DNA from: Malus domestica
Lineage: Eukaryota > Streptophyta > Magnoliopsida > Rosales > Rosaceae
Direction: 5' to 3'
Assembly: GCF_042453785.1 (NCBI RefSeq)
Contig: NC_091669.1
Location: forward strand, 12,350,501-12,414,500
DNA length: 64,000 nt
A model generated the notes under the pieces. It searched no databases. It saw nothing but the letters and a program-made list of their open reading frames with translations, and was not told the DNA's origin. The number at the start of each line of letters is the position of its first letter. Within the stretch, counting starts at the first letter, position 1. This document shows positions 1 to 64,000 of the stretch, piece after piece. A program made the translations under genes and the position numbers.

Positions 1-205
1 TTTCTTCAAATCAGAACGACAACCAAGTTTTGCTGGGTATAAAATTTCTTCGAATCAAAACGGGATTCAGCTTGGATTTTCCCAAGAATTCATCAAATCA
101 AACAACAACAAAAATAAGTGCAGCAAACATAGTGCAGAATTTGTCAAAAGCAACAGATCCAGCATTCATGCAAAGCAAATACGATCATGAATTGAAAAAA
201 AAGGT

Positions 206-245
<40 letters not shown>

Positions 246-2700
246 CCTTGAGTTTTCTGGCGGATTGTGAAGTCTGAAGAGAACCCAGATCTAACAATTG
301 TGAAGTCTGAGAGAACCCATAATTTGAATACCGAAATCTTGCGATTTTTGGCAGATTTTTCCATCACTGATTTCAATAACCCCAAATCAATTTTTTTTAA
401 AAGTAAATAGATTTAAATTCGAAATTGGGCATAATAATTGAAAAACAGAACCAAAATTTCAAATTACTTGCCTTAAGTTGAGAGCATTTTACAAAATGAC
501 CTCTATGGAGACCCAACCTTCGAGCAGTTGCGGCCTGATGGTGGCGGTGCGAGAGAGAGAGTTTGAGAAGCTGCGATCTAATCTTTTGGATTTAGATGAG
601 AGAGAGCAGAATAATGCAAAAGAGTCGAGAATAGGTACCTTCAAAGATGATGGACGCGTGGGCAGCGAGGGTAAAATCCTCTAAACAGAAACACTGCCGA
701 TGATCAACATGTGGAAAGCATGTACTGAAAAGGCAGAGCAAAACCCAAAAAAAAAAAGACCAGAGACGGAGGAATGAGAGATGGGCATCCAGCAAGGACA
801 AAACGGACTTCGTATTGTAGCAAAGTGTGAACAGTACTGGAACCAAAGCAGAAACCAAGGGCAGTTCCGCCCTTTCACTGTTGGTGAACAATGCTCCTAC
901 TCACATGATGAACAGTAGAGAGGAACTGGGCCTTAGTAGATATAAATTTCGTTGTTTGCTTAGTAACCAATGCAAGGTTTTTCAAGATATAGTCTCGGAG
1001 TTGCATGCGCGTCTCCATAGATATTATGAATGTGTAATCTTATGTAGAGCAATAGGCTAGAGCCTTTACATCTTCTGTAATCGAAAGCATTGGAACAAGA
1101 AGAAATGAGTGGCTTGATAGTATAGGTGTAGAGTGTTCAATTTCAATAATTGTTGACAAAGTGCTTGTACTTCTTTATTTGTTTCTTTTTATTGTCAAAC
1201 TTGTGTTGAAATTTTGCATTGAAACGCACATGCGTGATTTGAACTGTTCTTGTTAACAAGTTTTCGTTGCTTCATGGTTGAATCACTTCTTCAAATTTAC
1301 CGAGATCAATATGTTCATCAGGCAAAAGAGGATTTAGAGGCGTTTCTTGGCGAAGTGGCTGTAGATTTTGTATCCTGGTATCCTGACTATCAAACTCTCT
1401 TGATTAGCTGCAATTTTCTTCTTTACATGCAAACTCGGTTTGAATAGCGGATGCTAACCCCAGCGCACCGCCTATGTAAGTTATGAATCTTATAATCGAC
1501 TATGCTGGTCAATCTTCTGAATACACTAGCTTATTTCATGTAGGTGAAGTTGCTGCTGTTAGTTCCCGAGAGAAAGAGAGATTGAGGGTAGGCCTTACGT
1601 AGATTGACTTGGTTGAGAGTACTAAACCTGATACTCAATCGTTCAAACTTTACCGTGTTCATTAGGCAGTGGATGCATGTTAACAATGCTACATAATTGC
1701 TCTCATCTGCCTTCCGAGACCGAAGAAGGAACCAAGTTGGGAAAAATATTATAAATTAAATAGCTTGATAACATTGAGTTGTTAGACTGTAGGAGTTTCT
1801 ATTTCTGATCAGTTATTTCACAAGCTCTTTTTTACATATGTGCATCCCTCGTATTTCACACACACGCAAGGACCGTAGATTTGAGATTCACCTTTGCAGA
1901 GTGACAATCATATTCTAGAGACTTGAAATTTAGTATTGGCCTTTGTTTTTTAGCTTTTGACTTGTAAACTTTTCGTATAGGTTCCAAGGTCGGCAGGAGC
2001 AGCTTCTGCAGCATCAGCCCCAAACCAGAGTTCTGCAAAGACTTTCCACGCACATGTACCACATGGCAACAAAACGCTATCCCCAAAAGACCATGTTTTG
2101 TGAGCTCCAGTCTACAACGGTGTAGAGAGCCTAGCCCTGATCCAGCAGAACCATCAGCAGCAGCCCTCAAACATCTTTCTGATTCAGACAACAAAGGGAA
2201 TGCTTCATCAACAGAGCCCGGTGCAACTGCAGGCACTTAATTCTTAGCATCTTTCTTCTTCCTCTTGAAGATCATAGAAACTCCTTTAGGAAATATAGAA
2301 TTTTCACAGTAGCATAGAATGAAGGTGCACCTGTGTTGGTTTGTAAAGAGTGGTTTGACAGTTTCACTACTGCAATTACCTCGTAGATTAAATTACGGAT
2401 TATCAGATTGGTGATTTTTTATATGGGAATGTAAACTTTCATTCAACAAATTGACAGAATTTAACTGTAATTTCAAGTGCTCGTAGTACTTCAGGAAGTT
2501 GTTCTCGTCATCAATCGATTTATGTTTTGTGTGATCCCACTCGAAATTCTTTTTGTTGAAGTGCTGATGAAAATCAGTTGGCACAAACTTTTCTTTTCAC
2601 GAATCAAGAACATCAATACGAATGAGAATGAAGAAGTTAATAGGCAATCCAAGATTAGTAATTTAAATCAATACATCTTAATTAGTATGTGTACATCTGT
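1..2700. other. Stretch without an assignable gene; possible degraded plus-strand gene
   Basis: Only short open frames occur here. On the plus strand there are scattered coding-like pieces, for example an open stretch at 496-681, another at 1250-1447, a possible small exon near 1545-1588 bounded by AG and GT, and an open frame ending in TAA at 2238. I could not join them into one frame or recognise a family, so I call no gene. A (GA)n microsatellite occupies about 204-240. A decayed or poorly sampled multi-exon gene is possible; transcript data would decide. Confidence 0.3.
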
Positions 2701-2765
2701 ACAAAGAAATTACTAATAGAAATCTATAACTGTAAAATGTAGTTCCCTAGCATTACCCTATGAAC

Positions 2766-4766
2766 TCACACTGCTGTAAGCGTAACACGAAACTGATTGG
2801 TCACTACGTTTTTCAGCCTACCGATAAAGCGAGTATGTTTGGTGCTGCAATGCTTGCTAACCTGGGGCTGAAAAAGTGAACTCAACATCTTCTCCAAGCT
2901 TTGTGTAGTGTACTTCACATACTTTCTAGCACTTGCATCTTGTTGCACCAAAATTCCATACTCCTGCATGTAACTGCTATAAACAGGTACAACTGCCTGC
3001 ACCAAAAGTTGGCATACCTTCTGCCTCAAGCAATCGTCTGAAATGACCCAATTCGAGTGTTTCTTGTACCCTTCGTCGAAAGCCTCGTTGAATGCCTTGA
3101 GCCTTTTCTTATTGTCGTTGCCCTGGTGATAATCCATTGCTCCCCCAACAGGAGGCGAAATCCAACACTTTTGGGTTAGAAGAATCAGAAGCTTTCCCCA
3201 ACTCTCTCTCAAGTAGAGAGTTGCATAGTAGTCCTTGTATTGCTCATGTGCTCCTAACCACGAATTTCCCATCAAGTCCCCAAGCTTTGTGCCCTTCAAT
3301 TGGCTGAAATGGCAGTGATTGTTCATCATGAAAAAGTAGGAGAGGGAGATGTCTTCGTAGGTCTTTGACCACGCATCCAAATTTAGCCCGATTTCCTCCA
3401 TCGTGCTAAAAATTTGCTTCGAAAGAAGATCATCATCATCATCATCATGTATATCGGTTTTCCAGCTTTGATGGATCTGCAAGACCTGGATCAAGATTGC
3501 CCTGTAATTATCTCCTAGCAGTTGATTGCAGTAACTAGTTATAAAGGTTACTAGCCCAGGAATGCTACCATCCGAAGGAGGAGAAAACCACCTTTGCAAC
3601 TCCACTTGATTAGGAAGTTCCCAGAAAATCTCACAAGCACCATTGACAACTCTCTTGATTAAATCCCTTGTGAGGTTTTGGATTTCAGCGCAGGCCTCCC
3701 CGCCAAAAAGCCGGTTAAAATTCAACCTTAGATTTTCCAGAACCGTGAATATATCTAAGAGCTTTAACAGCTTTAAGGGGCCCTTCTTGATCTTGGTGAC
3801 ACTCCTGCCAAATTGGAGGAAAGAAACAAGTCGAAACTCTTTAGTGAATCTTGCAATGCAGCGCTTCCAAGCGTCCAATCCTGTCTTCTCAAAGACATTG
3901 TTGCAGAGTTTGTACTCGAGCTCGAGAAAATGCTTCACAACCAACTCCAAATGCTCGCTCCATTGGTCAGAGTCGATGCTTTGCAAATCATCAAACTCTG
4001 AGACTTCTATCTCAAGGTAGTCGAGATCAAGAGCCTGCAAGCTTCTTCTAGCATTCAAACTCCGCGCGTCAGCGTACAACAATATGCACTTTTCAAGCCG
4101 ATCAGCAGCATTCAGTCTCTCAACTATGGCTTGAAGCTTTTGAACTACCGGCACGAGTAATGGAGATGAAGCAATGCAGGTTGCAGCATTTTTCTCCATT
4201 AATAAACTTTCAAATTCCGTTTCCAGCTTGTTGAATGCAGCATTGAGAACCCCTCCATCAAGGCGAGCGTAACCCTTGATTGCACGCAACACCCATAGAA
4301 TTCTCACAGCTTTCTTCAAATTCAAGACGCTTTGATCATTGGCAAATGTGTCGCCTTCCAGAAACTCAACAATGTCCTGCAGCCACTGAATGGCCAGCCC
4401 ACAATTGCCAGCAAGAAACCTCAACGCTTCTTCGAGCCTTTTCATGACCGAAAGATAAGCGGGGAGATCAGAACATGATTTGAAAGAGAGCGAATTCTCA
4501 AGCTCCCGAACAACATCATACACTTTGAGAACAGCAGATGCAGTACCGATGGCACCATTTATTTGGTCCCTCATTGCAAAATATCCACACTTTTGCGTCG
4601 CAGCCGGCCTAATTGCAGCTTCCAAAGATGACAATCTCTGCTTCATGCCATCCAACCTTGATGAAGCTTCATCGATTTCCGAAGAAAGAGCCGTAGATTG
4701 CTCCATACTAGCCTTCAACAATTTCTGTGCAGCTTTTAGATTCTCAAAACTATCAACATCAGCCAT
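2766..4766 (-). CDS. EXO70: Exocyst complex subunit EXO70 (EXO70G/I-like), intronless
   Basis: A single open frame encodes 666 aa. I start at the internal Met (MADVDSFENLK) because the six codons before it look like leader sequence. EXO70 proteins are helical-rod subunits of the exocyst that bind plasma-membrane phosphoinositides and tether secretory vesicles. An N-terminal coiled-coil-like region runs to about residue 60. It is followed by the segment LEEALRFLAGNCGLAIQWL (about 110-130), which I recall as typical of the G/I clade, and by the C-terminal EXO70 domain from about 270, with KLLKLLDIF, LNFNRLFGGEAC, GTKLGDLMGNSWL and a final TTQSLEKMLSSLFQP block. Length fits the family (600-700 aa), and lack of introns is usual outside EXO70A. 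A DDDDDD run sits near residue 440. The diverged C-terminal tail suggests EXO70I (arbuscular mycorrhiza) rather than EXO70G, but this subclade call is uncertain. The gene points away from beta-COP. Confidence 0.92.
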   Translation of the reverse strand: MADVDSFENLKAAQKLLKASMEQSTALSSEIDEASSRLDGMKQRLSSLEAAIRPAATQKCGYFAMRDQINGAIGTASAVLKVYDVVRELENSLSFKSCSDLPAYLSVMKRLEEALRFLAGNCGLAIQWLQDIVEFLEGDTFANDQSVLNLKKAVRILWVLRAIKGYARLDGGVLNAAFNKLETEFESLLMEKNAATCIASSPLLVPVVQKLQAIVERLNAADRLEKCILLYADARSLNARRSLQALDLDYLEIEVSEFDDLQSIDSDQWSEHLELVVKHFLELEYKLCNNVFEKTGLDAWKRCIARFTKEFRLVSFLQFGRSVTKIKKGPLKLLKLLDIFTVLENLRLNFNRLFGGEACAEIQNLTRDLIKRVVNGACEIFWELPNQVELQRWFSPPSDGSIPGLVTFITSYCNQLLGDNYRAILIQVLQIHQSWKTDIHDDDDDDLLSKQIFSTMEEIGLNLDAWSKTYEDISLSYFFMMNNHCHFSQLKGTKLGDLMGNSWLGAHEQYKDYYATLYLRESWGKLLILLTQKCWISPPVGGAMDYHQGNDNKKRLKAFNEAFDEGYKKHSNWVISDDCLRQKVCQLLVQAVVPVYSSYMQEYGILVQQDASARKYVKYTTQSLEKMLSSLFQPQVSKHCSTKHTRFIGRLKNVVTNQFRVTLTAV

Positions 4767-6012
4767 TTTCCAAAGAAAAAGCACTTTCCAATCTCAGAAT
4801 CCCAACCAATCTGACTCAACCAAAATTTGGGTTACATTTTTTATAGTGCACCAAAAGATTGCAGAAGAGTGCAGTAAAAAAATAGAGTCATGGTTTCTTC
4901 CACACCACTCAAAAAATAAAAATAAAAAATTCACTTTACACCAAACAGTACCAAATGAAAACAAAGAGAATTACCAGATTCAAACCAACCTTCAACCTGC
5001 AAGATAAACACCCCATAAGAACCCTCAACTACCATGCCATGAATTTCCTTTGTTTAACAAAAAAAATTAAAAAACATATAACATCATAAACACACAAAAA
5101 TTAAGACTGCCTACTGAATCCTGTTGAACTTAAAAGTTGTTTGCCCATAAATTAACCTTCCAAGAAGTCTCTTAAATTTTGTTGGAACATCCAGTAATAT
5201 AATAAGGATGGTTAAGGCGGTCAAGTTGGTTAAAGCAGTCTGCTCCAGTCCACACTCCGCACCCAAAGTTCGAATTCCCCGTAATTTAGATTAATTAGTG
5301 TAATTACCCAGCCGTTTGTTAAAAACAATAAGGGCAGATTCATGGAAAGTTTATTTATTTAGTTATTATTATCTTGTTTATGTGTACCTTGGAGTAAATC
5401 GCTTCTTTTGCGTAACGAGAATGCTGGTTTCTTGCTTTTAAGGTACCATAACAGACTGATTTGCTTGCTTTTAAGACATGATAAGTTGTTAACTTTAGAG
5501 ATTGTGTGTGTGTGCACACTTTACCTTCATTCCACAAAGGGAAACTAAAAAGGTTGTTAACTTTTCCGGAAGGGGGGTGAATGTCGATTGATGCAAAAAA
5601 GTAAAGCAAAGCGACCCAGTAAACTTGAAGGTGAAATATGCAACGCAACGGGCAGAAAATACTGGCACAAATACTGTGGACTGATAGCAACAGCTAGTAC
5701 GAAGTTAAAACACGAAACATTACATTTGACAATGGAAATGTGTAAGGTTGACATCACTACAACTTTACTTTGGATATGTCGTGGATAGCAACATGTCCTA
5801 TCTATCCACTTGCTGCGAAAAACCAAAGGAACAAAGCTAAATGTAACATCCAAGGCAAGGGCATAAGAAATCAAACTATAACAAACTTGATCCTCGGGAA
5901 AAACATGACTGTAAGCGCAAGATGAAATGATATAGGCTTATGGCTGCAAGCAGACTCGTACTCACAAGGTTGAGAAAGACAAAACAGCTGCAAAATTAGG
6001 GTTAATGTCCGA
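4767..6012. other. Intergenic: EXO70 upstream region, SINE-like scrap, beta-COP 3' region
   Basis: EXO70 lies on the minus strand, so 4767 to about 5100 is its leader and promoter side; I see no clear TATA box. The 3' untranslated region of minus-strand beta-COP should occupy the part just below 6013, probably reaching towards 5.6 kb. Open frames here are short and unconvincing. A tRNA-derived SINE-like fragment lies near 5220-5345. Confidence 0.5.
5205..5345 (+). repeat. tRNA-derived SINE-like fragment
   Basis: The segment has an A-box-like stretch (CAAGTTGGTTAAAGCAGTCT) followed about 35 bp later by AGTTCGAATTCC, which matches the RNA polymerase III B box (GTTCGANNCC). This pairing is typical of tRNA-derived SINEs. 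No poly-A tail or clear target duplication was found, so it may be truncated. Confidence 0.35.
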
Positions 6013-9000
6013 TCAAGGGCCGCCTTTCTGTTTCAAGGTGATTTTGTCCCCCAGACTGAGGGCAATGCCTTGAGTCTTGCTTCTAATTCTGATGTATCCA
6101 CTTAGCTTACCATCTGCTTGTTTCTCAACGCTCACATTAACCAAAGCATCCTCCCCGAAGACACTCTTTGCATACAGATTAGCAGCGAGGACTCCACACT
6201 CTCCTTCCAGTGCCGATCTAATGCCAGTAAGGGATGATCAGGAATTAATGAACCATCAATGATCCACCAAGAATGCGTAGGAAATCAAAAGGTATTCTTC
6301 CTACTCTTAAGATGCATGTGTAGGACACTTGTAACAACGACCAACATCGCACTAAAATAGACAACTACGCCAACTACTTGAATGATGGTTGTATAATTAT
6401 ATATGCACATATTAATGTTCCGCATGCCTGCATATGTCCATAGCTATGTATGATTCTGTGCATCTATTTAAGTAATCATTTCACATGTAACAGAGTAAAC
6501 AACAAACAGAGTTACTAGTCTAAATCTTACAGTGGAGTCAGGCACTTCATGTTAGTCGCTTTTACAACGTGGTTCAGAAATTCCTTCTCGTCTTGAATAA
6601 CAGTATTTACGGCAACCTGGGGAAACACGAATGTGTTAATGCATAGTAGAATCCAAATGCATCTATCAAGGAACAAAACCAAATAAGGACACATGATGCA
6701 CATTGCCTTTTGATGTGAGAATGAAAAATAAATCCATGAGAACTATATAATCATAAAATGAGCAACACATTTATGAAAAAGATGATTCATGAGCTAGCAA
6801 CCAATGACAATTCAGAAACACCATCTAAATTATCCCCCTTATGAGATAGGAAACATAAGCCAAATTTGATGTCCACCAGGGATTATATAACATGAAAGAA
6901 ATTGATAAATTTGCATAATTTAAGGTACAACAACCACAAAACATAAAATTGAATATATATATATATACACACACATATACATAGGGGGTGCTATCCACAC
7001 ACCCCATTTTACTTCTCACACACCCCTTGATAATTTCTGTCCGTTGATCTTCTTCAATTCATCCGATCCGATGGCTGAAAATTAAAAAGGTGTGTGAGAA
7101 GTAAAATGAGATGTGTGGATATCACACCCCGTATATACATCTACTAGAACTAGAAAAGTGATTTATGAGGCTTTGACAACTCTCCTATAGAGAGTTTAAC
7201 TCGGATCAATGCATGTAACTTAGCAAAATGAAAGAGTTGCCCACGATGCATCATATCTTTGCGGGTTGGAGACAATCCTACTACCATTAAAAAATAGGGA
7301 ACTTTAACGAAAAGCTCCTGATACTGTTCACTTTAACGAAAAACCATATTTTTACACTAAAAAGTCAATCCTGGTACTATTCACTTTACCCTTTATTTTG
7401 TCCTTATCGTTAAAACTCAAAGTTTTCAATCTCTTTTCATTAGTTTTCCTTAAAAAATAAGGACAACTACAACAGTGCTAGCACATGGCAGTAATCATCA
7501 CCAACATTTACCACCCATTGACAAACGATACAACAACCACCGCAAATATTATATACTTCACTAGTTCACAGTTACTACCATTGCATCATCATAATCAATA
7601 TTCATAACCAGATGCATCAAACAATTAAATGTTAATAAAGCGGTTCATCATACGAACGCATGCCTTGTCTCAACATCAATATCCGTCCACATAAAATATC
7701 AAATGATTGTTTAAAGAAGTGATATCCTTTAGAGTCATTGTGAAGCCATTTCTTCAAGATGCACCAAATGATCATATCAATGAAGCACAGAAAATAATGC
7801 AAAAATGTATCAAAACCAGTGTACCTTATTCTCCCACTCAAACTCAGCCCACATTGCCCTAAATGCTACATCAGTGCATGATGCAGGAGATATGTAATCC
7901 ATTATATCGATATGGATGTCATTGAGGACAATAACCGTTCTATCAAGCACATTTGAAGAACTCTCGTACACAATGTTACCAAATATAACTCCCGTTTCAG
8001 TTGAAGAGACCTTAATGTTTGCCTTTATCTGTTTGCTTGATTCCGGAGCTAGTGTATAGTTTTGCGGACGTTCAACAAGTTTGAGATCACCCATTGTGGC
8101 CAACTCCAAGCACAAATTCTGAAGGGTTTCCTTTGTTCGATTGATGACAGTAACATCAAGAACAATGTCATAATGATTAACTGTAACATAGGCTTCAGCA
8201 TAAACAGGATCGCTGAAACCTGTGAGCTGAAGAATGCGGTTGAGCTTGTTTGCGTCATCATTATCCTTTGTGAACTCTCCAGTAGCACGTTTGAGATCAT
8301 CTTGGACCTCATCTTCCAACTCAAGCTGGCTCATGCCCTGAAAAATATATGCATATAAGATAAACATTCAAAAGCATGTGATACAAACGATGGTTTTGGT
8401 GGTCGATCTGAACTACAGTTTATAGGTTGTTTGTACCACAACTTTATAAACTGCTAAATTACCATTAAATTGTTAAGAAAAATAATCTGCCTCAATATCT
8501 AAAGCAAGTCAGAACATGACCAAAAGTCTATCATAACAAACTGAAACGAAAGAAAAAAACCATAAAGACACAATATCAAACCCTTGATAGGATATTAACT
8601 TTACTGAATGGAAAAGACAAGAAGCATTAGTCTTCCTTACCCTTCTGCTCTTGAGATGGTAGAAATCAATAAGGTCATCAGGTTGTGCATTCAATATCTG
8701 GGCCTTAGCTTTACTTTCTTCTGTTTCCCGGAGCTGCTTATCTGCAAGCATTTTCACAAAGCTCTGTCTACATGACTCCAGCCATATCTTCCTTACTCCT
8801 TCACCTTTATGGCATAGTAATCGGATGCAAAGAACAATTCTATCTTGAGAATCGTTATCAATCGGATGTGGAAGGACTGAGGATTGTCCCAGTTGCAGCA
8901 TAGATACCATGATCAACAATGCTTGTGTGGTTGCCTTGTTCACTTCAACCTTTGAAGGCTGAACCTCTTCCAATCTCAAAATAAGCTTCGTTAATGTGCA

Positions 9001-10689
9001 AGCCACAACTGACTCAAGGAAAAAATCACCCGAGAGAACCAATGACCTCAAGTTCCCCACAGAAGTCAGAGATCCTTGAACAAGGACAGGTGCAGACATC
9101 GCAGTTTCCAGAGCAGCAGACTGGGTGGCATAGGTCCCGTCTGCAAGGATCACAGGCCTCCTAGAAGACACAGTGCTCGAGCTTACCACCTGAGAGTTCT
9201 TTGAAGCATCTTGTGCCTCCTTTTCCTCAGAAGCAGTGTAGAATGGAAGCTCCCCAAGACACTGCTTAATGGTTGCAATCCCACTCTCAACCTCAGAAAG
9301 CGAGTGAGCATACTCGCCGATAATCCATAGAGCATGAGTACACACCCTGGAATTGCGGATCTGGTAGAAAGTATCCAGCAGCCTCATTATTATAGAAACA
9401 CGCAGCTTGGGGTTGGTTTCAATGATCTCACGCACAAAAACAGCCACGTCCAGGGCTGAAGCCACATTCGAATCGCCCAAGAAATCCATCAAAGGGTGCA
9501 CCACTGTGCTAGCCACCTCAGGAAACTTAACAGCACATGCGTATATTGCTTGCACCAACATCTGCCTATACTCCCCATTCTTCTCAAGTTCCCCACTCTG
9601 CGTCTTCACAACCTCCTTCTTCAACATCATCACAACCTCATCAACATTCGCGGGCGTAATCAAATCAAGCACGATGTCAAGAGTCTTCCTCCTAATATCT
9701 ACATTCGGACTCGACAATGCCCTAAGCACATCCATAACCAACTCAATCACAATCTCCCTGTGCGATGCCTTAAGCTCACTAATCCTATCCAGCACAATCA
9801 ACTTCACATTGTTATCACTCTGAGACAACAACAACTGACAGTACGTGTTGGCAGCTGCCCGAATTGCAGTGGGTGCCGAGGACAATGACACAAGGGTTCC
9901 GGCACACTCATAAACAACCGCACTCGACGGGGCATTAAGCAATGATATAATAACCTTAATGTACTTCCCCTTCTCACCTTTATTAACCCTACAGACCTTC
10001 TTAATCAATTCCAACACAACCATCTGTAACTGTTCCCCCCAATCAATAATCCTATCGATATGCTTAAACAAGTAATTCACAGCCCTATCCTGCGCACAAT
10101 TAAACAGCATAAGGAAAGCATTTCGCTTACTCGAAGGGTCCTGCTCTGACGCCAAGAACCGATCTATGATCTCCGGCGCGCTGTCCAGCAACGTCTCCCC
10201 TTGCGGCAGGCGGTACACGGACATGATCGCCAGGACCGCATTCCGCCGCACGAACGGGTGGCGGTGCTCCAAATTGGCGAGAATCGAGGGGATCAGCGGC
10301 TCGATGATCTCGGACTCGTTCAAGCGGCAGAGAAACCGGAGCGTGACGCCGCGGATGTACTCGTTGGGGGACTGGAGGTTGTTGCGGAGGTTCTGGCAGA
10401 TAAGGATCATCTCCGGCAGGACCTTCCCCTTGGAGTCGGTCTTGTCGATGATCTCGAGGTAGAGGAGGAGGAGCTTCTGGACGGTGTGGTCCTCGGAGGG
10501 GAGGACGTAGCGGATGATGGTGATGAATAGGTGGGGGATGGTGTCGCCGTTGAGGAGGAGCATGATGGCCTTCTTCAAGGCTTCGATCTTCAATTCGGTG
10601 TCGTTTCCTTCGAGGGCTTCCTTGATCTCATTGGCGAGGGCGGGGGTGCCCTTGTCGAAGTGGACCAGGAGAGTGCACGACTTCTCCAT
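6013..10689 (-). CDS. COPB: Coatomer subunit beta (beta-COP), four exons
   Basis: The coding exons, read on the minus strand, are 10689-8641, 8337-7825, 6616-6531 and 6217-6013. All junctions are GT-AG, the phases agree, and the product is 950 aa, which is family length. Beta-COP is part of the F-subcomplex of the COPI coat that buds vesicles from the Golgi for retrograde transport. The N-terminal adaptin-like HEAT/ARM solenoid covers about residues 20-540 ([26 protein letters not shown]). The middle beta-C region follows the junction [15 protein letters not shown] at about 683. The C-terminal appendage ends in [19 protein letters not shown]. All of exon 1 is one 2,049-bp frame. Intron 2 (6617-7824) holds two MITEs. 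Start: the first ATG of the long frame, giving [16 protein letters not shown], a conserved N-terminus. No damage was seen, so I expect a functional housekeeping gene. Confidence 0.97.
6984..7130. mobile_element. MITE in beta-COP intron 2
   Basis: A 147-bp element with imperfect terminal inverted repeats of about 40 bp. The left end, GGGGGTGCTATCCACACACC, is mirrored by a right end finishing TGTGTGGATATCACACCCC; inside these, TTTTACTTCTCACACACC pairs with GGTGTGTGAGAAGTAAAA. The flanks are TA-rich on both sides. A degraded half-copy of the same end lies at about 12843-12890. It belongs to no superfamily I can name with confidence. Confidence 0.75.
7297..7453 (+). repeat. MITE-like repeat family A, copy 1 (beta-COP intron 2)
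   Basis: About 157 bp, beginning GGGAACTTTAACGAAAAGCT and ending CATTAGTTTTCCTTAA. The ends form an imperfect inverted repeat. Two further copies occur in this window, at 34106-34262 in the same orientation and 55530-55687 inverted, and all three are roughly 90% or more alike by eye. Confidence 0.8.
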
Positions 10690-10980
10690 TGGGGATCCGA
10701 AATTGGGATTGGATCTCGGCGGATCCGAATCGGGGAAAGTCGGATCTGAATCGGAGAAATGTGGAGGAGGAGGAGATCTGGGCGTTTGTTTGGATGGTGA
10801 ATGGTGGGGGATTTGGTGTTTTGATTTTGGTGTGTTGGTGGTGGCTTGGATTGAAGTGACAGACGACTGACGAGAGAGAGTGAGGTGAGGGAGAGTGTGA
10901 GAGGAACAGTTGGATTGGACCGATGGAGGATGGGATTGGGTTGCGTTGGTTTAGGTTGAGTTGGATCATTTCAGTTGGGT
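10690..10980 (-). promoter_or_regulatory. beta-COP leader and presumed promoter region
   Basis: This lies directly upstream of the beta-COP ATG on the minus strand. Reading in gene orientation it is rich in CT runs (CTCTCTC around 10870-10900), a common feature of plant housekeeping leaders. I see no convincing TATA box, so the exact transcription start cannot be placed. Confidence 0.35.
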
Positions 10981-13130
10981 TGAAAACCGTACCAAACCAA
11001 TGGGTTGGATCATATCATTTTGGACTAAAAGAAAATGTGTGAAGAAGTTTTGCGACACACGTTTTTTACACATATTTTCACACATTTTGTAAAGCTTCTT
11101 CCGTAATGTATTTTAAAGATTCAACTGTCTATCTTTTAGTGTTTCTTTGTATAATCGTATTCGTCCATTTTCTTCACTACAAATGAATGTCTTCATGGTT
11201 TTAGATTTGTCTAAGTTTTTACAATGATGATCTATGAGTGATGTACTAAAATATAAATGGTTCTAACCATTGAAATACTTTACGAAGTAGGCCCTACAAA
11301 TTGGGTGTCAAAATATGTGGCAAAAGCATGTGTCCCCAGATCCAAACCATTTGTTATATATACAATGACTTTAAAGACGGGATTTGAGCTAAATCAAATG
11401 GATCAGCTCTAATTGAATATCTTTGTTGAAAAAACTATAATTGGATATCAAATTCGTCATTCAAGTAAATTAAACTTGATAAGCTCGCTCACAAATGAAA
11501 CGAACTTGATGAACTCGCTTATCGTTAGATTGTAGTAGTAGAGAAAATTATTTCTAGTTATGGGAGTAGTGGAGTTGGTTAGTAAGACGAACTGGGACAA
11601 GTCCTCGACCCAAAGTTAGTTCAAAACCCAGCCAATTGTGCAACTCTTAGTAAGCTAGGGGCATATATTGGCGAGATAATGTATGTATTTTTCTTCATTT
11701 TCGTACATTGCACAACATTAAGTGAAAATTTTTATGTTCTGATCATTGATGCGATTAACGAGACCAGCTCTATTCCTTGGCATCTCAATACATTGGTGTT
11801 CAATATTCAGCCGACTGCTTGGAACTTTCAAAGTATTTCATTTTGCCATATTATCGAGAAGTAAATTTTGTGGTTGATGCGTTAGCTAAAATTGGTCATC
11901 TGTCTCATGATTGTTAGGTTTGGTGATGCACTCTTTCCTGTGAGGCTCGTGCTGCTTGGTTTTGGGATTTCTGTTTTAGTTCTTGCCAGGGGCCTTCTCT
12001 TTGTAATTTTTATTCGTATATAAAAAATATTTTATCTTTCACATTAATAATTTTGTTATATAAACTCATTGTCATCTCTAATTACACATCTGTCTTTTAG
12101 GGTAAGTTTTGTCCCATAAGTTATGACAATTATTTTCCGTTTTTGTTACAAAAATTGTAGGACTTTGCACAAGTTATGGCGATTGTTCTTATCATATTTA
12201 CTAAATTTCTTTAATTTAAGAGATGTGATCAACAATACAATCAATGACCGTGTTCTATGTAGCTTAAAAATTAGTTGAGCAATCTTGCTCTTGTTCAGTC
12301 AAACCAAGCTTTCCTATAATTTTAGAACTGAAAACAATTGCCCATCTAATTAACCAAAAACCACTTGAAATAACTTATAATTTCGTTCACGTCATGAAGG
12401 ATAAGCATCTCAAACTTAACAAGAGCAAGCCCTACCACCTTAATCATTTGATTAATTAATTTAAGCCACAATTTTTAAGAGAATAGAGCAGCATTCCCCA
12501 CCCCTGGAAGGCTTGACTTTGGCAGCTTAAAATCCTCTTCGTTTAACCCTAGTTAGGGGGTTTCATCTTTGACTCATATATCAAACCTCAAGTGCTAAGC
12601 GGTTAATAAATTAATACAAGAAGACCAAATAAACATAAAAGCAAAAAATGAACAAAAATACTAGTACATAATTATACTTTTTCGGCAAACTAAATACATG
12701 ATGATAGATGATAGTTTGGTCTAATGACACATAGTCTTTGTTGATGGAAGTTCAGGTCCTCGATTCAACTATCATGAACTACAATTGTGCTGCTATGTCA
12801 TTTATTGCTGCATCGAACTTTTAAACTATCAAATTTCTGAAATGTGGTGTTATCCACACAGTTATTTTTACTTCTCACCACTCTTTCAGCCATCCTTAGA
12901 TCAAATGAATTGAGAAAAATTAATGGAAAAAAATGAACTTCATGTGTGAACGATTGACTGAACTACAAGCTCTTTGCTTGCCAAACTGGTTAAGTAAGTG
13001 GAATTTTAGTGTTCATAACCATTTTACATATAAACTTCGTAGATTATGTATTTATTCTCTGTTATGGCAACACAACTGTGGATGCAAATTTTCTCTTCCT
13101 TGATCTTGGACAATTTTGCACCTACAAAAC
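10981..13130. other. Intergenic, AT-rich, with transposon scraps
   Basis: No gene is supported. The stretch contains a LINE RNase H remnant (11690-12030) and a half-copy of the beta-COP intron MITE end near 12843-12890 (GGTGTTATCCACACAG and TTTTTACTTCTCACC). The rest is low-complexity AT-rich DNA. Confidence 0.5.
11690..12030 (+). pseudogene. LINE (L1-type) RNase H C-terminal remnant
   Basis: A frame near 11845-11905 reads EVNFVVDALAKIGHLSHD, which matches the C-terminal end of the RNase H domain of plant non-LTR retrotransposons (pattern E-x-N-x-x-A-D-x-L-A-K). Related residues upstream (INETSSIPWHL, about 11755) lie in a different frame, so at least one frameshift is present. A typical LINE 3' tail (CTTTGTAATTTTTATTC) follows. 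This is a dead 5'-truncated fragment. Confidence 0.55.
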
Positions 13131-13363
13131 AACTAGCACCTTAGGTTAAGGCCAAAAGTCTCACGCGCTCACAATGGATGGGGGGGGCTTTGGCCGAAGA
13201 ACCTCCGATGCCAAAGTTAGAATTTAGAGAGAAAAAAAAGTGTTTAGAGTATTTGAGATTTTTTGTAAGAGAATTGGAATTAGTGTTTGGTGAAAATGGG
13301 AACCAATTTATAGGAGAGGAAAGGGTGGCCGGGCACTTAGTAGGGTTTTTAGGTTTTGTTTTG

Positions 13364-13395
13364 GTTTAATTAGCCAATTAATTGGCTAATTAAAC
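13364..13395. repeat. Perfect 32-bp palindrome
   Basis: The two 16-nt halves are exact reverse complements with no spacer. The centre is CCAATTAATTGG and the outermost pair is G13364 with C13395. Confidence 0.9.
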
Positions 13396-13532
13396 ATAAA
13401 AGAAAATGCTTTTGTGGTTATGGAATTTATTGGCTAATAAAAAGGAAGAAATTGTGAAAAAGGTAGAAAAGGTGATGGATGAGGTTTTTGAAATGGGGAT
13501 AGCCGGCCCTAGGTTTGAATGGGTGTTTCAAT

Positions 13533-13580
13533 TTGACTAATTAAGGGATTGATTAGGTAATTAATCCCTTAATTAGTCAA
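13533..13580. repeat. Inverted repeat with perfect 18-bp arms
   Basis: The arm at 13533-13550 (TTGACTAATTAAGGGATT) is matched exactly in reverse complement by 13563-13580, with a 12-nt spacer. Confidence 0.9.
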
Positions 13581-13605
13581 TTTTTAGGAAATATGAAAGG
13601 AATAT

Positions 13606-13635
13606 ATTATTTAGCTAATTGATTAGCTAAATAAT
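13606..13635. repeat. Inverted repeat with perfect 14-bp arms
   Basis: ATTATTTAGCTAAT at 13606-13619 is repeated in reverse complement at 13622-13635, with a 2-nt spacer. It shares the TTAGCTAAT/ATTAGC theme with the palindrome 240 bp upstream. Confidence 0.9.
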
Positions 13636-14109
13636 GGAATATAAAACATATTAAATAAATTAGGTTTTGGGAATTACCTTATAGAAAGGATTTGATGAAA
13701 TATGCTTTAAATTGTTACCTATTTTGGGCACTTTTGTTTTGGTTGAAAGATGATTGCCCACTGCTCGCGCGTATGAATCCCGGTATGCCTCAAGGACATT
13801 TTTGTCTTCTTTTGTCGAAAAATCCACGTGGCGCCCAGTGAATTTTTTGGCTCCACAACAACCTTATTAAGTAGTTTTTTGTTTAGCAGTACTTTTATTC
13901 ACTGTTAAAGAAAATTTCAAATTTAAGTCATATAATTGGAGACGACGATACATTTTAATTTATAATGAGTTTGATACCTAATTGTTTCTACCCTCATTGA
14001 CTTAACATAATTTTATTGCGGAACTATGATTAAATCGTAAAAGTTTACTAATTTCCCTATTATTTGTCAAGTGTATGACAATATAATAACTTTTCTTTCA
14101 AATTGATAT

Positions 14110-14262
14110 GATTTTATTGTTTTTTTTTCCGCTATCTTCAATTACATGAGATATATAATTCATTACCCGTGCATACAAGTGATATTTAGAACAAGGAATC
14201 GAACACATAAGTTTGTAAGGACAAGCGCGCACACACTTGACCAACTGAACTACAAAATTTGC
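14110..14262 (-). mobile_element. tRNA-derived SINE
   Basis: Read on the minus strand, TAGTTCAGTTGGTCAAG (14236-14252) is an A-box match and TGTTCGATTCCTTG (14194-14207) is a B-box match. Their separation of about 30-40 bp is that of an internal RNA polymerase III promoter. This layout defines tRNA-derived SINEs; the 3' end is not clear. Confidence 0.6.
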
Positions 14263-15215
14263 GTTTCCTACTCCTTAATGCTAAATAACATACTTATGAT
14301 CACACCATTTATAACTAATTGATTGTGATTAGTTAGACTTTAGCCCTCCACCCTTCCATCCATCCCTTCCACCCGAGCACCACTAAGCGCGGGTCCCACC
14401 TCGACGTCTCTCTCTCTCTGACCCTTCCAACCTTAACCTCTCATGCCTCACCTCCCCCAACCTCTTGCCATGTTTCTCGAGTCTGACGACTCCTCAAGGG
14501 GCCAACCACCCAACCCCTTCTCCTAGTCCTTTCCGTCGGGCAGATATAGGATTTCAAAATTTTGAATTTCTAGGTTTTTAATTCCAACACCCAAAATCTC
14601 AGTTGCAGAAGCAGAAGAATTTCCAGATGCAAAAGCACCCAATTTCAAACCCTAATCCCCAAATTGCTCCTCTACACAAATCAATTTCAGACCCTAATCC
14701 CCAAATTGCTACTCTACTGAAATCAATTTCAAACCCTAATACCTAGAGAATTGAGCATGTTGTGGATGGTCTGAGAGACCATGGCAGCTTCTTTGTGGAT
14801 CACGAACTCGAACCACATCCAAAACTACGAGGTTCGATTCCTCCTCGAGTTCTTTGACTTTCATGCAAATTGGATGGATTTTCGAGTGGAACTGTTCGCC
14901 ATGGCCTACAGCAACGCCTCGACCAAGTTGTTTGGGGAGGTGAGATGAACGCATCACAAAAGAGAAAGAAATAGAGGATGTTGAGATGGCGACGGCATCG
15001 TCGTCAAATCTGACGAATGAGGGATTGGTGTTCCAGAAAATCACGGCCAACAACTTGAAAAATTGTATGCCTTTGCCTGCCTTCAATGACGAAGAAGAGA
15101 GCTAGCTTCGATTAGGGTGTTGGTGGTTGTGGCTTTTTGTAAATGGGAGTTACAGAGAGGTGAGGGGGGAAGGAAGGAGATCTAGATTCGGGTTTTTCTA
15201 GTTTTTTTTTTTTTT
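14263..15215. other. Unassigned, mixed composition; no confident gene
   Basis: The stretch is less AT-rich than its surroundings and has a repeated phrase (CAATTTCAAACCCTAATCCCC and CAATTTCAGACCCTAATCCCC near 14640-14740). Open frames on both strands at 14736-15086 match no family I know. It could be a 5'-end gene fragment carried by a transposon. A poly-T run ends it near 15218. Confidence 0.3.
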
Positions 15216-15218
15216 TTT

Positions 15219-15655
15219 TAATTTTTAATAGGGTTAATATTATAATATTTTTAATGTATAAAAACTTATATTTTTTTGCCACGTGGCAGCCACATCAACA
15301 CATATATGGCAGCCACATCAACATTTAACAGATCAATAGATGAAAAATCTAACGGATGTATTATTTTGAAATAAAATAGTACGTAAGGTATGAAATTGAA
15401 ATGTTTTAAATATGTTGTATAAAAAATTATATTTTTTTTTGTTTTTTTATATATATTTTTAATTTTTAATAGGGTTAATATTATAATATTTTTAATGTAT
15501 AAAGAATTATATTTTTTTGCCATGTGGTAGCCACATCAGCATTTAACAGATCAATGAATGAAAAATCTAACAGATATATTATTTTGAAATAAAATAGTAC
15601 GTGAGATATGAAAATGAAATGTTTTAAAGATGTTATAATAGACCTCAAATCTAAA
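15219..15655. repeat. Two tandem copies of a ~200-bp AT-rich unit
   Basis: The unit at about 15219-15418 (starts AATTTTTAATAGGGTTAATA, includes TTTTTTTGCCACGTGGCAGC) recurs at about 15460-15655 with scattered substitutions and a short deletion. Both copies end in the same ATGAAAAATCTAAC ... AAAATAGTACGT sequence. This is a local duplication, with no coding potential. Confidence 0.75.
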
Positions 15656-16380
15656 GGGTATTATGTAATTTACCCTAAGGAAAAAGTAGGAAGCGGCCAA
15701 ATCTGACAAGGAAGTGACTTGACTCAACTGGCAATCATCCGCCTCAGACAGCGGACTGATGTCCACCAATTTTGGCTCCAGTGTTTGTAGGGATTATGTA
15801 ATCATAGATTTCTATTAATTAGTTAATACCGATATTTATTTTAATTAATCTAGATCTTCCAAAAAAAGTAAAATAAAGGAAAAAATATATTCTTATTCTT
15901 ATTTTTTCTACTTTATTGATTAAAATCTTATTTTTTTTCAATTTTTGATCAAGATCCGTAGATTTTAATAAACATAATTAATTATTTCAATAATAAAATA
16001 TTTTATTTATAAATATGTTCATTTAGTGTTAAAAACGTTATATTTGCTATATTTATATTTATGATTAAATTTTTTTATCATATATTTTTATTTTTAGTTT
16101 GTACCTATTTTTAATTTGTAACCTTTTTTTTTAATTTATACCAATTTTCTTTGTACCCATATATTAATTCTTTTTTGTGCCCATATTTTTTAAACATTTA
16201 TTTGTATTTGTACTCATATTTTTTAATTTATTTGTACCCATTTTTAATTTTGTTAAATGTACCCGTGCTAATTATATGTATTTATTTTATATTTAAAATA
16301 TATCAAGTTAATTTTTAAAATATGTTAATAATTATGTGGGTACATTATTTTTTTGCTATAATCTTTGTGAAGAACAATAT
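15656..16380. other. AT-rich intergenic, no gene seen
   Basis: Very AT-rich, with degenerate repeats of TTGTACCCAT/TTTTAATTTGT around 16090-16270. No open frame or RNA gene is supported. Confidence 0.5.
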
Positions 16381-19036
16381 TGACACACCCCGTCCCGAAG
16401 GAGGGCGTGCTGGCCGTCACGTGAGAGTGACGTAACCATTTACACAGTTCGGAAGCTTTAAAAAACTTTCCAATTACTAAGATAACACACCCGAGGGTGA
16501 GTCCTACTTTTGTGAATTCTGTCAGAACACCGTTGGATTCCTCGTGGCCACCAAAGCTCTGCTAACTTGAACCTGGAGGGGCGCAAAACAAAATTGAGTG
16601 GGTCAGTAAAACAAAGTTTTTCGAAAACTTTTCATTTAAAACATTTCTAACCCCTCACCGTAAAACCTGTATACTTTCCCAGAAAATAGCATATATATAA
16701 ACATATATATAAGCAAAAATCTCAAATCTCAAACCTTTAACACTTTTCAGAAAAATATATATGAAATCTCAAAGCTTGAATCCCAAATCTTTAACATTTT
16801 TCAAGAAAAACATGCCATGCCATAAATCAAAATATAAATCAGGTGAAATAAGGAATCAATCGGAGACCCTGCAGTTGGTCCTATACGATTAATTCAATAG
16901 CTCAATATCTCACTAAGCCGGAGTCACCACAGTGACCTATACGGCCCTACTCTGCACATCACTCGGAACTACGTAAGGTAGTCTATACGATGAAAGGTGT
17001 AAAAATACGCTCTAGTGCTTCTCTCATCATATCATCAGCGCGCATAACTAAGGTCACCCACTAGTCGGAATCACGCCTAGTGATCTATACGACTAGCATG
17101 TCGGAACCCTCACATGGTCTGTACGACATCCACCTACTTGGATCCAAGGCGAGCGTGCGGTGTGGTGAATAAAATAAGCACTAACACCTAGGGTGCAGGT
17201 ATGAGCTTAAACATCTTATCAACAATCAATTAAATGAATAATGAACTCACCTGACTTACCTGTGCCTCCACCGCACCATGCAACATGTATGCATCATATA
17301 TCAATCATATAACTCATACGCAATTCACATTTTTCAAATAATTCTATGCATAGCATTTTTAAAACATATTTTCATATAAATTCATTTTCTGGGAAAAATC
17401 AATAGTATAAAGGTAGTACAAAAACAAAACTGCCCACTCACCTGGAGTTCGCCCAACAACTCCCTAGCACCACACATCAAGGCATCATGAAGATTAGCGC
17501 CTAGAACAATAATCAAACCCAACCTTAGAAATCCTGCCGATAGAATACATAACTTATATAAGACACGTCACTACGTAATTCGATCCGGATGATCTGCAAC
17601 TCAGATTTCAAATCCGTAACTTCCAGAGGTCCACAATATACCTCTAGGACAACATCTTAAAATTTCATTACCATCCAACGGTCGGATCTCCGTCAATTTC
17701 CAAAAATAAGTGACGGTTAACATTCTATTTTATGAACTTACAACTTCAATTCCGGAAGATCCGTAAATCGGATTCTCAATCCGTAAGTTCCTATAATCCT
17801 CAAATATTACGTATTACAACGTATCAAAGTTTGGTGACGATCCAACGGTCGGATCGTCAATTCACATTTTCACCTAACCACGAATCGTAACCAACTTAGG
17901 TTCAATTATTCAATTTACGTCCATCAATTATCAAAACAGAACCTAGAACCTTAATCACAAGCTAATAATGACATTGGCGGGCCATTGGCCACGCACCGCC
18001 GCGCGGGCCGCCGCGGGTGGCGGTTGGCCGCCCCGGCTCGCCGGAAAATTCAACTATTTCCAAAAATTACTAAAATTTGCAGATTTGAAGATCTCAATGA
18101 GTAGAACAACTTTCATACCTGAGGCCAAGGCCAATTTGGCCTGGAAGTGCTTCAATTTCACCAAAACCGTGAAGAACCCTAGAATTGGGTGTTTCCAATT
18201 CGACCTTCAAACTTGTTCCAACGCCTCAATTACCTCTTGGGCTTTGTTTTAGGTCCTAAGGGAATGCTAATGGTGTTAGTAATTGAAAGAAAACATTTCA
18301 AAATTTGGAGAATTTAAACAAAAGGGTCGCGGCACCCGTAGGGGTGTTCTTCGCGAAATCACAACGAAATTCAATGATTCTTGGGGTGAAACGTGAAGAG
18401 GGAAGGCCTAGATGATGATTAGGAGTGGTACCTTGATTCAATTCGTCGGAAAATTGGACGAAAATGGCGAAAACCCGCCGATTGGAAGTCGCGGGTCGCG
18501 CGGGTATACGGGTTGGGGAAAACCCATTTCTTCCTTCTCTCCTCCGCTTCTCGCCCTCTCTCCTTTCCTCCTTTCCTTCCTCTAGTTGGTCAGCTTCTCC
18601 CTCTCTCTTCTCCCCATTCGGTCTCTCCTCCTTCTTCTCCGATTGGGCAGCTTTGCCCAATCCCTCTTCTTTTCTGTTTTCTTCTCACGCACACACACAC
18701 ACACAAAACTTTCTCTCATCCCAACCATCCATTTCATTCATCATTAAATCTGGGCCGTCCATTTTCATAAAAGAATTTCTATATTTTACTAAAATTATAA
18801 TTCCTTAAAATCCCAACTTCAAACTTTAATAACTTCTTCGATATAACTCCAAATCACGAACCGTCTGCGCCCACGCGTCCGTAACGACGAGTACTACGGG
18901 GATATGTCAAGAAAACAAATCTTAGATGGCACGACATGGTGATTAACCTCGAATAATGCACGTACCTTCAAAGGGCATTTTTGTAAAATCCTTTATGAAA
19001 ACTTTAAAAATTCTTAAAATTAGGGACGGGCTGTCA
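16381..19036 (-). repeat. 3' LTR (2,656 bp) of the gypsy element
   Basis: Same length and sequence as the 5' LTR apart from A at 17352 (G in the partner). The hairpin array lies at 16861-17126. Outer flank: AGAACAATAT immediately before TGACACACCC. Confidence 0.95.
16861..17126. repeat. Array of five small hairpins with conserved flanks (3' LTR copy)
   Basis: Units at 16861-16888, 16919-16944, 16964-16990, 17066-17092 and 17102-17126 have the form CGGA, a 3-5 bp stem, a 4-8 nt loop, the complementary stem, then CT(A/G)TACG(A/G). Stems differ: GACC/GGTC, GTCAC/GTGAC, ACTAC/GTAGT, ATCAC/GTGAT, ACC/GGT. The same array is repeated in the other LTR at +6290, and two more units occur in the interior at 21814-21841 and 21881-21907. 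Confidence 0.8.
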
Positions 19037-20003
19037 CAATCTACCCACCTTAAAGAAATTTCGTCCCCGAAATTTACACAATCTTTACAATCCAGCAATA
19101 TCCATAAAACAGCCCGAAACACAACTCTCTCATTCGATTCTCTGACTTTCAAGTAGTTTCTTCCACTGAAAGATTCCTCCATAAATTTTCACCAAACTCA
19201 GAGTCTTGAATATCATCCGTCCCCAATTCTAACAATTTCGAAACACAAGACATAGCTTTCCACGGCCTTATGGCGTTACTCTAGGGAACAAACTGAAGGG
19301 ACCAACATACCCAAGAAGTTTAACAGATCCCAATCTCCTTTTTCCATAAAACAAATAAATAACTGTTGCGCTTATCTGGAAAGGTTGATGTTCTCATACT
19401 GAAGTAACATACGCTGACGTCACAAGTCGATCAATTATTATTCAAATTCCAACCTAACTATTTTGTATACGAGGAAGCTTGTCCACGAAATCCATAGTAA
19501 TATTCTCCCATTTCCGCCGTGGAATGGGAAATGACTACATTATTCCAAAAGACTTATTTCTTTCTGCTTTAACCTGATGACTGATGATACGCCTACTAAC
19601 ATACTTCGCCATTCCTCTTTTCATACCCGTCAATAGTACATGAACGAATGGTATGATAAATCTTAGTACTTTCGGGATGCATTGTAGAAGTGGAATAATG
19701 TACATCGTCAAAATTGCTTTCTTTAATTCCACACCATTAGGCATAAACACTTTGTTCCCTTGCATAAGCTTGTCATCTGATTCTCTAACTCTAAGGTCTT
19801 TCTTTTTCCCGTTATTCCTTGCTTTAAATAAATTCTTGAATTTCTTCGTCAAACGCTTGAGTCTCGAGTACGATCTACCAAATGGGTCCAACTTGGAAAT
19901 TAGCAAATAAGGCTTCTTCTCGATTTTTCGATACCCAACTTTACTCCAGTAGATTTCAAATCCACAAGAAGATGAACATAGCAAGCGTACCAAGCATTAA
20001 TTC
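19037..20003 (-). pseudogene. Gypsy integrase remnants and 3' purine tract
   Basis: On the minus strand, pieces of integrase survive: a relic of the N-terminal zinc-finger region (KYVSRRIISHQVKAER, about 19560-19605; one cysteine replaced), then RRKWENITMDFVDKLP (about 19470-19517) and IIIDRLVTSAYVTS, which belong before and in the catalytic core. They are in different frames, and most of the core is missing before the tract next to the LTR. Not functional. Confidence 0.7.
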
Positions 20004-20351
20004 TCACTGGGGTCTTCCTACTAAATGCATCAGCCACAATATTAGCTCGACCACCCTAGTCGCACAATCATAATCACTAAGCAACTCAATCCACCTTTGT
20101 TGCCTAAGATTAATATCTCTCAGCGTAAACATATATTGGAGACTCTTATGATTCATTAAAATCTTGCATTTCTCACCAATAATATAATGTCTCCATAACT
20201 TCAAAGTAAGAATGATAGCCGCCAATTCCAAATCACACGTAGGGTAATTCATCTTATGAGATCCCAATGGCCATGAAGCATAGGCAATCATCCTACCATG
20301 CTGCATCAACGCGCATTCAAGAACATTCAAAGAAGTATTACTATAGACCAC
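20004..20351 (-). pseudogene. Gypsy RNase H remnant
   Basis: A 115-codon minus-strand open stretch contains ASWPLGSHKMNYPTCDLELA, LKLWRHYIIGEKCKI and INLRQQRWIELLSDYDC, the typical Ty3/gypsy RNase H block. Its later residues (VVELILWLMHLVGRPQ) are a shifted reading of the end normally occupied by the A-D-A-L-S-R motif. It is the longest intact piece of the element's pol. Confidence 0.85.
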
Positions 20352-21377
20352 ATAATTACCACTATCGTCTGGGAGTGTGAAAACAGATGCATGAGTGAGG
20401 GAATACTTTACTTGCTGAAGCTCTACTTATAATTTTTCATCCCACTCAAACTTAACCTCTTTTCTCATCAATCTCGCCAAGGGCGAAGCAATAATTAAAA
20501 TCTTGGACGAACTATCGACAATATCCTGCTAATCCGAGAAAACTCTGAACCTCAGTCACAGTTCGCAATTGTTCCAAATTCTCAATCGTTGCTACTCTTT
20601 TAAGAATCCATTTGAATACCTTAAGTAGATATAATTAATTTATCCAACATTAGCATTTGCTAAACTTAGCATACATCAACGTTCCCTCAATCTTTGCAAC
20701 ACCAACTTTAAATATCTAGCATGCACTGCTCTAATCTTATCAATCTCGTCAATGGCAAACAATAACAACCCGGTCCAGATATCACTGGAATACTTCCTTC
20801 AGCAAACTCATAAAAGTAGCAGGTGCATTCGTCACTCCGTATGGCATCCTAACTTGAAATGACCATAACGAGTCCTGGATTCAGTCTTATGAACATCCTC
20901 ACTGTTAATCTTCAACTAATATCATTCAGACCTCTAGTCAATCTCAGAAAGTACCCAGGCGCCTCAGAGCTGATCAAATAATCATCAATACACAACAATG
21001 GATAACAGCTCTCAATCGTTACCCGATTCAATTACCTAATATCAATGCCTAGCCTTAATGTCCACTTTCTTCCTCACAAATAAACCGAAGCTTTTCCAAT
21101 GTGATATAATAAGTTGAATGGAACTTTTAACTCAACCTGAACCAATCTCTAACATAGGATTTGTACCTAAAAACAATTCAATAATGGAACCCACATCTCT
21201 GCCTGGCGGTAATCTAGGTAAGTCATTTGGAAATACACCAGGAAAATGTCTAACCATCTTTACATCTTCCATACTATTAGGATCAACATCATTTAGCACC
21301 ATATGAACTAAATATCTTGGCAGCCTTTTGATAACAATCTTCTTTGCTCTCTCAACATGAATAATGGCATGACTCAC
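20352..21377 (-). pseudogene. Gypsy reverse transcriptase remnants
   Basis: On the minus strand, HFPGVFPNDLPRLPPGRDV (about 21170-21270) is the region preceding RT, and MPYGVTNAPATFMSLL (about 20805-20855) is an RT core motif. Intervening sequence matches RT only if several frameshifts are allowed, and the catalytic YxDD box is not in an open frame. The RT is inactive. Confidence 0.8.
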
Positions 21378-22670
21378 TCCACTTTACTTACCCCCAAAAG
21401 TAACCTATGGTCATCCAGGTCGACAAAAATTAACTGATTCGCCATAGCAATCTAGCTTGGCACATTTATTCTGCACCCACTTTGTGCCAAAAATCACCTC
21501 AAAATCCACAATATCCAACGGAATAAAATTCACCGACATGACATTTTTCACCATCACCGGACACCCTAAATAGCACCATACTAACGTAGGATGACCTACG
21601 TGTTTACTTGCTTAACGAATCCAACAAATAAGTTATAAATATTACGGTATGCAGCCCGCAATACAAATAACCCAATGTTGTCTCGATAAGTAAGTAACAA
21701 TTCCTGAATGTGTAATATTATCTTGTTCTTCCTTAGAAATACATAAATACGCCTCGATCGTGCTCCAACATTACTTTCTTTGGCAACATCATCCATAATA
21801 AGAAATATATCAGTTGGAGTCAGCTAGAATGACCTGTGCGACTGAGTCTACAACTTGACTATCCATGCTAGCTCATAAGTCGAAGTCACATATAATGACC
21901 TGTACGACTTACCCGTCAATTTTCCAAGTGATATGTTAAGGAAGACTGTTGGGTAACAACTGATCTCAGGGACAATTCATACCTCTATGTCCCATCCGTC
22001 CACATGAACACATTCACTGATTCCCACACTCTCCAAAGTGTCTAATATTATACCTATGGCACAAATATACATTTCCTCTACCAGAGTCATCTTGTCTCAG
22101 AAATCTGGGATCACTAGTAAATCTATCACTTCGCCTCTGACCAGTGGCAGTAAAACCTAAGCTGGGAAAATTAGCTCTAATTTCACTTCCTTTGAAGCTT
22201 TGAGTCCTCCGAGGTTTTTGATATGACGAATCTTTAACTTTATCGTCTTATTCTGATTCTCATTCCTTTCTTATTCCTCTTTACTCTCGCTGATCATATT
22301 CTCAAAGTCTTTAAAGCCCAACAACATCTCGTAAACTCTTGGTAAAAAGTACAATGGATTGTGGTCGCCAAAGAACGTCACTTCTTCTTATTATCCAGCC
22401 AAAAACGACATAACACCTCGACCGGATTAGTAACAACATCCGAATGGAAACAAGGCAAGTCTGTATTCAAATTTAACTTATAACCAGTCTCAAGGTTCCT
22501 TTAGATAATAGACTGAATCACAATGGCAATAGTTCCCCCCCAAACTACTATATCAGGGAATTTAGGCTCATCCGAACTACGTGGCTCGCTACGAGGCGGT
22601 ATAGTTCTGACAGAAAACACTAGGAAATTCTCAAGATGTCCAGAATTGCAACCTAGGCTCTGATACCAAC
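21378..22670 (-). pseudogene. Gypsy gag/protease remnant and primer-binding site
   Basis: A degenerate CCHC knuckle reads CSCGRMGHRGMNCP on the minus strand at about 21955-22000, with one residue missing between the first two cysteines. The rest of gag is broken into short frames. The primer-binding site abuts the LTR. Two extra hairpin units with CTGTGCGA and CTGTACGA flanks lie at 21814-21841 and 21881-21907. Confidence 0.65.
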
Positions 22671-25326
22671 TGACACACCCCGTCCCGAAGGAGGGCGTGC
22701 TGGCCGTCACGTGAGAGTGACGTAACCATTTACACAGTTCGGAAGCTTTAAAAAACTTTCCAATTACTAAGATAACACACCCGAGGGTGAGTCCTACTTT
22801 TGTGAATTCTGTCAGAACACCGTTGGATTCCTCGTGGCCACCAAAGCTCTGCTAACTTGAACCTGGAGGGGCGCAAAACAAAATTGAGTGGGTCAGTAAA
22901 ACAAAGTTTTTCGAAAACTTTTCATTTAAAACATTTCTAACCCCTCACCGTAAAACCTGTATACTTTCCCAGAAAATAGCATATATATAAACATATATAT
23001 AAGCAAAAATCTCAAATCTCAAACCTTTAACACTTTTCAGAAAAATATATATGAAATCTCAAAGCTTGAATCCCAAATCTTTAACATTTTTCAAGAAAAA
23101 CATGCCATGCCATAAATCAAAATATAAATCAGGTGAAATAAGGAATCAATCGGAGACCCTGCAGTTGGTCCTATACGATTAATTCAATAGCTCAATATCT
23201 CACTAAGCCGGAGTCACCACAGTGACCTATACGGCCCTACTCTGCACATCACTCGGAACTACGTAAGGTAGTCTATACGATGAAAGGTGTAAAAATACGC
23301 TCTAGTGCTTCTCTCATCATATCATCAGCGCGCATAACTAAGGTCACCCACTAGTCGGAATCACGCCTAGTGATCTATACGACTAGCATGTCGGAACCCT
23401 CACATGGTCTGTACGACATCCACCTACTTGGATCCAAGGCGAGCGTGCGGTGTGGTGAATAAAATAAGCACTAACACCTAGGGTGCAGGTATGAGCTTAA
23501 ACATCTTATCAACAATCAATTAAATGAATAATGAACTCACCTGACTTACCTGTGCCTCCACCGCACCATGCAACATGTATGCATCATATATCAATCATAT
23601 AACTCATACGCAATTCACATTTTTCAAATAATTCTATGCATGGCATTTTTAAAACATATTTTCATATAAATTCATTTTCTGGGAAAAATCAATAGTATAA
23701 AGGTAGTACAAAAACAAAACTGCCCACTCACCTGGAGTTCGCCCAACAACTCCCTAGCACCACACATCAAGGCATCATGAAGATTAGCGCCTAGAACAAT
23801 AATCAAACCCAACCTTAGAAATCCTGCCGATAGAATACATAACTTATATAAGACACGTCACTACGTAATTCGATCCGGATGATCTGCAACTCAGATTTCA
23901 AATCCGTAACTTCCAGAGGTCCACAATATACCTCTAGGACAACATCTTAAAATTTCATTACCATCCAACGGTCGGATCTCCGTCAATTTCCAAAAATAAG
24001 TGACGGTTAACATTCTATTTTATGAACTTACAACTTCAATTCCGGAAGATCCGTAAATCGGATTCTCAATCCGTAAGTTCCTATAATCCTCAAATATTAC
24101 GTATTACAACGTATCAAAGTTTGGTGACGATCCAACGGTCGGATCGTCAATTCACATTTTCACCTAACCACGAATCGTAACCAACTTAGGTTCAATTATT
24201 CAATTTACGTCCATCAATTATCAAAACAGAACCTAGAACCTTAATCACAAGCTAATAATGACATTGGCGGGCCATTGGCCACGCACCGCCGCGCGGGCCG
24301 CCGCGGGTGGCGGTTGGCCGCCCCGGCTCGCCGGAAAATTCAACTATTTCCAAAAATTACTAAAATTTGCAGATTTGAAGATCTCAATGAGTAGAACAAC
24401 TTTCATACCTGAGGCCAAGGCCAATTTGGCCTGGAAGTGCTTCAATTTCACCAAAACCGTGAAGAACCCTAGAATTGGGTGTTTCCAATTCGACCTTCAA
24501 ACTTGTTCCAACGCCTCAATTACCTCTTGGGCTTTGTTTTAGGTCCTAAGGGAATGCTAATGGTGTTAGTAATTGAAAGAAAACATTTCAAAATTTGGAG
24601 AATTTAAACAAAAGGGTCGCGGCACCCGTAGGGGTGTTCTTCGCGAAATCACAACGAAATTCAATGATTCTTGGGGTGAAACGTGAAGAGGGAAGGCCTA
24701 GATGATGATTAGGAGTGGTACCTTGATTCAATTCGTCGGAAAATTGGACGAAAATGGCGAAAACCCGCCGATTGGAAGTCGCGGGTCGCGCGGGTATACG
24801 GGTTGGGGAAAACCCATTTCTTCCTTCTCTCCTCCGCTTCTCGCCCTCTCTCCTTTCCTCCTTTCCTTCCTCTAGTTGGTCAGCTTCTCCCTCTCTCTTC
24901 TCCCCATTCGGTCTCTCCTCCTTCTTCTCCGATTGGGCAGCTTTGCCCAATCCCTCTTCTTTTCTGTTTTCTTCTCACGCACACACACACACACAAAACT
25001 TTCTCTCATCCCAACCATCCATTTCATTCATCATTAAATCTGGGCCGTCCATTTTCATAAAAGAATTTCTATATTTTACTAAAATTATAATTCCTTAAAA
25101 TCCCAACTTCAAACTTTAATAACTTCTTCGATATAACTCCAAATCACGAACCGTCTGCGCCCACGCGTCCGTAACGACGAGTACTACGGGGATATGTCAA
25201 GAAAACAAATCTTAGATGGCACGACATGGTGATTAACCTCGAATAATGCACGTACCTTCAAAGGGCATTTTTGTAAAATCCTTTATGAAAACTTTAAAAA
25301 TTCTTAAAATTAGGGACGGGCTGTCA
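22671..25326 (-). repeat. 5' LTR (2,656 bp) of the gypsy element
   Basis: In plus-strand terms it begins TGACACACCCCGTCCCGAAG and ends GGGACGGGCTGTCA. It carries a GC-rich block near 24265-24330, a CT-rich block near 24810-24970, (CA)n and five short hairpins with shared flanks at 23151-23416. The promoter driving the element should be here, reading towards lower coordinates. No credible gene lies within; open frames are duplicated exactly in the other LTR. Confidence 0.95.
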
Positions 25327-26229
25327 CAATATTACTCTAAAATTAATTTTTAAGTATTTATTATATTTTAAAATATTATTTGAATTTGTTTAAATTTCAT
25401 AATTTGTGGGACATTAAATGCATAAATGCATGAATTAAAATCTCTTAAATGATGCTAAGGACCTTGATCAAAATATGTAAACAAACAAGGTTTCAGTCTA
25501 ACAATTAAGTTGATTAAAGATCGAAACCAAAATGACCCTGAAATAAAATAAGTATCTAATTTTGTTTGTTTTGGTAGAGTGGATCCAAGATCTAGTTTTT
25601 TTTTTCTTTCTTTTTGTCAAACGGTCAATTTTGTTAGATTAATCACTGACGGAATTCAAACTCACGGCATCATGCAAAGACTTAATGCATTTTCATCACT
25701 GTGGTAAAGAACCACTTGCAGATCTAGTTATTTAAATTAGATGCTTTCTTCTTTTTGTTTTTGGTAAGATACTTAACTGAGATGCTTGAGTCTTCCTATA
25801 CAAAGAGGGATTCTTCCTCCTTAAGAAAAGGTAACAAACACTATTACTAGCACAACTCTGGATCAAATCTTGTAGTGTTACATTCTATGATCAAATTCAT
25901 TATTGTTATTCAAATTGATACCATTTTTCAGGAGACAAAAGTATGATGTCACTTCATGTGGTACTAGGATTGCATGAAAAAGGGAATTAGTTTGTCATTA
26001 ATGTGTGGTGGGATACTTCATATGTTCAAATCGATACCGCTTGATCTCCTAAGTATATGATCAAACTAAAATGTCTCCTAAGTAAATAAAATGTGTGGTG
26101 GAGAGGATGCAAGTTCAAAAACGGTAGTGTTCATAAGCATTACTTCTTGGTCGAGAAAAACGTTGGGTTAGCCATGTTACCATTGATTAAGAAAGCAAGA
26201 CTTTTTTCGTACTTTTTCTTTAAACTTAT
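25327..26229. other. AT-rich intergenic, no gene seen
   Basis: Nothing beyond short accidental open frames. The segment resumes the same AT-rich composition as the left side of the gypsy element. Confidence 0.5.
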
Positions 26230-27364
26230 ATATAAATTACGTAAAACTACTTCAATTATTAGTCGAACCATAATCTCATACATCATGTTTTAAATATTAC
26301 AATGATATACATCATCTTATGAATTTGTTGCAATATTAGATCTCTGTTAAATTTAATGTCAAATTGATTGTTAATTGCTGACGTGACAGGCAGCTGACTC
26401 ACTCACTCATCCAACTAGATTGATAAATTAATAAAATATTAAAAATAAAAAATTTATTAAAAAATTAATTTTTTAGTAACAACAAAATTAACATAATAAA
26501 AAGGGTCCCACCATTAAGCTTAGCAATTCCTTACCATCACCACCGTGCAATTCCTTCTCCCACGCCACCAGACACCACCCTCACCTTCACAACTCCGGCG
26601 AAGTCATTTTCTTCTCCGACCACCTGATTGGGGGTTAACTCAGCAACCCACAACTTGAACTACAAAAATCTATCACACTCACCCACAGCTGCAACTCGCA
26701 GCAACCTCAGAGCCTTAAAAAAAAAAAAAAAAACGAGTCAAGTCCTCTGCAACTGTGGATTCAAAATCTCTGTCGTCCGATCCCTCCCGCTGCCAGAGCT
26801 TCAAATCAACCCTTGCCACTCAACCACGAAACTAGCCACTCACAATGTCTTTCTCTTCGCTCTTCCCCTCCAAAAATGTCGTATTCTTCGATATCTGCAG
26901 ATCTGCAACAGCAGCCGCTGCCAAGCCCTGGGCTTCAACAAGGCCCGAATTTCGATGAACGTCGGTCCTCTTCAAGACCGGCTCTTGCAACCCGTGCCTT
27001 GACCTGCGGCACCCCACCTCTCGGCAACAACGATAGTTGCACACATCCACCTGCAGATCGAGACCAAATTCCTGCAACAACCCACGCAAATCAAGAAGCT
27101 CAAAACCTTCAATATCTTCAGTCACCACACGCCCACTACCACAGCAGACCCGACCCCAGCACCTCTCTCTCTTCCATGCCTGGTCAACTCGCCTAGCACC
27201 TCCCTTTCTCTCCTCCATAACCTTCAAACTTCATAATTGGAAGAGCCCAAAGAGACAAGAAATTTCAGAAATAATCGCCAGGGGGGAAAATCCAGTGGCC
27301 GGAGAAGAAGAGGACTTCGCCGGAGTTATGAAGGTGCGGGTGGCGTCTGGTGTGGGAGAGGATA

Positions 27365-27654
27365 GGGTGCGTTTGGTACGTGGGACGGGACGGGACGGAA
27401 CGGGACGAGGCGTTCCGTCCCGCGTTTGGTACGCCAAAAATGAGTGGAACGGCTGTTCCACGGGACAGATTTTGGGTGTTTTTGCGTCCCACCTCCCCTG
27501 GAACGGGTTTGTTCCACGTATGTAGAACACACTGTTTTACCATTTTAAGACAAATATACCCCATGTATTTTTCAAAAATTACACCTTCGTTCCGTCCCGT
27601 CCCTTCCCGTTTTGTCCCGTCCCGTTCCGTCCCGTCTGCGTACCAAACGCACCC
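27365..27654. mobile_element. 290-bp MITE with GGGTGCGTTTGGTACG ends
   Basis: The 16-bp ends (27365-27380 and 27639-27654) are perfect inverted repeats, flanked by an ATA duplication (27362-27364, 27655-27657). Both subterminal regions carry strings of GGGACGGGACGGAACGGGAC-type repeats, in opposite orientation at the two ends, as expected for transposase-binding sites. The termini resemble PIF/Harbinger-like or hAT MITEs. Confidence 0.85.
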
Positions 27655-27663
27655 ATAATGCAC

Positions 27664-27705
27664 GATGACGGGGAGGATAAATTTGATGACGGGGAGGATA
27701 AATTT
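27664..27705. repeat. 21-bp unit repeated twice in tandem
   Basis: GATGACGGGGAGGATAAATT followed by T is present twice, exactly, immediately beside the nested MITE. Confidence 0.9.
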
Positions 27706-28433
27706 TTAGTTGTGACGGGAATATAGATGGTACATCATGTATTTTTATGTATGTGATGAAAAATTTTAATTTCTAAGTTTTTAACCTTTTAACGCACATA
27801 ACCTACTATTTATATAAGAATACGTGGTGTATCATATCGTGTGACGGTCACATTAAAAAGTTTCTCGATGGGGGAGGAATTGCTAAGTTTAGTAGTGGGA
27901 CCCTCTTTATTATTTTAGTTTTTGTTGTTACAAAAAGTTTCTGAACTTTTTAATAAATTATGAATTTATCAATCTAGTTGGATGAGTGAGCGAGCCAATT
28001 GTCTGCCACGTCAGCAACTAACAATCAAATTGATAGAAAAATTAAGGGAGGTTTGATATTATAACGAATTTATAAGTTGAGGTATGATATTGTAATATTT
28101 AAAACATGAGGTATGTGATTGTACTTTGACTAATAGTTGAGATAGTTTTGTGTAATTCATCCTTAATTTTTTTCTAATACGTAACACCAAACGACGGAAA
28201 AATGAGCTAAGTTTTATAATGGGGCTAACCATAATAATTTGATTCGAATTTGCGTTTGATGATAATCAAATATAAGATCTCTCACTTACACATGAAGAAG
28301 AATAACACTAAACCGTAATACTAACTACTTTCTTAAAAGAGCTCTCTCAAAAGTATATGGATTAGGCCACTTCACCCACCTATATTATTTTTCTTACAAA
28401 CAGAAAGAAAGATAGGTGTTATGGTCAATAAAA

Positions 28434-28645
28434 AGGAGGCAGATTCTCTGCCCTTCCACTTCTTCTGTCTTTCTGTTTGTGTGGTCATGGTTAAGTTACG
28501 TTAATATTTTATATTACTATTCTTTTTTGTCTTATTATCTCTATAAAAAAATAATATAAAATATTAACGTGGCTTAACCGTGATCACACAAAACTGAAAA
28601 ACATAGGAGAGGCACAAAAAATGGGAGGGCAGAGAATCTGCCTCC
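28434..28645. mobile_element. 212-bp MITE with perfect 20-bp TIRs and 8-bp target duplication
   Basis: GGAGGCAGATTCTCTGCCCT at 28435-28454 is matched exactly in reverse complement at 28626-28645. The element is flanked by CAATAAAA (28426-28433 and 28646-28653). The interior is also largely self-complementary (GTTAATATTTTATATTA on both sides). An 8-bp duplication suits the hAT superfamily. Confidence 0.9.
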
Positions 28646-28659
28646 CAATAAAAGACTAA

Positions 28660-29822
28660 AGAATATGAAAGCAGTGATGCAACTTGATGACGCATCACCC
28701 GGAGAAAACGGTAATAATAATATTTTTATAGTTGAACACGCAATTTTTAATTACAACTATATTTTTTTTGTCTCTAATGATAATTTCACTAAATCTTTAC
28801 GATCAAAATTTCCTCACAACAATGCCACTAAAGTTCTAACAACATGTCACTTTAGTCCTAGTTTATATAAAAGAAAAAGTATATTTCTTTACTTTTCTCA
28901 ATTTTGCATCTCTCGTTACACATCTTTGGATGGAAAATTATTTTCCTGCTTTATAATTATGAATATCATTCTTGATTTAATTTTTTTTAAATTAATCGGA
29001 TACATTATGCTATCAGAAAATTAATTTAAAATTTTTTTTTAATAAAATATTAATTTGTCATCGGTAGCACTATTAATAATATTAATTTTTCAATATTAAA
29101 TTTGTGCTCTTCAAAATTTTGAACCTTTTTCTTTCCATCTAACAAACAAAAAAAAAAAAAAAAAGAAAACCTTTTCTTTTACAACAACTTAAGAAAAATA
29201 AAAAAATAAACCCAAAAGAAAAAAGAAATATAAAAATAAAAAATAAGATAAATTTTTTTGACAAATGATATTATCTAATATAAGAGAGTGAGAGAGTTGG
29301 CTAATATGGTTAAATACGCATACGCAAGAATCAACCAAAGACCTTTTATTTACAAAGTAAGAGAAATTTCATTCTATTGTAGTCTGGCAAAAAATTTTGA
29401 GAAATGTTATTAACACTCCAAAAATCTCATTCTATACTCCTCACAAGTGTATTTTTTTTCCTAATATAGAAAGTTTGGAGTGTAAAATGAGATTTTTTGA
29501 ATCCTAATAACAATTTCCAAAATTTTTAAAGAAAAAGAAAGAAAATGGGGGAGACTTACAATTAAAAAATTTTAGGCTAGGTGTCATTATCCCAAGGAAA
29601 GTGTCGGTGTGCTGTAAGCAGGAAGACTTACAATTACAAAATGCATTTCTGAGTAACATGTGATCTGATACATTTCCTGCGCTGGACATTTTACCTTCAA
29701 AGTTTTTCATTTTTTTATTCAAACCTACAATCTCTCACTCTCCTTTTCCACAACTGTTTATTACCAAAGTGCCTTGCTTGGTTTCCTAGTGCTCCAATCC
29801 ATCACCACCTACTAGGGCGTCA

Positions 29823-29859
<37 letters not shown>

Positions 29860-29940
29860 GCAGAGTTAGTGAGAGGGTGTATTTTGAGGTGATCGAGTAG
29901 GATCTGTGACTGTGAGTGAAGGAGAGTTCTTTTTTTGTAG
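28660..29940. other. AT-rich intergenic, no gene; upstream of the MSR-like gene
   Basis: Open frame 28665-29024 is AT-rich and matches nothing known. A small MITE lies at 29401-29518. The (CT)n(CA)n tract at about 29825-29860 and the GAGAGAGAAAGAG before the ATG are probably in the promoter or leader of the next gene. Confidence 0.5.
29401..29518. mobile_element. 118-bp foldback MITE
   Basis: Left end GAAATGTTATTAACACTCCA and right end (reverse complement) GGAAATTGTTATTAGGATTC run into a shared AAAAATCTCATT core, giving imperfect inverted repeats of about 40 bp around a short loop. Confidence 0.6.
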
Positions 29941-29952
29941 AGAGAGAAAGAG

Positions 29953-32408
29953 ATGGGTGTGGATTTGAGGCAGGTAGTGGCAGGAGTGCTGACACTGGCA
30001 ATGTTTGTGATGCTTGGGAACATGATTAAGAGAGACCATTTTGATTCTGTTGAAGTAAGTCCACAAAACCCATCATTAATCTCTCTCCACAATGCTAAAG
30101 ATCATCACTTTACTGCTTTTTCTTTGATTTTTTATTGCAGAATAATCAAATTGTATGTCACTGTGCAATAGCATTTTCTCTGCTTCTGGGTTTACTGTTT
30201 CATTTGATTTGTCATCTTTGATGGGTTTTCATTGATTTGTTGTAATCGAAGTTTAATCACAGCAAGTTTCAATCTTTGTGTTTTGGGTCACAGTAGATTT
30301 GTTGATGTAGATTTACCCCATTTTGTTAGAAATTGAGAGGCAAAATGGATTCAAAACTTTAAGTTTTGTAATAGTTGGGGAAAGATTTCTGGCCAGTGAC
30401 ATTTTTATGTGATTTAAAATATTCAAAACATTTCTATTGCTTGAAGAATTTGATTTGTTATCCAAAAGATTTGTATGTTTCCCCCCTCAGTCATTTGGCA
30501 CACTTCACTTTTCGGAGTTTTCGCTATAGAAGAGTTGTATAGAGTTCAAGTCTCATGTAGATTTTTTTATGAAGTTTACATTGTTTAATTTCAGGGACGT
30601 TGTGTGATTTTCTTATCTTTTGATTTATCCAGGAGAAATTTCCTGGAGGAGGAGGAAGAGATACCTTAGAAACTTCAGAGTATTCAAAGGAGGGCCTTGG
30701 TAGCTTCGCTAAGAAGAATGGCGGACCTTGGAAAGATGATGGCGAGGAGCTAAAACAGTGTTGGTCTAAGCCATCTGGTAAGTTTTCATTGCATTTTGAA
30801 ATCATTGGTAATTTCATATGCTGTTTATTGCAATGATCCGTTACTTTTCGTAATTTCTTATCTTGTTACCTGGCTAGCAGATGATGTAGAGCAGACGGAG
30901 GGGTATGTCCTGTTCTCATTAACAAATGGCCCCGAATACCATGTTTCACAGGTATTTAATGAACCGTTGATCTCGTTGATAAAGTTAATAATTTGGAATG
31001 TTTAACAAGATTTTCTGTCGTACATTCCTACATTAGCCATTTCATTTGTAAACCAATTCGCTATTCACTCAGTAATCTGTTCCTTGGCATTCTTCAGGTC
31101 GCGGATGCTGTTGTCGTGGCAAGGTACCTAGGGGCAACACTTGTACTTCCTGATATTAGAGGGACCAAACCAGGGGATGAGAGGTCAGTCGCTAATGCTC
31201 TATTAAAACCCTGTTTTCCTTTGATTATTTATAGTTTAAAAACAAGTAATACTTCTTCCCGTGTTGCTGCTGTCATTGTGCTTGTGTTGGGTTTTGGCAG
31301 TAAAAATCTACTGTGTTACTCTATCTGAACTTTGCTGATATCTTCTCTACTAACCATAAAAGAATTCTTCGGTTCGATTTAGATAAAAGATTTTGGCAAG
31401 CAACTAATTTAACTGAAATTCCAGGAACTTTGATGAGATTTATGATGTCGAGAAGTTTATAAGTAGCCTGGATGGTGTGGTCAAAGTAGTAAAAAAACGA
31501 CCTGGTAAATTATCCACAAGGAATCTTGCCGCTGTTAAGGTTCCCAATCGGGTTACAGAAGATTACATTGCTGAACATGTGGAACCAATTTATAGATCAA
31601 AGGGCAACATAAGGTTGGCTACTTACTTTCCTTCGGTTAATATGAAGAAGACAGAAGGAAAGAGTTCTAGCGATTCAGTTGCATGTTTGGGAATGTTTGG
31701 AACATTAGAGTTGCAACAAGAGATCAGTGAAGTGGTCGAATCAATGGTTGAGCGTCTGAAAACTTTGAGCCGCAAGTCAGATGGCCAATTTGTATCAGTG
31801 GACTTGAGGGTTGACATATTGGAGAAGAACGGTTGCCAAGGAGGAGATGAAAGCGGAACAAAAAGTTGCTATAATGCACAAGAGATTGCTTTATTCTTGA
31901 GGAAACTTGGATTCGCAAAGGATACCACAATCTATTTGACCGAATCAAAATGGGACGGCAGTCTTGATGCTCTGAAAGACATCTTCCCTAAAACGTATAT
32001 CAAGGTGCACACTTCTTCTGTTATGCCTTGAATTTTTTTCTATGTTTCAATTTCTTTCCGAAACCCATATCATTGCAATGCTATTTCAGATGTAGATTTT
32101 GTACTTAATGAGTCTGGAATTCATTGCAGGATGGCATTATCCCAGCAGACAAGAAGTCAAAGTACCTGGATTCCGAGGGGTCTGAATTCGAGAAGATCAT
32201 TGACTTCTACGTGTGCGCGCAAAGTGATGTATTTGTTCCAGCCATTTCAGGTTTGTTCTATGCAAATGTGGCAGGTAAGAGAATCGCGTCCAGTAAAACT
32301 CAAATACTTGTCCCAGCTGACATCCCCGGTGCCTCTGCATCTCCCTCCAAATTCATCACACATTATGTCTCGAAGAAGAACCATTTGGCTTATGCATGCT
32401 ACTGCTAA
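29953..32408 (+). CDS. O-fucosyltransferase-like Golgi protein (MSR type), six exons
   Basis: The coding exons are 29953-30054, 30633-30777, 30881-30951, 31098-31183, 31425-32004 and 32130-32408. All are bounded by AG/GT and in phase, giving 420 aa. The N-terminus MGVDLRQVVAGVLTLAMFVM has a membrane anchor at about residues 8-24, so a type II Golgi protein is expected. The body is of the plant O-fucosyltransferase family: GYVLFSLTNGPEYHVSQ, VVVARYLGATLVLPDIR, LATYFPS, SVDLRVDIL and a C-terminal DFYVCAQSDVFVPAISGLFY block. Start sequence and length resemble Arabidopsis MANNAN SYNTHESIS-RELATED (MSR) proteins, which support glucomannan synthesis; the acceptor of this protein is unknown. Introns 1-5 are short and intact. 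Start chosen as the ATG before the membrane anchor. Confidence 0.9.
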
Positions 32409-34557
32409 TGTCTCTCCGTGAGAAGAAACCCGGGAAAAGGAAAGGCGTGGCAGATGTATCGAAGCCTTCAAAGACGGTGTTAGCTTTCGCTACTTACCTC
32501 AATCGGGATTTAGTTGGTTACGCAGATTGGACAGGCTAGTTTGTATAATGTATACTTAATCTGGGTTGCAAGAACCTTAAACAGAAATTGTCTGTTAAAA
32601 ATGATCATTTGAAGACGGTGTTTGATAGGGCAGGAAATTCTGAACCTTTAAATGGTTCATATCATTTGTTGTTTGATTATATATACCATAACATTTTTCC
32701 TTATATTCATTCTAATGTTGTTGTCATATTTTCCAAATCTAGTTGAACAGGAGCATTATTTGTTGCTACACATGCCTTTTTACCGACGGAATGCAATTAT
32801 GTCTCTCTTATCACGTGTCTGTAAAAACATAATATGGACAATTTATGCAATGCAAATATGTGACTAGTAAAAAGATTAATTAGGGAATGATTTTTACACT
32901 TAGTGGTGGATTCAGGAAAAATTATATGGAGTCGCATGTAATATTTTATTTTTTAAATAATAAGAAGGGCGACTCTTCTTTGAGGCATTTTATCAAATAG
33001 TTAGAGGGCATGTATGAAGGTCTACTCCAACCTTCAAAAAGGGCAACATCCAAGTTATTCATAGAAATTCGCCGGAAATCAGAGGGTTAGTTGATCCCCC
33101 CCTTGCACGCACCTTAGTGCCCTCGCCTATGTCTACACTGCTCTTTTTGTCTTATGCACTTCTATTACTTTTGATGGTTGATGCGCATTTGGATTTTTGT
33201 TCAATCCAAAGGCCGTAACCAAAGAAAAAATTGTGGGAGGAAAACAGGAGATCGCAGAAAATCACTTCCCTTTAACTAAACCTACATACACCCAACAAGG
33301 TCAACAGATAAAACAAAAATCATGTGTTTGGATCTTGGAACAAAAAGAAAAATGGATTAAAAAGGGAGAGTTGGATCAGGATCCAAGGTAGTTTTGTCCA
33401 CAGAGGACAATACTAAATCTGACAAAGTTCATATGTACCAGAGATTTTTCGATGTAATCGAAACATGAGTTGGTACATCACGTGTTATTATATAAGTAGT
33501 GAGCTATGTAAAAAGTTAATTATTTTAAAATATAATTTTTTATCATTTATATAAAAACACGTAGTATTATCATCCGTATTTTAACCACAATAAAAATTTT
33601 CTCCGTATGTACAAGTATAGTATAATCATGTAATTGCAGGTCCTTAAAAAATAAAAATAAAAACAAGTGGTTAGATAAGAATATTCGAATCTAATGATGT
33701 GTCACGTTTTATCTTCCGCTTAGTCTTAGTCTTTGGCAGAAGTCACAGAACCCCACTTATATTCTGAAACTTGTCTACCATTTTTAGCTGTAAATTACAA
33801 ACCTTGAAATAAATAAATAAATAAATAAATAAATCTCCCAAGCCAATTGGATCTCAGAATATAAATGTCATCTTATTTGGAAGTGGTCATTCGTTTTGTT
33901 TCATCAATAATTTATATGGAAATAATTTTCGCACACTTATAATATTTTTTGGCAATTAATTTTTTTTATTTATTCAATTAAAATACTTTAAGTAAATATG
34001 AGTGTGTACGAGAGGAATTGTATTCACAAATATTACTTTCCTTTTCAGATTTATCTATTGAAGAAAATGAATAACAAAATGGTTAAACTATATTTATAAT
34101 TTTTAGGGAACTTTAACGAAAAGCTCCCGATACTGTTCACTTTAACGAAAAACCACATTTTTACACTAAAAAGTTAATCCTGGTACTATTCACTTTACCC
34201 TTTATTTTGTCCTTATCGTTAAAACTCAAAGTTTTCAAGCCCTTTTCATTAGTTTTCCTTAATTTTTAAGCCGTACAATATTTTATTTCAGTTAAGTATA
34301 TTGTATGATATTGTTACCCCAACCATTGCATTTTCATTCTATTACTAATTTAATTTGAGCTTGAGCCCGAGTTCATAGTTTCATAGAGGGTGAAACAGCT
34401 TTTTCTTTGGTTTTTTGTTTTTTTGAGAAAGAATAAGTAAAAAAAGAAACAAAGAAAAAAAGATGGGAGGGGTAAGGATTAGTCATATCACTAATGTTCT
34501 TCTCTTCTGATTTAACAGTTAAATGTAATAAAATAAGTAAATGAAAGGAACAAGCGA
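32409..34557. other. 3' region of the MSR-like gene, then AT-rich intergenic DNA
   Basis: The 3' untranslated region probably covers 32409 to about 32700. Further on I see a (AAAT)n microsatellite at about 33808-33834 and repeat family A copy 2 (34106-34262). The open frame 33197-33391 is not recognisable. No gene is supported. Confidence 0.5.
34106..34262 (+). repeat. MITE-like repeat family A, copy 2
   Basis: Nearly identical to 7297-7453 over its whole length (GGGAACTTTAACGAAAAGCT to TTCATTAGTTTTCCTTAA), differing by a few single bases. Confidence 0.85.
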
Positions 34558-34630
34558 GCCGTCTTAGCTCAGCTGGTAGAGCGCGTGGCTTTTAACCACG
34601 TGGTCGTGGGTTCGATTCCCACAGACGGCG
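34558..34630 (+). tRNA. trnK-UUU: tRNA-Lys (UUU anticodon)
   Basis: A 73-nt cloverleaf. Acceptor stem GCCGTCT pairs with AGACGGC, discriminator G. The D arm contains AGCTCAGCTGGTAGAGC (A box), the anticodon arm is GTGGCTTTTAACCAC with anticodon TTT, the variable loop is short, and the T arm is CGTGGGTTCGATTCCCACA... with the B box GGTTCGATTCC. There is no intron and the genomic copy lacks CCA, as expected for nuclear tRNA genes. It decodes lysine AAA codons. Confidence 0.97.
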
Positions 34631-34641
34631 GAGTGATTGTA

Positions 34642-34659
34642 TTTTTTATTTTTTTTTGG
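34642..34659 (+). terminator. RNA polymerase III T-run terminator
   Basis: Runs of six and nine T residues begin 11 bases after the tRNA-Lys 3' end, the normal pol III stop signal. Confidence 0.8.
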
Positions 34660-36165
34660 GTCGAATGTGTTGTTTTCTGTATTGTATGGAGTTGGATCGG
34701 AGCCCAGACATGTCCGAGAGAGCCTTCGGGGCAAGTCGAACTTGACCTGGCTGGTGGGATTTTTGGGTCTAGCTTTATAATTGTTCTTGTTGTGAAACTG
34801 TGTGACTGTTCGTATAATTTGACTAAAAGAATGAAAGTCAAAATTGCAAGGTTAAAATTGTAGGCTTAAAATACTATAAGTTTGGTTTTTAGTTTACTAT
34901 TTTGGTATGCAAAGTTTTTTTTCATACATTTAAAGAGGTGTTGGATCAGAACCCCTATATATAGTTTAAATCCGAGTTTAATTATTTTGAGATTTTCTTA
35001 AAATATGCATAAGCTAAACTACAATACTGTGTACATAAAATATGAAATATTTCTTCTGATTCAGAGGAAAGAACAACACAATTTTGCATCACATCTTCGC
35101 TGCCGGGGCTTATAGGATCGGAGGAATGTGTCAGGTTCTTGCTGATCAAAGGATTCCCTGTTAAGGGGAGCGGCGAGAAGGAGTGATTCGCGACGGGTGG
35201 AAGTAGTGACCAGGAATGAAAAAGGCGAATTCATGACTTGTTGCACAAGAAATTATACAATCCTCGATCCTGCAATGGAATTCCTTGCTGCGAAGTGGGG
35301 GTTGTACTTTGCTTAATTTGGAGCTCGGCTTTAGGGACATTGTTTTCAAGCTGGATTGCAAGGAGTTCTCTACAAAGCCCTTTTCGAGCTCATTTCGTGT
35401 TATCAGTTGTCAATGGCAGGGCAGCAACGCAGGGATAATTGGGCTTCCCGCTCTTTATGCATACATTTCTGTACTATGTGCAAGAAATTTAAAGAGACTC
35501 ACATCAATAGAGAAATACAAAATCATTCGGTCAATTTTGGGGTTTACATCTCCAACGTTATTTTACATAATCGAAAACATTGACTTTACTTTTAGCTAAC
35601 TTAGTAACTCCACATCGAACACACTTTGTTATCCGTCCTCTGGAATCTTTTCTTCACCAGGCAACGGACCTCCTCCGCTAGTCAATAGTCAGCGCACGTC
35701 AGCCGCGCAACCCTGTCTCCAGCACTATTTTTACTCGAGTGTGTATTGTTGATGCCTTGCCCTCTAAGTTTCTGCCAAATTGCAAAACACAATAACTGCA
35801 GTATATATCAAGATGCCATGAATATACAGCATAAAGAGGAAAATCGGGCATTAATGATGGAATGAGTGAACCGTATCTGACCCGTTTGGGGTGAGGCTTA
35901 GTAGAGTCTTGTCCCATAGAGTCCCGCCCTTGGGGACGGGCGGAGGGGACTTGTTGTCCCTAATATGTAGGGCAGTTAGGCCAGTTTAATCGTCCAAGTA
36001 ATGATATGTCCCCCCAGCATTTTGATCCCTATCTTTGGTTGAGTTCAACTTGTTGATTCTCGGGCGATAATTAGTAGGATCACGTCTAAATGTGATATCC
36101 AGTTGCTGCATTTGCCACATTACAAAACTTACTCAGATTTATTCTTATTTATATGTAAAAAAAAA
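34660..36165. other. Intergenic with a LINE RNase H scrap
   Basis: Apart from 35215-35440 nothing is recognisable. A GC-rich phrase around 35900-35960 (CCCGCCCTTGGGGACGGGCG) is self-complementary and may be part of a transposon. Confidence 0.4.
35215..35440 (+). pseudogene. Degraded LINE RNase H fragment
   Basis: Readable pieces such as AMEFLAAKWG and LELGFRDIVFKLDCK occur in two frames within 80 bp. They match the middle of the RNase H domain found at the 3' end of plant LINEs (pattern A-x-x-x-G-L-x-x-A-x-x-L-G-F-x-D-I-x-x-E/K-x-D). Frameshifts show it is dead. Confidence 0.55.
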
Positions 36166-36169
36166 GTTG

Positions 36170-36412
36170 CAGATAAAAAGGTTGCAAGACTTGCAGATAA
36201 GAAAAGGTTCATCCCAGGTTAACAACGATTGAGGAGAATTGGCAGTACAATCAACTCCAGGCTTCCCGTCATAGACGATCACTCTATCTGCCAGGTACGT
36301 ACGTAGCCATAATGAAATAGTGCTCAACCACCAACGCAGTTTTCTTCGCATGGAGGATAAACCTCTTTATGACTTCTGCAGCGACGATGCACTGCTCAGA
36401 ATCAAGGTACAC
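36170..36412 (-). pseudogene. Broken fragment of ABC transporter E family (RLI/ABCE) gene
   Basis: ABCE proteins recycle ribosomes using two ATPase domains. On the minus strand this fragment encodes [38 protein letters not shown] and [20 protein letters not shown], which correspond to the D-loop/switch region of the second ATPase domain and the following segment. Two frameshifts are visible: a four-base ACGT/GTAC duplication around 36297-36305 and a one-base insertion near 36217. The H-loop motif is VEHY instead of VEHD. Upstream exons are absent, and a solo LTR begins 51 bp beyond. I call it a dead partial copy. Confidence 0.8.
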
Positions 36413-36462
36413 ACTTTTCAAGTTGTTCAGATTAACACAACTTTTGTTTGGCATGTCAGTTT

Positions 36463-37300
36463 TGTTGGAAATTTGAGTAGTTTGAGTAGAAATTTCCTTG
36501 TCCCACATTGGCCATTCCCAAAAGATTTTATCACTTTATAAGGTTTTGTCCTTTAAAGAAAGTGATTGGAGTAATAGGCCTGGAGACTAAAATTGGGCTC
36601 ACCCTTGGGGTTGGGCTTTGGGGTGTAATAATTAATTATAATTAATATATAATTAATATATAATTAATATATAATTAATATATAATTAATATATATTTAA
36701 TTGTCAAAAAATGGGCTCTTGGGCTCTAATAATTAAATTATTTAACTAATTATTTTTCGGATTTACTTAATTATTTTTTAATTAAATTCGAATTTAATTA
36801 TTTAATTATTTTTTTTTATGAAAAGACTCATCCTTTTAGATGAAGTCTGAGAGTTCTTTCTGAACACAGAGCAAAGCACCCTTCTGAAGAGATGTCTCTC
36901 AACAGTCACACCCCATTCTCATACCTATTGCAAACAGGCATCTATCTGCTATATATACATACATCTGCATAGCATTTAGAACACAGAAATAATAAACTTC
37001 ATCTTCTACATTCATAAACCTTCTTACTGAGAGAACCACACTAAATTCGCCAGAAGTTAAATTTTCCGGTGCTGGAATTTTAACTTGATCGTTGAATCCT
37101 GGTGAAGCAGACGTCCGTAGAACTACAAGCACATAGTAGGGACGAAATTTCTGTTTCAAGGACATTGCGGTACGCAAGCCTCGATCTTCAAGTTGTCTGT
37201 TTTATAATTCATATTCTAGTTTATATTTTGTTAGTTTCTATTGCATTTATTATTTATTAGCATATATAAATTATCATAGATTGTTGACTTATATCCAACA
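36463..37300. mobile_element. 838-bp solo LTR with 5-bp target duplication
   Basis: It begins TGTTGGAAA and ends TATCCAACA, giving the inverted terminal repeat TGTTGGA/TCCAACA, and is flanked on both sides by AGTTT (36458-36462 and 37301-37305). No internal region remains, so it is a product of LTR-LTR recombination. It contains five copies of an 11-bp unit at 36640-36694. Confidence 0.88.
36640..36694. repeat. 11-bp minisatellite, five copies
   Basis: The unit AATTAATATAT is repeated five times without error inside the solo LTR. Confidence 0.9.
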
Positions 37301-37627
37301 AGTTTCTATGTGGATTGGAAGAGAACGACGATTTACATGAGTCGTTCCCAGCGTATTACTCAATAAATGAATACTCGATCACATTAATAAAGCTAATATT
37401 ACCAACGAAAATAACACATATTACTTGAAAAGCGTAAGAAAATCCTTTGTAGCCCCATTCGGACTGCTGTGCCCTCTTTGTTACCCTCACGTCTTCTTCT
37501 TCCTTCTCATCTCCCTCACCATCACCCTCGTCCGACACCTAATTCTAAATCCGAGAAACCGATCACCGTGAATAAATCTCTGGCAAAGAACCAAAGTCTG
37601 GCAACAAGCATGCACACTCAGGGCGCA

Positions 37628-37983
37628 GAGTCTAATAATTATGTCGTTTACCATGTTTAAAACGAGATTCTAATATTTAAATTAGAATCTTTTTGATATT
37701 TTGTTATTTGTTTAATTTCTTGCCTATTTGAACCTATATGGTTTCTAGGGTTAAGTTCCACTATAAATAGGTCATATTGGCGTTAAGTTTGCAAAAAATT
37801 CATATTGTTATCGATAAAATTTTGAAGTCTTCTCTATTTTTTGGTGAATTCCGAATTGCTGGCGACTTCAGCTTATTTGGTAGTGGATTCTAGCGTGAGA
37901 ATTTTGATCGATATCCCTTGTCATATATCCGGCTGCGTGAGGTTGGGCTTGTTTCTTTTTTATTATTTTTATCCTAAATAAAA
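37628..37983 (+). repeat. TATA-bearing dispersed repeat B, copy 1 (upstream of KH-SAPS gene)
   Basis: About 356 bp matching 58061-58210 plus 59077-59278. Shared phrases include CATGTTTRAAACGAGATTCT, TATAAATAGGTCAT and TTTGGTAGTGGATTCTAGCG. It resembles an LTR or TRIM, but I found no clear termini. It ends about 98 bp before the ATG at 38082. Confidence 0.75.
37762..37771 (+). promoter_or_regulatory. Candidate TATA box for the KH-SAPS gene
   Basis: TATAAATAGG matches the plant TATA consensus and is conserved in the other copy of the repeat (58177-58186). Transcription from about 30 bp downstream would give a leader of about 290 nt; I find no ATG between 37795 and 38082, consistent with a leader. 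Confidence 0.45.
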
Positions 37984-38081
37984 TATAATTTAGTAACTGA
38001 AAATCTGCGTCGTCTTCCCCAACCGTCCAATTTCTCTGACGTTCGCTGATACCCAAAAACGACAACGTAGTCTGAGTGAGG

Positions 38082-41000
38082 ATGGAAAAAAACGAAAACG
38101 GCGTCGTCCCACAGCAGGAGGAGTGGAAGATGGTGGATTTTGGCCCTTCGTCAAAGGGAGAGGACGGCTTGCTTGAATCCCTTCCAACAAAAAAGAAAAG
38201 GCTCAGATTTTTCCGTACGCCCGTCCCGAAAATTTTTAGTACGTTCTCTCCTGTTCCTTTTCTACTTTGTTTGTTTGGCTGATTCTTTTCAAAGCGCACA
38301 GCTTTTTGGTGCTTCTACTTGGTTGCTTGACAAACACGTAATAGGTTATATATTTGGTTTCTAGAATCTAGGGAATTGTTGACTAAGTTCTTTTGAGGAG
38401 AAACTGTTAGTGTTACCCAATTTGGTATCTGTATGGTGATCGAGTCTTCGATCGGATAAAAGAAATAAGGTTAGGGTAAAATGGGAGTTTCATATATGGG
38501 CGTACCGTGGATCAGGCATGTATATTAAATTTACTATCTATATACGTCCACAGAATATCTAACGCATACATGTAATGCTTTTTTGGTATGTCTGAGGCAC
38601 TCGGATGGCCTCTGGTGGATGGTGAAAACTGAAACCATCCAATTTTAATAGAAACGAAAGGGCTTAAAACTATTTCAAATTGTATTGGCTAAATCTTAGG
38701 TTACCACTGTAGCAGTGAACTAAACTGTTTCATCTCTCTGTCTGCCTTTGCCTTGTTATGTGCAGAAAATAATATAACAAAGGTTTGGCCGGTGGTAGAA
38801 TCTGCTCTACTAGAGCATGACATGTCAGGTGAACTGGTATGTCATAATAAATGTTGTTTACGGAAAGTCTTATGTTGAGTTTGTACATCGGTTATCAATA
38901 TTTGTGTTCTCGACTGCGTATCTGGATTGATGAGATTTTATTTCAACTTATGGCCAGGTTGATGATTGCATGAGAGTCTCTACTACTGAAAAGACTAGAG
39001 ACCCAAAAGTTCTTGACAAGGCTAAGGGTCTTACTCGCCTTTTGGCAAGAAATTTTCCTGCACGTCTGGTACAAATGCCAGATTCTTTGTGATTGTTTTG
39101 TTATATGCAACTTATGATTGGTCTTTGTGTTCAAATGACTTGAAGTAGTTCGTAAGGTTTAGCTTTGTTCTTTCCATGCAATGTTGTTTTTTCTCTTTAA
39201 AGGCAACAACATCCCAAGAATATGTGTGTGTATGTAATACTGTATATAGATAGGATAGGAACCCCATTTTTTTAGAGGGATCCTGCTTCTCTGTTCATGG
39301 AGTGGGGTCCCGCTTATGATTATCGTCCTATATACATCTATAGCTTTATATCAGAACAATTTTACATTTGAATGAAAATTTAAGATTCTGATTTATCTAC
39401 CTTTAGTTAAGAATCTAAGATATGATGTATATTTACACTGATTTTTCTTTCTTGCTTGAAAACTCCAAGCATTTCTTTTTTCATGGTACTGGTCTTTGTT
39501 TGAGCTATCCTCTATAAGTTTCTCATTTGAGTGCTCAAGATTTTGATTTCAGGCAATAAAAGTACTAAATGACGAAAGGAAATACACTATGATCATGATT
39601 GGGCCCAAAAAATACGGGATTGACATGGTGGGTATCTCGTAAATTCCCCTTCTCCTTACTTGTAGCTGGGACCTCTTAGTCTCAGCCATTTAACCCGGTG
39701 ATTAGACCATATAACTTTTGTATGATGTTAGAAAAGTATAGATTTTGTTTACGACCTAGGTCTAGTGAATAAGGAAAGTGAGGACAATATCAGGAATATG
39801 AGCCTTTGGGTGTTCCATCACCTACTTGATGGAGAGGGCTATGCAAATTTAGTTTCCCTTGTTCTAATATCTCTACAATTGTGCACAGGAGAATTTCTAT
39901 AAACGGCGTGGACGTCTCATAGGTCCAGAGAAATCCACTTTAAAGGTGCATAAAGAGATATAGATTCTGTGCTTTACTGATCTTCCCACTAAAAGAAAAT
40001 TAATTCTTTGTTCTGCCTGATTTTCTAATTTTTGACGTTATGATTGGGACTCAGGCACTTTGCAAGGTGACGGGCTGTTATGTTATTGTTTCTGTAAGTG
40101 TTACCGTTCCTTTTGATTTCGTTGGTCCCATTGCATAGTTGTTTTTCTAGTGTTCCGACATCCAGATGAGGTATGAATTATAGATTTGATGATTTTTGAT
40201 TTACCTGTAAACTAGGGGTTCAGTGTTCCCGCTACTGGTTCATCTGAAGGATTACAGGTAGTCAAGAGGATTGTGGACGATTGCTTTCAGAATGGAACGT
40301 CCCCTGCATCCCTTATCTGGCTTGAAAGGAGACGTAAAGTGGTGAATATTCTCAAGGCTGTGTGTTTCTGAATTATGTTCTTCTGTCACCAGTGTGGCAA
40401 CATTATGTTTCCAGTGAATAGACCATCAACGCTGTTGATCTTTGTTTAAATGCACGGTCCAGATTCAGTCTTATAATGTCATTATGTGAAACAGTCCGGC
40501 AAGAGAACATGACACCATATATGTGGCATTCTTTCTCAGTTTAAAGAAGTTATTTGCTTCCTAAGGTATTGCTGATCACATGTGCTCTCCTCTTGTGGGC
40601 ATGCAGGCTGATAAAATTACTGTCGATAACCCATTTTACCAAATTGGAATTAGACCTAGCATTGATGTTGGTCGTTACCTTTGTTCATCCCTACTGGTAA
40701 TACTTCTGGAGTTCCTACTTTTTAACATTTTACAACAGTGATTAGGATCTAGAGCTTTTGATTGTTACTTCTAATATAAGAGGCAACTTCTTGAGCTTTT
40801 AGATATTGACATGCTTCGAATTGGTTGTTGTCAACAGGAACTCGTGAAAACCCAATTGATTTGCTGTGAACACGCACATAAAAAGTTTTCTGAGGCACTG
40901 CATCAGGGACATTTTAGAGATGTGCTAGAGATGATACAAGATACAGATGTGCTGGAGAAAATAGCAGAAAAGTTCAGCTCTTGGGTAAGCAATTAATTAA

Positions 41001-44000
41001 TTTTACATTTAAGCTATATTAATGCAACCGAATAGGCTTCTTAGTTTTTTCCCCGTAAGTGCGCGCTATGCGCTAAACATTTTTTCACTGAGAGCTAGCT
41101 CGTGTATAACTTATGTTGAATTAATGGCCACAAGTGTCCAAAACAACTTTCGGCTAATAAACAAACCAAATTAAAAAAAGGTGAAAGACATCATGATGAG
41201 GAGGCATCATGATTATGTTTGTTGAAAAGAAAAGTTGATGGTCATGATGATGTTTTTGAATTTTTTATTGGGTGATGATGATGGATGAATGTTAGCATAC
41301 GGAAGTGAGAAAGAGAGAGGTAGTTGTGTGCACCATTTTCTGGTTTGTAGTCCATCTTTGAGAGAGCAAAGAGAGCTGCAGAGAGCAGAAAACTGAGAGC
41401 AGAAAGAGAAGAAAGAAAGGTGATTTCTTTCTTTGTTGGTACTCACTCAATCAAAGTTGTATTTGTATATTAGCTTTGAGTTTTGTATAGAGAGGAAATT
41501 ATTCACTATATTTCTCTCTCTATTTGTTTCTTTGGTGAGTGAGAGTTATTGGGTGTATTGGGTTATTTGGGTTGTGAGATTGCCAACACTTTGTAAACTC
41601 CCATTTGGTTGATAGTGGATTATTGGGTGAGCTCCTACTGCTCCGAGGACGTACTCCAGTTACACTGACTGTTGAGGAACCTCGTTAAAATCTTGGTGTC
41701 TTTAATATTTTGTTCTTGCATTTTCATTTGATAAATTTCCTGTGGGTTAGCTTGAGTTGGTTCCATAAGGTTTGGTGCTGTCCTAGCACAACAATTGGTA
41801 TCAGAGCACTAGTTGCTCTTGGGTACTGTCTAGTTGCCAAAGATGTCAGACGGGCAAGATGAAAATCCTTTTGGAAGCACCTCCGGGTTTGCAAGAACTA
41901 CGGTGCAAAATGCAAAGTTCGAAGTGGAAAAGTTTGATGGCACAAACAACTTTGGGATGTGGCAATGTGAGGTCAAAGATGTGTTGGCTCAACAAGATCT
42001 ACTTACCGCTTTGGGAGAGAAGCCGGAAGCTATGTCGAAGCCGGAATGGGAGAAATTAAATTTGTGGGCTTGCTCTTCAATTCGGTTGTGCCTTGCAAAA
42101 ACTCAGAAGTATTTTGTGATGCGGGAGACGGTAGCAAGTGTGTTGTGGCAAAAATTGGAAGACAAGTATATGACGAAGAGTGCAGAGAACCGGCTACACT
42201 TGAAGAAAAAGCTCTACCGCTTCCAATACAAAGAAGGTACAAAAATGATTAGACACCTTGATGCTTTTAATAAGTTGATTGCCGACTTGTTAAATTTAGA
42301 TGAGGATATTAAGGATGAAGATAAGGCCTTAATATTGTTGAATTCCTTGCCGGACTCTTACGAGCATTTTGTTACCACTATTATGCATGGTAAAGAAACT
42401 GTGAAATTTGAAGATGTGTCAAATGCCTTGATGAATTATGAAATGAGGCATAGAGATAAAAATCATGATAGTACCTCATTTCATAATTCATCAAGGCATT
42501 TGAAGATGTGTCAAAGGTTTTCTACCTTTAGAGTTTCCTCTAGGTCGAGACTGTGAAATTTGAAGATGTGTCAAATGCCTTTGGAAAGGGATGAATGTGC
42601 CTTTTGTCGTAATAAGGGCCATTGGAAGAAAGATTGTCCAAAATTGAAGACCAAAGGCAAAGAAAGTTCTGAAGCTAATGTTGCTGAGGTTGAAACAGAT
42701 TTTTCTGATTTTGCTTTAACCACTTCCTCATCATTTGATTGTGCTACTAAGTGGGTGTTGGATACGGGTTGTACTCATCATATGACTCCTCACAAGGATT
42801 GGTTTTCAAGCTTGAAAGAGTTTGATGGTGGCGTTGTGTTCATGGGAGATGACAATCCTTGCACAACAAAAGGGATTGGTACAGTTCGTTTGAAGTTGCA
42901 TGATGGCATGGTTAAAGAGTTGACAGGTGTTCGGTATGTACCGAATTTGAAGAAAAATCTTATTTCTTTGGGTACTTTGGAATCCAAGGGTTTCAGGTTT
43001 CATTCAGATGGACAGACATTGAAAGTTACTTATGGTGCACTTGTTGTGATGAAAGCTCCTAGATGTGGCCATTTGTATTTATTGCAGGGAAGCACTGTGA
43101 CAGGTGAAGCATTTGTAGTCTCTGAAAATATGGGCACATCTGATTCAGATACTACTAGATTGTGGCATATGAGATTAGGCCATGCCGGTGAGAAAGCTCT
43201 ACAAGGGCTTGTGAAACAAGGTCTTCTAAAAGGTGCCACGACTTGTAAGTTTGATTTCTGTGAGCATTGTGTCTTGGGGAAGCAAACTAGAGTGAAGTTT
43301 GGTACTGCTGTACATCAGACGAAGGGCATTCTTGATTATGTGCATTCGGATGTTTGGGGTCCTACAAAGACTCCCTCTTTGAGTGGTAGACATTGGTTCG
43401 TGACCTTTGTTGATGATTATTCAAGAAGGTCTTGGGTCTACACTATGAAGCATAAGAGTGAGGTGTTAAGCATTTTCTTGGGTTGGAAGAAAATGGTTGA
43501 GAACCAGACTGGGAGAAAGATTAAGATTTTGAGATCGGATAATGGTGGTGAATACACATCCGATCCTTTCTTTAAAGTTTGCAAAGAGGAAGGAATTGTG
43601 AGACATTTTAGTGTTCGGGGAACTCCACAACAAAATGGAGTTGCAGAAAGATTGAATCGAACCTTGCTTGAGAAGGTTAGATGTATGTTGTCTCAGTCGG
43701 GTTTAAGCAAGTCATTTTGGGCAGAAGCAGTTAATTATGCATGTCACATCATCAACCGATTACCCTCAGCTGTTATTCAGGGTAAGACACCAATGGAGGT
43801 ATGGACTGGAAAACCTTCTTCTGATTATGACTATATCCGTATTTTTGGTTCACCTGCTTATTTTCATGTGACTGAAAATAAACTTGATCCTAGAGCCAAA
43901 AAGGCTATCTTTCTTGGTTTTAGTAGTGGTGTCAAAGGTTACAGGTTGTGGTGTCCAGAGATGAAAAAACTTGTAATCAGCAGAGATGTGACATTTGATG

Positions 44001-47000
44001 AAGAAAGTATGTACAAAGTCTCTGAGAAGAATGTGAAAGATGTCCAACAGGTGGAGCTTGAGAAAGTTGCCTCTGGTACTTCAAATCCTATTTCCGCTGA
44101 TGTCGAAGCCACTACAAGTGAAGAAGTGGGAGACCATGAGGATGTTGAAGAAGTTGAACTTGAAGATTCTATTCAAGTTGAAAAGCAAGTTTCACCTCAA
44201 GAGTCTATTGCCAAAAACAGAGGAAAGAGACAAATTACCAAGCCAGCTCGGTATAGTGACTATGTTTCTTTTGCTCTTCCTATTATCACTGATGATATTC
44301 CATCTAATTTCGAGGAAGCCATTGAGAGTGAAGAGAAGAAGAGGTGGTGCAATGCCATGGGTGATGAGATGAATTCTCTCTTGAAGAACAAGACTTGGGA
44401 GTTAGCTAAATTGCCTAAGGGCAAGAAAGCTATCGGTTGCAAATGGGTGTATGCCAAAAAGGAAGATGCTGATGAGAAAAGCAATGTGAGATTTAAAGCA
44501 AGATTAGTTGCTAAAGGGTATGCACAAAAGGAGGGCATTGACTACAATGAAATATTTTCTCCAGTTGTGAAGCACTCCTCAATTCGTATTATGTTAGCTC
44601 TTGTTGCACAATATGATCTTGAGCTTGTGCAACTTGATGTGAAGACGGCTTTCCTACATGGTGATTTGAATGAAGAGATTTATATGTGTCAACCGGATGG
44701 GTATATAGTGAAAGGGAAGGAAAATTTGTTTTGCAAATTGAAGAAATCACTTTATGGCTTGAAGCAATCTCCAAGGCAATGGTATTTGAGGTTTGATAAA
44801 TTTATGAGAGGCCAAAATTATTCTAGAAGTCAATATGATCATTGTGTGTACTTCAAGAAGTTGCAAGATGGGTCTTTCATTTATTTGTTGATATATGTTG
44901 ATGATATGTTGATTGCCTCAAAAAATGTTGAAGAGATTGAAAAATTGAAGAAGCAAATGAAGAATGTGTTTGAGATGAAGGATCTTGGTGAAGCGAAGAA
45001 GATCCTTGGCATGGAGATCACTAGAGATAGAGAGAAGGGTTTGGTCAATTTGAATCAAAGACAATACCTTGAGAAGTTGATTCGGAAGTTTGGAGTTCAT
45101 GATTCAACCAAACCGGTTAGTACCCCTTTGGCTCCTCATTTTAAATTGAGTTCTCTACAATGTCCTAAAAATGATAAAGAGAAGCTGCAAATGAAAAATA
45201 TACCATATGCAAATTTGGTTGGTAGTTTGATGTATGCAATGGTATGCTCTAGACCGGATATTGCTCATGCAGTTGGCATGGTGAGTCGATATATGCATAA
45301 TCCAGGTAAAGAGCACTGGCAAGCAGCTAAGTGGATATTGAGATATCTCCATGGTACTCGAGATGTTGGTTTATGCTTTGAGAGAGATGACTCTGGTATT
45401 GGTCATTTTGCAGTTGGTTATGTTGATTCAGATTATGCAGGTGATCTGGATGGAAGGAAGTCTACTACAGGCTATGTGTTTACTATGGCTAAAGGACCAG
45501 TTTGTTGGAGGTCCATTTTGCAGTCGTCTGTTGCCTTGTCTACTACAGAGGCTGAATATATGGCAGTTGCTGAAGCTATAAAGGAGGCCATTTGGATACA
45601 TGGGCTGATTAGAGATTTGGGGGTTGATCAGAAGCAGGTGGAGGTACATTGTGATAGTCAGAGTGCCATTTATTTGGCTAAGTATCAGGTTCATCATGCG
45701 AGGACCAAGCACATAGATGTGCGTTATCACTTTGTTCGTGAAATTGTTGGTGAAGGGGAAATCATTCTCCAGAAGATTCCAACTAAAGACAACCCCGCTG
45801 ATATGTTGACTAAGGTTGCTGGTGTAGCCAAGTTTGTTCACTGTTTGAACTTGGCTCACATTATGCCTATATAAAGAAGGCGTTGAGCAGTAGGAGTTTT
45901 GGAGCATTTGGCTCGGCATGAGTTGTTCTCTTGCTAGTGTTCGGGAGTGATGTTGTGTGCTAATTGTGTTGGTTGGCTTATCATGGCGTTTTCGGAACTT
46001 GGCCAAGGTGGAGATTGTTGAATTAATGGCCACAAGTGTCCAAAACAACTTTCGGCTAATAAACAAACCAAATTAAAAAAAGGTGAAAGACATCATGATG
46101 AGGAGGCATCATGATTATGTTTGTTGAAAAGAAAAGTTGATGGTCATGATGATGTTTTTGAATTTTTTATTGGGTGATGATGATGGATGAATGTTAGCAT
46201 ACGGAAGTGAGAAAGAGAGAGGTAGGTGTGTGCACCATTTTCTGGTTTGTAGTCCATCTTTGAGAGAGCAAAGAGAGCTGCAGAGAGCAGAAAACTGAGA
46301 GCAGAAAGAGAAGAAAGAAAGGTGATTTCTTTCTTTGTTGGTACTCACTCAATCAAAGTTGTATTTGTATATTAGTTTTGAGTTTTGTATAGAGAGGAAA
46401 TTATTCACTATATTTCTCTCTCTATTTGTTTCTTTGGTGAGTGAGAGTTATTGGGTGTATTGGGTTATTTGGGTTGTGAGATTGCCAACACTTTGTAAAC
46501 TCCCATTTGGTTGATAGTGGATTATTGGGTGAGCTCCTACTGCTCCGAGGACGTACTCCAGTTACACTGACTGTTGAGGAACCTCGTTAAAATCTTGGTG
46601 TCTTTAATATTTTGTTCTTGCATTTTCATTTGATAAATTTCCTGTGGGTTAGCTTGAGTTGGTTCCATAAGGTTTGGTGCTGTCCTAGCACAACAACTTA
46701 TAGGGTTAAAACCATGATTAGTGTGCTGGAAATATCAATATTTCCATTTTGGTATCCCAATATTTCCATTTTGGTATCCCTTTTATGTTTAAAAGTATTG
46801 CCAGTCTCTGATAAATTCTGGTGAGTTAGTTTTGGTTCCTGGAGGCAGACAAGAAAATGAAGGCAGAGAACACAGAATCGGGGGGGGGGGGGAATGTGAA
46901 AGGTTTCTTATCTGTGAAGTAATCACAGATATTTCAATAAATATCAACTTAGGATATTTCCTTACAAGCTAATCTAGAGCAATCTCAGCCCTTGATTTAA

Positions 47001-50000
47001 AACAAAGATCTAAAGCATACACTTGTCTTATGAGACTAGACATACACTTTTCTATTGATTTCTTTCTTCTTAAACACTTGAACAAAACTGAATTCTATTT
47101 AATTCCAACACTCCCCTTTAAATGAATTCTGGTTTTGATCCCAAGCATTCCTCTGAGATAGACAAACCTTTCCCTCGGTAGAGCTTTGGTGAAGATGTCG
47201 GCCATTTGATCCTGTGATTTGCAGTAGATCAGTTCAATGGTATTCTCCTGCAAGGCTTCCCTTATGAAGTGAAACTTCCTTTTGATATGCTTGGTTTCTG
47301 ATGAAAAATAGGATTCTTGGTCATAGCTATTGCTGATGTGTTGTCACACATAAGTGGTGAAGCATCCACTTGCATTTCACCAAAATCCTTTAACACAAAC
47401 CTCAACCATATAGCTTGGGAGGTAGCCATTGCAGCACTCACATACTCTGCTTCAGCCGTAGACAATGCAACACTTTGTTGCTTGACAGAAGCCCAAGAAA
47501 ATATCCCTGAACCGAATGTAAATGCATATCCTGAGGTACTTCTCATGTCATCTTCACTGCCACCCCAATCACTGTCACAGAAGCCTACCAGAATTGCTTT
47601 TTCTCCCTTTTCATATTTGATTCCATAGTCCAAGGTCCCTGAGATATACCTTAGTACTCTCTTAGCAGTTCCCATGTGAATTCTCGTGGGATTATGCATA
47701 AACCTTGATAAGAGACTGGCTGCATACATAATGTCAGGTCTTGTAGCAGTCAAATAAAGCAGACTTCCAACCATCCTTCGGTATAAGCATTCATCAGCAG
47801 ATTCAGAACCATCCACTTTACAAAGTTTCTCATTCGTGATCAATGGTGTTGCCACAGATTTGCAACCTTTCAGATTGAATCTTTCAAGCAGTGATTGTGC
47901 ATACTTCTGCTGATGTATGAAAATCCCAGTAGCTTCTTGTATTACTCCAATTCCCAAGAAGTGATGCAACAAGCCAAGATCCGACATCTCATATTGTCTC
48001 ATCATTTCCCTTCTAAATTCTTCAATCATTTCTTCACAATTACCAGTAAAGACCACATCATCAACATATATAGACACAATAAGCATCTCAGAGTTCTCAC
48101 CAGTTTTTGTATATAATGTAGCTTCACTAGGACTTTTGTTAAATCCACTCTTGCTGAAATAGGAGTCTATCTCACTGTACCAAGCCCTGGGGGCTTGTTT
48201 GAGTCCATACAGTGCTTTGTTTAACTTGTAGACCTTATCCTCTTTATTTGGCACTTCAAATCCTTGTGGTTGATCCACATACACTTCTTCCTCCAAAATG
48301 CCATTTAGAAAAGCTGATTTGACATCTAACTGGTGAAGTTTCCATCCCTTTTGGGCAGCAAGAGCAATCAAGGTTCTAATGGTGTCTAACCTTGCCACTG
48401 GGGCAAAGGTTTCATTGAAATCTACCCCAGGTTGTTGTGAGTAGCCCTTGGCAACTAATCTTGCTTTGTTCTTCTGTATTGATCCATCCAAATTCAGTTT
48501 GATCTTGTAAATCCATTTCACACCTATCACAGGTTTATCACTCGGTCTATTTACCAATTTCCAAGTAGAGTTTTTCTCAATCATGGCAATTTCTTCACTC
48601 ATTGCTTTCTGCCAGGATTGATCCTTCTCAGCTTCTTCAAAACTCTCTGGTTCAACAACACAATAGTTACACACTGCATAGATCTCATTTAAACTCCTCA
48701 TTCTCACTGGAGTTGTTTCAGGGGAGGAATCCTGTAATTCTTGTCCTTCTGCATTTGAAGTAGAGGACTGAGATCCTTGTGTTGGAGTTGAAAAGTCAGT
48801 TTGACTCTCATCTTGTATAACAGGTTCATTCACATTTTGCACTTCAGCTTGTGCTTCTTCCATTGCTAGTGGAAATGAGATAGTGTCTATGTTATTGGTT
48901 TCCCAATTCCATGCTTCATTCTCCTTGAACACCACATCCCTTGAGAGAATCACTTTGCGTGACTCAATATTGTAGAGCCTATAGCCCTTTTCACAGCTTC
49001 CATAACCTACAAGGACACACTTGACACTATTGATCTCAAGCTTGTGTCGTAGTTGAGATGGTATCTGTGCATAGCAGATTGATCCGAACACCTTCAAGTG
49101 CTTCACACTTGGTTTTCTGCCACTAAATGCCTCAAACGGTGTTTTCTTCTCAAGTGCTTTAGTTGGACACCTGTTTAGGAGATACACAGATGTATTGACA
49201 GCTTCACCCCAAAAAGAAAGTGGCATTTTCTTATCATGGAGCATTGACTTGGTCATTTCAACCACGGTCCTGTTCTTCCTCTCAGCCACACCATTCTGTT
49301 GTGGTGTGTAGGCCACTGTCAATTGCTTCTGCAATCCTGCTCCTTCACAGAATTCTTGGAACTCAAGTGAAGTGAATTCACCACCTCTGTCGCTTCTTAG
49401 TCTTTTGATCTTGAGACCACTCTGAAGTTCAACCATCATTTTGAATTTCTTGAAGATTGAAAAGACTTCACTCTTGTTTCTCATAAGATATACCCAAACC
49501 ATCCTGGTGCAGTCATCAATGAATAGCAGAAAATATCTGTTCCCACTGAGTGTAGGTGTCTTCATTGGACCACACACATCTGTGTGTATGAGTTCTAGAG
49601 GTTGACTTGCTCTCCATGCACTTCCAGTTTCAAAAGAGTCCCTGTGATGCTTCCCCAATATGCAACCTTCACACGGTTCTTTAGTCTCTTGTAACTCAGG
49701 AAGACCAGTCACCATTTGTAGTTTCTCCAATCTCTTTAAACTGTGAAAGTTGAGATGTCCGAACCTCTTATGCCATAACCAAGAGGTTTCTGCAACACTT
49801 GCTTTTAGGGCAATTGAATCATTGTAATCTAGCATAAGTGGAAAGCTTTTGTTTTCTGTCATGCCAACTTGTGTTACCAAGTTTTGGAGGCTTCTGTCAT
49901 CAAAGATCTCCACCATATTGTCTCCAAAAAGTAAGAAGTAACCATGAGCAATCATCTGTCCCACACTAAGGAGATTCTCATCAAGACCTGGTACAAGTAT

Positions 50001-53000
50001 TACATCCTTGATGAATCTTCTTCCACCCTTTGTCTCTAGAACAAGAGTTCCTTTTCCAGTAGCTTCCACTAGTTGTCCATTCCCCATTTTAACTCTGCAA
50101 TTGAAGCTTCTGTCAATGTTGATCAGCAAGGATTCATATGCAGTCATGTGATTATTGCATCCATTGTCAATATACCAGATTCCTCTCTTGTTTTCAGTTT
50201 TTGCAACACTACAAGCATAAAAGACATTTACTTCCTCTTCTTCTGCTCTATGTGCATAGTTGACAACTTGGTTCCTTCTTGGATTACAATCTTTTGCTAG
50301 ATGGCCAAATCTGTCACACTTGGTGCATTTGGGTTTTCCCTTGAACCAGCAAACACCATAGTGTAATTTGTCACAGATTTTACACTTGGTTTTGGTAGAC
50401 TCACTGCTAGATTCTGATTTTGATTGTGAAGTATGGTTGTTGTCCCATTTCTTCCCTTTGCCTTTCCATAATTTCTTTTGATTTGAGTTGCTCCCCTGAC
50501 CCCTGTAACTGCTATCTCTCTCAGTCACACTTAGGCTAGTAAAGGCCTTTTCAGCTAAGTTTTCAGAATGCATATTTAACCTCTGCTCATAGCCTTTCAA
50601 TGTACCAATCACTTCTTGAACCTCAATGGAGTCAAGGTCTTTAGTTTCTTCTATAATAGATGCGATGGAATCATAAGATTTAGGCAAGCTAATAAGTATC
50701 TTTTGCACTAATCTTTGATTTGTCAGTTCTTCACCAAGAGTTTTCATTTGATTCACAATATCAGTCAATCTTGTTAAATAAACAGATAGAGCTTCACCAT
50801 CATTCATCCTAGTATACTCAAAATCTCTTCTTAAACATTGTAGTTTGACAGACCTAACCTTTTTGTCACCACGAAATTCTTGTTGAAGAACATCCCATGC
50901 AGTCTTGGAGGTTTCAAAGTTTGAGATTCGAGGAAAGATCTCATCAGACACTGCCCCTTGAATGATACCAAGAGCTTTTGCATCTCTGGTTTCATTAACT
51001 TTCATTGCTATCTTCCTCACAGACTGTTGATCTTCATCGCTAGAATCATCTTCATTTTCTGCAGTTTCATAACCCTTGTCCACCAAAGTCCAGAGATCAT
51101 GTGATTTGAATATGGTCTTCATCTTGATGGACCAAAAATCGTAGTTGATCCCATTGAAAATAGGAGCCCTCAGATCTCCTCCACTGCTCGAAGTAACCAT
51201 GTGAGGCTTTGTAAGAACATATGAGATTTTCACGATCCGGGTATGTTTTTCCCCCTTTTCTTTTCAGAGATACGAAGCACACACACACAAAACGCCCAGT
51301 CCTGAATTTGATCAGAACCTATGCTCTGAGGCCATGATAAATTCTGGTGAGTTAGTTTTGGTTCCTGGAGGCAGACAAGAAAATGAAGGCAGAGAACACA
51401 GAATCGGGGGGGAATGTGAAAGGTTTCTTATCTGTGAAGTAATCACAGATATTTCAATAAATATCAACTAAGGATATTTCCTTACAAGCTAATCTAGAGC
51501 AATCTCAGCCCTTGATTCAAAACAAAGATCTAAAGCATACACTTGTCTTATGAGACTAGACATACACTTTTCTATTGATTTCTTTCTTCTTAAACACTTG
51601 AACAAAACTGAATTCTATTTAATTCCAACAGTCTCAATAAGGATGGCTTGTTTGCTGTTAATGAGCAAGTTTTTATGAGCATGTTTTCTACAGAATTCTC
51701 CGGAAGTGCATGCTAATACAGCAGAGACACTTTGTGCTGTAGCAAGGTTCGCTCCACCTGGACTTGCTACTAAAATATCTAGCCCAAGGTAGCATTATGC
51801 CTTCTTACATTTACGATAAATTGATGTTGCTTTCATTTCTGCTCTAAGATTCTGCAGTGAGTTCATTTTGTGCACATTCTACGCAGTTTTATGAGAAGAT
51901 TGTTCCGGCATGCTTTGGAGGACTCACGACCGCAATATGTTCTTATTAACTTATTGTCAGTGTGCTTGTATATGTTAGACCCTACGAGGCTAAATTCGAG
52001 AACATATGAGAATTTCGGTGGACTTCAAATTACTTATGGGTCGGTAGATACTGCTAATTCCGAGACTGTTGTTGGCATGCTGGAGATCCTAGGTAAGGTT
52101 AAGTCCTTAGTTTGGTCATTTGGTACGTGGTACTTGCATTCAGTTAGGTTGGTGCTCACGACTACTTGCGTTATGTTTTCTGTTTTAATTTTAAATTAGT
52201 GCGCTCTGATCTTTCCTTGACTCCACATGGGATTAAACAAAAACCTGTAATGTAATGAGGCTCCCGTTGTATTTAGTTGAGTTGTAGTCCAGTTTTGTAT
52301 TATCCATAGGATTCTGCCCAATTTTGGACTTGTCCAATCCTTTGTTCTTCTGTGTAACAATAGGTCGTGTAGATAATTTTGGATTGGTCAAAAATTGATG
52401 CTGCAAAGCATGCTATGATACAGGTGATTTGCTGAAGCTTTTGGATGTTTCAACGGCGGACAATGTGTTGCTAACTACATATGGCAAGTTACAGCCACCT
52501 CTTGGACAACATCGTTTAAAGATTGTAGAGTTCGTTGCAGTATTACTGAGTGTGGGTGGTGAAACTGTTGAGAAGGAATTGATTCGTCTCGGAGCAATTC
52601 AAAGAATTTTAGACTTGTTTTTCAAGTAAGCTTGAGAATTTTCTTGTCCAAGAAAGAGTGTGTTGATACAAGGTCTTACTTCTCACGTTTTGTTCTCCAG
52701 GTACCCATATAACAACTTTGTCCATCACCACATAGAGAACATAATAGTATCATGTTTAGAAAGCAAGAATGCTCCTCTTGTACAATATCTTCTTTGTGAG
52801 TGTGATCTTGTCGGAAAAATACTTACAGCAGAAAATAATTACACTTTAGGAGCTGATCCAAAACGGCCGACAGTTCCTGATGAGGGTAGATCCCCACCCA
52901 GGTTAGGGAACATTGGACATTTAACGCGTATATCCAACAAAATCATTCAACTGGGAAACAACAATAGCGAGATTCAGGCATATTTGCAGGTTCGTACTTT

Positions 53001-53518
53001 TATTTCTTCGTATTTATGTTTCTTGTTCTGTGAGGTTCTAATATTTATATATTGGAATAAATATTTACATGAGAAGCTTTCTTGTCAGGAAAATAGAGAG
53101 TGGACCGATTGGCATACGAATGTCCTATCAAGGCGTAATACTGTGGAGAATGTCTTTCTATGGGCTTGTGGGTATGTTTTCCTCTCAAAAGTAGTTGGTT
53201 TGAACCTGCAAAGTAACTCAGCGTACTGGTTACATTCAGTCAGTGTTTTCATTTCTGGTTATGTCTGATGTATCACTGTTCTCTTGTTTACATCTAAGCT
53301 AAGTATTTGCGTTCGGAGCTAAGCTAAGTATTCGTGGTGTAATCAATTGTAACAGGAACCCGGCAGTACAGGAGGAGATGTGTGATATGGAAGATGATTA
53401 TAGAGCAGTTAAGCTGATACTTCCTACAAGCCCCTGTAGAAAAAAAATGCGTTGCTCGCCTACAGATAATGTTAGCGAAGATGTTAGAACATCGGAACTG
53501 GAAGACCAGAAGATATAG
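38082..53518 (+). CDS. Chimeric KRR1-like KH / SAPS-domain protein, 15 exons
   Basis: Exons: 38082-38238, 38766-38836, 38958-39068, 39553-39627, 39889-39945, 40055-40093, 40216-40341, 40607-40696, 40838-40984, 51694-51788, 51887-52092, 52424-52625, 52701-52989, 53089-53171, 53356-53518. All have AG/GT borders and compatible phases, giving 636 aa. Residues about 77-212 resemble the KH region of KRR1, a small-subunit processome factor ([51 protein letters not shown]). Residues about 265-585 match the second half of the SAPS domain of PP6 regulatory subunits ([83 protein letters not shown]). The SAPS N-terminal half and the usual long C-terminal tail are missing. Intron 9 holds two copia elements. 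A real fusion is inferred from the frame; two truncated neighbouring genes are the alternative. Confidence 0.75.
41842..42556 (+). CDS. gag: Copia gag part, ended by a premature TGA
   Basis: From the ATG giving [10 protein letters not shown] the frame contains the copia gag core ([54 protein letters not shown], up to [16 protein letters not shown]). After that it enters a rearranged segment and stops at TGA 42554-42556. The CCHC knuckle, normally in the same protein, lies beyond in the same reading frame. In this lineage gag and pol normally form one frame, so the stop is probably damage. Confidence 0.85.
42557..45874 (+). CDS. pol: Copia pol (zinc knuckle, protease, integrase, RT, RNase H)
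   Basis: The open frame continues in the gag frame after the TGA. In order it holds [14 protein letters not shown] (CCHC knuckle), [11 protein letters not shown] (protease D-T-G), LWHMRLGH (pre-integrase zinc region), integrase with HSDVWGP, FVDDYSR and the DDE-glutamate segment [10 protein letters not shown] followed by [16 protein letters not shown] with [31 protein letters not shown] and YVDD, and RNase H with [27 protein letters not shown] and [17 protein letters not shown]. The C-terminus ADMLTK... HIMPI is intact. All catalytic motifs survive; only the junction with gag is broken. Confidence 0.93.
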   Translation, partial: NLKMCQMPLERDECAFCRNKGHWKKDCPKLKTKGKESSEANVAEVETDFSDFALTTSSSFDCATKWVLDTGCTHHMTPHKDWFSSLKEFDGGVVFMGDDNPCTTKGIGTVRLKLHDGMVKELTGVRYVPNLKKNLISLGTLESKGFRFHSDGQTLKVTYGALVVMKAPRCGHLYLLQGSTVTGEAFVVSENMGTSDSDTTRLWHMRLGHAGEKALQGLVKQGLLKGATTCKFDFCEHCVLGKQTRVKFGTAVHQTKGILDYVHSDVWGPTKTPSLSGRHWFVTFVDDYSRRSWVYTMKHKSEVLSIFLGWKKMVENQTGRKIKILRSDNGGEYTSDPFFKVCKEEGIVRHFSVRGTPQQNGVAERLNRTLLEKVRCMLSQSGLSKSFWAEAVNYACHIINRLPSAVIQGKTPMEVWTGKPSSDYDYIRIFGSPAYFHVTENKLDPRAKKAIFLGFSSGVKGYRLWCPEMKKLVISRDVTFDEESMYKVSEKNVKDVQQVELEKVASGTSNPISADVEATTSEEVGDHEDVEEVELEDSIQVEKQVSPQESIAKNRGKRQITKPARYSDYVSFALPIITDDIPSNFEEAIESEEKKRWCNAMGDEMNSLLKNKTWELAKLPKGKKAIGCKWVYAKKEDADEKSNVRFKARLVAKGYAQKEGIDYNEIFSPVVKHSSIRIMLALVAQYDLELVQLDVKTAFLHGDLNEEIYMCQPDGYIVKGKENLFCKLKKSLYGLKQSPRQWYLRFDKFMRGQNYSRSQYDHCVYFKKLQDGSFIYLLIYVDDMLIASKNVEEIEKLKKQMKNVFEMKDLGEAKKILGMEITRDREKGLVNLNQRQYLEKLIRKFGVHDSTKPVSTPLAPHFKLSSLQCPKNDKEKLQMKNIPYANLVGSLMYAMVCSRPDIAHAVGMVSRYMHNPGKEHWQAAKWILRYLHGTRDVGLCFERDDSGIGHFAVGYVDSDYAGDLDGRKSTTGYVFTMAKGPVCWRSILQSSVALSTTEAEYMAVAEAIKEAIWIHGLIRDLGVDQKQVEVHCDSQSAIYLAKYQVHHARTKHIDVRYHFVREIVGEGEIILQKIPTKDNPADMLTKVAGVAKFVHCLNLAHIMPI
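46809..51630 (-). mobile_element. Second copia element, opposite orientation, in the same intron
   Basis: The short LTRs lie at 46809-47110 (302 bp, 3' LTR) and 51335-51630 (296 bp, 5' LTR). In plus-strand terms they begin TGATAAATTCTGG and end AATTCCAACA. The length difference is a G run of 13 versus 7 bases; two substitutions were also seen. The 5-bp duplication GTCTC flanks the element (46804-46808, 51631-51635). The purine tract AAAGGGGAG precedes the 3' LTR on the minus strand. Its primer-binding region reads TGGCCTCAGAGCATAGG, an unusual variant of the TGGTATCAGAGC site. Confidence 0.95.
47262..51200 (-). CDS. gag-pol: Copia gag-pol polyprotein (frameshifted near its end)
   Basis: One frame of about 1,310 codons; the ATG giving [15 protein letters not shown] is the likely start. 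It contains gag ([27 protein letters not shown]), a CCHC knuckle ([14 protein letters not shown]), protease with [11 protein letters not shown] (D-N-G instead of D-S/T-G), WLWHKRFGH, integrase ([38 protein letters not shown]), RT ([22 protein letters not shown]) and RNase H ([32 protein letters not shown]). At about 47312 a single missing base shifts the frame, so the last 50 or so residues, which remain readable in another frame to about 47130, are replaced by 14 wrong ones and a stop. Confidence 0.92.
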
Positions 53519-54560
53519 TGGAAGTGTTTTCATGATAGCATCTCTTTATGTATTGAGGTGTTACTGAATTTGAAAAATTGATGTAAGGACGGAAGATTTT
53601 GTCAGCTTCGTTCTCTGGTCTCACTTGTCCAATGTCATTGCAAGGCTATTATCTCCCAGTTCAAGCATTTTGAAATGAAGCATATATGCATGGAGAAGAA
53701 CACGGTGACTGATTTTCTGACTAGGTTGAGTTTCTTCATTGATGTAGGATGCTCCTTTGAATCTTCGCCCTCTATTTTCGGTTATCATCCTTCTGTCTTC
53801 TGATGAACCAGCTGGAGTTGCAAGGCCGAAGGCCGTTTGCATAAGCCTAGTGAGCTATTTTTTTCATTTCGTTTGCTGTTTGCTTGGGCTTTGGGGGACC
53901 CCATTTTAACCAATATTGTGAGATAGTTTGATAATTATTTCATGTTTGGTTCTGAAAATGCACTTGTAGTTTTCAAATCAACTAATCCGATTTGCATTTT
54001 GGTTCATTGGTTCTATTGGTAGATTTGAGGAGCTACATATTATTATGGGGTTTCCTTTGATAGAGGACAGTTAAGAGTCGGAAAATGCAAAATAAAGGCT
54101 GGTTTTATTTAACTTGCGTATGGCCGGTTTATAATTGATGGTGCTAAATTAGTGTTTCTTGCAAGTTCATGACGGCGCTGAATGTGGGCCTCTCTTGCAT
54201 CAGCGGTCTACATTCATATGGTAACATTGTGCTTTGTAATAAAAATCATTTGTGCTTCGTAGTGAAAATCATTTGTGATTGGATGCATCGATCACATCTC
54301 ATAAAAACATGATATACTTAGTTGTGATGAAGATCACTCATAATTTTTTGAAAAAGAATATGAGGAATCAACAATAATTAAACATTGAGAAGGAAAGTGG
54401 ACAAGATGTGAAATTGAATGAGGTGATACTTTTGAAGTTGGTTTAACCCAGTAGTGTTTGTACTACTAATAAGAAAAGTTGAACTCTTTTTATAAATGTG
54501 GGTTAGCCCAGTAGTGTTTGCACTCAAGTTTTATTTAGCTGTAAGTACACAATAACTACT
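53519..54560. other. 3' region of KH-SAPS gene and intergenic DNA
   Basis: The gene's 3' untranslated region should begin here. A segment at 53630-53855 resembles a LINE 3' tail and is duplicated at 62056-62296. The remainder is AT-rich with no gene. Confidence 0.5.
53630..53855 (+). pseudogene. LINE-like RNase H tail, copy 1
   Basis: A frame gives EKNTVTDFLTRLSFFIDVGC, and after a shift EPAGVARPKAVC, which recalls the end of plant LINE RNase H domains. It matches 62056-62296 at roughly 80-85% by eye, with indels. Only motif memory supports the assignment. Confidence 0.45.
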
Positions 54561-54569
54561 CAATCTTTA

Positions 54570-55217
54570 GAGCAGCTGCAGCGTATGTTGGAGCCGGATG
54601 GACAAGCGACTTTGAAGACCCACACGCCCCAGCAACAACCTCCAGCCCATGCAAGCGATTGGGGAGGGAGGAGGCCCAAGTGAGAGGCCCAACGCGAATT
54701 GGTGGCCCGAGAGCTTGAGGACTGTCTAATGCATGGCTGACGCCATGGTAACGTCAACCACATTTAAAATTAATAAAAAATGTTAAAAATTAATAAAAAA
54801 AATGTCAAAAAATTAATTTTAAAAAAATAAAAAAGTAAACGATTGATAAAAAAATCCGAAAAAATTTTTTAAAAATTAAAAAAAAGATTTAATTTTTCAA
54901 TAAATAACTTATCATTATCTTCCACCTTACACCGCGATTTTATATTTTCTCAAATACTTTGGATTGTAATTTCTTATTTAATGAAATGTGGTACAACGAG
55001 ACCAATTAAAAATCATATCCGAAATTTGAAATAAAATAAATTTTTTTATTATTTTATAAAATAAAAAATACTAATATTTTATTGCATATTGCCATGGCTA
55101 TTCAGTTTAAGGGTGGAGATGCAAAAGATAGACTGTTCATTAAAGACAATTACTGTTCACTGGAGGCTATTCAATAGTGACTTGCCCTAGGGAGCCTTTG
55201 CAACGCTAGAGTTGCTC
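54570..55217. mobile_element. 648-bp MITE with TTA target duplication (PIF/Harbinger type)
   Basis: The left end GAGCAGCTGCAGCG and the right end CGCTAGAGTTGCTC are imperfect inverted repeats flanked by TTA (54567-54569, 55218-55220), the preferred target of PIF/Harbinger elements. The interior is partly GC-rich (to 54750) and then AT-rich without coding potential. Confidence 0.7.
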
Positions 55218-55529
55218 TTAAGGTTGATCCTAAATTGATTCAAGCCTTTAAAAATATTTTAAATAAATATATATTGTTTTGAAAATTGCACATTGACATC
55301 ATCAGAAAGGCTAAGTCATGACGCAGACAAATAAATTGAAGGGCGTATTATGTTTTCTGCCTACACTCACCAACGGAGAGCTTGAAGTGCTCAAAACTGC
55401 CAGCTTTAGCCGAACAAGTATAGGTTTTAATGGCTAAAACAAGTTGATTTGAGGAATCAAGGCTCCATAGATGATGTGTGTGTGAACGCAAACTTGACCT
55501 ATAAGCATATTTGTCCAAGACATTATTTA

Positions 55530-55687
55530 AAAAGGAAAACTAATGAAAAGGGCTTGAAAACTTTGAGTTTTAATGATAAAGACAAAATAAAGGGTAAAGT
55601 GAATAGTACCATGATTGACTTTTTAGTGTAAAAATGTGGTTTTTCGTTAAAGTGAACAGTACCGGGTGTTTTTCGTTAAAGTTCCCT
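55530..55687 (-). repeat. MITE-like repeat family A, copy 3 (inverted)
   Basis: It reads as the reverse complement of 7297-7453 and 34106-34262, starting AAGGAAAACTAATGAAAAGG and ending CGTTAAAGTTCCCT. Confidence 0.8.
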
Positions 55688-56001
55688 ATTTAAAACTAGT
55701 AAATGTCCTATTATAATACATAAATTAGGTGGTTATTTGGAATGCTTAAAAATTTAGATGTTTGGGGGTATTTAACCTTTTATCTATGTCGGTTTATTAA
55801 TTAGAGTTTACTCAATGAGAAATGGTAATGAGACTTTCCATGGACTTTCTGCACCTTACATTTTATTGCACAATATTTTATAACATTGGCACAAAAATTG
55901 TGTCAAAAACACAAGGTGGTGGAGGGTTCATATAGAATCCCATTTGTGGGAGTCTTCTTAGCATTCCTCTTGACAAAAATGCTTTCATTGAAAAAATAAG
56001 G

Positions 56002-56356
56002 CTTTTTAGCTAAAATGGTCATTGAGATTTGCATAACTCATCACTTTGATCTATGAGATTTGAAATTAATAGAAGTAGTCGTTGAAATTGTCTTCCATCA
56101 ATCATTTTGGTCTTTTCTTGAAAAATTATGTTACCAAATGACAAAAATACCCTCATTTTAATAAATAATTGGTCAAAATGATTTGACAAAAATTGAGGAT
56201 ATTTTTATTATTTTATCTGTATTTAATAAAGATTTTTCAAGGAATGACCAAAATGATTAACGGTGGATAAACTCAGGGACCACTTCTATTGATTTCAAAT
56301 CTCAAAGACCAAAGTGAGGAGTTATGCGAATCTTAGGAACCATTTTAGTTAAAAAG
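56002..56356. mobile_element. 355-bp foldback MITE
   Basis: The left half (CTTTTTAGCTAAAATGGTCA, CATAACTCATCACTTTG, GAGATTTGAAATTAATAGAAG) is mirrored by the right half (CCATTTTAGTTAAAAAG at its end) over about 150 bp per arm. AAAAAATAA lies on both sides but is too simple to count firmly as a target duplication. Confidence 0.75.
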
Positions 56357-56569
56357 TAAAAAAAATAATAAGAAAAAGTTGGCCAAAAGTAGTTTGCTAT
56401 GTTACACTTGTACGCGCGTGTTTGATTGGCTGACCCATGTTTTTCTTTACAGTTGTGCCAGGATATTAAAAAGCACAGCTTCACACCCCACTCCCCACAG
56501 ACACAGCCCCACCCACAGACACACACAATTCGCTTGAAAAATAGCCCCCTCTCTCATCTGCCCTAAAAG

Positions 56570-57467
56570 ATGAGCTCTTCTGAACCGCCCAAGCCTCCCG
56601 CTGATGGGGAGAAAAGAAAATCAATATTCTCATCAGCTGAAGGGGAAAGCAAAATTCAAAAACTCTCAAGTAAGTAGTGGATCCTATTTCAAAACACAAA
56701 AATTCTCCATCTTTTCAGCCTTTTGGGATTTTAATGTTTGTGTTTTTTGTTTTTGTTTTTTTTTTTTAGTTTCTTCTGGTGATGGTGGCAGCTGTAGTGT
56801 TCATCAAGCAGCTAAAGCTAAAGGTCAGATCTTGTTTTCCATCTTTTATTCCAAAATGAAACAAATTGTTTATGGAATTGTTTTTTTTTTTTAACCGAAG
56901 GTTTATGGAATTGTTTCAAAGTTGTCATTTTTAATGCATGGGGTTTCTGATCTATGTGTTCAAATTTTTTTTAATATAGTGTTGTGTGATCTCCAAAAAG
57001 TTGGCACCTTTTTCTTTTTCTTTCTGTTTCTAGTTTCTTGCTTTATTTTATTTTATTTTCCTTAAACCCCTATATAAAATAGAGAGATTCTTATCATATT
57101 CTTCAAAAGTTGGAATGAGGCGTTTTGGATTTTAAATATTTTTTTTCTTTTTTTATAGCTTTTTCTGGTGGTGGCAGCCGTGTTAAGTTGTGAAGTTTAT
57201 TTCGTTTTCAGCCGGGCTGTTACCAAACCTTATTTGTTGTTCTTAGGGATTGAGGAGGAGGAGGCTGTTGATGAGAAAACAACTGAGCATGCTATTGATG
57301 AGGAACCACCAGAGGAGAGTGCTGATGAGGAACCACAAGAGGAGGCTGCTTATGAGGAACCGCCAGAGGAGGCTGCCGATGAGGAACTGCCGGAGGAGGC
57401 CGCCGATGAGGAACCTGAGGACGAGATTTCAGACGAGATGTTGGGCGATGATGGATATGACGATTGA
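56570..57467 (+). CDS. Small acidic protein with 9-residue repeats, three exons
   Basis: Proposed exons 56570-56669, 56770-56823 and 57247-57467 are AG/GT bounded and in phase, giving 124 aa. The start is MSSSEPPKPPADGEKRKS, preceded by a C/A-rich leader. The N-terminal half is basic and serine-rich. The C-terminal exon encodes five consecutive 9-residue units of the type ADEEPPEEA, then DEMLGDDGYDD and a stop. I do not recognise a family and predict no membrane segment or enzyme motif; the acidic half could be disordered or bind basic proteins. A possible 21-nt cassette exon (57159-57179, ending before a weak GTGTTA donor) would also keep the frame. With no homologue known to me, it is a hypothetical gene. 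Confidence 0.55.
57294..57428 (+). repeat. 27-bp coding minisatellite, five units
   Basis: Five consecutive 27-nt units each contain GATGAGGAAC (the third has TATGAGGAAC), differing mainly at third positions, and encode I/A-D/Y-EE-P/L-x-EE-x nonapeptides. Confidence 0.9.
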
Positions 57468-57479
57468 GTGATGATTTAC

Positions 57480-58060
57480 CCCTTACAAGTTCATGGTGAA
57501 AGTTAATATGTTTAAGACTAAAAGTTTAGTTCCGCGTACTTAACTACTACATATGCTAGCTACTTATATAGTTAATTATCCACTCATAGAGTCATAGTTA
57601 AGTACTCTTGGCCTCTGGTTGGACCAGATCAGAGAGGTTTATGGATCTTCTTTATGCCACTGATGAAATGAAGTCTTTATGCTACTGATGAAATGAAGAC
57701 CCAGCTTAATTAATTAAATTTTCTTTAAGACTTAAGTTTGGTTTAATTGCTTTTCTGTTTAGCATTCTTGCTACTTCGCACTAATTATAATTATGCTACA
57801 TACTTAATTATCAGGCTGTACACACTCACATATATGTATGCATGCATGTATGTATGTATGTATGCATGCATGAATTAACCACACTAAGAGCTCGTTTGCA
57901 GCTTATTAATTTCTGCGAAAGCAAGAGTACTCTTACTTCAGATGTGTTGCATGTGTTTGCAAGTCCCTCCCCCGGCCCCCGTATGCATATAGCGTTGGTG
58001 GTCTCCTATATATTTACTTGTAATTCATTTTCTTGTTTCGCTGTCCTTGTCTCCCAGTCG
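57480..58060. other. 3' region of the acidic gene; segment duplicated downstream
   Basis: No gene. Contains a (TGCA/TGTA)n microsatellite (about 57836-57872). The segment 57924-58058 reappears at 61891-62035 (shared: TTGCATGTGTTTGCAAGTCC). Confidence 0.5.
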
Positions 58061-59278
58061 GAGTCTAATCACCATGTTTGAAACGAGATTCTATTAATTA
58101 AGGATCTTTTTAATATTTTGTTGCTTTTAATTTCTTTCCTATTTGAATTTGAGGGGCTTTTAGGGTTAACTTACATTATAAATAGGTCATGTTGCCATTA
58201 GGTTTGCGATTTCTTATCATATATATATAGCCAAAACTTACCCTCCAATTTCATAAATGTAATTTTTTATAAAAACTATCAATTATAGCAAAAAAAAAAA
58301 AAAAACCTAAATAAACCTGAATGCTCTAAAAATTAAAGAACAAATACACTAGACCTAAAATCCTTGAAGTTCCTTTCGATTCCAACTCATGTGATACATA
58401 CAAAAGGACTACTGGCTTATGTCTGGAAAAAACTAATTTTGATTGCCGGAAAGTAGATTTCACAGCGGTTGTTTATCACCATATAAATGTGAAGAACACT
58501 AACAATAACAGTCACTACCTCAAGTTCATAAATGGAGGATTGAAAGAATTGGATACTCAGTACTCTAGCCCAAATCTCTGTAATATAAAGAAATTAGCAA
58601 AACCTTTCTCATATAAATATTTTTATATGTTAGATCAGTACATGTCTGACAACATGTGAAGCTTTTTCGCTATCAATACATGTTGTTAGACATAAGAGTT
58701 GATTGGAGCTTTTTCGCTTGTTTTTACTGGATGATTTAATCTTATCGTAGTTACTGTATCGAAAAGAGTTTTGTTACTTTTCCTAATATAAAAACGAAAC
58801 TATATATGACTTATATAATTTGCACTTACCTATAGGTTGATATATTCGAACAACAATTTTCTTCCCAATGAATCCAGATTCATTGTTAGCCTATGAAAAA
58901 AAGCATACTTGCTCTCATTCATTAAGAGAAAAAGCTAGCACAGGTTAAGAAAAAAAATGTTTAATTGAGGTATTTGGGTCTATTCAAGAGTGATTTTGAC
59001 TATTTATAAATTTTTTATAAAAGTTGACATTTATGAAATTTGTGGCTAAAATTTGGCCATATATGATAACAACTCTAGGTTTGCAATCAATTCATATTGT
59101 TATCAATAAACTTTGGAGTTTTTTTTTCTATTTTTCGGTGAATTTCGAAGTACAGGCGATTTCAGTTTGTTTGGTAGTGGATTCTAGCGTGAGGATTTTA
59201 TTTGATATCCCTTATCATATACCCCGCTGCGTTGGGCTGGTTTTATTTATTTTTCCGTTTTTTTATCTTAAATAAAAA
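58061..59278 (+). repeat. TATA-bearing dispersed repeat B, copy 2, split by a transposon
   Basis: Parts 58061-58210 and 59077-59278 together match 37628-37983. The break is filled by an 866-bp insertion flanked by an 11-bp near-duplication. The TATA motif TATAAATAGG is kept at 58177-58186. Confidence 0.75.
58211..59076. mobile_element. 866-bp MULE-like insertion
   Basis: The ends TTCTTATCATATATATATAG and, in reverse complement, AGAGTTGTTATCATATATGG form imperfect inverted repeats that continue into CAAATTTCATAAATGT-type sequence. AGGTTTGCGAT (58200-58210) and AGGTTTGCAAT (59077-59087) flank it, a 9-11 bp duplication that suits Mutator-like elements. No transposase frame. Confidence 0.7.
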
Positions 59279-60235
59279 GTAAGTCCAACCTTGGTTACTT
59301 TAGCATCCATGGTCCAACTTTGACCGATCGACGTACGTCTTATCGAAATCATACAGACCCCTTGGAATTTGGAAAGAGGAAAAAGTATGCTAGCTAGGTT
59401 AAGTAAGGATTCCCCAACGCAATGAAATAATTAGTACTCAGAACCCAGCAAATTGAACTCTCTCTCTCCGAACTAAGGGGATTGTTGAAATGTTCAGGCT
59501 CGCTGGAGTATTGAAACGGGTTTACATATATGTATGAAGTTTTTTTGTTTTGATTTTTTTATTGATGTCGATTATAGAAGATGACCACACATATGGAAAA
59601 CCCGAAGAAACGTCACCTATAAATAAAGATCTCAATAACATTGTAGCAAAATCTTAGAATTATATATACATAGGTGCGATGTCCCCTGCCAGGCTGCCAC
59701 TCTTCTCCTCGCCATTGGCTTGGCGTGACTATTCAAACACGAACGAAATGTCTTTGATTTCTATCGACGATTAAAAAAAATATATATATATAACTTTAGC
59801 CCTTAAAATTTAATTTCCTTCACATAAAACCCGACATAAGTTTTTTATTCGAATAAAACTTATTTACTAGATTTCACATCAACAAATTATTATTTATGTT
59901 TGACTTAACACATTTAAAATTTTCTGAATGCCTAAAATACCTCTATATGAATGTTTGATGTAAACAATTAATGCCATGTGAATTATAAGGGAGAATTAAT
60001 AATTTTATAAAAAAAAAACATTTGTTATAAATTCATTGCCTAATATATAATAACAATAAAACATGTCTAGTATATTGACATGCTTAATTAAGTCAGCCCA
60101 TTGTTAGCACCCTATCCTCGTTTATGTACGTATTTCTCTATTCAATGAATATCGTACTTTCTCCAAAAAAAAAAAGTCACAAAAATTATATTTTACATAT
60201 TAATGTAGGTAAATTATTTCACACATATATAAAAA

Positions 60236-60450
60236 ATGCCTAATATATGTAAAACTTCATGCAAAATAATTTACCTAAAAAAATGTTATTTGATTCAAAT
60301 AGTGCACCTGCTATTAAAATTTTAAAATGTTAGATTGCACAAAATAATTTACTCAATATATGCAAAATACTTGCAAAATAATTTACCTACATAATAAACA
60401 AACCCAATATATGCAAAATACATGCAAAATAATTTACCTACATAATAAAG
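60236..60450. repeat. Three imperfect ~50-bp repeats
   Basis: Copies near 60236-60285, 60352-60400 and 60403-60450 share AATATATGCAAAATAC followed by TGCAAAATAATTTACCTA. The last two are in tandem. Confidence 0.75.
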
Positions 60451-60905
60451 CAATATTATTTTATTTAATACTAATTTACCTACAAAATATATTATTTGCT
60501 AATCATAAATTTACAAATAGGTAAACTAATTACATATGATAATTTTTTAACATATATGTTAGTACTGCGCATATATATAAGTATGTGCAATAATTATTTG
60601 TTTATTATAATTAAGGTTAGTAATAATATTTATTGATTTGATTTGAATATTGTGGCATAAGTTGTAAATATTTTGTAATGATACATCAATTACTTTTTTA
60701 TTTGGCAGTCTTTTGAAAATTTGGATTTTATTATGATGTTTAAAATTAGATGGATTTTTATATAAGAAATAAGAGTTGTAAAAATCTATATCTAAAGAAC
60801 CCTAAAAAAAAAAACCCCCCTAAATACTGAGGAGTGAATGGATTATGTAACATGAGAAAAGGAAATCATTGTCGGGCCCCCATAAATGCATATATCATGA
60901 TAGAC

Positions 60906-60927
60906 AAATAGAGGGGAGGGTTTTCTC

Positions 60928-60958
<31 letters not shown>

Positions 60959-60968
60959 GAGGGGAGGG
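60906..60968 (+). mobile_element. Poly-A insertion flanked by a 12-15 bp duplication
   Basis: TAGAGGGGAGGG (preceded by A residues) occurs at 60909-60920 and again at 60957-60968. Between the copies lie only TTTTCTC and 29 A residues, the pattern of an extremely short LINE-driven insertion. Confidence 0.6.
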
Positions 60969-61330
60969 AGCAAAATGATGGACTGCATTTGCATGTGATC
61001 CCTAAGTACTCGTAATGGAAATTTTTGCTTTTTGTTTTATATTTTGACCAAACAGGTATTCTTTCCTATTTAAGGATAAAAAAAATGATTGTGTAAACTA
61101 ACCCGCGTGGTGTCCAAGTTGATGTCTATCTCAGTCGACGGTATCTTTAAAAAGTTTCATTAAAAAGTTTTAGGGTCACAAACTTCATTAAAAATTTTTA
61201 GATAGAAATGTCCTCAAAACAAAAAAATTTCAAAAACAACCCAAAATAATGTAAATGTATTTTTATCATTTTAACAGTAATTTTTAATAATTAATTCTTT
61301 TTGTATAATTTGTTTTTATTTTAATTAGTA

Positions 61331-61630
61331 CCTCGCAATAGGTTAGCAATAATGTAATTCAACCAGTTGTTTATTAAATATTATTTTCTCTATTTTTAAA
61401 CACGTTCAAAACATCTTAAGAGGCGTGTAATGCCGGTTATAAAAAAAAAAATCTTTCGCATGCGCTTAATAATGTGATTAAATTAGTTATCAAATAATTG
61501 TTTATTTATTTATTTTAACAAACGATATTATCTACACTAAAGGAGATGAGTGGGCTTAGCCTCACAATAGGTTAGCAATAATGTGATTCAATCAGTTGTT
61601 TATTAAATATTATTTTCTCTATTCTTAATG
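61331..61630. repeat. 70-bp direct repeat, copies 230 bp apart
   Basis: CAATAGGTTAGCAATAATGT and the following CAGTTGTTTATTAAATATTA stretch occur at 61331-61400 and 61560-61630 with a few substitutions. Confidence 0.8.
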
Positions 61631-61890
61631 TAAATTCAATAGAATGTAGATGGAAATTGAAAAACTGATTTATTATGTGAATTCAACTGCTTTGATTGGT
61701 TTGTGATGGGATTTTTTTTCTACCATGATCTAAGATTATTCATTTACTTCAAATATTTGACTTTCCCTTTGTCAATTCAAGCATATAAATACATTTAAAA
61801 TATATAAATCGCGCGTAGCACGCCGTGATTCAAAAAATGCCTTCTGTATGCGTGTGAATGCGTGCATGAAGGCTAGTGCTAATTAAAGTG

Positions 61891-62296
61891 AAAGTACTCT
61901 TACTGCAGATTTGTTGCATGTGTTTGCAAGTCCCTCCCCCGGCCCCCCTATGCATACAGTGTTGTTACGAGCATGGTCTCCTTTATATATTTACTTGTGT
62001 TTCTCTTCTTGTTTCTTTGCCTTTGTGCCCTAGCTAGCTAATGGACGTGGTTATCCAACGTCGTTGCAAGGCTATTATCACCCAGCTCAAACATTTTGAA
62101 ATAAAGCATATATATGTGCATGGAAAGAACATGTACGGTGACAGATTTTCTGACTGAGTTGAGTTTGTCCATTGATGTAGTGTAGGATCCTCCTTTGAAT
62201 TTGCGTATGCCCTCTCTTTTCGGTTAATTATCTCTTCGGATGAACTAGCTGGAGTTGTCAGGCCGAAGGCCGCTTTTATATGCCTAATGAGTTTTT
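61891..62296 (+). repeat. Mosaic of two segments duplicated from elsewhere in the window
   Basis: 61891-62035 resembles 57924-58058, and the immediately following 62056-62296 resembles 53630-53855 (shared: GTTGCAAGGCTATTATC, GGCCGAAGGCCG). In the other locations these two sequences are about 4 kb apart and in the opposite order. Confidence 0.65.
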
Positions 62297-64000
62297 GAGT
62301 TGAGTTTTTGAGAAGTGACTACCAAATAAGAATCTTGAACTTAATTGTGACTCAAAATTTGTTTTTGAGTTAGAAGATGTAGAATTCAATTTCAAAATAC
62401 CGAACAGGCCCTTCACTTTTTAAATCTTTTATTTGTACCCTTAATTTTAAATTTTGATACGTAGCCTAAGGGCTGGTTTTGTATTCCTGTGCTTTGAAAA
62501 AAAAAATGCTTCTACTTTGCTGTGAGAATAAGCTCATTTTTGCTGCTTCATGTTTTCAGCTTTTTTTCACAAAAAACTATGAAAATAAGTTGTTTTTGCA
62601 CCTCAGTACCAAACCAGTACTTAATTAATCACGTTGGCCGTACCTTTTGTGGGTACTTAACATTTTTTTCCTTTCAACTTTGAGATTGGTAGATTACTAT
62701 CAAAAGTGTCCCCAGGCGATGCTGCGGGTTTTAAAACCATATAAAACATATAGAAAGTTATAAATGTATATACAATAGGCAATACTATTTACATACATTT
62801 GAAAATCTTACAACTCTATTTACAAAAAAAGGAACAAAATAAGAAATAATTTTGGCAATACCATTTATATACGGTGACTTCATATTATGCAAAATTTGTG
62901 CAGACCCATTTTAAGAATAACATTATGTGATTCTTCATTGTACATATAATTAAATTGTTACCCCATTCTTCAACACTATCAATCTGTTTTTGCCTGGCTT
63001 ACCGTCTCAATAACAAATCTCTCCCACTGAACACAAACACACACAACCAACTACAACTTCATTAAACTGGTTCTACAAAGTTTGAATTGATGGTACACAA
63101 TTCTGTGATTAGATGGGTCAAGCAAAACCGTATGCTTTTCATGCTTATCTAGGTTCAAGTGTATCCCTAATCTATACATTACCTATGAAATCCTTGTAAT
63201 TCACAATGAACATGTTCTGCTCAGGATCAGTGGTGTTGGAGAATCATCCCACTGCACATACACAACCCCACGAAAATTGAAAGATACTTAGAATGAAGGC
63301 ATGAGAAATTTAGATTTATTTCTAGCTTTTGAATTAAATAAAATCAAGCAACAAAATACGCAAAAACGTGCATAAGAAAAAAAAAAGTGTGTGAAAATCA
63401 TTTTCCTTTGAGTAAAATGAAGAAATTACATGAATTGGGCCTGGGAATTTTGTTCGAAAATGTCAAAAATCATGCAGAATTAAGGGCCTTCTTGATTGGG
63501 ATGAGCGGAGTGGGCGAAATGGGCACATTGGGATGTATTTGTAGATCAAGACCTGGTGTTCTAGCTCCATCCATTAGATTGAGTGAAAGGTCCTCTGCCT
63601 CCTGCTATACTCCATTGCATGGCAGCAACTCCATTACTCAACTCCCACTATTATGCCCTGAAACACAACCAGAAATCGGAAAACCGAAAAAAAAATAAAA
63701 AATATATTTGAAGTTGAAATTTTTTTTTAAAGAAAATTAAGCAATTCAGAGCCTTTGAAATTGGCCAAAAAACAGGAGAACTAAGCTTCTACACCTATAG
63801 TGAATATATTATGTGAACGTGGTTCTTGCTCTCTTTCTCTCAACATCACGATTATGAAACCTTCGACATAATCAAGAAAAAAATTTCTAAAGCCCAATTA
63901 CATTAAATCACAAATTCAAAACATTATTTTAACATGCAATTATCGAAACATAAATACATAACTATAAATAAATCTTCACAGTTTTGGAGGAGAGCAGAGA
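62297..64000. other. Intergenic; possible minus-strand exon near 63.5 kb
   Basis: AT-rich DNA with no firm gene. On the minus strand, 63480-63605 can be read as EAEDLSLNLMDGARTPGLDL then QIHPNVPISPTPLIPIKKA, preceded by a plausible AG acceptor (TATAGCAG). The composition looks protein-like, but the family is unknown and the window ends soon after. The plus-strand open frame 63387-63698 is probably its shadow. Confidence 0.3.

Follow-up and report, generated by a model that had tools for sequence, protein, structure and literature searches.

An apparently chimeric gene combining parts of KRR1 and SAPS genes was identified in Malus domestica at positions 38082-53518 of the analysed window (64,000 nt of contig NC_091669.1, positions 12,350,501 to 12,414,500, forward strand). 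Based on sequence comparisons, this locus is most probably a real, old chimeric protein-coding gene that has been retained mainly for its SAPS part (estimated probability approximately 0.68). Homology to both parents in this genome shows that genomic KRR1 exons 1-7 were fused, within an intron, to a genomic SAPS copy beginning at an internal exon, with phase-0 introns preserving the frame and a new last exon substituting for the SAPS C-terminus. Local duplication of the fusion was followed by the death of the downstream copy, leaving the window copy intact, and by two Copia insertions into intron 9 of the window copy.

Gene model and the KRR1-derived exons

The original prediction of 15 exons with a single open frame spanning 637 codons (636 aa and a stop) was reproduced, as were the GT/AG borders of 14/14 introns (28/28 splice dinucleotides intact); all exons are located on the + strand. 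A Pfam-A search of the 636-aa product, proposed with that prediction, recovered KRR1 KH1 (residues 49-120; PF17903, 39.3 bits versus a cut-off of 23.4, 7.2e-10), KRR1 KH2 (residues 132-196; PF21800, 63.5 bits versus a cut-off of 27, 1.9e-17) and, in two stretches, SAPS (PF04499, 160.2 bits versus a cut-off of 25.6, 1.1e-46). The first part of the product resembled solved KRR1 chains from yeast, human and Chaetomium (phmmer, best 9.9e-30), and 0 matches to a solved SAPS structure were obtained at E≤10.

Parental KRR1 genes are present in the same genome on C13 and C16, and the fusion shares with KRR1 exons 1-7, the KH1-KH2 order and intron positions 1-6. Exon 1 (38082..38238) contains the start codon and a diverged KRR1 N-terminus, and ends in phase 1, as in KRR1. 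It is followed by exons 2 (38766..38836) and 3 (38958..39068), which encode KH1, the KRR1-derived exon 4 (39553..39627), exons 5 (39889..39945) and 6 (40055..40093), which encode KH2, and the final KRR1-derived exon 7 (40216..40341). Exons 2-7 begin at exon starts of the genome's true KRR1; exons 3, 5 and 6 are of parental length (111, 57 and 39 nt, respectively), exons 1 and 2 are 30 and 6 nt shorter, and exons 4 and 7 are 6 and 21 nt longer than their parental counterparts. Such agreement in exon starts and lengths is judged to be beyond chance. The assignment of exons 1-8 to KRR1 in the original prediction was thus upheld for exons 1-7, but not for exon 8, which is SAPS-derived by alignment with the C10 and C5 SAPS genes. 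The predicted divergence of the KRR1 part was confirmed, as identity between the fusion and the KRR1 of this genome is 45% (163 codons) and 35/84 deep KRR1 invariants are changed.

Unlike KRR1, the fusion is devoid of all sequence past KH2 and is joined to SAPS instead. The post-KH2 region (HPxxxIKxLMxxxELxKDP...RFLPKF) and the lysine-rich C-terminus are absent, with similarity to the C13 and C16 KRR1 genes ending in or just past exon 7. When window positions 51601-64000 were searched for a KRR1 remnant, the best match was a glutamate-rich stretch (E 0.023), judged to be due to chance. The KH2 loop reads GPEK in the fusion, GPNS in the genome's true KRR1 and GPNG in yeast. Loss of the GXXG loop was rejected as a hallmark of the fusion, since the true KRR1 of the same genome lacks this motif as well.

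Weak KRR1-KH2 matches (16.6-19.8 bits) were observed on C2. Among the best candidates listed, C2 yielded no match to the KRR1 part of the fusion (13 matches, all on C9) or to true KRR1 (21 matches, all on C13 or C16). Apple C17 is the homoeologue of C9; no match on C17 was found in the SAPS genome search or among the best candidates for the KRR1 part of the fusion.

Position of the junction and origin of exon 8

The KRR1/SAPS junction is located in intron 7 (40342..40606), between 40342 and about 40532. Positions 40532-40685 aligned to SAPS with scores of 46.5 (C10) and 47.5 (C5), which were reached by 0/300 shuffles, whereas exon 8 (40607..40696) with the upstream intron end scored 28.0 (1/300 shuffles) and 24.0 (45/300) against the KRR1 genes on C13 and C16, respectively. 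The more distant C11 SAPS gene did not match exon 8 (score reached by 282/300 shuffles), and the exon 8 protein alone recovered no SAPS exon in tblastn. A narrower alignment (40640-40870) exceeded the shuffles for C5 (35.5 versus 27.0), but not for C10 (35.0 versus 35.5). The exact junction point is not fixed, because longer intron-only alignments to SAPS stayed within shuffle scores (29.5 versus 38.5 and 28.5 versus 33.5). The 3' end of exon 8 is uncertain as well: a donor at 40666/40667, where the parental gene has it, lies 30 nt before 40696 and would end the exon at 40666, and the frame is open with either donor.

The joined introns are of phase 0 in both the KRR1 and SAPS parents. Given this shared phase, the join within intron 7 represents exon shuffling; as in an exon-shuffled chimera, the parents are identifiable and the junction lies in phase-matched introns. 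The frame was originally taken as evidence for selection because it is kept over 14 introns; this argument does not hold, since the joining of two phase-0 introns accounts for the open frame through the junction. Exon 9, suggested as the fusion point by the start of the C5 copy, was rejected, as the SAPS alignment reaches upstream into exon 8.

The SAPS-derived exons and the new terminus

SAPS genes are located on C5, C10, C11 and C3 of this genome. Exons 8-14 of the fusion resemble the SAPS-domain subunits of PP6/Sit4 (human PP6R1-3, yeast Saps and plant SAPS), with exons 9-14 being 74-75% identical to the C10 and C5 SAPS genes (316 and 314 codons, respectively). However, the fusion lacks the N-terminal part, the C-terminal region and two introns of these genes, and possesses a new 53-residue tail. 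Rather than comprising a complete SAPS domain with N-terminal repeats, the SAPS part begins at exon 8, corresponding to an internal parental exon (GHQDIVKKLV...), and the sequence ahead of it is KRR1-derived, in agreement with the earlier proposal that the SAPS N-terminal half is missing.

Exons 9 (40838..40984), 10 (51694..51788) and 11 (51887..52092) are followed by exons 12 (52424..52625) and 13 (52701..52989), each representing two fused parental exons from which the intervening intron is absent. Similarity to parental SAPS stops at about 53201, just past exon 14 (53089..53171). The original assignment of exon 9 and the last seven exons to SAPS was correct for exons 9-14 but not for exon 15 (53356..53518), which encodes the tail and the stop codon, is also present in the C5 copy and found no match among the exons of the four SAPS loci compared. 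Exon 15 is thus interpreted as a new last exon in place of the SAPS C-terminus.

The SAPS piece and the sequence downstream of the gene (53640..54521, + strand) recur in permuted order on C5, and the downstream part also on C10; in these relatives the downstream sequence is partly situated upstream of the SAPS piece, indicative of a circular permutation, and short shared sequences are found at the joints. Duplication through circular DNA intermediates reportedly occurred in the case of cattle KIT. The permuted order of the duplicated segment and the short shared joint sequence resemble duplication via circular DNA intermediates as described in PMC7450558, but this likeness bears on the C5 and C10 relatives of the SAPS piece and not on the fusion step.

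A tandem copy and two Copia-type elements

A second copy of the fusion (C9:12428191-12447102) begins 39.6 kb downstream of the window copy. It displays the same chain of exons 1-11 with a short, element-free intron 9, but carries stops in exons 2 and 4, and nothing corresponding to exons 12-15 was found in a search up to 12474000. By its sequence, this copy is dead and broken. The previously suggested decay of the fusion is therefore supported for the tandem copy, which holds two stops and is shortened, while the frame of the window copy is still intact.

Intron 9 of the window copy contains two Copia-type elements. Element 1 (41114..46696, + strand) encodes an RVT_2 reverse transcriptase and is flanked by a 5 bp target duplication (ACTTA); its LTRs (41114-41794 and 46016-46696) differ at 2/681 positions. 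Element 2 (46809..51633, - strand) encodes RVT_2 and a copia-type gag, with a 5 bp target duplication (GTCTC) and LTRs (46809-47113 and 51335-51633) of 97.0% identity (3 mismatches and one gap in 305). Both are missing from the tandem copy, which shows their empty sites. The 10.4 kb of transposon is consequently regarded as young and inserted after the local gene duplication. The continuity of the frame across this span, also originally cited in favour of selection, is uninformative, because both insertions postdate the duplication of the gene.

Selection on the fusion

The SAPS-half lineage exhibited a dN/dS of 0.31 (bootstrap 0.21-0.45; 314 codons). The window copy retains 145/166 of the residues invariant among the four SAPS genes, and is changed at 21/166 invariant versus 30/111 variable sites (p=0.004). 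Of 87 shared SAPS invariants, the window copy had lost 14 and the dead C5 copy 27 (p=0.03). For the KRR1 half, dN/dS was 0.53-0.59, taken pairwise or averaged over the lineage; should half of the silent changes lie on the true-KRR1 branch, the value for the fusion's own portion of the branch could approach 1. Simulated neutral evolution of this half to 45.4% identity (1000 runs) produced a mean of 4.4 stops, with P(0)=0.01, and changes affected the 84 invariants less frequently (35) than other sites (42/65; p=0.008). A dN/dS near 1 in both halves, named beforehand as a refuting outcome, was thus not observed.

Silent divergence from the parents was 0.78-0.81 for the KRR1 half and 0.47-0.54 for the SAPS half; because these values differ, the two halves may have been copied on separate occasions. 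When C11 served as outgroup, the three-way dN/dS yielded silent branch lengths below zero, indicative of saturation, and was not used, and the window-branch dN/dS estimated with the C5 copy varied with the outgroup (0.32 with C10, 0.73 with C5) and was not relied upon. Overall, the statistical comparisons, based on modest samples, show that past selection held the frame, with the SAPS part kept tighter than the KRR1 part. The claim that the message is or was under selection is accordingly borne out for the past, whereas selection since duplication is only suggested.

When the window and tandem copies were compared without exon 1, exons diverged less than introns (29/1015 versus 105/2316, p=0.027) and contained fewer indels (1 versus 18, p=0.009). 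With exon 1 included, significance was lost for substitutions (42/1156 versus 112/2372, p=0.16), indels (5 versus 18, p=0.18) and indels not a multiple of three (3 versus 16, p=0.09). Among the changes that could be polarised, 7 on the window branch were nonsynonymous and 3 synonymous, versus 6 and 5 for the tandem branch; a further 25 nonsynonymous and 10 synonymous changes were unpolarised. The window-only changes G326R and H373Y strike residues conserved across all other copies compared. Under neutrality, the frame would have remained intact since duplication with a probability of 0.19 considering stops alone; 8.3 disabling hits were expected on the window branch and 0 were seen, a figure that assumes intron indel rates in coding DNA.

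Discussion

These data leave a possible, if not the favoured, explanation in which both copies of a former gene are decaying, the window copy being a pseudogene that has yet to acquire a disabling change. The dead tandem copy, the nonsynonymous changes on the window branch (two at otherwise conserved residues), the non-significant exon-intron contrast with exon 1 included and the probability calculated from stops alone are consistent with decay, whereas the intact splice dinucleotides, the lower exon divergence and indel number outside exon 1 and the complete lack of the expected disabling changes argue against it. It is highly improbable that the locus comprises two adjoining truncated genes, one KRR1-like with its end near 40.7 kb and the other SAPS-like with its start in exon 9 or at 51.7 kb: although a 10.7-kb intron 9 could conceivably impair splicing, the tandem copy carries the same exon chain with a short intron 9, and the joint does not coincide with a break between exons 8 and 9, because exon 8 derives from SAPS and intron 7 contains the junction.

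Construction of the chimera by a fragment-capturing transposon of the Helitron, Pack-MULE or CACTA type would explain the retention of most introns in the genomic pieces and the permuted relatives on C5 and C10. It is nevertheless quite unlikely, as positions 53860-54600 occur at just three genomic places among the best candidates listed (C9, C5 and C10) and no element ends were noticed in the general analysis of the locus. As in the soybean CACTA element, which carries gene fragments according to PMC1947982, genomic fragments of unrelated genes were joined through introns into a new frame; in contrast to such plant chimeras, a carrier element was not identified for KRR1-SAPS, and its fused frame is older than the tandem duplication.

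If the locus is indeed a retained gene, its product may be a truncated PP6/Sit4 phosphatase-binding protein of the SAPS type, without the SAPS N-terminal part, that would act as a competing or redirecting phosphatase subunit. The relaxed KRR1-like KH pair would then supply the start, the promoter and an arm for protein contacts instead of functioning in ribosome assembly. This mode of action is put forward tentatively. A more specific version, a lineage-specific, exon-shuffled PP6-type subunit in which the KRR1 KH pair takes the place of the N-terminal SAPS repeats and would either redirect or block the phosphatase, perhaps at nascent ribosomes, is considered unlikely. In passages of PMC2765987, residues 1-513 of human PP6R3 bind PP6c and residues 1-355 do not, no N-terminal deletion features among the fragments described, and recovery is lost on mutation of E204/E205/E259/E262; E63/E64 was rejected as a binding site, as that mutant is described there as showing increased recovery. 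A by-eye alignment places the acidic loops to which that work mapped PP6c binding within the region covered by the SAPS part, which, together with the presence of both modules, would suit a putative regulator linking a PP6-type phosphatase to pre-ribosome assembly via both halves. Such a role is very unlikely given that the KRR1 half lacks the post-KH2 region and is changed at many deep invariants, and that the N-terminal part of SAPS is absent from the other half.

A pairing of KRR1 and SAPS was not found in the open-licence literature searched. The fusion, read as a retained chimera, would represent a well-dissected new plant gene derived from two conserved housekeeping genes. A single genome holds the parents, the intron junction, an intact and a dead copy, the empty insertion sites and a permuted relative, so that the birth, duplication and partial decay of the gene can be ordered.

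Structure and parental genes of the fusion

The chimeric gene was predicted to comprise 15 exons (window 38082..53518, forward strand) with canonical borders and one frame of 637 codons, and in silico splicing of these exons reproduced this model, with all 14 introns conforming to GT...AG. A Pfam-A search of the product identified KRR1 KH1, KRR1 KH2 and SAPS domains, bearing out the two-part composition originally proposed. Matches to solved eukaryotic KRR1 chains fell within residues 43-204, and no solved SAPS chain matched the product at E<=10. Similarity to SAPS stops near 53201, exon 15 representing a new tail, and two introns of the SAPS parent are missing inside exons 12 and 13. Other features of the window include an Exo70 exocyst subunit gene (2766-4784, reverse strand; Pfam 308.7 bits), an adaptin/coatomer N-terminal region (8509-10689, reverse strand; 315.6 bits), a GDP-fucose O-fucosyltransferase piece (31477-32031, forward strand; 37.4 bits) and a predicted tRNA-Lys (TTT; 34558-34630).

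Comparison with the same genome (651 Mb, 19 contigs, here prefixed C), in which the window occupies C9:12350501-12414500, revealed SAPS gene pairs on C5/C10 and C11/C3 and a KRR1 pair on C13/C16, with silent divergences of 0.14-0.17. The true KRR1 genes were each modelled as 379 residues in 12 exons, and the starts of their exons 2-7 coincide with those of fusion exons 2-7. Exons 3, 5 and 6 are equal in length (111, 57 and 39 nt), and the fusion differs from KRR1 by -30, -6, +6 and +21 nt in exons 1, 2, 4 and 7, respectively, all length differences across exons 1-7 being multiples of three. The KRR1 half is 45% identical to true KRR1 over 163 codons, across which the C13 and C16 genes differ at one residue. 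The KH2 loop reads GPNS in these genes (L054, L055) and GPNG in yeast KRR1. Weak KRR1-KH2 profile matches were also observed at C2:4716675, 4726778 and 4728452 (16.6-19.8 bits; the fusion's own exons, 17.6-18.4).

Position of the KRR1-SAPS joint

The original prediction placed the joint between exons 8 (40607..40696) and 9. However, window 40532-40685, spanning the end of intron 7 and exon 8, corresponds to the parental SAPS exon GHQDIVKKLVDLIGITSIME. This region scored 46.5 and 47.5 against the C10 and C5 SAPS genes (0/300 shuffles as high), versus 28.0 and 24.0 against KRR1 on C13 and C16 (1/300 and 45/300 shuffles, respectively); its score against the distant C11 SAPS gene (20.0) was equalled by 282/300 shuffles. 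This moves the joint into intron 7, to somewhere from 40342 to about 40532; since longer intron-only alignments at the junction did not exceed shuffles, its position is inexact. The SAPS parental exon donor lies at 40666/40667, the predicted donor being 30 nt further 3'. A 2-base deletion in the tandem copy, a second, broken fusion copy downstream on C9, falls at about 40675 and would be intronic if the parental donor were used.

The kept frame had been taken as an argument for selection, but the parental introns flanking the joint on the KRR1 and SAPS sides are both phase 0, which accounts for the frame with no need of selection.

Selection on the two halves

The SAPS half was shown to be more constrained than the KRR1 half. 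Its dN/dS was 0.295 against C10, and 0.31 (0.21-0.45; 314 codons) along its lineage, where the branch also takes in the stem common to this half and its parents. The window copy has changed at 21/166 residues invariant in four SAPS genes, compared with 30/111 variable sites at which it matches none of the four (p=0.004). Among 87 invariants also readable in a dead C5 copy, 14 have been replaced in the window copy, compared with 27 in the C5 copy (p=0.03).

For the KRR1 half, comparison with C13 gave a dS of 0.81, a dN of 0.43 and a ratio of 0.53, with a lineage dN/dS of 0.59 (0.37-0.94). As the true KRR1 pair exhibited a ratio of 0.02, nearly all replacement changes lie on the fusion side, and the KRR1 half's own dN/dS could be near 1. 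Even so, this half contains no stops versus 4.4 expected under neutral simulation (P=0.01, 1000 runs), and 35/84 deep invariants changed, compared with 42/65 variable sites (p=0.008). Invariants changed more often in the KRR1 than in the SAPS half (35/84 versus 21/166; p=7e-7), the two invariant sets differing in depth.

Tandem duplication, insertions and recent selection

The tandem copy (C9:12428191-12447102) starts 39.6 kb downstream of the start of the window gene, carries stops in exons 2 and 4 and ends after exon 11. It lacks both Copia elements of fusion intron 9 (41114..46696, forward; 46809..51633, reverse), with empty sites visible; these elements were inserted later than the local duplication. 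They are flanked by 5-bp target duplications (ACTTA and GTCTC), encode reverse transcriptases of the RVT_2 type and have nearly identical LTR pairs, differing by 2 mismatches over 681 bases in the first element and by 3 mismatches and a single gap over 305 in the second. The first is split into 240-aa and 1104-aa frames (41834-45874), and the second retains an open 1323-aa frame (47262-51233).

Comparison of the two copies was at most suggestive of recent selection on the window copy. With exon 1 excluded, 29/1015 exonic and 105/2316 intronic sites differ (p=0.027), with 1 exonic and 18 intronic indels (p=0.009); with exon 1 included, 42/1156 exonic versus 112/2372 intronic sites differ (p=0.16), with 5 exonic against 18 intronic indels (p=0.18). 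Exon 1 holds four of these five exonic indels, which are jointly frame-keeping. Under neutrality, the window copy would be expected to carry about 1.7 stops, 5.4 frameshifts (assuming that the intron indel rate applies to coding DNA) and 1.2 splice losses; none of these was observed, with a probability of about 2e-4 together and 0.19 for stops alone. The number of polarised changes on the window branch (7 nonsynonymous, 3 synonymous) is too small to demonstrate constraint.

Permuted relatives

A SAPS piece on C5 (40273145-40275774; L040/L041) presents window segments in the order 53975-54521, 40851-53639 and 53926-53978, and C10:37163517-37164316 carries, by match coordinates, pieces of 53967-54355 followed by 53696-53977, with no SAPS piece. 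The window order is SAPS piece, 53926-53978, 53975-54521, and the relatives are circularly permuted with respect to it. By eye, short shared sequences were seen at the C5 joint (CCCA) and near the other joint (TTCAAA). Because the SAPS portion of the C5 piece begins at 40851, whereas SAPS sequence continues upstream of this point in the window, the more likely source of the C5 and C10 pieces is an arrangement like that of the window, via a circle or tandem array. The permutation would predate separation of the chromosome pairs, given a silent divergence of 0.27 versus 0.14-0.17.

SAPS-like exon remnants also occur at C9:30694236-30694457 (L042; 82% identity to the fusion SAPS half, 72 codons) and C14:27111251-27112139 (L047; 67%, 64 codons). 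A repeat at window 53630-53854 recurs at C9:12412551-12412791 (window 62051-62291) and C9:12426576-12426807.

Possible mode of action and significance

According to a study on human PP6R3, PP6c is bound by residues 1-513 and not by 1-355, and acidic residues 204, 205, 259 and 262 matter for this binding (PMC2765987). Aligned by eye (primer letters against plant sequence), these acidic loops map to fusion exons 9-11, where an acidic pair is kept at 334-335 and one acidic residue is lost (D to N at 292). For KRR1, Kri1 is described as a binding partner of KH1, and KH2 as making contact with RNA and being able to bind Faf1 (PMC5738357). Based on these binding-loop and KH1/KH2 partner comparisons, the favoured reading is that the product may be a phosphatase-binding protein of reduced length, whose KRR1-like arm has become relaxed.

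The pairing of KRR1 and SAPS was not found in the open-licence literature searched, and exon-shuffled chimeric genes are an already known kind. The worth of this case lies in how complete the history of the gene is, not in a new mechanism.
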